32,139 bases of DNA. Source: Thermoanaerobacteraceae bacterium (GTDB lineage: Bacteria > Bacillota > JADQBR01). Shown here piece after piece: positions 1 to 32,139 of the stretch (positions are counted from its first letter, which is position 1; every line of letters starts with the position of its first letter). The position numbers were made by a program, and so were the translations under genes. The stretch covers positions 1 to 32,139 of the forward strand of contig JACDOG010000024.1 of assembly GCA_017656305.1 (NCBI GenBank), read 5' to 3'. A model generated the notes under the pieces. That model was given only the letters and a program-made list of their open reading frames with translations. It searched no databases and was not told the DNA's origin.

Positions 1-34
1 ATCTTACTGCAAAAATATCAGTTTTCCTCTAGTG

Positions 35-54
35 AAAAAAGTCACTCTGTGACT
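35..54 (-). terminator. Possible rho-independent terminator closing the cytochrome cluster
   Basis: On the minus strand a 6-bp perfect stem (AGTCAC / GTGACT, loop AGA) runs directly into a T tract. It lies downstream of the last minus-strand fragment of the cluster (307-597). The stem is short, so this is a moderate call made from sequence only. Confidence 0.4.
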
Positions 55-306
55 AGTTTTGGAAAATAAGGGTAGTGGGACTTCCTGATTCCCAAGTTCA
101 ACAGCTAGTAGGTAAAAAAACAGTTTTTCAGCACTCAAGAGTCTTTAACCGCATGCACCTATATGCCAAGGGCTTCGGCGTTATTTTGGCTACAAACTGT
201 CGAAGGCAGGTGATTGTTTTTAGAGCTAAAATTTGGCAAAAAAATGAGGCATATTAGTATTGCACGTTCACGCCTCCAGATTACACAAAATTTAAATTTC
301 CAGCAT
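55..306. other. No gene recognised
   Basis: Neither strand carries a convincing coding region. A 60-codon plus-strand frame (75-257) has no ribosome binding site or recognisable motif. Read on the minus strand, the stretch around 70-100 vaguely recalls the 3' flanks of IS200/IS605 tnpB genes, but I cannot confirm this by eye. Nothing else stands out. Confidence 0.4.
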
Positions 307-597
307 CTATAGTTGTACCTGGTTATCTTTGTCATCCGGGGAATCTTCTTGTTCAGATGCAGACCTGTTATCCTCGAACCAGTGACACTGGTTACAATAT
401 GTTGCCGTAACGTTTTCTTTTATGCTTGGTTTGTTCTTATTGTGGCAGGTGAAGCAATTGGATAATCCCTTATCTAATGCTATGGACGGGTGTTCAGCCA
501 GCATATTGTTGGAATGACTTGCCGGTCGCTTGGTATGACAACTATAGCAGAATTTGTTAGCCCCGGAAAAGTCGGCAGCCTTATCTCCGGTACTTGG
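307..597 (-). pseudogene. 5'-truncated multihaem cytochrome, C-terminal remnant (three CXXCH)
   Basis: The open frame begins right after a stop codon at 598-600 and has no ATG, GTG or TTG ahead of its first haem motif. An ATG occurs only after that motif, at 504. It encodes three haem-binding motifs: CYSCH, CFTCH and CNQCH. The ending YCNQCHWFEDN matches the ending YCNMCHWFVEP of the 10-haem NapC-like cytochrome at 17343-18353, and the spacing of the three motifs also matches. I read it as the decayed C-terminus of a third paralogue. It lies downstream of the GGDEF/HD-GYP gene and may be co-transcribed with it, but it probably yields no functional protein. The alternative, a tiny tri-haem protein with a non-canonical start, is less likely because no signal peptide is encoded. 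Confidence 0.75.
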
Positions 598-702
598 TTA
601 ACAAACTTTTGTTCACCAGGAATGGAGTGAAATTTGTCTATCACCCAATTAGCAGAAAATCAGATATGGTTAATTATTGCCGTGGGTACCTGGAAACCAT
701 TG

Positions 703-2406
703 TCAATTCATCGCCTTTTCCAGCTTTATTACTTCCAGAAATTTACTTACCAGCTTCGGGTCAAATTGTCTGCCGGCATTTATTTTCAACTCCCCGATTG
801 CTTCCTCGAGACTTAAGGCATCCCTGTAAGGACGATTAGCCCTCATGGCGTCAAAACTGTCTACTAAACACAATATCCTGGCCTCCAGCGGAATTTGATC
901 ACCTTTTAACCCTTCAGGATATCCTGAGCCATCAAAATGTTCGTGATGATATTTTATAGCCGGAATAATAACTTCAGACGTAAGCACTGGCTCTACAATA
1001 TTGACCCCGTACAAAGTATGTTTTTTTATTTCTTTCCTTTCCTTTTCCGTTAATGGACCGGGTTTATTTAGGATCTTTTTATCAATTTCAATCTTGCCGA
1101 TATCATGTAAAAATGCTGCATATAACAGAGCCCTTAATCTTCCCTCATTCAGACCTAGTCTTTTGCCTAAAGCCCTGGCGTACCGGACCACTCTCTGAGA
1201 ATGCCCTCCGGTGTAGCTGTCTTTAGCGTTGATTATCGACACCATCACCTCCATAGTCTTAAAAAGCCGTTCCTGGTCAGCTCCACTGTTTTTCATGTCT
1301 TCCAGCACCGAATAATAGGTTTGAACGCTATTTTTATTCTTTTGTTTTGCACAATAGAGAGCACTGTCCGCCCGTTTTACTAGTTCTTTGGCATCGGCAG
1401 CATCTTTTGGGTAAGAAGCCATCCCAATGGAGACCGTAACCTGCTGGTTGGGCATATGTTCCCTACCTTCAAAGGGGTATTCGGCAACTACATTACGTAG
1501 TCTTTCTGCTATTTTCAGGCCTTCTTCTTCATCTGTTTCCGGTAAAATTATGGCAAACTCTTCTCCCCCGTAACGACAGACAATGTCTCCCCGGCGCACG
1601 TTTTCGTTAAAAATTTCACTTAACTGGCGCAACAGTTCGTCACCTTTTAAATGTCCCATTTTATCGTTATAAAACTTAAAATAATCAATATCAATCATTA
1701 ATACGGTTATACTGCGGCCAGCTCTTTGGGTACGCTCAAATTCCTCAGCTATTCGCTCCCAGAAATACTTGTGATTGTACAACCCGGTCAACCCATCAGT
1801 TACAGCTACTTGTTCCAGCCTTTTATTTTTTCTTTCCAAATCACGGGTCAAATAATAAAGCTTGTCTTTATCGCTTGTTAATAACTGAATAACCTGTACA
1901 GTACTCAAAAAAATAATGCCATTAAGCACACATATAATCCAAAAGTTGGCATCCAGGTAAAAACTAAAATTACCCGTAAAGCTGTACACAGCCCATGCAT
2001 AAGAAACATGTCCTAAGCTACCCGCAATTATAAAATCCCTTTCCTTGGGACAAATGGCTGCAGCGCCTATCATAACAAGAGGGTAAAGGAGAACAAAGGG
2101 CGAGGCAATACGTCCGCAGACCGAAATCAAGAAGCCGACAACGGCCAAATCCAACAAAAACCCGGCCCACCAAATAACCTGGTATTTTTTTTCGAAAAAT
2201 CGGAGGAAAATGTATAAGTACACCAGATAAAACAAGGCCAGAAAGGTCGTGACAGATATAACCGCCACCTTACGGTCGGTGTTGAAGCTGACAAATGTCA
2301 AGAAAACCAGTGACAGTAACAGCAAAATCAAACGCCGTCTTAATTCCAGTGACCGACTTCTTTCCTTAAATTGCTGTTCAATAGTGCCTGGGCGATTATC
2401 AATCAT
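703..2406 (-). CDS. Membrane-bound GGDEF and HD-GYP dual-domain cyclic-di-GMP protein
   Basis: This is a predicted bifunctional cyclic-di-GMP enzyme of 567 aa. Residues about 25-175 form five or six hydrophobic segments (membrane sensor region), followed by a short linker and a GGDEF domain (about 200-365). The catalytic signature GGEEF is intact at 280-284, and an inhibitory I-site RxxD (271-274) sits five residues before it. The C-terminal HD-GYP phosphodiesterase domain (about 385-560) keeps the HD pair in HDIGKI (434-435) and the HHEHFDGSGYP motif (487-497). Both opposing activities therefore look competent, so net output presumably depends on the membrane sensor. It lies 31 bp after the radical SAM gene, probably in the same transcript as the cytochrome genes. 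This suggests, but does not prove, that second-messenger signalling is tied to the respiratory or surface state. Start: ATG behind a GGGGGA sequence. Confidence 0.9.
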   Translation of the reverse strand: MIDNRPGTIEQQFKERSRSLELRRRLILLLLSLVFLTFVSFNTDRKVAVISVTTFLALFYLVYLYIFLRFFEKKYQVIWWAGFLLDLAVVGFLISVCGRIASPFVLLYPLVMIGAAAICPKERDFIIAGSLGHVSYAWAVYSFTGNFSFYLDANFWIICVLNGIIFLSTVQVIQLLTSDKDKLYYLTRDLERKNKRLEQVAVTDGLTGLYNHKYFWERIAEEFERTQRAGRSITVLMIDIDYFKFYNDKMGHLKGDELLRQLSEIFNENVRRGDIVCRYGGEEFAIILPETDEEEGLKIAERLRNVVAEYPFEGREHMPNQQVTVSIGMASYPKDAADAKELVKRADSALYCAKQKNKNSVQTYYSVLEDMKNSGADQERLFKTMEVMVSIINAKDSYTGGHSQRVVRYARALGKRLGLNEGRLRALLYAAFLHDIGKIEIDKKILNKPGPLTEKERKEIKKHTLYGVNIVEPVLTSEVIIPAIKYHHEHFDGSGYPEGLKGDQIPLEARILCLVDSFDAMRANRPYRDALSLEEAIGELKINAGRQFDPKLVSKFLEVIKLEKAMN

Positions 2407-2437
2407 ACTTCCCCCACTCCCCTGCCTTTCTAGACTT

Positions 2438-3877
2438 TTAACCTACCCGGAATCCATGGCCCACAACTCCCGATAAATCAATACCACGTTTGGTCAAAAA
2501 TGAATTCTCCTCAAGTAACTTTATGGATTGCAACATATACTGTTTTTTAAAATCATCAGTACAATGGACTACTTCCCGCATTTTGCCCTGATAATAAACC
2601 TTATAGCAGTTATGAAGTTCCTTAACCAACTGTTCCACTGTCATACGGCGCGGCTTTATAACAGGATCAACAAAGCTGTATTTACTGTAGTCGTACTCAA
2701 AAATATACTCCTTCAATTGACTGTACAAATCAGCATAGGGCCAGGGAGCAATTAACAAGAAGTGAGCGAAATCAGGATTATAATGCTGTGCCAGCTGCAA
2801 GGTTTCGCTTATTGTTTCCGGCGTTTCGTCCGGCATTCCGATGACAAAAGAGCACTCCGTGATAATGCCGGCCTGGTTCAACAAGTCAAGTGCTTGCTTA
2901 GACTGTTCACACTTAATGTTTTTCTTGAACTGTGCTAAACGCTCGTTACTTGTGGCCTCCACCCCGACGTAAATATGAATTACTCCAGCCTTCCTGTATT
3001 TTTCCAAAATATCCGCATCCCGTAAAATATCTTCCACACAGGTTTCAAACATCAGGTATATTCCCAAGTCCCTTTCAATCAGCATGTCCAGTACGGTTTC
3101 CCAGCGCTGGCGATTTTTGCTAGGGTACTCGTCCGACAGCATTACGGCTTCCACGCCGAATCTTTCTTTAAGCATTTGCAGTTCATCGACAAAACTTTCG
3201 GCACTGCGTTCCCGGTAGGTACGCTGCCAAAATTTCTGCTGCGAGCAGAAACTGCAGGCATTAAGACACCCTCGTGAGGAATTCACCAAAGCCAGTCGTG
3301 TTCCGGGAAAGACTTCAAAGCTGTAGTCCTCCCAATCCAGCAGGTCCCAGGCAGGAATTAACCGGTCTAAATCTTTAATGAAAGGTCTGGCAGGTGTGGA
3401 AATTACCCTGCCGTCCTTGAGGAAAGCAACTCCCTTAACCTTTTCCACGTTCCCGTTTGCCTGCAGGCAGTTCAACAATTCAGGGAATGTTTCCTCGCCT
3501 TCTCCTCTAATTACAAAATCAAGTATCCCGGCATAATTATGCAGCAGTTCCTGGTAACAAAAATTGGCATGAATACCGCCTATCACAGTAATAATATCCG
3601 CACTGACGTCTTTGGCAATTTTTAGTACCTCCATAGCGCTGTTCACTGAAGCGGTATAAGCGGTGGAAGCCACTACATCCGGTTTTCCCCGTTCGATATG
3701 AGCGGCAATCTGCGTCATATCATGGTCTTTCATCATGGCATCATATATTTCCACATCAAAACCTGCCTGTCGGAGATGTCCCGCCAGGTAGACAAAACCA
3801 AGATGCGGACACCGGCATGCCGTTTCTACCACCCCGGTATGAAAAGGAGGAGTAATCAGCATTACCTTTTTCATCAT
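2438..3877 (-). CDS. B12-binding-domain radical SAM enzyme (BchE-like architecture), substrate unknown
   Basis: The N-terminal part (about 1-145) is a Rossmann-like cobalamin-binding domain, with a start typical of the family (KKVMLITPPF) and VIGGIHANF in the usual GG position. The radical SAM domain follows, with the [4Fe-4S] motif CLNACSFC at about residues 204-211 and an aromatic-rich sequence after it. Length, about 479 aa, is typical for BchE/P-methylase-like proteins, which methylate or rearrange unreactive carbons. No substrate can be assigned. I chose the ATG at 3877 rather than the one at 3883 because AAAGGGG then sits 6 bases ahead. It follows ccsA closely (26 bp) and precedes the GGDEF/HD-GYP gene, so it belongs to the cytochrome transcript. 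A role in modifying haem, a quinone or a cytochrome residue is possible but is only inference from context. Confidence 0.85.
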   Translation of the reverse strand: MMKKVMLITPPFHTGVVETACRCPHLGFVYLAGHLRQAGFDVEIYDAMMKDHDMTQIAAHIERGKPDVVASTAYTASVNSAMEVLKIAKDVSADIITVIGGIHANFCYQELLHNYAGILDFVIRGEGEETFPELLNCLQANGNVEKVKGVAFLKDGRVISTPARPFIKDLDRLIPAWDLLDWEDYSFEVFPGTRLALVNSSRGCLNACSFCSQQKFWQRTYRERSAESFVDELQMLKERFGVEAVMLSDEYPSKNRQRWETVLDMLIERDLGIYLMFETCVEDILRDADILEKYRKAGVIHIYVGVEATSNERLAQFKKNIKCEQSKQALDLLNQAGIITECSFVIGMPDETPETISETLQLAQHYNPDFAHFLLIAPWPYADLYSQLKEYIFEYDYSKYSFVDPVIKPRRMTVEQLVKELHNCYKVYYQGKMREVVHCTDDFKKQYMLQSIKLLEENSFLTKRGIDLSGVVGHGFRVG

Positions 3878-3903
3878 GCCCATCCCCTTTCTGCCAGCAA
3901 AAG

Positions 3904-4752
3904 TTAGTTGGTGTATCCGGCATGGTTAGTAGTATAAATGTATCCTATACCAAACAATACAAATATCAATACCATCAATCCCAACAAGTTTAACCAGGCA
4001 GCCTTATGGCCCTTCCACCCGTGAATGCGGTAAAGGTGCAGGTAGATACCATAAATAAACCAGGTAATAAGAGACCAAGTTTCAATGGGATCCCAGCCCC
4101 AAAAAACGCCCCAGGCCTGGTTGGCCCATATTGACCCGGCTATAATCATTACCCCGATAAACAAAAAACCCAGTCCCGCAAAACGGTAGCTCAAGTCATC
4201 CAGCACGTCCAAATCAGGCAGAGCATGCCATAGGTTGGCAGCTCTTGCTTTACGCCGTTCAACACGACCTTTGATTAAGTAGAGAGCGGCTGCAGCAGCC
4301 GACACCAGGCAGGATGAATAAGCCAGCTTGGCAAATAAGATGTGCACTACCAGCCAGTAAGTCTGAAAGCTTCCAGGTAGAGTACGTATTTCCGGTGAAG
4401 ACAGGACACCGTAGCCCAAAACCAAAAAAGAAACAGGCATAATAACAGCACCAAGCAATTCCGTTTTCCGGTAACGCCATTGAATAAACAGAAACAATAC
4501 CACTCCAAGCCACACGTCAGACATTACTACCTCAAACCGGTTCAAATACGGCCCGTGCCCCGCCGCTATCCAGCGCAGCAGAATAGCGGCACTGTGCGGG
4601 AGCAGCCCCGCCACAACCGCAACTCTGGCCCACACTTTAACTTTATCCTTGCGGAAAACCAAACTGATAATATACAATACCGAGCTAACGGCATAAAGGC
4701 CCACAGCCACCCAAAGTAATAATACCTGGGTTTTGACGTCCACCTGAATCAC
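3904..4752 (-). CDS. ccsA: Cytochrome c biogenesis protein CcsA (ResC), System II haem handling
   Basis: This 282-aa polytopic membrane protein has about eight hydrophobic segments. It carries the tryptophan-rich WWD-type motif VFWGWDPIETWSLI near residues 214-227 (approximate), the haem-presenting signature of the CcsA/CcmC/CcmF superfamily. With ResB/Ccs1 it forms the System II synthetase that exports haem and ligates it to CXXCH motifs outside the membrane. The start is GTG, overlapping the resB stop by four bases (GTGA), with GGGGAG upstream, so the two are translationally coupled. It serves the flanking cytochrome genes, which together carry 43 CXXCH motifs in intact reading frames. Nomenclature varies (CcsB/ResC in other systems). 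Confidence 0.95.
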   Translation of the reverse strand: MIQVDVKTQVLLLWVAVGLYAVSSVLYIISLVFRKDKVKVWARVAVVAGLLPHSAAILLRWIAAGHGPYLNRFEVVMSDVWLGVVLFLFIQWRYRKTELLGAVIMPVSFLVLGYGVLSSPEIRTLPGSFQTYWLVVHILFAKLAYSSCLVSAAAAALYLIKGRVERRKARAANLWHALPDLDVLDDLSYRFAGLGFLFIGVMIIAGSIWANQAWGVFWGWDPIETWSLITWFIYGIYLHLYRIHGWKGHKAAWLNLLGLMVLIFVLFGIGYIYTTNHAGYTN

Positions 4753-6131
4753 CAGCTTTCTCCCCTAATTATTCGTTTAATACCGGTTAACTCTCTTTCA
4801 AACAGGTGCGGGTGAAGCCGCGCAGCCCCACTGACGTCCAGTACATCACCGTTTTCTGTCCTTTCTAGGGAAACTACGACTCGACGGGGTACCAGCAAGT
4901 ACAGTACAGCCACCCCGGCTATGCTTAACCAAGAGCCGAAGACCATCACCGGAACACCCCAATCTTTGGTGACCCAAAAGCCCAGCCAGCGGTTTAACTC
5001 AGCAAATTCAACCTTTAACCCGTCTACTTTAATTTCACCTCCCAAAAGCAGCAGTTGGGATCCCATAAATCCCTTTTCACTGCTGACCATAAGAAATAAC
5101 CCCGGGTTTTTCGGCTGCGTCGAACCATTGATGAATTTACCATTAGGCAGTTGCCGCAGGTCAGGAAACAGTATGGCATCAAAGGTCAAACCAAAGTCCT
5201 CAAGTGAAAAGGCCTTACTGTGCTTGACCCTGCCATTAACCACGGACCTGTCAAAGTTGATATGATACTTTCTCACCAGCTGCCCCCGGTCATTATAAAA
5301 GTCTAACACCAGAGTATAGCCTTGCTTGGCTAAAACAAACTTCATTCCTTGATAAGTAAAAGGATGGGCCCTGTCAACTTCCACTTTTCTTACAATTTCA
5401 CCGTCCTGGACAATCTCCACAGTACCCCTGGCCATGTAATTATTTTCACTTTCATCCCACTCTTCTTCCACCTTCTTCAAGGTCAGCTCGAATCCTGAAT
5501 GCCTCTCAGGGTACAAAAGGCTTTCCTCAATCTGGAAGTAGTTTTCATGAGTATCAACAAATGTCTGTCCTTCAGTTAACTCCACCGCTCCTTTCATATT
5601 AACCAGCACACTGGTCAACACTCCCAAAAGAATTACCAGCAGCCCGCCGTGAAAGACAATGGACCCCCAGTCCCCCAACCGACTGCGGCATAACACTGTG
5701 ACATCTTTCCCAGCAAAGCACGTAGCCATTTCCCTGCGGTAGCCATTTTCTGTTAAATATTGTACAGCCTTATTCACCGCCTCCTTACCGTCAGCAACTG
5801 GCAGTGAAAGCCTGGGATTTGCCATGGTTAGCGGTACCTTTTCCCGCCTTTTTCGCAGTACTTTAACCTGGTCAATGGTACAAACAAGCGTATTAAGAAA
5901 CAAAAGCACCACCAGTAAGCCAAACCACCAGGAGGTAAATACCTCCGTGATACCCAGGGTTTGAACCCAACGGGCCATGTTTGGGTGGGCAGCGCCCCAT
6001 GCTGCAAACTTACCATCACCAGGCAATTCCTGCTGGGGAATGCTTACCCCCAGCAGGGTTGCCACGGTAAGCAGTATGATTAGAATCAAAGCTAGTTTTA
6101 CAGAACGAAATAATTGCCATAATGCTGTCAT
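4749..6131 (-). CDS. resB: Cytochrome c biogenesis protein ResB (Ccs1)
   Basis: The 460-aa protein has the ResB layout: three transmembrane helices in the first third (around residues 10-30, 67-88 and 152-175), a large extracytoplasmic domain (about 180-400), and a final helix near 400-420 followed by a short cytoplasmic tail. It chaperones apocytochrome and delivers reduced haem with CcsA for thioether ligation. The ATG start has GGAG seven bases ahead. It lies 32 bp after the 15-haem cytochrome gene, consistent with maturation machinery expressed together with its substrate. No dedicated thioredoxin-like ResA or CcdA is encoded in this window, so thiol reduction must be provided elsewhere. 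Confidence 0.93.
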   Translation of the reverse strand: MTALWQLFRSVKLALILIILLTVATLLGVSIPQQELPGDGKFAAWGAAHPNMARWVQTLGITEVFTSWWFGLLVVLLFLNTLVCTIDQVKVLRKRREKVPLTMANPRLSLPVADGKEAVNKAVQYLTENGYRREMATCFAGKDVTVLCRSRLGDWGSIVFHGGLLVILLGVLTSVLVNMKGAVELTEGQTFVDTHENYFQIEESLLYPERHSGFELTLKKVEEEWDESENNYMARGTVEIVQDGEIVRKVEVDRAHPFTYQGMKFVLAKQGYTLVLDFYNDRGQLVRKYHINFDRSVVNGRVKHSKAFSLEDFGLTFDAILFPDLRQLPNGKFINGSTQPKNPGLFLMVSSEKGFMGSQLLLLGGEIKVDGLKVEFAELNRWLGFWVTKDWGVPVMVFGSWLSIAGVAVLYLLVPRRVVVSLERTENGDVLDVSGAARLHPHLFERELTGIKRIIRGESW

Positions 6132-6163
6132 TGCTTAACTCCAGATATTAAAGTTTTGAGTTG

Positions 6164-9016
6164 CTAATGGTCACCTGTATGAGTTGCAGAACAGTCTTTT
6201 TTAGTGTAATTGCCGCTATTTGGCACATAACCTGTCAGTTTTGAAGTCGGGCTGGCAAATGGCGGTCCGTCGGATTGAATGGCAATTAGATGAGGCCGCG
6301 GTCCGCCGTGAGGTGTCATACCGTGACAGTCCATACAGCCGGCTTTTTTATGGTCACCTATTAAATGTAAGTTTTCTTTTTTGTCATCAGTAAATCCGGT
6401 ATTATTATCTCTTCGTTTGTCACCTCCACGATAGGTCGTGTAGTCATGACACTGGAAACAGAGATGGCTTGACGTATCGTAACCCGCCCGTCCAGTGTCT
6501 TCCGTGTACGGGGCCTTCAGGATATTTTTATTATTGGACCCGTGAACATTTCTCGGACTGGCCGGGTTTTCACTGCCATGGCAGTCGGTACAGGTCATCA
6601 TGGAATCCGGTGCCCACCCGTTTACCAGGGAAGCGGAATAGTCCCTGCCGTTATCGTGATACTCATTCTTCCCTACCGCCTCTATGGGGTGATAAGAAGG
6701 ATTGTTGGGATTAAAATCCCGCGCCACGTCTGTCTGCCCCGGAGGCGGTGTTGAACCGTAACTAAAACTGGAATGGCACTTGTAACAAAGCTCATATTCA
6801 TTGGTAATGGCTTTTACGAATATATACCCCGGAGAGTCAGGGGGCAAAATAGTCCACGCCGGGCGTACCGCCGGGTCGGTAGTTACCTGCACCCCGCTGA
6901 CGTTTCTCACGTATCCCGATGCCATCGGTGCGTTAACAGGCGTATCATTGGCCGCATGGGGATCGTGACAGTCGACACATTCCGCATGCCTGTCGGCAGC
7001 AGGCATATTATTATAGTTTTCATCATTACTGTGCTTACCCGACGTAGTTAAAGTTGGGTGTGTATATGCCTTGGTTGTAAAATCAGGCTTGACGTCAATC
7101 ACCCCGGGATAGCTGCCGTTATGGCAGCTATTACACCGGTTGTCCGCCGTTTCCGTGTCCTCCGCCTGGTTAACCAGCGAAGCGTAATTGGCCCCGTGTT
7201 CATCATGACACTGCGTACATTTTATTGAGGCAGCACCATGGCCTGATGAACCGTAAGTAGCAGCCTTGTTCCATCCTCCAGCATTGGTTGTAATATCCTT
7301 ACTTGGAAAAACAACGCTATTGGGCACAAAACTATTCACGTTGGCAACCTCCGTCGGCGGTGCACCGTCATGACACTTGAGACAAAAATCAGTAATATTA
7401 CCGATAGTGACATTTCCAGTAGCAGTACCGTCTTGAGTAAATACATTCTTGGTATTGTCCGGGTCAGAAAGGTCAGAATAGGACAATCCCTGTCCCAGGC
7501 TAACAGAACCCACCGCATGCGGGCCATGGCAGTTGGTACACCCCAACACTACTTCCGGTGCAGATCCCGTCAAGCTATGGGTTGAACCCGGACGCTGGTA
7601 CTCGGCTTTAATGTCACGCCCGCTCATGGAATTCGCTGCATCATCATGACAGTTATAACAGAGAGTATCCCCAATTGCCAATAACAGCTGCTCGTTGGGC
7701 GACGCGTGCTTGTCATGGCATTTGACACACGTTATTTGGGTGCCGGATGCAGGCTGTAACACCGTTTTGGTCTCGTCATAATGGGCCGCATTGATATTAC
7801 TATGGTCACCCAACGTATCCTCCCAATAGGTATCCGTCGGACCTGTAAAGTTACGGTCATTTATACCGTGGCAGGACAGGCAGAATTCTTTCCCTTTATA
7901 ATAATAGTTGCCTCCGTCACTGGCCCGCAGGAGCTTGGGATAAAGGTTGCCGGGATTATTAGGGTCTTCATCCCCGTGTGGGTTATGGCAGCTGGCACAC
8001 TCTATGGCACCGTTGATTCCTAAATTACCCGTATCCTTTACAGGATGAAAGCTAACATTCCCGCTGTTGCTGTCAAATAAAGCCTGAACGTTATAGTTAC
8101 TACCTGTCCCGTCATGGCAGGTATAGCAAACACCGGTTATAGTTGTTTGAGTTAACAGGTCACTACCGGTTGCAGCATGACTGCTGTGACAGGAAGCACA
8201 GGCATCGGTATTTTCCATGTATAACCCGTGGGGACCTTCAACTGCGGGATTGGTACTACGGGTAAAAGCACGCTTTGCACCCGTTGTCGCACTGTCAGTA
8301 TTACTGAAAACCGATGTATTGCCTGCACTGTCATAAGCCTGAACCTTATAGTAATAAGTAGTATTCGCCTGCAACCCGTCATCAATAAACGTCGTGTTAC
8401 TGGCCGTACTTACTTTGCTGAAATTAACATTATCGGTACTGCGATATATCTTATAACCTGCGATACCCACATCATCGGTACTCCCAGACATAGTTAATTT
8501 CAGCTGGTAACTCATAACGTTACCCTGACCGTCCGTTACCTGCCTTACTGTCAGAGTAGGCGCAGTGGGTGCAGTCTCGTCAACAGTAAATGTCCACGTA
8601 TAATCTGCAGACAAAGCGCTACCCGCAAGGTCCTTTACGCCATTGGTACCGCCCTTAACAGTTACTGTATAAGTAGCGTTATTGGTTAGCGCGGCACCCG
8701 GTTGAAAGGAAGCCTGGTTATTATGACTGTCATAACTAACACTGCCGTTGATATTGCCCGCCCCATCATTAACTAAGAAAGTAGAACTGTTGATAGTAGC
8801 ACTGTCCATACTCTCACTGAATGTTACTCTTACAACAGTATTTGTACTGGCATTTTTTGCGCCTTCTCCCGGTGTGGTGCTAACTACAGTCGGGGGTGTG
8901 GTATCCGCCGCAAAGGCGCTGTTTTTCGCCGCAACTGAAATAGAAACGACAAGCAGCAACATGAACATGAGCATTTTCACAAAAGTAAATATTCCTTTGC
9001 TCCTCAAAAGTATCAC
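6164..9016 (-). CDS. Secreted multihaem cytochrome, 15 CXXCH plus a terminal CXXTH, with Ig-like and Fn3 domains
   Basis: The protein is about 950 aa. Numbered from the longest frame (GTG at 9025), it has a signal peptide ending near AFAA (residue 40), an SbsA-type Ig-like (Big_5) domain at about 41-148, a fibronectin type III domain at about 151-248, and then a haem-rich region from 276 to the end. I count 15 CXXCH motifs, many as CXXCHxxH (CASCHSSH, CASCHNPH, CTNCHGPH, CTQCHDEH, CVDCHDPH), the paired-CXXCH style of extracellular cytochromes. The last residues contain CSATH (945-949), where Thr replaces the second haem cysteine. Likely role: cell-surface electron conductor or terminal reductase. 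The start is uncertain: GTG at 9016 has AGGTG six bases ahead, and GTG at 9025 and 8980 are alternatives. Maturation genes follow directly. Confidence 0.92.
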   Translation of the reverse strand: MILLRSKGIFTFVKMLMFMLLLVVSISVAAKNSAFAADTTPPTVVSTTPGEGAKNASTNTVVRVTFSESMDSATINSSTFLVNDGAGNINGSVSYDSHNNQASFQPGAALTNNATYTVTVKGGTNGVKDLAGSALSADYTWTFTVDETAPTAPTLTVRQVTDGQGNVMSYQLKLTMSGSTDDVGIAGYKIYRSTDNVNFSKVSTASNTTFIDDGLQANTTYYYKVQAYDSAGNTSVFSNTDSATTGAKRAFTRSTNPAVEGPHGLYMENTDACASCHSSHAATGSDLLTQTTITGVCYTCHDGTGSNYNVQALFDSNSGNVSFHPVKDTGNLGINGAIECASCHNPHGDEDPNNPGNLYPKLLRASDGGNYYYKGKEFCLSCHGINDRNFTGPTDTYWEDTLGDHSNINAAHYDETKTVLQPASGTQITCVKCHDKHASPNEQLLLAIGDTLCYNCHDDAANSMSGRDIKAEYQRPGSTHSLTGSAPEVVLGCTNCHGPHAVGSVSLGQGLSYSDLSDPDNTKNVFTQDGTATGNVTIGNITDFCLKCHDGAPPTEVANVNSFVPNSVVFPSKDITTNAGGWNKAATYGSSGHGAASIKCTQCHDEHGANYASLVNQAEDTETADNRCNSCHNGSYPGVIDVKPDFTTKAYTHPTLTTSGKHSNDENYNNMPAADRHAECVDCHDPHAANDTPVNAPMASGYVRNVSGVQVTTDPAVRPAWTILPPDSPGYIFVKAITNEYELCYKCHSSFSYGSTPPPGQTDVARDFNPNNPSYHPIEAVGKNEYHDNGRDYSASLVNGWAPDSMMTCTDCHGSENPASPRNVHGSNNKNILKAPYTEDTGRAGYDTSSHLCFQCHDYTTYRGGDKRRDNNTGFTDDKKENLHLIGDHKKAGCMDCHGMTPHGGPRPHLIAIQSDGPPFASPTSKLTGYVPNSGNYTKKDCSATHTGDH

Positions 9017-9026
9017 CCCCGGCACC

Positions 9027-9088
9027 TATGGGCCAAGCAATATACTTCTTTCTGCCTGGACCTAATATATTCTAAGGTGTGGCCCATA
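9027..9088 (-). promoter_or_regulatory. Intercistronic inverted repeat ahead of the 15-haem cytochrome
   Basis: A perfect 9-bp inverted repeat (TATGGGCCA at 9027-9035, TGGCCCATA at 9080-9088) spans nearly the whole gap between the Fn3-protein stop and the cytochrome start. In RNA it could fold with a 44-base loop just ahead of the start, affecting stability or initiation. There is no T tract, so it is not a classical terminator. Function is inferred only. Confidence 0.4.
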
Positions 9089-9090
9089 AG

Positions 9091-12072
9091 TTACTTGACA
9101 AGTTGAATGTACAGCGGCCTATTCACCTGATTTATTCCCGGCGGGGGCGTCAATCCCGACCCGCCTTGATCAATCCTTACCAACAGGTACCCGTAATCAC
9201 TCTGCCAACTTTGACCAGGGTTTTGCGGCAAACGAAACTTAACCTGCGTTCCTAACGGCACAGGATACCATTCATCATTATGGATCCAGGTCTTGCCCTG
9301 GTCCAGAGAAAAGTCAACGTGACCACCCTGTGGTGATTTAATGCTTACCTCTAGATTATTGGTGCCATCTTGCGTAACATTGCCGAAGGCATCGTAGGCA
9401 TTTATTGTTGCCCGGTAAATCCTGGCAGGTTTTATGGTGATTTTTTCAGGGTCCCAACCAACATAACTCGGTTTTCCAGGTTCTACTTCAACTTTCCAGG
9501 TGCGTGAAACGTCCACCTGCTGCAGTGGTGCACTGGGAACCCTCAGGTCCCGGTACTGGAGAACTGCCGTTACCCGATTGATACCGGGTACAGTACTTGC
9601 AGCCAACTTACCGTAAACACTTCCGGTCCTGTCCGGTCTCGGAATTCCTAAAGGAATGCCCTGGACGTCAACAACCTGAACCCTACCGTCAGCCTGAAAA
9701 TAGCCTACCTTTGGTTTTCTCTTCCAGGCCCCGGGAACTTTTTTCGAATGCTCAACCGCAAACACTACCCTGGCCTCAGGAGCGGTCACCGGCTGCCCGT
9801 TGTGGTCGGTGATAACTGCCCGAAAACTTACTTCTTCCCCGGTTGCAACACGTCTTTTCAGTCCCTTCAATTCTACATTCCAGTCCAGCGCTCTAACCCA
9901 GGTCGTTGCTCTAACAGAAACCGCGCCCAACTGGTCTGGAGTAAATTCAACAATGATTTCCGCCTTACCGGGGCTGTTGCTGGTAAATTCCCCCACCACA
10001 GTTGTTGGGGAAACAGCTTCAAGTTTCGTAAACTCACTGAAATCGGTAGCATACCTCCAGGTGCCCGATACCGGTACGGGATTCCCGTAAACATCTTCTG
10101 CCACCGTTTTTATTCTGATGGTTTTGTTCTTACTATCCACAAATAATGCAGAACTGCTTAACTCTATACGCAGCCTGTCCGGAACTCCCGCAGTTGGATG
10201 CGTCACCTTGACAGCAGCACCACGGTAGGGCTTCCCGCTGGCAAGCTCCGAAGGTTGGCTCTCATTTCCGCTTGTATCCACTGCTGTCAAATAGTAATGG
10301 TACGTCTTTCCTTGTTTCAAACCGTCATCTGCATACATGGTATCCTTTATTAACTTGTCGTTTACTTTCTCAAAATCATCTGCCGCACCGCTGCCTGACC
10401 GGTACAGGTTATATCCTGCAAGGTCTTCTTCAGTATTCCTCTGCCACGACAGGACCAATTCGTCACCGCTCCACGGATCGTCAACGGACAAGCCAGTGGG
10501 CACTGCCGGCGGTGTTTTGTCCTGGGAAATACCCTGAACTTCTGCAGGTTTGGACTCATTGCCCAGGTCATCAAATGCAGTCAGCCGGTACCTATATGCG
10601 GTGTTTCGTGTTAGACCGGTATCCAAATACTGCGTCTGTGCCTTATCTGCCGTACCAGCGATAGTTGCCACTAGTTGGAAATTATCCGTACCGCTTTCCG
10701 CCCGGTACAGGTGATACCCTGCCAGGTCGGCATCACCGTTTGGCAACCACCTGATGAGCAACTCCGTACCTATGCCGGGATTATCAACTGTCAGGCCGCG
10801 GGGCACACCTGGTGGTGTAGTATCCAATGTCGGCATACCAGATGCAACAGCACTGGGCTCCGAACTGTTACCTGCAATATCCACAGCTATCAAGTAGTAG
10901 TAGTAAATAGTATCATTTTCAACAGTTTCATCGGTAAATTTGGTGATATCTCCCGCCAGTTCAACCACTTCTACAAAAGGCCCCTCCGGTGTTGGAGCCC
11001 TGTAGAGCCGGTACCCGTTTAGGTCATTCTCAGTATTGGGGGTCCAGCTCAGTAACAGTTTCCCGCCTGTCCTAAGGTCCGTGACCTTCAGCCCAACAGG
11101 CGAGGCAGGAGGCACTTCATCCTTAGTGGGAATTACCGTTACTATGTCAGAAGGTGCTGATTCGTTACCTGCTTTATCCAGTGCCGTTACATAATATCTA
11201 TATTCTGCACCCGTGCTCAGACCGGCATCCAGATAAACATTTTCAAATACACTGGCTATTTTACTGAAGCCAGTGTCTCCGTAAACTGCCCGGTAGACAT
11301 TATATTTGTTCAGATCCTGTTCACTATTTGCTTCCCAGCTCAACCTCACACTTTCGCCAGTACCTAAATCCAATGCAGTTAACCCCTGCGGTTTGCCAGG
11401 TGGCTCTCTGTCAGGAACAGAAACTGACAGATGTACTTCATCGTAGGCCACATAGGTATTGGCGCCTGACATAGAAGCATACAGCTGAATTTGATACCGG
11501 CCTTTTCCCGTAAATACATTGGAGATATCCAGGTTCTCTACCTTGTTCCATTCGTCACCGTAAACAGCGCCGGATACGGTCAGTGTGTCTCCGGCATCCT
11601 GCCAAACCGTCACCGGCCGCCGGCCGCCCGGTGGAAGTATCCTTATTTTCGCCGCTGCTTCCTCGCCAAGTTCCACTGCTTTTTGATATGCGAAACTTAA
11701 ATTTACCACAACCTCATCCCTTGATATGTTAAAGTCCTGATATATGTACCCGCTAACCGTTCTGTTATCAGAGTAAACCGTATCCTTTACCGTGGCCTTC
11801 TTTGGCGGAACAGACATCTTTACCGCCCCGCCCCGTCCGGATACTATCTGCTCACCTGCGGCTATCTTGCCGGAAAATCCCTGGGAAATCCAATCAACCA
11901 AGAGTTCTCCCACATCATTCCATTCCATTAAGTCATCCGAAAAACTGCCGTTGTCAAGCACACTCCCGGCGCTTACCAGCGGTATTGCAACCAACAAGGA
12001 AGCAATCATACTAAATATTATAGTTATCTTAACCATTCCCAAACGGCTGATGAACTGTTTAACTTTCGTCAC
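9091..12072 (-). CDS. Secreted protein with four fibronectin type III domains, no cysteine
   Basis: The 993-aa protein has a signal peptide (hydrophobic stretch about 14-33, ending LVSAGS). An N-terminal jelly-roll-like module follows (about 35-225), then four Fn3 repeats, each opening with a proline-rich linker (PPGKPQGL, PPASPVGL, PPGVPRGL, PPAVPTGL) and containing an LxxYNLYR-like strand (about 225-620). The C-terminal third (about 625-990) resembles bacterial Ig-like/invasin-type modules. I see no CXXCH and no cysteine at all, and no SLH or LPXTG anchor. The start is GTG with a strong AGGAGGTG seven bases upstream. It sits between an NHL protein and the 15-haem cytochrome, which shares Fn3-type modules. 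It probably forms a surface scaffold or adhesive partner for the cytochromes. That role is inferred from context. Confidence 0.85.
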   Translation of the reverse strand: MTKVKQFISRLGMVKITIIFSMIASLLVAIPLVSAGSVLDNGSFSDDLMEWNDVGELLVDWISQGFSGKIAAGEQIVSGRGGAVKMSVPPKKATVKDTVYSDNRTVSGYIYQDFNISRDEVVVNLSFAYQKAVELGEEAAAKIRILPPGGRRPVTVWQDAGDTLTVSGAVYGDEWNKVENLDISNVFTGKGRYQIQLYASMSGANTYVAYDEVHLSVSVPDREPPGKPQGLTALDLGTGESVRLSWEANSEQDLNKYNVYRAVYGDTGFSKIASVFENVYLDAGLSTGAEYRYYVTALDKAGNESAPSDIVTVIPTKDEVPPASPVGLKVTDLRTGGKLLLSWTPNTENDLNGYRLYRAPTPEGPFVEVVELAGDITKFTDETVENDTIYYYYLIAVDIAGNSSEPSAVASGMPTLDTTPPGVPRGLTVDNPGIGTELLIRWLPNGDADLAGYHLYRAESGTDNFQLVATIAGTADKAQTQYLDTGLTRNTAYRYRLTAFDDLGNESKPAEVQGISQDKTPPAVPTGLSVDDPWSGDELVLSWQRNTEEDLAGYNLYRSGSGAADDFEKVNDKLIKDTMYADDGLKQGKTYHYYLTAVDTSGNESQPSELASGKPYRGAAVKVTHPTAGVPDRLRIELSSSALFVDSKNKTIRIKTVAEDVYGNPVPVSGTWRYATDFSEFTKLEAVSPTTVVGEFTSNSPGKAEIIVEFTPDQLGAVSVRATTWVRALDWNVELKGLKRRVATGEEVSFRAVITDHNGQPVTAPEARVVFAVEHSKKVPGAWKRKPKVGYFQADGRVQVVDVQGIPLGIPRPDRTGSVYGKLAASTVPGINRVTAVLQYRDLRVPSAPLQQVDVSRTWKVEVEPGKPSYVGWDPEKITIKPARIYRATINAYDAFGNVTQDGTNNLEVSIKSPQGGHVDFSLDQGKTWIHNDEWYPVPLGTQVKFRLPQNPGQSWQSDYGYLLVRIDQGGSGLTPPPGINQVNRPLYIQLVK

Positions 12073-12106
12073 TTTAGTTCACCTCCTGTTTGATTGCAAT
12101 ACCTTA

Positions 12107-13114
12107 TTATTGGTCCAGATGAATATATACCATCACCCTATTACTGTCCCTGTCGGCAATATATAAATTACCGGATTGGTCGGCAGCTAGACCGTTGGGA
12201 AAATTAAACCGGCTTTTTTCTGAACTTTCAGACCCCCACACCAGCCCCTTGGCAGCAGCCAAATCATAACTGGCTATCCGGTGAGTTATTGTATCTGCAA
12301 TGTGCAACAATCCCCGCTGCCTATCAAGGGCCAGGCCCCTGGGAGTAACCAGCTTTCTTTCATTGATAGACTTGAGGCTGCGTTTATACTCACCGCTCAA
12401 ACTAAATTCCTGAATTCTACCATTATTGGTATCTGCCACATAAATGCGGTCATTTTGTTCATCTACAGCTATACCATTAGCAAACTTAAACTGTCCCGCT
12501 GCGGTGCCTTCTTTACCAAACTGGTGGAAAAACCTGCCGCTGGCATCAAAGACGAGCACTCGCTGGCCGAGCACATCACTTACATAAAGTTTACCGCTAT
12601 CACCAACGGCCAGAGCTGCCGGCTTAATAGTACCCAGCACTTTCCCGTCTTTTTCCACCGGCAGTTGGTACAGATATTCTCCTTCCAAATGCCAAACCTG
12701 CACCCGGCCATTATTAAAATCTGCAACGTACAACAGTTGTTGGGAATCATCAACAGCAACAGCAACAGGGTAATTCATAGCAACACCTTCTATTGACGAC
12801 TGTCCGTACTGCCGGAGTACTTTGCCGGTTATATCAAACATCACTACCCTGTTGTTTCCTGAATCCGCAACCAACACGCGCCCATCGGCGGTTACAGCAA
12901 CACCTAAAGGCTTGTCCAGCCCCTTTCCTGATATTATTCGCATCTCACCGCCTTGAAACGGAAAATCAATGGGAGGATTATTGGGAGCAATAACCTGCTG
13001 CCAGAGCTCACCTGTCGTTGAAGGTTGCAGTTTCAAATACAATCCAGCTATAGTTAACAACAGCACACAAACCAAAAAGAAAATTATCATGCCTTTGATG
13101 CCAACGCGTCCCAA
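12107..13114 (-). CDS. Membrane-anchored NHL-repeat beta-propeller protein
   Basis: This 335-aa protein has an N-terminal signal anchor (about residues 8-28) followed by about 280 residues of NHL repeats. Each repeat carries the pattern 'PxGVAVD..G.LYVADxxNNRVxVF', for example VLVADSGNNRV, IYVADTNNGRI and LYIADRDSNRV, so a six-bladed propeller outside the membrane is expected. There is no enzymatic motif. NHL propellers usually bind proteins or ligands. The start is TTG, chosen because GGGAGG lies seven bases upstream. It lies between the hexahaem cytochrome and the Fn3 protein, and a second NHL protein lies on the other side of the cytochrome. An assembly or docking role for the cytochrome is plausible but unproven. 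Confidence 0.88.
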   Translation of the reverse strand: MGRVGIKGMIIFFLVCVLLLTIAGLYLKLQPSTTGELWQQVIAPNNPPIDFPFQGGEMRIISGKGLDKPLGVAVTADGRVLVADSGNNRVVMFDITGKVLRQYGQSSIEGVAMNYPVAVAVDDSQQLLYVADFNNGRVQVWHLEGEYLYQLPVEKDGKVLGTIKPAALAVGDSGKLYVSDVLGQRVLVFDASGRFFHQFGKEGTAAGQFKFANGIAVDEQNDRIYVADTNNGRIQEFSLSGEYKRSLKSINERKLVTPRGLALDRQRGLLHIADTITHRIASYDLAAAKGLVWGSESSEKSRFNFPNGLAADQSGNLYIADRDSNRVMVYIHLDQ

Positions 13115-13153
13115 TTAACTCCCTCCCGTACAAAGTTGCGACTGAATTTTTTT

Positions 13154-14140
13154 CTATTTATTATGACACACCTGACAAACACCGCGGTTATCCAAACGCA
13201 GTAACGTACTGGATGTACTTGTACTGGTACCGTCAGCACGATTGAACGTCACGGTGTTGGTAGCTTTGGTTCCGTGAGCATAATGACAAGTCAGGCACAT
13301 TACCTGCTGGTTTGCTGCGGTACCATCACTGGACTGCAACGGCATTAAAGGACTGGGTTGGGATAGAGTAGCGATGGTCCAACTGTTTTCATTCGTGCCA
13401 GCATAAAGACTGGGATCCATTCCCACACGGTGACGTGCAAAACTACCATAAGTACCTAATGCAGTATCATCTCCAGAACCAGCACCTGTCTGCTTAAAGT
13501 CCTGATGGCATGCACCGCAAAACTCATTCCAACCAGACTGGTAACTAACGGCCTCATCACCTAGTACTGTTCCTGCTGCAATGTCCAGTGTTGGTGGTGT
13601 GGCACTGATATCAACGCCATTCACATTAACCCTCAGCGCACGCGCTGTGTTTGCGGTATTATGCGGGTCGTGACAGCTGGCACAGGTTAATTCCATGTAG
13701 TTACCAGCATTTGTATCATAACCGGGAACCCAAACCGTAGTGCCGTTTGCAGCGTCAACGTCGTGCTCGGAAGTAACAGCGGCAAATACAGGTGTTGCAC
13801 CCTCGGTGGTTACCACCTGGTCAAAACCGCCAGCACTGGAAGCGTAAGTACCTGTTCCAGTTACAATAGCACCGTTAATTACGTCATACTTGCTCTGTCC
13901 GCCGCTCTTATGGCAGTATACGCATGTCCGGTAGACATCATTCTGCGTGCCGGCCTCCAGATTTTGAATCAAGTTCTTTCCAGCTGCAGCGTGGGTGCTG
14001 TGACATTGCCCGCAGGCAGCGGTGTCAGCAGTATAGCCCCCGTGAATGTTACTGGAAATTGTGTAAGCTGCGGCAACCCCAACTCCCAAAACCAATGTAA
14101 ACACCAGGACCATGGATAAGATTAACAACTGCCTTTTCAT
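13154..14140 (-). CDS. Secreted hexahaem c-type cytochrome
   Basis: The 328-aa protein starts at the ATG at 14140 (GAGGTG seven bases ahead) with a clear signal peptide MKRQLLILSM... ending at AAAYT (about residue 27). An upstream GTG at 14188 would add 16 charged residues before the signal sequence and is less likely. Six haem motifs lie at about residues 43 (CGQCH), 73 (CVYCH), 153 (CASCH), 208 (CGACH), 282 (CLTCH) and 322 (CQVCH). Motifs one, three and five are CXXCHxxH, the last His being a candidate axial ligand for a neighbouring haem. There is no membrane anchor after cleavage, so it is secreted or wall-associated. It is flanked by two NHL propeller genes. Possible roles are an electron shuttle across the wall or a subunit of a cytochrome filament. 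Confidence 0.92.
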   Translation of the reverse strand: MKRQLLILSMVLVFTLVLGVGVAAAYTISSNIHGGYTADTAACGQCHSTHAAAGKNLIQNLEAGTQNDVYRTCVYCHKSGGQSKYDVINGAIVTGTGTYASSAGGFDQVVTTEGATPVFAAVTSEHDVDAANGTTVWVPGYDTNAGNYMELTCASCHDPHNTANTARALRVNVNGVDISATPPTLDIAAGTVLGDEAVSYQSGWNEFCGACHQDFKQTGAGSGDDTALGTYGSFARHRVGMDPSLYAGTNENSWTIATLSQPSPLMPLQSSDGTAANQQVMCLTCHYAHGTKATNTVTFNRADGTSTSTSSTLLRLDNRGVCQVCHNK

Positions 14141-14208
14141 CCGTTTCACCTCGCCCCATAACTTTTTTTCTTCATTCTCTTCATCCACCCCACCCCCCTT
14201 CCAAAATA

Positions 14209-14225
14209 TGTTAACTTTTTGTTAA
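14209..14225 (-). promoter_or_regulatory. Two TTAACA repeats at 11-bp spacing: possible PhoB/PhoP site
   Basis: On the minus strand, upstream of the hexahaem cytochrome gene, two perfect TTAACA units begin exactly 11 bp apart (separated by AAAAG). This is the half-site and period seen in the pstS PHO box at 27499-27537 in this same window. Only two units are clear. Each is also part of a GTTAAC palindrome, so binding of another regulator, or chance in AT-rich DNA, is possible. Confidence 0.4.
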
Positions 14226-14262
14226 CTTGCTTTACCGGCCTGTACTTGAAATTTTTTTCACA

Positions 14263-15231
14263 TTATTTAAACACCGAAACTCTATTGTTTCCCACTTCAG
14301 TGACATACAAGCGCCCGTTGCCATCTATATAAAGCCCATTTGGCAGGTTAAACTGGCCGTTTCCAGTTCCCCGGCTGCCCACGCGGAACAGTTCTTCGCC
14401 ATCAGGTTTAAAAACCATCACCTGACCGAGCAGGCCAGTTACCACATATATGTTACTTTTTCGATCAATATCAATCCCGCGGGCAGTAGTCAATGACCCT
14501 ACTTTACCTTCTTCTCCACCGATGGTCTTCAGATAATTGCCCTGGGAATCAAAAACCTGAATGCGGTTATTACCGGAATCTGCAACGTAAATATTGCCGT
14601 CATTATCCACAGCAACGCCGTTAGGATAACTGAACTGTCCCGGTTCTTTCCCTTCTTCCCCGAAACTAAGCAGCAAATTGCCGCTCAGGTCAAAGACCAA
14701 CACCTTCATCTTGATCACATCGGTAAGATAAAGCCTGCCATCCCGGATCTTCAAGTCGCCCGGTTTACGGTAAACTCCTTCTTTGGAAGGTTTAAAGTAC
14801 CCCAAAAACTCCCCGCCGGTATCAAAAATTGCAATCCGGCCTTTGTCCAGGTCTGCAACGTAAAGCTTTCCATCAGCCACAGCAAGACCATAAGGAGTGC
14901 GCACCAGGGGTTCTTTTCCCTTCTCGGGAGCACCGATTAAACGTTGAAACTCGCCATTGTAGTCGAATACTTGAATCTGATGGTTGTCCGAATCGGAAAC
15001 ATAAATCTCTCCCCCCGAAACTGTAACGGCCATGGGGTAGTTTAAGGAAATTTCTTTTAGCCCGTAAATCGCATACTTAAACTCCGGAGGTGTGGTTTGA
15101 GGTGCAGTTACGGGTATTACTCGTGTAACTTGTTCCACCGGGTTCTGATTGTTGATGTAATAAACTCCAAAAGTTACGGTTCCTACCAGAGTAAGACTTA
15201 GAATAATGATTATCAGAGTCGAAATTTTCAT
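14263..15231 (-). CDS. Membrane-anchored NHL-repeat beta-propeller protein (second copy)
   Basis: This 322-aa paralogue of the NHL protein at 12107-13114 has an N-terminal anchor (MKISTLIIIILSLTLVGTVT) and then NHL blades such as IYVSDSDNHQIQVF, LYVADLDKGRIAIF, IYVADSGNNRIQVF and LYVTEVGNNRVSVF. The ATG at 15231 is preferred, with GAAAGGG upstream. A GTG nine bases earlier would add only three residues. It lies directly after the TPR gene and upstream of the hexahaem cytochrome. Blade sequences are diverged from the first NHL protein, which suggests an old duplication rather than a recent copy. No catalytic residues can be seen. The protein is probably exposed on the outer face of the membrane. 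Confidence 0.88.
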   Translation of the reverse strand: MKISTLIIIILSLTLVGTVTFGVYYINNQNPVEQVTRVIPVTAPQTTPPEFKYAIYGLKEISLNYPMAVTVSGGEIYVSDSDNHQIQVFDYNGEFQRLIGAPEKGKEPLVRTPYGLAVADGKLYVADLDKGRIAIFDTGGEFLGYFKPSKEGVYRKPGDLKIRDGRLYLTDVIKMKVLVFDLSGNLLLSFGEEGKEPGQFSYPNGVAVDNDGNIYVADSGNNRIQVFDSQGNYLKTIGGEEGKVGSLTTARGIDIDRKSNIYVVTGLLGQVMVFKPDGEELFRVGSRGTGNGQFNLPNGLYIDGNGRLYVTEVGNNRVSVFK

Positions 15232-15249
15232 GCTTGCCACCCTTTCAAT

Positions 15250-15939
15250 TCACTGGTGGTTGCCCAGTCTTTCCAGAGCTTTTCTGGCCTGCTTGAAGTT
15301 AGGGTTGTACTCCAATGTTTTTTGGTAGTATTCCCTGGCTTTATCCACATCGCCGGCTTTTTCGTAAGCAATACCCAATTGATAGTAAACATTGGTGTTA
15401 CCCGGGGAAATTCTTATTGATTCCTTAAAGTTGGAAATTGCCTTCTCGTATTCTCCCAATTCACTGTAAATAAGCCCCAGGATTGAATAACCGCTGGCAT
15501 GCAGGGGATTTTTTTTCACGTATTCTTCCATTAATAACCTGGCATCTTCCAAATTTCCGTTTTCTATGTATGCCGATGCCAAATTAAACTTTGCTCTCAT
15601 ATTTTCAGGTTCCAGTTTTAGTGCATTCTTGTATTCCCTAATGGCCTCTTCAACTTGACCTCTTTGAAAATAAACCCAACCTAATGCCACTCGGTAGTCA
15701 ACATTGTTAGGGTCCCGTTCCACATTATCCAGTGCTATTTCCAAATCCCGGTCCAGTTTAGTGGTTTCCTCGTACTGGTCCCAAAAAAACATTTTCCCAA
15801 TTTGCATGCCAGCTAATGCAATAATCAACACAGACAGCACGATTAGAAATATACTTAACTTCAGACTGATTCTTTTTTCGCCATCCTTTTCCGCCTGCGC
15901 CACGGCTATTGCTCCCTTCAGTAACTGTCGCCAAAACAT
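15250..15939 (-). CDS. Membrane-anchored TPR-repeat protein
   Basis: The 229-aa protein has one transmembrane helix (about residues 27-46) after a short basic N-terminus, then four consecutive 34-residue tetratricopeptide repeats at about 79-112, 113-146, 147-180 and 181-214, each showing the W/L-G-Y-A-P pattern (for example ALGWVYFQRGQVEEAI). TPR arrays bind partner proteins. Topology (positive residues before the helix) suggests the repeats face outside, where cytochromes are matured. A resemblance in role to the NrfG/CcmI-type TPR assembly factors is conceivable, but there is no direct sequence evidence. It sits 18 bp ahead of the NHL gene within the cytochrome cluster. Confidence 0.85.
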   Translation of the reverse strand: MFWRQLLKGAIAVAQAEKDGEKRISLKLSIFLIVLSVLIIALAGMQIGKMFFWDQYEETTKLDRDLEIALDNVERDPNNVDYRVALGWVYFQRGQVEEAIREYKNALKLEPENMRAKFNLASAYIENGNLEDARLLMEEYVKKNPLHASGYSILGLIYSELGEYEKAISNFKESIRISPGNTNVYYQLGIAYEKAGDVDKAREYYQKTLEYNPNFKQARKALERLGNHQ

Positions 15940-15980
15940 CGGTTAGACCTAATAAATTTATCTTAAACCCAAAGCAGGAC

Positions 15981-16116
15981 CTACTGCTTTAACCACCTTT
16001 CATCATGGCAAGTCAGGCAATGCGCGTCATCCCTTTTTGCGACGTTGCCGCTTTGTATGACAGTCCTTACAGAAAGGATTTGTCAGTACCGCATCGGGAA
16101 TTTTAGCTTTCCACAT
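15981..16116 (-). pseudogene. Frameshifted di-haem cytochrome remnant
   Basis: The frame starting at ATG 16116 encodes 29 codons with a haem motif (NPFCKDCHT) and stops at 16027. The adjacent frame continues the homology-like sequence (VIQSGNVAKRDDAHCLTCH, then DERWLKQ and a stop at 15981) with a second haem motif. The two frames join within a few bases of the first motif, as expected from a one- or two-base indel around 16050-16060. The fragment lies right after the 12-haem gene and may be a decayed tail or an independent small cytochrome. It is too short for standard ORF thresholds. Confidence 0.65.
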
Positions 16117-16151
16117 TTTTTAACCAAACTTCCTCCATGACTTTTTCTGCA

Positions 16152-17288
16152 CTACGTTCCCTGCATGTGGCAACGGGCACACTGCCGTTCCGAATGGCAG
16201 GTAAAACACTCCTCGCTGACGCCACCTTCCACCCGCACGTTTTTGGGATGCTGGCGGCGCCAGTTGCCGCGCTTATGAATACCGGTATGGCACTTGTTGC
16301 AGTAAGTCTGTGCCGGCGCACCGATTGCCGACGCCGGTTTGCCGACGCTATGGCACACCAGGCAGGGTTCTGAATTAGGTTTGGCCGCCTTACCGTGGTC
16401 GCTCATCCAGTCACCGCCCTGGTGGCTGGGAGGAAGCATGTCGTGACAGTCAGCACAAAACGGGTTCCGCCTTGAGTATTCGGCAGCCTTGTTGACGGTG
16501 CCACCGGTCGGGTCCTCCAGGTTCAAGTCACTGCTGGCATACGAGTGACAGTTGATGCAGTTATCCAGGTTCTCTTTGGCCAGCTTGCCGTGCTTGCTGG
16601 TCCAGTCAGGAACTTGGTGCGACTCCGGGTTGCCTATTCGCGTGTGGCAGGCTTCACATTCCAGACTGATCTCTTTACTCTTGTGACAGTCCATACACGT
16701 GCTCATCTGCGGTACAATATTTTTCCGTACCATCTGCGCCTGACCGGCAGCTGCAGTCCAGGCGGTAAAGCTCCCGTCCAGGGTAAGCTGCCGCATGGCA
16801 ATATTTCCGTGGGCAATCCCCATATGACACTCGGTACAGGCAACCTCCACCTTTGTTATGTGCCTCTCGTGGGGCAGCGTGATGTCACCGGAGGCCGTGA
16901 CTACCCTGTTCACCGTATGACAGCTCAAACAAACCTCGTTATCCAGGTCTTCCTGCATGTTGATAGGCAGGTAATAGCTTTTGGTCAGGTAAGCATACAA
17001 CTGCTTGAAGGTTTTTACCTTGTATTCCAGCCGACTTTTCCAGGTAGCACCGGCATGACACCGGGTACAGGCCATCCTGCTGTGAGCAGAAGCTTTCCAC
17101 GTGTAATACTCCGGCTGCATCTCATGACACGATAAACAGAAATCGCCAGGAAACTCCGCCTCAAGGCGCACAGCCAAACCAAACAATATGATTATCAACA
17201 GCCCGCTGGTGAAAATCAGCAGTTTCCATTTACCACCGGGGGCAGCGATAAATATTTCTCTAAAATACTGCAGTACCTTACCAATCAT
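16152..17288 (-). CDS. NapC/NirT-like membrane-anchored cytochrome with 12 CXXCH motifs
   Basis: The 378-aa protein has one N-terminal transmembrane helix (KWKLLIFTSGLLIIILFGLA, about residues 20-40) and then 12 haem motifs: CLSCH, CTRCH, CLSCH, CTECH, CMDCH, CEACH, CINCH, CADCH, CLVCH, CNKCH, CFTCH and CARCH. The first part, CLSCHEM followed by a Tyr/Trp-rich stretch and ACTRCHAG, is the NapC/NrfH/CymA signature of quinol-oxidising cytochromes. The remainder is an elongated haem tail. The start ATG at 17288 follows GGGGGT by seven bases. A TTG at 17309 is possible but less likely. It is a tandem paralogue of the 10-haem gene upstream and has two additional C-terminal haem sites. Probable function: accept electrons from menaquinol and pass them outward to the secreted cytochromes. 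Confidence 0.92.
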   Translation of the reverse strand: MIGKVLQYFREIFIAAPGGKWKLLIFTSGLLIIILFGLAVRLEAEFPGDFCLSCHEMQPEYYTWKASAHSRMACTRCHAGATWKSRLEYKVKTFKQLYAYLTKSYYLPINMQEDLDNEVCLSCHTVNRVVTASGDITLPHERHITKVEVACTECHMGIAHGNIAMRQLTLDGSFTAWTAAAGQAQMVRKNIVPQMSTCMDCHKSKEISLECEACHTRIGNPESHQVPDWTSKHGKLAKENLDNCINCHSYASSDLNLEDPTGGTVNKAAEYSRRNPFCADCHDMLPPSHQGGDWMSDHGKAAKPNSEPCLVCHSVGKPASAIGAPAQTYCNKCHTGIHKRGNWRRQHPKNVRVEGGVSEECFTCHSERQCARCHMQGT

Positions 17289-17342
17289 TAAATAACCCCC
17301 ACTTATCAAAACAAGTCTTGCTACCGCTTGTGGTTAAGAGAG

Positions 17343-18353
17343 TTAAATGCTGCTATCCGGTTCGACAAACCAGTGGCACATGTTGCAGTATGTCCTGGTA
17401 ATTTTTCTTCCCGCAGCGGTTTTCTTGACATTATGACAGGCATAACAGCTTTCCTTACCTTTGGCCAAAACCTCGCCTTTATGGGCTGTCTTCCAGTCTT
17501 CCACCGCGTGACTTGGCGGCCGCACTGAATGGCATTCGTAACAAAAGTCGATTTCCCTCACTACTTTTAGCACCGGCCGCTGCGCCATCCCCGGCAGGAA
17601 CCGGTCACTTGCATGGCACTTGAGGCAGCTCACGGCGTCTTCCCGGGCATCCAGCCCGTGAATACTGTCCCAGTCTGCCTGTTTATGGGAATCCGGCAGG
17701 TAAATTATTTTGTGACAGGCTTCGCAGTCCGTGGTAATACCCCGCTCCTGATGACAGGTCATGCAGGTATCCATCCGCGGCCGCAAAAACCTGGCCCGGG
17801 TCTGTTCTCTGGCAACCTGGACCGTCCACTCCGCGTAAGGTATTTCCTTTATTACCGACCGCCGCATGAGGCGCCCGTGGACAACTCCGTCGTGACAGGT
17901 AACACACGGCACTTTTTTTTCCAGGTGCCGGTTATGGGGAATAAGCAAATCCCCGGAAGCATTAACCAGGCGGTTGGGTGAGTGACATTGTTCACAAACT
18001 GCAGTATTTACCGGCCGTGATACTGTGAAAGTGACAGGCACGGAATTTTGTGCATGTCTGTAACTCTTGTAGATACCGCCTATTTTAAACCTTGCGGCGT
18101 TAACTAGGCCAGAACCGGCATGACACCTGACGCAGGCAACCTTTTTGTGGGAACTTTCCTGCCACGTCAGGTAATGGGGTCTCATTTCATGACAGGAATT
18201 GCAAAACCGCGAACCCGCCGCAGGCTCCTGCTGCCCGGTTAGGATAATAAAACCCAACAGCAGCATTCCAGTCGCCAGGACCAACCTTTTTGGCAAACTT
18301 TTTATGCCAGTTGAGTAAAATTTAGGAAATAGGTGGTTAAAAAAAAACCTCAA
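17343..18353 (-). CDS. NapC/NirT-like membrane-anchored cytochrome with 10 CXXCH motifs
   Basis: The start chosen is TTG at 18353, 12 bases after GGAGGG, which puts the transmembrane helix (RLVLATGMLLLGFIILTG) near residues 23-40. A GTG at 18440 would add 29 residues of non-signal-like sequence overlapping a DNA dyad. There are ten haem motifs: CNSCH, CVRCH, CEQCH, CVTCH, CMTCH, CEACH, CLKCH, CYECH, CYACH and CNMCH. The first (CNSCHEM, then a Tyr-Trp stretch, then CVRCHAG) has the NapC/NrfH pattern for quinol oxidation. It aligns along its length with the 12-haem neighbour, and its C-terminus with the remnant at 307-597. It is the first cytochrome of the cluster, directly after the polyprenyl synthase. 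Likely a quinol dehydrogenase feeding the secreted cytochromes. Confidence 0.9.
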   Translation of the reverse strand: MRFFFNHLFPKFYSTGIKSLPKRLVLATGMLLLGFIILTGQQEPAAGSRFCNSCHEMRPHYLTWQESSHKKVACVRCHAGSGLVNAARFKIGGIYKSYRHAQNSVPVTFTVSRPVNTAVCEQCHSPNRLVNASGDLLIPHNRHLEKKVPCVTCHDGVVHGRLMRRSVIKEIPYAEWTVQVAREQTRARFLRPRMDTCMTCHQERGITTDCEACHKIIYLPDSHKQADWDSIHGLDAREDAVSCLKCHASDRFLPGMAQRPVLKVVREIDFCYECHSVRPPSHAVEDWKTAHKGEVLAKGKESCYACHNVKKTAAGRKITRTYCNMCHWFVEPDSSI

Positions 18354-18394
18354 AACTTCGCCACTCCCTCCTGGCAAATGTGCGAAGCAGAGGT

Positions 18395-18444
18395 TTGAAG
18401 TGCGACACTTCAATGGAATGCATCCATTAAATTTTCGCACTTCA
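18395..18444 (-). promoter_or_regulatory. Dyad symmetry upstream of the first cytochrome gene
   Basis: A perfect 8-bp dyad with a 3-base centre (TTGAAGTG CGA CACTTCAA, 18395-18413) lies about 40 bases upstream of the chosen start. Its left arm plus centre (TGAAGTGCGA) recurs in inverted orientation at 18435-18444. This looks like a protein-binding site rather than a terminator because no T tract follows. The regulator is unknown. Confidence 0.45.
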
Positions 18445-18485
18445 CGCCCCGTAGGTCACACATCAATTTCCTTTTTTAAAAATAT

Positions 18486-19454
18486 CTAATAACGCCTAAT
18501 ATTGATAAAGTCGGCAATTTGGGCAAGGGTTTTTTTGGTTTTTACATTAGGAAGTATTTCCAACTGTTTTTTGGCTTTAAAGATGTATTTTTGCGAAATA
18601 TTGAAGGAATAGTCAATGGCTCCGCTGGCTTTGATTATATCGATGGCCTGCAGCACTTCCGGCTGTCCCTTGTCCTTCGTAGACACAATTCTTCGCAAGG
18701 TGTCTCGCTGCGGGCTGTGCTGCATGGCATAGATGACCGGCAGGGTAACAATTCCCTGGCGCAGGTCGCTGCCCACAGCCTTGCCCAGCTCTTTCTCATC
18801 AGCTATCATATCCAGGATATCATCGGTAATCTGAAAAGCCATCCCCAGGTTATAACCGTACAATGCCAGCGCCCGGACAATCTTATCGGGCGCACCGCTG
18901 ACAACGGCACCAAGCTGGCAGCTAGCCGAAATCAGCAGAGCAGTTTTCCTTTTAATGCGGTAGAAATAATCCTTTAAACCCTGGTCGGCATCAAAAGCAG
19001 TACTGATCTGCTGAATTTCTCCCTGGCACATTTTTACACTGACCCGTGACAGTACTTCCGCTACCCTCGGGTCTTCATATTTGGAAATAAGGATAAGGGA
19101 TTTGGCAAACAGGTAATCCCCCGTATGAATACTGACCCTGTTACCCCACTGCGCTCTCACGGTTGGCCTGCCGCGCCGCGTCACGGATGCGTCAACCACA
19201 TCGTCATGTACCAGACTGGCCATATGTATCAGTTCCAGCGCTACCGCTAGCGGCAGCAGGTGTTCCAGAGAATACCGGTAAAATTTTGCTGCCAACAAAG
19301 CAAAAGCAGGGCGCAATCGCTTACCTCCTGCTTTCAACAAGTGAGCGGAACTTTCAGCCAATAACGGATTGGGTGCGTCCACATATTGGTTTAATTCTGC
19401 TTCCACCTGTTTAAGGTCTTTTCTGATATCGCGAAATAACTTATGTTCAATCAT
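18486..19454 (-). CDS. hepT: Polyprenyl diphosphate synthase (heptaprenyl/octaprenyl type)
   Basis: The 322-aa trans-isoprenyl diphosphate synthase has both aspartate-rich motifs: LVHDDVVD (first, about residues 79-86) and ITDDILD (second, about 210-216). It also has the GGKRLRP motif near the N-terminus that binds isopentenyl diphosphate. It condenses isopentenyl diphosphate onto an allylic primer to make the long side chain of menaquinone. Chain length cannot be read safely. The ATG has GGGGATG upstream. It is separated from sdhB by a terminator and stands at the head of the cytochrome cluster, whose NapC-like members need menaquinol. The symbol is by family analogy, and ispB or another prenyl synthase name could apply. 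Confidence 0.9.
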   Translation of the reverse strand: MIEHKLFRDIRKDLKQVEAELNQYVDAPNPLLAESSAHLLKAGGKRLRPAFALLAAKFYRYSLEHLLPLAVALELIHMASLVHDDVVDASVTRRGRPTVRAQWGNRVSIHTGDYLFAKSLILISKYEDPRVAEVLSRVSVKMCQGEIQQISTAFDADQGLKDYFYRIKRKTALLISASCQLGAVVSGAPDKIVRALALYGYNLGMAFQITDDILDMIADEKELGKAVGSDLRQGIVTLPVIYAMQHSPQRDTLRRIVSTKDKGQPEVLQAIDIIKASGAIDYSFNISQKYIFKAKKQLEILPNVKTKKTLAQIADFINIRRY

Positions 19455-19570
19455 TAAGTCATCCCCTGTTCAATTCACAAGCCATTTCCCTTCTAGGTGA
19501 TAAAAAACCGCAATTCAGCTGCGTAATACAAATATATTCGTGGCCCGAAAGTAAATTCCTGCCGCAAAGT

Positions 19571-19602
19571 CAAAAAAGGCGCACCGCAAAATCCGGCACG
19601 CC
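19571..19602 (-). terminator. Rho-independent terminator after sdhB
   Basis: On the minus strand a 9-bp stem with two G-U pairs (GGCGTGCCG / CGGTGCGCC, 7-base loop) is followed directly by TTTTTT. It begins 16 bases after the sdhB stop and separates sdhCAB from the cytochrome cluster. Confidence 0.8.
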
Positions 19603-19617
19603 TCCAAAGTAACCACA

Positions 19618-20370
19618 CTATTTATAAAGCCAGCGTTTTAACCCATAAAGTACGGTTTGCTTGTTCAAATCGGCAATGGATACCGTCAAGGGTATTTCCT
19701 TGGGACATGCCTTGGCACAGTTCTGCGCGTTGCCGCACTCGGTAATACCGCCCGGTCCCATGATGGCATCCAGCCGCTTTTCCTTATCCATCTTACCGAT
19801 GGGATGCGCATTGAACAAACGTACCTGGTTCAGTGCCTGCGGTCCGATAAATGCCGATTTTTCATTATAGTTGGGACAGGACTCCAGGCAGCAGCCGCAG
19901 GTCATGCAGCGGGACAGCTGGTAGGCCCACTGCCGGGTCTTTTCCGGGAACAGCGGTCCCGGGCCCAGGTCCCAGCTGCCGTCCACATTGACCCAGGCCT
20001 TGACTTTTTTCAAGTAGTCAAACATAATCTGGCGGTCTATCTGCAGGTCCCTGATTACCGGGAATTTGGACAACGGTTCCAGAATGATGGGACTCTTGTC
20101 AATCTTATCAATGAGCGCCGAACATGCCTGGCGCGGCACACCGTTGATGCGCATGGAGCAAGCGCCGCACACCTCTTCCAGACAGTTGCACTCCCATACT
20201 ACGGGAGTGGTTTTCTGCCCATTGGCATTGACAGGATTTTTCCTGATTTCCATCAACACGGAGACTACGTTCATGTTGGGTTTATACGGCACCTTAAACT
20301 CTTCCCAGTAAGGAGCGGAATCCGGGTTATCCTGGCGCTTGATTTTCAGGTGAATGTATTCCCTAGTCAT
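19618..20370 (-). CDS. sdhB: Succinate dehydrogenase/fumarate reductase iron-sulfur subunit
   Basis: The 250-aa electron-transfer subunit links the flavin to the membrane haems. An N-terminal plant-type ferredoxin domain holds the [2Fe-2S] cysteines in WECNCLEEVCGACSM with a later RQAC. The C-terminal domain holds CMTCGCCLESCP ([4Fe-4S]) and CGNAQNCAKACPKE (the remaining cluster ligands). This matches the Bacillus-type SdhB of similar length. Its ATG overlaps the end of sdhA by eight bases, so the two are translationally coupled. Direction (succinate oxidation or fumarate reduction) cannot be settled from sequence. With menaquinone as quinone, either is feasible. Confidence 0.95.
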   Translation of the reverse strand: MTREYIHLKIKRQDNPDSAPYWEEFKVPYKPNMNVVSVLMEIRKNPVNANGQKTTPVVWECNCLEEVCGACSMRINGVPRQACSALIDKIDKSPIILEPLSKFPVIRDLQIDRQIMFDYLKKVKAWVNVDGSWDLGPGPLFPEKTRQWAYQLSRCMTCGCCLESCPNYNEKSAFIGPQALNQVRLFNAHPIGKMDKEKRLDAIMGPGGITECGNAQNCAKACPKEIPLTVSIADLNKQTVLYGLKRWLYK

Positions 20371-22126
20371 TCATGGTCGCCTCCTTATCCACGTCATACT
20401 TCCGTGGTCTCGGCTTGATCAACGAAGTATCCACTTCTTCATATTCAAAGACGGGACCATCGGGAGTATATTTTGCCTTGGTAGTCTTCAGCCAGTTTTC
20501 ATCGTCTCTTTCCGGAAACTCCGGCTTGTAGTGAGCACCACGGCTTTCATTGCGGTTCAGCGCTCCCAGCGTAATCACCCTGGCCAGCTGCAGCATGTTC
20601 CACAGCTGTTTGGTAAACATGACAGCCTGGTTGCCCCATGAAGAGGTATCTTCGATATTTATCTTGTGCCAGCGCTGTATCAATTCCTGCAGCTTTTCAT
20701 CAGTAGCCTTCAACCTGTCATTATAACGCACAACCGTGACGTTTTCCGTCATGATGTCGCCCATTTCCTCATGCAGCTTGTAGGGGTTTTCGTAGCCGTT
20801 CATCTTCAGGATCTTGTCGTGCCATTCCTGCTGGCGTTTGAGTTCACGTTCGAAATGTTTTTTGTCTACATCCTTGGAGGACTTGCTGAGGCCCTCGATG
20901 TAGTCCACCATGGCAGGGCCCGCAACCGTACCGCTGTACAAAGCGGACAGCAGTGAATTTGCACCCAGGCGGTTGGCCCCGTGATACATGTAGTCGCACT
21001 CGCCGGATGCAAACAGACCCGGGATGCAGGTCTGGTGGTTCCAATCAACATGAATACCGCCCATAAAGTAGTGAACTGACGGGAAGATTTTCATCGGTAC
21101 CTTTCTCGGGTCGTCACCGTGGAATTTTTCGTAAATTTCAATGATACCGCCGAGACGGTTATCCAAGAACTCCGGATCCTTATGCGTCAGGTCCAGGTAA
21201 ACCTTGTTTTCCCCGTCAACACCCAGGCCCATTTCCACACATACCTTGAAGATTGCCCGGGCTGCAATATCTCGCGGTACCAGGTTGCCGTAGGCAGGAT
21301 ACCATTCTTCCAGGAAGTACCAGGGCTTCCCGTCCTTGTATGTCCAGATTCTGCCACCTTCACCCCTGGCTGACTCGGACATCAGGCGGTTCTTATCATC
21401 ACCCGGCATTGCCGTGGGGTGTATCTGCACAAACTCGCCGTTGGCATAGTAAACACCCTGCTGGTACACCGCACTGGCAGCACTGCCGGTATTGATCACC
21501 GAGTTGGTACTCTTACCGTAAATCATTCCGGCACCACCAGTGGCCAGAAGCACTGCGTCCGCCACAAACGCCCGAATTTCCATGGTGGCAAGGTCCTGGG
21601 CAATAATACCCCGGCACACGCCCTGGTCATCAATTACCGCGGACAGGAATTCCCAACCTTCATATTTTTTCACCATGCCGGCATCTTCCCACTTGCGCAC
21701 CTGCTCATCACATGCGTAAAGCAACTGCTGGCCGGTAGTAGCCCCGGCAAATACCGTACGCCGCTTCTTCACACCGCCGAAGAGGCGGAGGTCCAGGCGC
21801 CCTTCCGGTGTCCGGCTAAACATGACGCCCATGCGGTCCATGGTATAAATCAAGCCCGGTGCAGCATCGCACATGTTCTTAACCGGCGGCTGGTTTGCCA
21901 AAAAGTCACCGCCGTAAATGGTATCATCAAAATGCTCCCAGGTGGAATCCCCTTCGCCCTTGGTATCCAGCGCCGCGTTAATTCCTCCCTGAGCACAGCA
22001 AGAGTGAGAGCGCTTTACCGGAACAAGAGAAAACAAGTCAACTTTTACTCCTCTTTCTACCGCTTTTATGGTGGCCATTAATCCCGACAGACCACCGCCG
22101 ACTACGATAATCTTTTTTTCAGCCAT
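20363..22126 (-). CDS. sdhA: Succinate dehydrogenase/fumarate reductase flavoprotein subunit
   Basis: This 587-aa FAD enzyme begins with a dinucleotide-binding fold (KKIIVVGGGLSGLMA). The covalent-FAD histidine lies in RSHSCCAQGGINAA (about residues 39-52). The substrate/active-site segments HPTAMPG and SARGEGG are intact, and the C-terminal helical domain is complete. Length fits the Bacillus-type SdhA. It interconverts succinate and fumarate on the cytoplasmic face. A strong AGGAGG precedes the ATG by 11 bases. It lies 18 bp downstream of sdhC and overlaps sdhB. A Sdh complex this close to multihaem cytochromes fits an organism that respires anaerobically via menaquinone. Confidence 0.96.
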   Translation of the reverse strand: MAEKKIIVVGGGLSGLMATIKAVERGVKVDLFSLVPVKRSHSCCAQGGINAALDTKGEGDSTWEHFDDTIYGGDFLANQPPVKNMCDAAPGLIYTMDRMGVMFSRTPEGRLDLRLFGGVKKRRTVFAGATTGQQLLYACDEQVRKWEDAGMVKKYEGWEFLSAVIDDQGVCRGIIAQDLATMEIRAFVADAVLLATGGAGMIYGKSTNSVINTGSAASAVYQQGVYYANGEFVQIHPTAMPGDDKNRLMSESARGEGGRIWTYKDGKPWYFLEEWYPAYGNLVPRDIAARAIFKVCVEMGLGVDGENKVYLDLTHKDPEFLDNRLGGIIEIYEKFHGDDPRKVPMKIFPSVHYFMGGIHVDWNHQTCIPGLFASGECDYMYHGANRLGANSLLSALYSGTVAGPAMVDYIEGLSKSSKDVDKKHFERELKRQQEWHDKILKMNGYENPYKLHEEMGDIMTENVTVVRYNDRLKATDEKLQELIQRWHKINIEDTSSWGNQAVMFTKQLWNMLQLARVITLGALNRNESRGAHYKPEFPERDDENWLKTTKAKYTPDGPVFEYEEVDTSLIKPRPRKYDVDKEATMND

Positions 22127-22144
22127 GAAACCATCTACCTCCTT

Positions 22145-22765
22145 TTATGCCACAAATGCAAATAATGCTTGTAGTCCCATTACTGACAGAATGACAAAGA
22201 TAAAGCCGGTAATCCATCCGAAAACCTGCTGGGCCTTGACACCCACTGCTATACCCCAGTTAATCAGGAATGCCCAGAGGCCGTTGGCAAAGTGGAAGGT
22301 CGAGGCCAGCAAGCCGATAACGTAAAAAGCAAAGATCCATGGATTACTGAGGTGCTCCGCCACCGAAGCAAACGTCACTTCCGTGCCGTACAGAGCCGAG
22401 GAAATCCTTAGCGCCCACAGGTGATAGAGAACAAATACCAGGGTAACCACCGCGGTGACACGCTGCAGGTAAAAGGCCCAGTTGCGGTAATAGTTGTACT
22501 GGAGCACGTTGTTCTTGGCGATGTAGACCACATATAGCCCGTACAGCCCGTGGAATATAATAGGCAAAATAATCAGAAATATCTCGATGTATAGCACGTA
22601 GCTGAGGCTCTGCAGGAACTCAACCTTGGCATTATAAGATTCCGGGCCCTGGTTGGCAAACGAGTTGGTGTAAAGATGCTCCAATAGAAAAAGGCCGATG
22701 GGAATAACGCCAAACAGGGAATGCAGCTTGCGAATAAAAAAATGGTTCTTCTCAAACAGACTCAT
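22145..22765 (-). CDS. sdhC: Succinate dehydrogenase cytochrome b558 subunit (di-haem membrane anchor)
   Basis: The 206-aa membrane protein has five hydrophobic helices, as in the Bacillus subtilis and Wolinella single-anchor type. Candidate haem b ligands are histidines in LEHLY (about 30), IFHGLYG (about 71), LYHLWA (about 114) and TFHFANG (about 158), spaced as expected for two haems, one near each membrane face. It carries electrons between SdhB and menaquinone. The ATG has AAGGAG eight bases upstream. It is the first gene of sdhCAB. No separate SdhD gene follows, as is normal for this type. Confidence 0.94.
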   Translation of the reverse strand: MSLFEKNHFFIRKLHSLFGVIPIGLFLLEHLYTNSFANQGPESYNAKVEFLQSLSYVLYIEIFLIILPIIFHGLYGLYVVYIAKNNVLQYNYYRNWAFYLQRVTAVVTLVFVLYHLWALRISSALYGTEVTFASVAEHLSNPWIFAFYVIGLLASTFHFANGLWAFLINWGIAVGVKAQQVFGWITGFIFVILSVMGLQALFAFVA

Positions 22766-22860
22766 ACACCTGACTCCTTTCGTATAAATGTTATAACTTT
22801 TTTAAGTTTTCGAGAAACTTTGAATAATTCCTGCCTATACCAATTTGTGAAAAAAAGTTT

Positions 22861-22905
22861 TTAACCGTAACCTCTGGGCCAAATATTAGTCCGGCGAGTA
22901 CTCAA
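22861..22905 (-). CDS. Possible 14-codon leader peptide upstream of sdhC
   Basis: A near-perfect Shine-Dalgarno (AAGGAGGT) sits six bases ahead of a TTG that opens a frame of 14 codons, MSTRRTNIWPRGYG, ending in TAA about 95 bases before sdhC. The ribosome binding site is stronger than that of most genes here, which makes translation plausible. No run of a regulatory amino acid is present, so attenuation by a particular amino acid is not obvious. It may couple to RNA folding in the leader. Evidence is limited to the ribosome binding site and position. Confidence 0.35.
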   Translation of the reverse strand: MSTRRTNIWPRGYG

Positions 22906-22956
22906 GATATTACCTCCTTCCCTGTTGCTAATTACCTTTTCTCACCATGTCTTTTA

Positions 22957-22972
22957 AGCAATTATTATGCCA
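22957..22972 (-). promoter_or_regulatory. Sigma-54 (-24/-12) promoter of sdhCAB
   Basis: The minus strand reads TGGCATAATAATTGCT. It has GG and GC separated by exactly 10 bases and matches the consensus TGGCAC-N5-TTGC(A/T) at all positions but one. It lies about 190 bases upstream of sdhC on the correct strand. Initiation would need an enhancer-binding ATPase. The dyad at 23069-23082, about 100 bases upstream, is a candidate activator site. Confidence 0.6.
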
Positions 22973-23104
22973 AAAATCGTTGTTAATAAACTTTTCCCCG
23001 GAAGCTTGATAAAACCAATTCCTGCAGTACTTTTTTACCCCCGGACGCTTCCTATAAGCAGCTTGAAAAACTCACATGAGTTCTATAGTTTAGAAGTATA
23101 AACA

Positions 23105-23154
23105 AATAAAAAAAGGAGCCGTGCTGTTTGCAATAAACAGCATGCGGTTCCTCT
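23105..23154 (-). terminator. Rho-independent terminator of the pst-phoU operon
   Basis: On the minus strand a long stem with a small interior mismatch (AGGAACCG..GCTGTTT / AAACAGC..GGCTCCT, loop ATTGC) is followed by TTTTTTT. It starts about 55 bases after the phoU stop. Confidence 0.85.
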
Positions 23155-23208
23155 TGCCTGCCGAACTTTTAATTCTAATTTTTAGAATATTTCTAATGAT
23201 TATAACCT

Positions 23209-23868
23209 TCACTCATTCAGATCCTGGCGTTTTCCGGTAACCATATATATCACCCGCTCGCCGATATTGGTTGCATGGTCAGCAATTCTTTCCAGGTAGC
23301 GGCTGACAAAGGAAAGGTAAGTTGCCTGCTGGATGGTTTTGGAATCCTCCATCATGTATGTCAGCAACTCCCGCAGTACTTGCAAATGCAGGCTGTCCAC
23401 CTCATCGTCAGCTTCGGCCAGCGTCATGGCCAATTCTACATCCTCATTGACGTAACTGTCAAGACTTTTCCTCACCATATCCTGGGCCAGCTTGGCCATG
23501 CGAGGAATGTCAATCAACGGCTTAATCAAAGGCTGTTCCGCTATCATCATTGTAGCCTTAGCAATATCGCTGGCGTAATCAGCCATGCGTTCCAGGTCAG
23601 TAATGACTTTAAAGGCGACGCTGATCTTGCGCAAATCCTTGGCCATGGGCTGCTGGGTGGCAATCAGTTTCACACACCGGTCCTCAATCTCCAGTTCCAG
23701 GTCATCGATGGCCTCATCGCCCGCGCGCACTTTTTTCGCCTTCTCCACGTCCTGTTCCTTGAGCGCCGTAACGGCCAGATCTATTGCCTCTTCCACCATA
23801 CTACCCATACGCAGTATCTCCTGCTGCAGTTCCTTCAAATCCGCGTGAAAAGTTCTACCAGACGGCAT
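23209..23868 (-). CDS. phoU: Phosphate-specific transport system accessory protein PhoU
   Basis: This 219-aa all-helical protein has two PhoU repeats (about residues 15-105 and 120-205), with the conserved acidic patches in LRKISVAFKVITDLERMADYASD and the second-repeat YLERIADHATNIGE used for metal binding. It dampens Pst transport and PhoR signalling when phosphate is sufficient. The ATG has GAGGTG upstream. It is the last gene of pstSCAB-phoU, 31 bp after pstB, and is followed by a terminator. Confidence 0.96.
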   Translation of the reverse strand: MPSGRTFHADLKELQQEILRMGSMVEEAIDLAVTALKEQDVEKAKKVRAGDEAIDDLELEIEDRCVKLIATQQPMAKDLRKISVAFKVITDLERMADYASDIAKATMMIAEQPLIKPLIDIPRMAKLAQDMVRKSLDSYVNEDVELAMTLAEADDEVDSLHLQVLRELLTYMMEDSKTIQQATYLSFVSRYLERIADHATNIGERVIYMVTGKRQDLNE

Positions 23869-23899
23869 ATTTTCACCTCATTTTCCCTTATCTAACTTG

Positions 23900-24661
23900 T
23901 TAACCGAATCTACCGGTAATATAATCCTCGGTCCGCTGATCCGCAGGGTTGGTAAACATCTTTTCCGTTTCGTTAAATTCCACCACTTCACCATTCAGGA
24001 AAAAGGCAGTCTTGTCACTAATTCTTGCTGCCTGCTGCATGTTATGGGTTACGATAACTATAGTATAACGCTCTTTCAAACTTTTCACCAGTTCTTCAAT
24101 CTTCATAGTAGAAATGGGGTCTAAAGCCGACGTGGGCTCGTCCATCAGCAGCACTTCCGGTTCCACTGCCAGCAGGCGGGCGATGCAAAGGCGCTGCTGC
24201 TGCCCCCCGGACAGTCCCAGGGCAGGAGCATTTAACCTGTCCTTCACTTCATCCCACAGTGCCGCCTGCTTTAAGCTTTTTTCCACCAGTTCATCCAGTT
24301 TCTGCTTGTCCTTCAGCCCGTGAATGCGCGGACCATAAGCCACGTTATCGTAAATAGACTTGGGAAAGGGATTGGGCTTCTGAAAAACCATGCCCACCCG
24401 CTTACGCAGTTCAACCACATCCACTTTCGGACCGTAAATGTCCTGGTTATCAATGTAAACTTTACCTTCCACTCTGGTATCGCCGATCAACTCGTTCATC
24501 CGGTTGAGCACCCGCAGGAAGGTAGACTTGCCGCACCCCGACGGTCCGATCAGTGCCGTTACCTCTTTCTCCCCGATAGTTAAATTGATATTCTTTAAGG
24601 CCTGGAAGTCGGAATAATACATATTAAGGTTGCGCGTTACGATTTTTGCCATTTGAGTCAT
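23900..24661 (-). CDS. pstB: Phosphate ABC transporter ATP-binding protein PstB
   Basis: This 253-aa ABC ATPase has Walker [10 protein letters not shown], the signature LSGGQQQR, Walker [13 protein letters not shown] and the switch histidine in IVTHNMQQA. It powers phosphate import with PstA and PstC. I place the start at ATG 24661 (protein begins MTQMAKIV), with GAGGTG seven bases ahead, instead of a frame 19 codons longer that would overlap pstA. It lies four bases after the pstA stop, so the two are tightly coupled. Length matches typical PstB (about 250-260 aa). Confidence 0.97.
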
Positions 24662-24665
24662 GAAA

Positions 24666-25523
24666 TCACCTCGAATTGACAGCTTTCCGCCTGAAGTATG
24701 AACGCAGGATAATGGCAAACAAATTCATAGAAAAGACCAGGGTAATCAAAACCAGAGCAGTTCCGTAGGCCAGCGGGCGCACCTGCTCGATTGCATGGTG
24801 CTGCGTTGCCAGGATATACAGGTGATACGGCAGGGCCATGAACTGGCTGAAAATGGAGTCCGGCAAAAACGGTAAGTAAAAGGCCACCCCGGTAAAAAGT
24901 ATTGGCGCCGTTTCCCCGGCTGCACGGGCCAGACCCAGTATCACTCCCGTGAGGATGCCGGGTAAAGCCGATGGCAGCACGTTGGTCCTGATGGCCTGCC
25001 ACTTGGTGGCACCCAGAGCCAGGGCACCCTCTCGGTACGAATTGGGCACCGTCTTCAGAGCCTCCTCGCTGGCGGTGATAATCACCGGCAGAGTCAGCAG
25101 GCCCAACGTGGCACCGGCAGCTATCAGCGAGGTGCCAAAGCCAAACAAACGCACAAATAAGGCCACACCAAACAGCCCAAACACTACGGAAGGAACTCCT
25201 GCCAAATTGCGTATGGATAAGCGTATCAGCCGGGTTACCTTTGTCTTTGGCGCATACTCATTAAGATAAATGGCAGCAAAAATACCCAGCGGTACGGCAA
25301 TTACCGCCGTAATCAGTGTGACCAGGAAAGTTCCCACAACTGCTGGAAAAATACCGCCTTCGGTCATACCGTTGGTCGGTGCCTGGGTGAGAAAATCCCA
25401 GGAAATTACCCCGGCACCCTTAACCACAATGTCTCCTAAAATTACCACCAGAATCAATAACACCACCAGCGCCGACAGCCTCAACACCGAAAAACCGACA
25501 AACTGCTTCTGCCTGCCGCTCAT
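24666..25523 (-). CDS. pstA: Phosphate ABC transporter permease PstA
   Basis: The 285-aa membrane permease has six predicted helices and the BPD_transp_1 coupling segment [22 protein letters not shown] (EAA loop, about residues 180-200), which docks on PstB. The ATG overlaps the last base of pstC, with GGAGGTGG in the end of pstC as ribosome binding site. It pairs with PstC to form the phosphate channel. Confidence 0.96.
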
Positions 25524-26398
25524 TATTCCACCTCCTGGTAGCGTTCCAGGATTAAGTCCGATGCCAGGTTAACGAGAAAAGTCATGATAAACAGTACCAG
25601 GCCCACTGCAAACAAAATATAAAAGTGAGTACTGTTGAAAGGCACTTCTCCCAATTCAATGGCAATGGTAGCAGTCATGGTCCGCACGGAATCCAGGAAT
25701 GAGCCAGGCATGGCCGGGGCATTGCCCGTGGCCATCAGTACGGTCATGGTCTCCCCAATAGCCCTGCCCATGCCAAGCATCACCGCTGCAATAATCCCTG
25801 ACAGGGCAGCAGGCAGCACAACCTTGACCAGCGTTTCCCACCTGTTGGCACCCAGGGCCAGGGACGCCTGCCGGTAGTCATCGGGAACGGCGGTGATGGC
25901 GTCCTCCGCCAGTGAAATTATTGTAGGAAGCGCCATGATTCCCAGCAGAATGGAGCCGTTAACGGCATTTAAGCCGTTGGACAGGTTGAAAATCCGGGCA
26001 ATCCATGGCCCCAAAACTACTATCCCGAAAAATCCCACAACCACCGAGGGAATTCCCGCCAGGATTTCGATTACCGGCTTGATAATTTCTCTTTCCCGCG
26101 GGCTGGCCACCTCAGCAATGTACGCCGCCGTCAACACACCTAAAGGCACCGCAAAAAGCATGGCTCCCGCAGTGACCATCAGCGTGCTTACCAAGAGCGA
26201 CAGTATGCCATAGCTGCTTTCACTGTATCCACCAGGATTCCAAACTTTTCCCGTAAGAAAATCCAGAAAGTTCACTTCCAAAAAAGCCGGCAGGCTGTTG
26301 CGGATTAAAAGCAGAAAAATACCCGCCAGAATCACCACTACCACCAAGGCGTTGGCAAAGAAGAAATTCTTGTAAACGCTCTCCTTGAAGCGCCCCAT
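25523..26398 (-). CDS. pstC: Phosphate ABC transporter permease PstC
   Basis: The 291-aa permease has six helices plus the EAA-loop sequence RQASLALGANRWETLVKVVLPAA. The start chosen is ATG 26398 (MGRFKESVYKN), with GGGGGAG upstream. A longer frame to 26488 runs into the pstS-pstC hairpin and adds non-conserved residues. It forms the transmembrane channel with PstA. It is separated from pstS by about 130 bases containing a strong hairpin, typical for differential expression in binding-protein operons. Confidence 0.95.
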   Translation of the reverse strand: MGRFKESVYKNFFFANALVVVVILAGIFLLLIRNSLPAFLEVNFLDFLTGKVWNPGGYSESSYGILSLLVSTLMVTAGAMLFAVPLGVLTAAYIAEVASPREREIIKPVIEILAGIPSVVVGFFGIVVLGPWIARIFNLSNGLNAVNGSILLGIMALPTIISLAEDAITAVPDDYRQASLALGANRWETLVKVVLPAALSGIIAAVMLGMGRAIGETMTVLMATGNAPAMPGSFLDSVRTMTATIAIELGEVPFNSTHFYILFAVGLVLFIMTFLVNLASDLILERYQEVE

Positions 26399-26476
26399 GA
26401 CCTGTCTCCCCCTAGAAGCACTATTTTTGATCCTGTATGCGGTGCAACCTGAAGCACTGTTTATGTAAACTTGGGA

Positions 26477-26511
26477 CCAACCCGGCACCGCTCAACCGGT
26501 GCCGGAATTGG
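26477..26511 (-). promoter_or_regulatory. Strong intercistronic hairpin between pstS and pstC
   Basis: A perfect 9-bp stem (CCGGCACCG / CGGTGCCGG, 6-base loop) is extended by an outer CCAA/TTGG pairing. No T tract follows. Such hairpins after binding-protein genes usually protect the upstream mRNA and attenuate downstream expression, giving more PstS than permease. The role is inferred. Confidence 0.65.
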
Positions 26512-26528
26512 CCACAGTACACAGTCAG

Positions 26529-27428
26529 CTACTGCAAGTTAGCTTCATTCTGCTGCTTTAGCTCTTCAGGTACCGGGAAGAAGCCTTCTTCCACCGCAAT
26601 TTTCTGTCCTGCATCACTGAGTTCAAACTTGATGAAATCCAGCAGTGCTCCTTCAGGCTTACCGTTGGTGTATTGGTAAAGCGGGCGGGCTACCGGGTAA
26701 GCACCGGACAGCACCTCTTCCTTGTTCAGCGGGCTGACGTATTTGGAATTTTCATCTTTGCCCACTTTCACTACCTTGATACCTTCCACCTGGTTGCCGG
26801 CCTCATCCACCACGTAACCGACACCTACGTAGCCAATTCCTGCAGCATCCGTTTTCACACCTTCTACAATCTGGGCGTTGCCGTTCATACGCTTCATTTT
26901 TTCGCTGTAATCGCCCTTGAGGATATTATCTCTAAAGAAGACAAAGGTGCCGGAGTTATTCTGCCTGCCGTAGAGAGAAATTTCCTGGTCCTTACCGCCG
27001 ACTTCCTTCCAGTTGGTAATCTCACCGCGGTAAATAGCGCCGATTTGCTCAACCGTCAACTTGTCCACGGGATTGTCGGGGTTGACAATGATGCATAGGC
27101 CGTCCATAGCAACCACGAACTCAACGGGGTCAACACCGTTGGCTTTAGCCTGCTCAATTTCATCGTCTTTCATAGGACGGGAAGAGTTAGCCATATCCGC
27201 TTCACCATTGATCAGCGCGGCAATACCCGTACCGGAGCCGCCACCGGTTACAGAAATTACGGTGTCACTGTCTTCCATAAACTTTTCCGCCATGTGCTGC
27301 ACCAGGTTCAACTCGGTATCCGAACCCCTGACCTCCAGCATGTTTTGTGCGCCGCCTCTAGTGCACCCGGTAAAAACCAGCGACGCAACAACTAACAGAC
27401 TGATCAAGATTAACCCTGTTCTCTTCAC
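26529..27428 (-). CDS. pstS: Phosphate-binding lipoprotein PstS
   Basis: The 299-aa protein has a lipoprotein signal peptide with lipobox VFTGC (Cys22), so it is anchored to the outer face of the membrane. The phosphate-binding loop GGGSGTGIAALINGEADMANSSR is intact. Start is GTG with AAGGGG eight bases ahead. It captures phosphate for PstCAB. It is the first gene of the operon, directly under a PHO box and -10 element (27484-27537). Confidence 0.96.
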   Translation of the reverse strand: MKRTGLILISLLVVASLVFTGCTRGGAQNMLEVRGSDTELNLVQHMAEKFMEDSDTVISVTGGGSGTGIAALINGEADMANSSRPMKDDEIEQAKANGVDPVEFVVAMDGLCIIVNPDNPVDKLTVEQIGAIYRGEITNWKEVGGKDQEISLYGRQNNSGTFVFFRDNILKGDYSEKMKRMNGNAQIVEGVKTDAAGIGYVGVGYVVDEAGNQVEGIKVVKVGKDENSKYVSPLNKEEVLSGAYPVARPLYQYTNGKPEGALLDFIKFELSDAGQKIAVEEGFFPVPEELKQQNEANLQ

Positions 27429-27483
27429 TATTATTCCCCTTTCTTGAATCTTAGTCTTAGTTTAACCTTTCTGACCCAGTTGT

Positions 27484-27537
27484 AGTATAGTAATAGTTTG
27501 TTAAGTTAAGATTAGATAAATGTTAAGGAAATGTTAA
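27484..27537 (-). promoter_or_regulatory. PHO box and -10 element of the pst operon
   Basis: On the minus strand, TTAACA units start at exact 11-bp steps: TTAACA (27532-27537), TTAACA (27521-27526), degenerate CTAATC (27510-27515), TTAACA (27499-27504). A -10 hexamer TATACT (27484-27489) follows nine bases later, placing the box where a -35 would be. This is the Gram-positive PhoP/PhoB direct-repeat arrangement. Activation by the adjacent phoB product is expected. Confidence 0.85.
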
Positions 27538-27765
27538 GGCTCTTCTCTTCATCTCTTGGTCAAATTGGTCAAGATTGATAGTGGTAAGTAGTGGTGATAT
27601 TACGCCACCCCGGGGACTGCCGATTTCTATCTCGTTAAATGCTCCGTCTGTCATTACTCCGGCTTTTAGAAACTTCTTAATGACTTTCAATACACTGCCG
27701 TCACTGACTTTGCGGTTTACTCCTTTTAATATCAGTTCATGGCCTAAGCAGTCTAAGCACTTGGA
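27538..27765 (-). pseudogene. Group II intron reverse transcriptase/maturase remnant
   Basis: An open minus-strand frame without a start (bounded by a stop at 27766-27768) encodes about 75 residues. They include GVNRKVSDGSVLKVIKKFLKAG and GSPRGGVISPLLTTINLDQF, the latter being RT domain 4 of group II intron maturases (consensus GTPQGGVISPLLANIYL). Gln of the motif is Arg here. The catalytic YADD that should follow is absent, as are the N-terminus, domain X and the intron RNA. It is a decayed relic lying between phoR and pstS, and its end merges with the PHO box. Translation continues as FP then a stop at 27523. Confidence 0.85.
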
Positions 27766-27774
27766 TTAATCCAC

Positions 27775-27814
27775 ACAAAAAAGCTGCAAAAAGCTACTCT
27801 GCTTTTTGCAGCTT
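27775..27814 (-). terminator. Rho-independent terminator overlapping the phoR 3' end
   Basis: A perfect 14-bp stem (AAGCTGCAAAAAGC / GCTTTTTGCAGCTT, 6-base loop) is followed by TTTTTTGTG on the minus strand. It overlaps the last codons of the in-phase phoR continuation (stop at 27794), which supports that continuation as the original gene end. Confidence 0.92.
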
Positions 27815-29547
27815 AATTCTGAATTCCGTCCCTTCACCGGGCACACTGTCCACTTCTATAGATCCCTTGTGGTTTTCCACAATATGCTTCACAATAGCCA
27901 GGCCCAAGCCGGTCCCCCCTGCTTCCGGGACCGGGCCTTGTCCACCCGGTAAAATCTTTCAAAAATCCGCCCCAGGGACTCCGGCGGGATACCCACACCG
28001 GTATCTCTAATGGTAAGCATCACGTTCCCGGCTTCCTCGTAGCCGCTCACCGTTATTTCCCCTTTTTCCGGAGTATACTTGATGGCGTTATCCAGCAGGT
28101 TGACCACCACCTGCTCCAAACCGGTCTTATCTCCCATAACATACAGCTGTTTCCGAAGGTGCAGCTGCAATTCCTGGGATTTTCTTTCTGCCAGCGGCCG
28201 CATTTCTTCAACCACTTCAGCCACCACCCGGGACAGATCCACAACTTCGATCTCTGTATAAGCCTTCCCGGACTCGATACGGGACAGTTCCAGCAGGTCA
28301 TCGATGATATTGTTTAGACGGCTGGTCTCCTTGGCCATGATTTTTAAAAACTTCTGCCTGGTATCCCTGTCCATGTCGGGGGCTGTCAGCATAGTCTCCA
28401 CAAACCCGCTGATGGAGGTCAGCGGCGTCCGCAGCTCGTGAGAAACATTAGCCACAAAGTCCTTTCGCATCTGCTCCACCTGGCGCAGCCGGGTGATATC
28501 CAAAAAGACCGCAATGACCCCGCTGATACCCTCGTCGTCACGAGTGGGTGCCAGGTGGACGAGAAAAATCTTCTTCTGCGGGTGCAGGAAACTGACCTCC
28601 ACGCTGCTTACTTCTCCGGTTTTCAGCACCCGGTCTATTTCCTGGTTGAGCCGGTGATTCCTGATTACCTCCAGGTTATGCCGGCCTACCGCCGTCCTGT
28701 TGTCAAGCTGCAGTTCCCTTTCCGCCGCCTTGTTGACCAGTTCCACTTCTCCCTGAGCATTTAACATCATAACACCGCTGACCATATTGTTCAGTACCAT
28801 TTCCATCTTTTTCCGATGCCGTTCTATTTCCACTACCTTATCCTTCAGCATTTCCGCCATGTAGTTAATGGTTTTTCCCAGTACGGCAATTTCGTCGTCT
28901 GTTGTAGGCTCAAAGCGAGCATCAAAGTCACCGTTGGCAATGTTGCCGGCCACCTGAGTAATCTCTTCTACCGGCTGGGTCAAAGATGAGGCCAGTTTAA
29001 AACTGATAATCAGCCCGACCACCAGTGCACCGAGAACTGCCATCAGCAGGCTTTCCTTAACCTGACCAAGCACAAAGGTTACGTCGGAGGCCGGTACGGC
29101 CAACCTGACCACACTTAATTCCCCATCCTGTTTCAGTGGCAGGGCGATGTATACCATTTTCTGTCCAAGGGTCCTGCTGAAGCGGCTAACCTTACCTGCT
29201 TTTCCCTGCAGTGCAGCCTGCACCTCGGGGCGCTGCAGGTGATTTTCCATGTTGGCAGGATCTTCGTGAGAATCAGCCAGCACCTTGCCGTTACTGTCAA
29301 TAACGGTTATGCGTAAAGATATTTCCTCCGCCCAGTCACTGATGTGAGCCTGCAGGGAATCATTTTCCACGGATATTTCTTTGACCAACTCGCGCACAAT
29401 TTTGGTCTGCGACAGCAGGTGCTCCTGCAGGAGAGACAGGTAATAATTTTGTAGGGGGTATAAGAGTAGAACGGTCAGGATACCGATGGTTAACAGAATC
29501 ATTACCAGGTAAGTACTGGCAAGTTTCCAGCGAATACTCCTCAGCAT
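27794..29547 (-). pseudogene. phoR: PhoR sensor histidine kinase, frameshifted near the 3' end
   Basis: Membrane histidine kinase with two transmembrane helices flanking an extracytoplasmic sensor, a HAMP linker, a PAS domain, a HisKA H-box (ANVSHELRTPLTSISG), the N-box (NLLDNAIKYTP), G1 (DTGVGIPPES) and F-box ([13 protein letters not shown]). The reading frame then leaves phase near 27925-27930 and stops at 27889 (ending GGPAWAWLL). Reading one base over gives [19 protein letters not shown], that is the G2 box and the normal C-terminus, ending at 27794. One missing G restores the gene. The start ATG 29547 has GGAGAG ahead, two bases after phoB. Either a real inactivating mutation, a sequencing error, or (less likely) programmed frameshifting. 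Confidence 0.88.
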
Positions 29548-29549
29548 GG

Positions 29550-30251
29550 TCAGCTCTCTCCAAACTTGTAGCCGACGCCCCAAACCGTGAGAATATACCC
29601 GGGGTTGGCGGGGTCCTCCTCAATTTTTTGCCGCAGGTGGCGCACGTGGACGTCGATGGTACGATAGTCACCGAAATATTCCTCGCCCCACAGCAGTTCC
29701 AGCAATTGTTCGCGGCTGTAAACACGGCCGGGATGGCGCATGAATAGTTCCAGCAGCTCAAATTCCCTGGCGGTTAAGTCTATTTGCCTGCCACGTACCT
29801 TGACCTGCCTTTTGTTTAAATCCACAGTAATATCCCCGTACTGCAACTTTTCCTCCCCGGCACTTTTGCCGGCAGCTTTCCGGGTCCGCCTTAAGATGGT
29901 CTTCACCCGCGCCACCAGCTCACGCGGGCTGAAGGGCTTCACCAAATAATCATCTGCCCCCATTTCCAGCCCCAAAATACGGTCAATTTCATCCTTTTTG
30001 GCTGTAAGCATCAGAATGGGAATATCCTCGTTATACCGGCGAATTGACCGGCATACCTCAAAGCCGTCTTTTTCCGGCAGCATCACATCCAGCACTATTA
30101 AATCAGGATGCTCTTCCATGGCCTTTTTCTCCGCTTCCATGCCATCAGTTGCGCTGATAGTTTCGTATCCGGCGGCTTCCAGGTTATACTTTACCAGTTC
30201 CAGGATGGAAAGCTCGTCATCCACAATCAATATTTTGGTCATTTCCCTCAC
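29550..30251 (-). CDS. phoB: PhoB/PhoP-type response regulator (OmpR family)
   Basis: The 233-aa protein has a receiver domain with the acidic pocket (IVDDE), phospho-acceptor Asp in LIVLDVMLP (about residue 56), Thr in LTAKKD and Lys in LVKPFSP. A winged-helix DNA-binding domain (about 135-230) ends with YRTIDVHVRHLRQKIE and VWGVGYKF. It should bind the TTAACA PHO box ahead of pstS and be phosphorylated by the adjacent PhoR. The longest start (GTG 30251) overlaps the preceding gene's stop as GTGA. ATG at 30242 (MTKILIVDD) is equally credible. Confidence 0.95.
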   Translation of the reverse strand: MREMTKILIVDDELSILELVKYNLEAAGYETISATDGMEAEKKAMEEHPDLIVLDVMLPEKDGFEVCRSIRRYNEDIPILMLTAKKDEIDRILGLEMGADDYLVKPFSPRELVARVKTILRRTRKAAGKSAGEEKLQYGDITVDLNKRQVKVRGRQIDLTAREFELLELFMRHPGRVYSREQLLELLWGEEYFGDYRTIDVHVRHLRQKIEEDPANPGYILTVWGVGYKFGES

Positions 30252-30523
30252 TCACCCTTGCGTCCTGTTTTTATATAAAGCTGCCAAAATAATTGTCCGA
30301 CAATAGCAAAACCTATGGTAACGGGAACCCAGACCATTGGCACCCCCGTCTTCAGGCGCAGGTAAATAATCAGCGGTACCGACAAATGAACTGCAATAAA
30401 CCAGGATAAGGAAAACTTCCTGACACGATGGCGCCAGCATCCTAAAGGTATGTTGACAACCAGAGCAATAATGCTTATAAGACTAACATTAACCAAATCA
30501 GTCATTTCAAACACCACCAGCAC
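30248..30523 (-). CDS. Small hypothetical membrane protein upstream of phoB
   Basis: An unrecognised protein of up to 91 aa with three hydrophobic stretches (about residues 13-29, 41-56 and 63-83) separated by basic residues (GCWRHRVRKF, YIKTGRKGE). The exact start is unclear: GTG at 30523, GTG at 30517 and ATG at 30505 are all possible, and an AAGGTG lies a few bases upstream of the first two. Its stop overlaps the GTG start of phoB, suggesting translational coupling and a link to phosphate signalling. No catalytic motif is visible. Confidence 0.6.
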   Translation of the reverse strand: MLVVFEMTDLVNVSLISIIALVVNIPLGCWRHRVRKFSLSWFIAVHLSVPLIIYLRLKTGVPMVWVPVTIGFAIVGQLFWQLYIKTGRKGE

Positions 30524-30605
30524 ACCTTGTCTACTTTATGCTACCACTATATTTGCCAGCTGTCCATGCCTGCTGCAATTTGTTTGGAAAAAACTGTATC
30601 ATTTT

Positions 30606-30635
30606 CTGGCAGCCAGGCAGTAAGTACAGTATAAT
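30606..30635 (+). promoter_or_regulatory. Probable sigma-A promoter of the MFS gene
   Basis: A perfect -10 TATAAT (30630-30635) lies 18 bases downstream of a partial -35 (CTGGCA, 4 of 6). It is 47 bases ahead of the MFS start codon. The -35 is weak. Confidence 0.45.
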
Positions 30636-30682
30636 AAAAGTTAGTTTTGGCAAAAACATAGAAAAATCTGGAGGCAATTTTT

Positions 30683-32086
30683 ATGGCACAGGCTGTTGGG
30701 ACGAAACACCAGGTGAAAAACAAGTGGGTAATTCATGCCACCATTTCTATCGGCGTGTTTATGGCCACACTGGACGGCAGCATCGTTAACGTGGCGCTGC
30801 CCACCATAGCTCGGAATTTCCGCACACCCCTGGAAACACTGCAGTGGGTGGTGACCGCCTACCTGCTGACCATCTCCAGTTTGCTTCCGGTCTTCGGCAG
30901 GTTGGCCGACATCCTGGGAAAGAAACTTGTCTATTCCACCGGGTTTCTCATCTTTGTCTTGGGCTCCGCACTGTGCGGCCTGTCCTCACAGGTTTACATG
31001 CTAATCGTCATGCGCGTCATTCAAGCCGCCGGTGCGTCCATGCTCATGGCCAACGCCCCGGGAATTATCACGGGTATTTTTCCGCCGCAGGAACGTGGCA
31101 GAGCATTGGGGTTGATTGGAACCGTTGTCGCCATCGGTTCTATGACCGGGCCCGCTCTGGGCGGTATCCTGGTTACCCAGTTTGGCTGGTCGTCTATCTT
31201 TTTCATTAATGTTCCCGTTGGGCTGCTGGGCTACATTGCCGCCCGGCGCACGCTGCCGCCCGACCGGAAAAACGAGTACCGCGAACCCTTTGACTGGTTT
31301 GGCGCCATATCATTTACCGGCGGTATGCTGCTGCTTTTACTGGGGATTTCCAACGGTAAGGATGTTGGCTGGACTTCTCCGGGGATAACCGGCAGCATTT
31401 TAACCGGAATCATTCTGTTGGTCGCTTTTGTCATCATCGAACGCCGGGTAACGTACCCGTTAATAGACCTGTCCCTGTTTAACAATAAAACCTTTTCTGC
31501 CGGTGCTTCTGCAGGATTAATCTCCTTTATCTCTATGTTTTCCGTGATGATTTTAATTCCCTTTTACCTGCAGGATATCCTGGGGCTTCCACCCTACCAG
31601 GTAGGATTAACCATGACCACTTTCCCCCTGGCCATGGGAGTCATCGCCCCGATCAGCGGCTGGCTTTCGGATAAAATCGGGCACGTGCTGCTGACCACCT
31701 CGGGTCTGGCGGTCAACACCCTGGGACTGCTGTTTTTGACCACCCTGACGGCGGATACCGGTGTTGCCGGCGTGGCCGGCAGGCTGGTAGTGCTGGGTGT
31801 GGGCATCGGTATTTTTCAATCTCCCAACAATTCCAGCGTCATGGGAGCGGTACCCAGGCCCAAACTGGGTGTAGCCGGGGGAATCAATTCCCTGGTAAGA
31901 AATGTGGGTATGGTTATTGGTATCGCCTTTTCCGTATCCCTGTTTACCGCCCGCCGGGCGGCACTGTCGGACCTGGGTACAGTAGGCAGCTTCCTGCAAA
32001 GTCTGGACAGCGTGTTTTACTGGTCCGCGGCCATCAGCACTGTGGGAATCTTGGTCTCGGCCATGAGAAGCAAACCAAAGGCATAA
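30683..32086 (+). CDS. MFS transporter of the DHA2 (EmrB/QacA) family, 14 helices
   Basis: The 467-aa membrane protein shows the DHA2 signature near the first helix (LDGSIVNVALPTIA, motif D1), motif A in loop 2-3 (GRLADILGKK) and the antiporter motif C (GSMTGPALGG). The number of hydrophobic stretches fits 14 helices. Such proteins expel drugs, dyes or metabolites in exchange for protons, and the substrate cannot be read from sequence. ATG with GGAGG eight bases upstream. It is the only plus-strand gene in the window, divergent from the phoB locus, with its own promoter. Confidence 0.9.
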   Translation: MAQAVGTKHQVKNKWVIHATISIGVFMATLDGSIVNVALPTIARNFRTPLETLQWVVTAYLLTISSLLPVFGRLADILGKKLVYSTGFLIFVLGSALCGLSSQVYMLIVMRVIQAAGASMLMANAPGIITGIFPPQERGRALGLIGTVVAIGSMTGPALGGILVTQFGWSSIFFINVPVGLLGYIAARRTLPPDRKNEYREPFDWFGAISFTGGMLLLLLGISNGKDVGWTSPGITGSILTGIILLVAFVIIERRVTYPLIDLSLFNNKTFSAGASAGLISFISMFSVMILIPFYLQDILGLPPYQVGLTMTTFPLAMGVIAPISGWLSDKIGHVLLTTSGLAVNTLGLLFLTTLTADTGVAGVAGRLVVLGVGIGIFQSPNNSSVMGAVPRPKLGVAGGINSLVRNVGMVIGIAFSVSLFTARRAALSDLGTVGSFLQSLDSVFYWSAAISTVGILVSAMRSKPKA

Positions 32087-32139
32087 AAAAACGAGGCACC
32101 TAACACCTCATTTAACTTCCCCTCACTTTTTTGGGTAGA

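Follow-up and report, generated by a model that had tools for sequence, protein, structure and literature searches.

A hexahaem OmcS homologue and its conserved NHL propeller neighbours in a Thermoanaerobacteraceae genome

The window analyzed here is the whole of a 32,139-nucleotide stretch of a Thermoanaerobacteraceae genome (GenBank assembly GCA_017656305.1, contig JACDOG010000024.1). It contains a one-strand string of genes, mostly separated by short gaps (Table 1), that begins with a HepT-type polyprenyl diphosphate synthase gene, passes through genes for a 10-haem and a 12-haem cytochrome, a TPR protein, an NHL propeller, a hexahaem cytochrome and a second NHL propeller, and continues with genes for an fn3 protein, a 15-haem protein, and the ResB and CcsA-type maturation proteins. 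The string ends with genes encoding a B12-binding radical SAM protein and a GGDEF/HD protein (window 703-3883); a relative of the former was also found near another hexahaem locus (L046). At the other end, a terminator-like hairpin of 12 pairs (window 19575-19605, minus strand) is located shortly before the HepT-type gene and follows the succinate dehydrogenase genes. The gap separating the 12-haem gene from the TPR gene (15960-16151, minus strand) holds two frames, NPFCKDCHTKRQRRKKG followed by DAHCLTCHDERWLKQ, resembling a small dihaem piece broken by a frameshift. Its origin from the 11- to 17-haem gene found at this place in relatives was rejected: the best matches are NapC-type cytochromes and are weak, so the gap may represent either a decayed remnant or a sequencing error.

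Table 1. Features of the hexahaem locus (window coordinates).
Feature	Coordinates	Strand	Basis and remarks
CcsA-type cytochrome c assembly protein	3904..4752	-	Pfam Cytochrom_C_asm, 139 bits
ResB-like cytochrome c maturation protein	4749..6131	-	Pfam ResB, 160 bits
15-haem cytochrome with Big_5 and fn3-like domains	6164..9025	-	15 CXXCH; Pfam Big_5, Paired_CXXCH_1
Secreted fn3-domain protein, no haem motif	9091..12072	-	Pfam fn3; place in the gene string
Downstream NHL propeller, N-terminal membrane anchor	12107..13114	-	TTG start; Pfam NHL, 143 bits
Secreted hexahaem cytochrome, OmcS/CwcA type	13154..14140	-	Likely start ATG 14140; open frame from GTG 14188
His25 codon (mature cytochrome), second His of CGQCHSTH, equivalent to OmcS His16	13991..13993	-	Alignment to OmcS
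Upstream NHL propeller, N-terminal membrane anchor	14263..15231	-	ATG 15231, open frame from GTG 15240; Pfam NHL, 124 bits
TPR protein, membrane-anchored	15250..15939	-	TPR models; TPR_CcmH_CycH, 51 bits (cut-off 42)
12-haem NapC/NirT-type membrane cytochrome, putative quinol dehydrogenase	16152..17309	-	Pfam Cytochrom_NNT, 74.5 bits; 12 CXXCH
10-haem NapC/NirT-type membrane cytochrome	17343..18440	-	Pfam Cytochrom_NNT, 54 bits; 10 CXXCH

The original prediction described a secreted hexahaem cytochrome devoid of an anchor and bracketed by two membrane-anchored NHL propellers, and the genes, their coordinates and the minus strand all proved right; the gaps between them are short. The ATG start of the cytochrome, preceded by GAGGTG, is more likely than the GTG at the beginning of the open frame; the protein has a signal sequence ending in AAA before a Y, and no other anchor was seen by eye. 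Each NHL protein carries an N-terminal hydrophobic stretch (19-residue Kyte-Doolittle mean of 2.85 in the downstream and 2.33 in the upstream protein) with no obvious cleavage site, and both were assigned by Pfam against a curated cut-off of 20 bits. Six haem motifs are present, as had been claimed, whereas the extended form CXXCHxxH, ascribed to them in general, occurs in only three (haems 1, 3, and 5). Besides the CXXCH histidines, the mature protein contains exactly six His, the number required by six bis-His haems.

The hexahaem cytochrome is homologous to OmcS. This similarity, which the original prediction held could not be claimed by eye, is borne out by profile, profile-profile, and fold comparisons, as well as by the twelve ligand positions. 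A PDB search with the single sequence gave no match, so the homology is visible only with profiles; a search of genome contigs for related loci yielded only two weak relatives. In the family alignment of 21 hexahaem proteins, which joins the window's protein with 20 relatives encoded in the same genome or in related ones, the six CXXCH motifs are retained and so are six further His, one of these in 20 of the 21 proteins. The best solved structure for the profile of these proteins is OmcS (6EF8, E 1.5e-20; next entry, E 2.1e-9), and hhalign of the Bacillota family against the OmcS clade, itself verified as OmcS (E 1e-171), gave a probability of 99.8 and E 1.5e-27. Control profiles of the NapC-type and 15-haem families of the same gene string did not match OmcS. 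In the tree, the Bacillota and OmcS-clade sequences form the two sides of a single fully supported branch, which gives no sign of a recent transfer from the OmcS clade, and such an origin is not supported. The filament families of OmcE and OmcZ have four- or eight-haem subunits and do not fit, as the subunit here has six haems; 7TFS, which we take to be OmcE, matched the 21-protein profile with just 34 bits over short stretches.

Of the twelve axial His of OmcS, eleven come from the same chain and one, that of haem 5, from the neighbouring subunit (PMC6584659); this inter-subunit ligand is His16 (PMC13319180). According to the profile alignment, His16 is the second His of the OmcS motif CEGCHTMH, and its equivalent in the window's cytochrome is His25 (mature numbering), the second His of CGQCHSTH. 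In a larger alignment of 72 sequences (46 from Bacillota and 26 from the OmcS clade), the six CXXCH and the six further His are conserved in the same order; the N-terminal His is offset by three residues between the two groups, yet is present in both. The His16/His25 position is kept in 45/46 Bacillota and 25/26 OmcS-clade proteins, 70/72 in total. The two exceptions, one per lineage (L037 9380-10363, CRNCHTIW, and L126 8708-9997, CDGCHGSL), are each encoded near a hexahaem gene that has the His16-type ligand; possibly, they are chain-end subunits.

In structural models the cytochrome is predicted to have the OmcS fold. For the AlphaFold2 model built from Bacillota sequences alone (pLDDT 63, pTM 0.69), OmcS was the sole match upon re-alignment of the Foldseek candidates (Z 10.1 over 218 residues). 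The model based on 72 sequences scored higher (pLDDT 78, pTM 0.82) and matched OmcS with Z 12.7 and rmsd 3.6 over 227 residues (next entry, Z 2.8), being less independent, as its alignment includes OmcS-clade proteins. The OmcS structure was released in 2019, later than the AlphaFold2 training cut-off. Plain Foldseek also ranked OmcS first, but with an E of only 6e-3. The first 40 residues of the 72-sequence model, containing haem 1 and His25, have confidence of 50 to 60, and much of the remainder about 90; the low confidence of this predicted segment would fit an arm leaving the chain.

The association of NHL genes with OmcS-type clusters, put forward in the original prediction, is real, and the NHL-hexahaem gene module is conserved. 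Among the Bacillota loci, which were picked by the cytochrome and not by NHL, an NHL gene is found immediately upstream of the hexahaem gene in 41/46, the order TPR-NHL-hexahaem in 31/46, and NHL genes on both sides in 16/46; for the OmcS clade, 23/26 loci have an NHL gene no more than three genes upstream. Because individual genomes contribute several paralogues and some loci come from close relatives, these counts are not independent events. In the one OmcS-clade case checked, a distinct YncE/lactonase-like propeller follows the cytochrome. The genome of the window encodes no more than four NHL propellers of this type, each beside a cytochrome of the OmcS-type hexahaem family; the arrangement is therefore not due to chance. 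By reading of the loci, the longer 11- to 12-haem paralogues mostly have no propeller, NHL being immediately upstream in 1/11. Distances between cytochromes correlate with those between upstream NHL proteins (r 0.67) and between TPR proteins (0.79), with a contribution from shared species history. A strictly conserved Cys or His able to bind haem was sought in the NHL proteins and not found.

The genome encodes Spo0A and no LpxC, as fits a sporulating bacillotal host with a single membrane; apparently, the host is a spore-forming monoderm. The window shows the CwcA-type pattern of a hexahaem OmcS homologue in an apparently monoderm host, encoded together with a 10-haem NapC-type cytochrome. 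Matches to the family profile at E <= 1e-15 were found in 23 of the 398 genomes sampled in the phylum, a count that includes longer paralogues.

The cytochrome is not new in kind, as it has a named counterpart, CwcA (Tfer_0075) of Thermincola ferriacetica, likewise a hexahaem OmcS homologue, which was modelled in 2021 on OmcS as a stack crossing the peptidoglycan, haem 5 being proposed to be ligated by the next subunit; CwcA produced in Escherichia coli was insoluble, and NHL is not mentioned in that paper (PMC7911101). One of the genomes compared (G059) is probably a Thermincola, as its 10-haem gene starts with MGIRD, the published N-terminus of ImdcA (Tfer_0070), and the hexahaem gene stands five places beyond it, as the numbering of CwcA would predict; from these two features, the hexahaem gene at L041 8135-9205 is the probable CwcA gene. 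The window's 10-haem gene occupies the same position as that of ImdcA, and the order of the 10-haem, 12-haem, TPR, and NHL genes at L041 is as in the window, with TPR-NHL directly before the hexahaem gene. The window adds a second NHL gene and the fn3 gene, and lacks the 17-haem gene of L041. The cytochromes of the two loci are approximately 30% identical, whereas the closest copy in G059 (L038) shares 53% with the window's protein.

OmcS of Geobacter sulfurreducens (6EF8, 6NEF), the subunit of filaments that conduct electrons, is about 25% identical to the window's cytochrome. It has the same order of six haems, all six further His match in position, the predicted fold is common to most of the window's chain, and an NHL gene lies nearby in the OmcS clade. 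In contrast, OmcS has 407 residues versus 303, the loops of the window's cytochrome being much shorter, and the N-terminal His of the latter is three residues further from haem 1. Of the two, OmcS alone is known to form filaments, and the host of the window's protein apparently has no outer membrane. Other hexahaem relatives in Firmicutes make up clade II.B of Gavrilov et al. (2021), a study in which 11- to 12-haem proteins, probably the long paralogues of the window's genome, branch from the hexahaems; no function was assigned, and the terms OmcS and NHL are absent from its text (PMC7829351). In gene clusters of Dethiobacter alkaliphilus, a bacillotal relative, NHL and TPR genes occur among multihaem genes and were suggested to help complex assembly or cytochrome placement; that study connects them with neither OmcS-type hexahaem proteins nor wires (PMC10376724). 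Among the papers accessible to our literature search, none tied NHL to OmcS-type genes, and the TPR-NHL-hexahaem module common to two phyla seems to be previously undescribed.

The original prediction had proposed a filament or a docked shuttle, and the filament idea is supported by both the link to OmcS and the NHL association. In our opinion, the locus is probably best explained by an OmcS homologue of the CwcA kind that polymerises into a wire crossing the cell wall, with the NHL and TPR proteins as its dedicated partners. From the sequence comparisons we infer the following route. The 10- and 12-haem NapC-type cytochromes in the membrane would oxidise menaquinol, while the ResB/CcsA-type system would attach haem to the secreted cytochrome. 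The latter would stack head to tail into a chain of bis-His haems, haem 5 of each subunit being ligated by His25 of the one before it, and electrons could run along this chain across the cell wall, perhaps even further. Subunits would be taken over by the membrane-anchored TPR and NHL proteins, which would initiate, build, or tether the chain, and the fn3 and 15-haem proteins are possible wall or surface partners. Points against a wire are the low identity to OmcS, the low model confidence around haem 1 and His25, the modest plain Foldseek match, and the shortened loops: the OmcS interface buries about 1900 square angstrom, much of it possibly within loops that are shorter here. The literature search yielded no report of a filament for any member of Bacillota, and the importance of OmcS wires in Geobacter itself is disputed (PMC11077965).

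Two other explanations deserve consideration. First, the NHL and TPR proteins could help secreted multihaem cytochromes in general to mature or fold and have no role in a wire, given that the TPR protein resembles the apocytochrome-binding domain of CcmH/CycH, with TPR_CcmH_CycH above the Pfam cut-off, and that the maturation genes belong to the same gene string. We consider this unlikely: many multihaem cytochromes are encoded in the genome, yet the four NHL propellers all stand beside the hexahaem family and are mostly missing near the longer paralogues, and a factor of general use would not require a separate copy for every hexahaem gene. Second, a cytochrome retaining the OmcS fold could reside in the wall as a single chain or a short oligomer that docks on NHL and shuttles electrons from the membrane cytochromes to the 15-haem protein. 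Such a shuttle agrees with the NHL genes that flank the hexahaem gene on at least one side in most loci, their products almost always having an N-terminal membrane stretch, with the loops shorter than in OmcS, and with the adjacent large multihaem proteins as potential acceptors. Nevertheless, it too is unlikely, as under the OmcS ligand scheme His25 would have no obvious role in a lone chain and is still almost invariant, OmcS-clade proteins share the NHL neighbour while OmcS itself forms filaments, and CwcA could not be kept soluble. Finally, the reading of the protein as an ordinary secreted cytochrome with a generic likeness of doubled CXXCH proteins, compatible with its passing the generic Paired_CXXCH_1 model and with the empty single-sequence search, was rejected as highly improbable, since the two control profiles miss OmcS, the fold match extends over the chain (Z 10 to 13) and has no near competitor, the six other His follow the same order as in the OmcS clade, and the NHL link is common to both groups.

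Returning to the wire, we tentatively suggest a further possibility, about which we are ourselves rather doubtful: the anchored NHL and TPR proteins might form a docking or assembly machine dedicated to OmcS-type wires, predating the split of the Bacillota and OmcS-clade proteins and duplicated alongside the wire gene, which would give every wire an assembler of its own, and the rare copies without the His16-type ligand would terminate chains. A propeller gene travelling with OmcS-type genes in two phyla is a concrete candidate and a lead on how cytochrome wires are put together and tethered. Through this locus, the range of OmcS-type proteins among single-membrane bacteria grows well past Thermincola, and the TPR-NHL-hexahaem module is the part worth following.

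Longer proteins with similarity to the hexahaem cytochrome were also observed. The 11- to 12-haem paralogues in the genome (L051 5174, L052 8002, L053 5013, L054 2040, and L055 8041) match the hexahaem family with both halves and mostly lack TPR as well as NHL neighbours; presumably, they are of the SmhB kind known from Carboxydothermus. On a contig labelled as a gammaproteobacterial MAG (L035 5584-9620), an NHL propeller is encoded directly before a 24-haem protein, one stretch of which is similar to the window's hexahaem cytochrome.

Follow-up and report, generated by a model that had tools for sequence, protein, structure and literature searches.

We found that the sequence ahead of the succinate dehydrogenase/fumarate reductase operon sdhCAB of a Thermoanaerobacteraceae bacterium is probably a working sigma-54 promoter with upstream activator sites (UAS), whose activator would be an enhancer-binding protein (EBP) with a Rossmann-like N-terminus and a PAS domain. 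Judged from sequence comparison, we put the probability of this reading at about 0.85. The window analyzed here is the whole 32,139-nucleotide stretch of contig JACDOG010000024.1. The promoter element reads 5'-TGGCAT-AATAA-TTGCT-3' on the minus strand (22972 to 22957), with the GG at 22971-22970, the GC at 22959-22958, the GG-N10-GC spacing, and both the TGGCAY and TTGCW boxes, in agreement with the initial annotation, which had called it a near-consensus -24/-12 element on the right strand. It is located inside the 443-bp gap between phoU and sdhC, 191 bp from sdhC, and is oriented toward sdhC (ATG at 22765), which is followed by sdhA and sdhB (Table 1).

Table 1 Features of the sdhCAB locus, listed in the direction of transcription (positions of the window).
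Feature	Position	Strand	Basis
phoU, gene upstream	23209..23868	-	PF01895
UAS1, TTCTAATGATTATAA, 1 mismatch, 227 bp from -24 GG	23191..23205	.	
UAS2, TTCTAATTTTTAGAA, sole exact TTCTAANNNTTAGAA in own genome, 209 bp from -24 GG	23173..23187	.	
Hairpin and U-tract between phoU and the sdhC promoter, probable phoU terminator	23115..23151	-	z = -2.9, 0/200 shuffles fold as well
UAS3, TTCTATAGTTTAGAA, 1 mismatch, centre 117 bp from -24 GG	23081..23095	.	
Predicted sigma-54 -24/-12 promoter element TGGCATAATAATTGCT	22957..22972	-	sequence; sdhC upstream regions of relatives
Predicted transcription start, ~12 nt after GC	22944..22948	-	inferred from spacing rule
sdhC leader, ~180 nt from predicted start	22766..22946	-	sequence
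sdhC, cytochrome b558 subunit	22145..22765	-	TIGR02046 above cut-off
sdhA, flavoprotein	20363..22126	-	NF006392 and TIGR01811 above cut-off
sdhB, iron-sulfur subunit	19618..20370	-	NF006391 above cut-off
Terminator-like hairpin after sdhB	19575..19605	-	2 found in region vs 0.4 expected

The SdhC, SdhA, and SdhB proteins of the window match the corresponding NCBIfam models of the Bacillus subtilis-type SdhCAB (b558, menaquinone), for which, to our knowledge, sigma-54 control is no part of the textbook description. The hairpins after phoU and after sdhB suggest that sdhCAB is its own unit. A simple terminator scan listed nothing at the place of the phoU hairpin, probably because its stem is interrupted. 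Transcription from sigma-54 promoters is expected to start about 12 nt downstream of the GC, and the leader that follows from this start is long. A sigma-A promoter within the leader might therefore give most of the sdhCAB transcription, with the sigma-54 promoter real but secondary. The leader does contain a weak sigma-70-like TTCACA-N16-AATTAT at 22851-22824, but this match is within shuffle expectation, and we consider the explanation unlikely. With 1.3 matches expected, a sigma-70 scan of the region gave two, of which one is on the opposite strand, and an Rfam search of the window found no family at threshold. The leader also has a second Shine-Dalgarno-like sequence, GGAAGGAGGT, at 22921-22912, ~155 nt ahead of sdhC. 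Purine-rich stretches are found at a similar place in the leaders of G001, G002, and G004; a leader peptide with a TTG start after GGAAGGAGGT was considered by eye but is not proposed here, as the short frames behind these stretches look unrelated.

The strict pattern TGGCAYN5TTGCW occurs in the window only at this place (0.18 expected), which by itself is weak evidence because 14 of 100 window shuffles contained at least one strict match. In the whole genome, the strict pattern was found 24 times and its mirrored control four times, and a manual comparison of coordinates showed that eight of the 24 matches have an EBP AAA+ domain no more than 1.2 kb away. The initial annotation had pointed to rpoN and an EBP gene as further signs of sigma-54 control, and the genome carries both: rpoN has a single match (PF04552, E 5.1e-64, 495-aa open frame), and EBP genes are represented by 15 strong and 7 weak PF00158 matches.

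Searches with SdhC gave matches in 15 of 61 relatives, in all three available genomes of the class, and in 81 of 398 genomes of the phylum, as well as five loci in a named collection. From a subset of the matching genomes, 44 sdhC loci were taken, after L038, which matched weakly and only in part, and L043, which shares its contig with L025, had been dropped, and 700 bp upstream of each was searched for the sigma-54 pattern at no more than one mismatch. A strict sense site was found in eight loci (L024, which is our own, L025, L026, L027, L040, L041, L050, and L051) and a site with one mismatch in one (L039), the genomes of L040 and L041 being near-identical, and likewise those of L028 and L029. 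Among the same 44 loci, the antisense control gave two matches at one mismatch, identical in sequence and from a pair of near-identical genomes, and the mirror control one. The expected conservation of the element upstream of sdhC in relatives thus holds for nine of the 44 loci, and the other 35 lack it. It should be noted that the 700-bp limit misses distant operon heads, since G130, G013, G235, and G259 were counted as negative yet have a strict site before fumAB. All nine site-bearing loci have SdhC identities of at least 52%, and many loci of 52-61% identity have no site. The arrangement of pst genes, phoU, site, and sdhCAB is common to G000 (our own genome), G001, G002, and G004 (pst genes outside the window named by eye). 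The G002 site begins 397 bp from sdhC, and by eye the interval between the site (at 10340 of L092) and sdhC includes an additional ~200 bp that look palindromic and may be a small inserted element. Sites directly ahead of sdhC were found in families f1, f3, f5, f66, and f75, and sites in EBP neighbourhoods extended this to f12 and f4. The view that sigma-54 control of sdh is unusual therefore has to be narrowed, as the arrangement recurs in several families of the phylum.

Motif discovery was performed on the 260 bp upstream of the -24 at 12 sites (eight of sdh and four of EBP clusters of the PrpR_N type), which contained no flank of Rossmann-PAS EBP genes. The spaced dyad TTCTA-N5-TAGAA was shared by four of the 12 sequences, against three for the best shared dyad in 200 single-base shuffles. 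Another dyad, AACTCA-N2-TGAGTT, was seen only upstream of the window's sdhC and was rejected, being absent among the dyads listed for the other 11 sequences. The extended palindrome, TTCTAA-N3-TTAGAA, is present in three copies ahead of sdhC, 117, 209, and 227 bp from the -24. Sigma-54 upstream activator sites are typically located roughly 100-200 bp from the -24. At no more than one mismatch, the genome has five copies, three of them ahead of sdhC, and the window alone has these three against 0.07 expected. The other two look like chance and were rejected as targets: the copy at C3:174832 separates a strict sigma-54 site from the gene that this site heads, and the copy at C8:55104 is surrounded by unnamed genes, with a gene that by eye is recombinase-like a few kb away.

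Across seven genomes, the palindrome, with 68 places, was less frequent than its mirror, with 125. The raw count thus shows no excess, and the signal resides in the positions: by coordinates, 11 of the 68 places are upstream of sdhC, 10 in EBP, sucC, or fumA promoter gaps, and 47 elsewhere. Within 600 bp upstream of the 44 sdhC loci, we found 11 copies at no more than one mismatch in the nine sigma-54-positive loci, five of which carry them, and one copy, in one locus, among the 35 negative loci; the mirror was found in neither group. The successive spacings (UAS1 to UAS2, UAS2 to UAS3, and UAS3 to the promoter) were similar in the four genomes G000, G001, G004, and G090, with values of 18/92/123, 18/91/120, 18/90/109, and 29/92/126. 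The sdh copies of G001 are all at two mismatches, and G006 and G052 have one two-mismatch copy each. No UAS was found within 600 bp upstream of the second sdhC of G004.

Our first candidate for the activator was a different EBP, the PrpR_N-PAS-AAA-HTH_8 regulator at G000:C2:2515-4431. PrpR is a sigma-54 EBP that activates propionate catabolism, and relatives of the G000 regulator are linked to paralogous sdhCAB clusters that have a sigma-54 site in G006 (strict), G001, and G004 (one mismatch each). However, TTCTA/TAGAA dyads occurred in none of the four promoters of its clusters, and the palindrome is instead concentrated around genes of the Rossmann-PAS EBP, which lacks a PrpR_N match. The two proteins share 39% identity over PAS-AAA-HTH, and their HTH segments visibly differ. 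We therefore rejected the PrpR_N-type regulator as the activator here, a role we judge quite improbable for it. Its own locus (L073, G000:C2:1-14000, 2515-13694) contains, after the regulator, a DctP-type TRAP transporter and an adenylosuccinate-lyase-like enzyme, then an additional SdhA that has neither SdhC nor SdhB next to it, fumAB, and an MmgE/PrpD protein. It looks like a cluster for uptake and cleavage of a C4-type substrate; the relatives in G001, G004, and G006 are in clusters with full sdhCAB.

The likely activator of the sdhC promoter, judged by motif and neighbourhood, is the Rossmann-PAS EBP encoded at G000:C1:13891-15597 (568 aa), which matches PF00158 and PF02954 above cut-off and carries GESGTGKE (Walker A) and GAFTGA. 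Its first 243 residues have a single match in its own genome at E 1e-20 and match 70 of the 398 genomes at this threshold, many only partially. We read the neighbourhoods of 24 such genes in 22 of the 70 genomes. The common type has a Rossmann-like N-terminus, PAS, sigma-54 AAA+, and HTH_8; an alignment of the Rossmann-PAS family showed strong conservation of the C-terminal HTH, and a GAFTGA search gave no match in four of the 24 genes.

The palindrome adjoins EBP genes in G001, G002, G004, G006, and G124. Within 300 bp on each side of the 24 EBP genes (14.4 kb), 23 copies at no more than one mismatch were found and none of the mirror, compared with three copies each of palindrome and mirror in the surroundings of the same genes (244.8 kb). 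Five of the 24 genes, with eight copies, had been located via an adjacent palindrome and are not independent, because the palindrome itself led to them. The remaining 19 genes, picked by protein similarity or nearness to sdhC, had 15 copies in nine genes, and with no mirror copy in the whole set the argument for a link between EBP and palindrome holds. In our own genome, the EBP flanks have two copies at two mismatches each, one per side.

The palindrome by itself names no protein, and it might belong to a different regulator, either a repressor or a separate activator, that shares the sigma-54 targets. At least one copy at one mismatch was present in 14 of the 24 EBP genes; the other 10 had none within 300 bp, and two (G090 and G234) had no UAS even at two mismatches. 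Nevertheless, the palindrome tracks the Rossmann-PAS EBP family and sigma-54 promoters in many families, and the conserved HTH likewise argues against a different regulator, which we regard as very unlikely.

The neighbourhoods point to a common set of targets for the Rossmann-PAS EBP. In our own genome, the EBP gene is followed by sucC, sucD, methylmalonyl-CoA mutase, carboxyltransferase, two small subunits (named by eye), and an OadB-like subunit, and then by three UAS at two mismatches, the sigma-54 site TGGAATCAAAATTGCT (one mismatch), fumA, fumB, and malic enzyme; no sigma-54 site was found in the EBP-sucC gap. In G006 and G124, UAS and a strict site separate the EBP gene from fumAB-malic enzyme (malic enzyme named by eye). 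The order in G130, G097, G013, G235, and G259 is EBP gene, UAS, strict sigma-54 site, and fumAB-sdhC-sdhA, and a malic-enzyme-like gene lies beyond these; in G154, UAS, a strict site, and sdhCAB come after the EBP gene. In these six genomes, sdhB is clear in G259 and G154 and hidden behind other frames in G130, G097, G013, and G235; sdhC, fumA, and malic enzyme of G130 were checked by search, and the remaining fumAB and sdh neighbours were named by eye. The EBPs of our genome and G130 share 63% identity over 561 residues. A related EBP that lacks the Rossmann part is followed, in G118 and G150, by UAS and a site (one mismatch in G118, strict in G150), fumAB, and later sdhCAB. In G278 and G230, the EBP gene abuts sdhC with UAS before the EBP gene, and no sigma-54 site at one mismatch or less was found. 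Likewise, the stretch from the EBP gene to the next gene showed no such site on its coding strand in G369, G209, G234, and for the second EBP of G154.

A Rossmann-PAS EBP is present in all eight genomes that carry a strict site directly ahead of sdhC (G000, G001, G002, G004, G006, G052, G090, and G124); in G130, G097, G013, G235, G259, and G154, the pairing of EBP and site is by construction, as these were chosen for an EBP near sdhC. Genomes without an sdhC site that are also outside the 70 EBP genomes include G117, G083, G043, G048, G152, G086, G120, and G302, together with G076, G193, G303, G051, G008, G024, G054, and G031, a comparison that assumes the same 398 genomes in the SdhC and EBP searches. 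That the element is a background match, with sdhCAB read from an ordinary housekeeping promoter, could draw on the 14 shuffles and the four mirror matches above, but we reject it as highly improbable given the recurrence of the element with spaced UAS copies ahead of sdhC in diverged sequences and a sigma-70 scan close to expectation.

Compared with the GxGxxG motif and the acidic residue after the second strand that mark NAD(H)-binding Rossmann domains, the N-terminal domain of our EBP has GAGKGG and D35 as candidate counterparts. G10, G12, G15, and D35 are invariant in 11 chosen sequences, and the left-out sequences of G004, G234, G251, and G177 depart from this. The Pfam model GFO_IDH_MocA matches our EBP weakly and under the cut-off, is weak in several members, and is over the cut-off in the G002 EBP. 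A profile of the 11 N-termini had its best PDB match with 7z3s, an acetaldehyde dehydrogenase (E 1.2e-7). Since the domain resembles NAD-binding domains, a redox or metabolite signal to the EBP is plausible. A Rossmann-PAS EBP paralogue in G001 (L121, G001:C39, 6286-7995) lies next to what by eye looks like a transporter gene and has a single UAS-like palindrome, with two mismatches, and the EBP family may thus have other targets.

We propose that the activator, of the Rossmann-PAS-AAA+ type with a Fis-type HTH, would bind the three TTCTAA-N3-TTAGAA copies upstream of sdhC, loop to the RNA polymerase-sigma-54 holoenzyme, and open the sdhC promoter. The same activator probably controls fumAB-malic enzyme and is linked to sucCD-methylmalonyl-CoA mutase, so that sdhCAB, in the dehydrogenase or fumarate reductase direction, would be switched with the rest of the succinate/methylmalonyl-CoA (propionate) route. 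The promoter element and palindromes, their recurrence and spacing, the gene linkage of the regulator, and the co-occurrence are seen in the sequences, and from these we infer binding and activation by the EBP, the place where transcription starts, and a signal that would be either a metabolite of the pathway or the NAD(H) state. In this and related bacteria, the gene of the likely activator is surrounded by fumarase, succinyl-CoA, and methylmalonyl-CoA genes, so that the succinate pathway is probably under a single switch, with sdhCAB as one probable member of a sigma-54 succinate/methylmalonyl-CoA regulon. The dedicated EBP expected by the initial annotation thus has a well-supported candidate with its own palindrome, but one that would serve this wider regulon and not sdh alone. 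More tentatively, and as a possibility we would not yet favour, the EBPs may form a new sigma-54 activator family with an NAD(H)-type Rossmann domain and PAS that reads redox or metabolite state and switches the whole reversible succinate-propionate route, including the membrane succinate dehydrogenase, as one regulon in many Bacillota, among which there may be syntrophic propionate oxidisers.

In Pelotomaculum thermopropionicum, the mmc cluster described by Kosaka in 2006 is said to carry a putative regulator gene, with SDH outside the cluster. The cluster holds the transcarboxylase, epimerase, mutase, succinyl-CoA synthase, and fumarase genes together and rises together with Sdh I in coculture, and the passages on this species describe no sigma-54 control or UAS for sdh (PMC6046458). 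In methylmalonyl-CoA propionate oxidation, a passage in PMC10308238 gives succinate oxidation as the most unfavourable oxidation step. A shared sigma-54 switch, if true, would account for the co-expression of the methylmalonyl-CoA cluster and an sdh operon far away from it, and a Rossmann-PAS activator, if true, would be an unusual input for sigma-54. The specific regulator, binding site, and promoter named here make the proposal directly testable in a cultivable relative. The reconstructed sigma-54/EBP regulons of Clostridiales follow the same logic of EBP, binding sites, -24/-12 promoter, and catabolic operon, but Table 1 of that study has no group with sdhCAB, fumAB, sucCD, or methylmalonyl-CoA mutase as a target, and the words 'succinate', 'fumarate', and 'sdh' are absent from its main text (PMC6615313). 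Of two further studies, the main text of one mentions dicarboxylate transport and does not contain 'sdhA' or 'sdhC' (PMC12316311), and a sigma-54 protein cluster in the other belongs to hydrogenase neighbourhoods (PMC12727194). Titles and abstract openings in the open-licence literature included none on sigma-54 control of sdhCAB by such an activator, and an earlier description may exist elsewhere.

Elsewhere in the window, the region 6164-12072 encodes large proteins, with NrfH-like and NHL-type proteins in the neighbourhood. The protein at 6164-9025 combines doubled CXXCH heme motifs with a region that has a weak match to an exoglucanase model.
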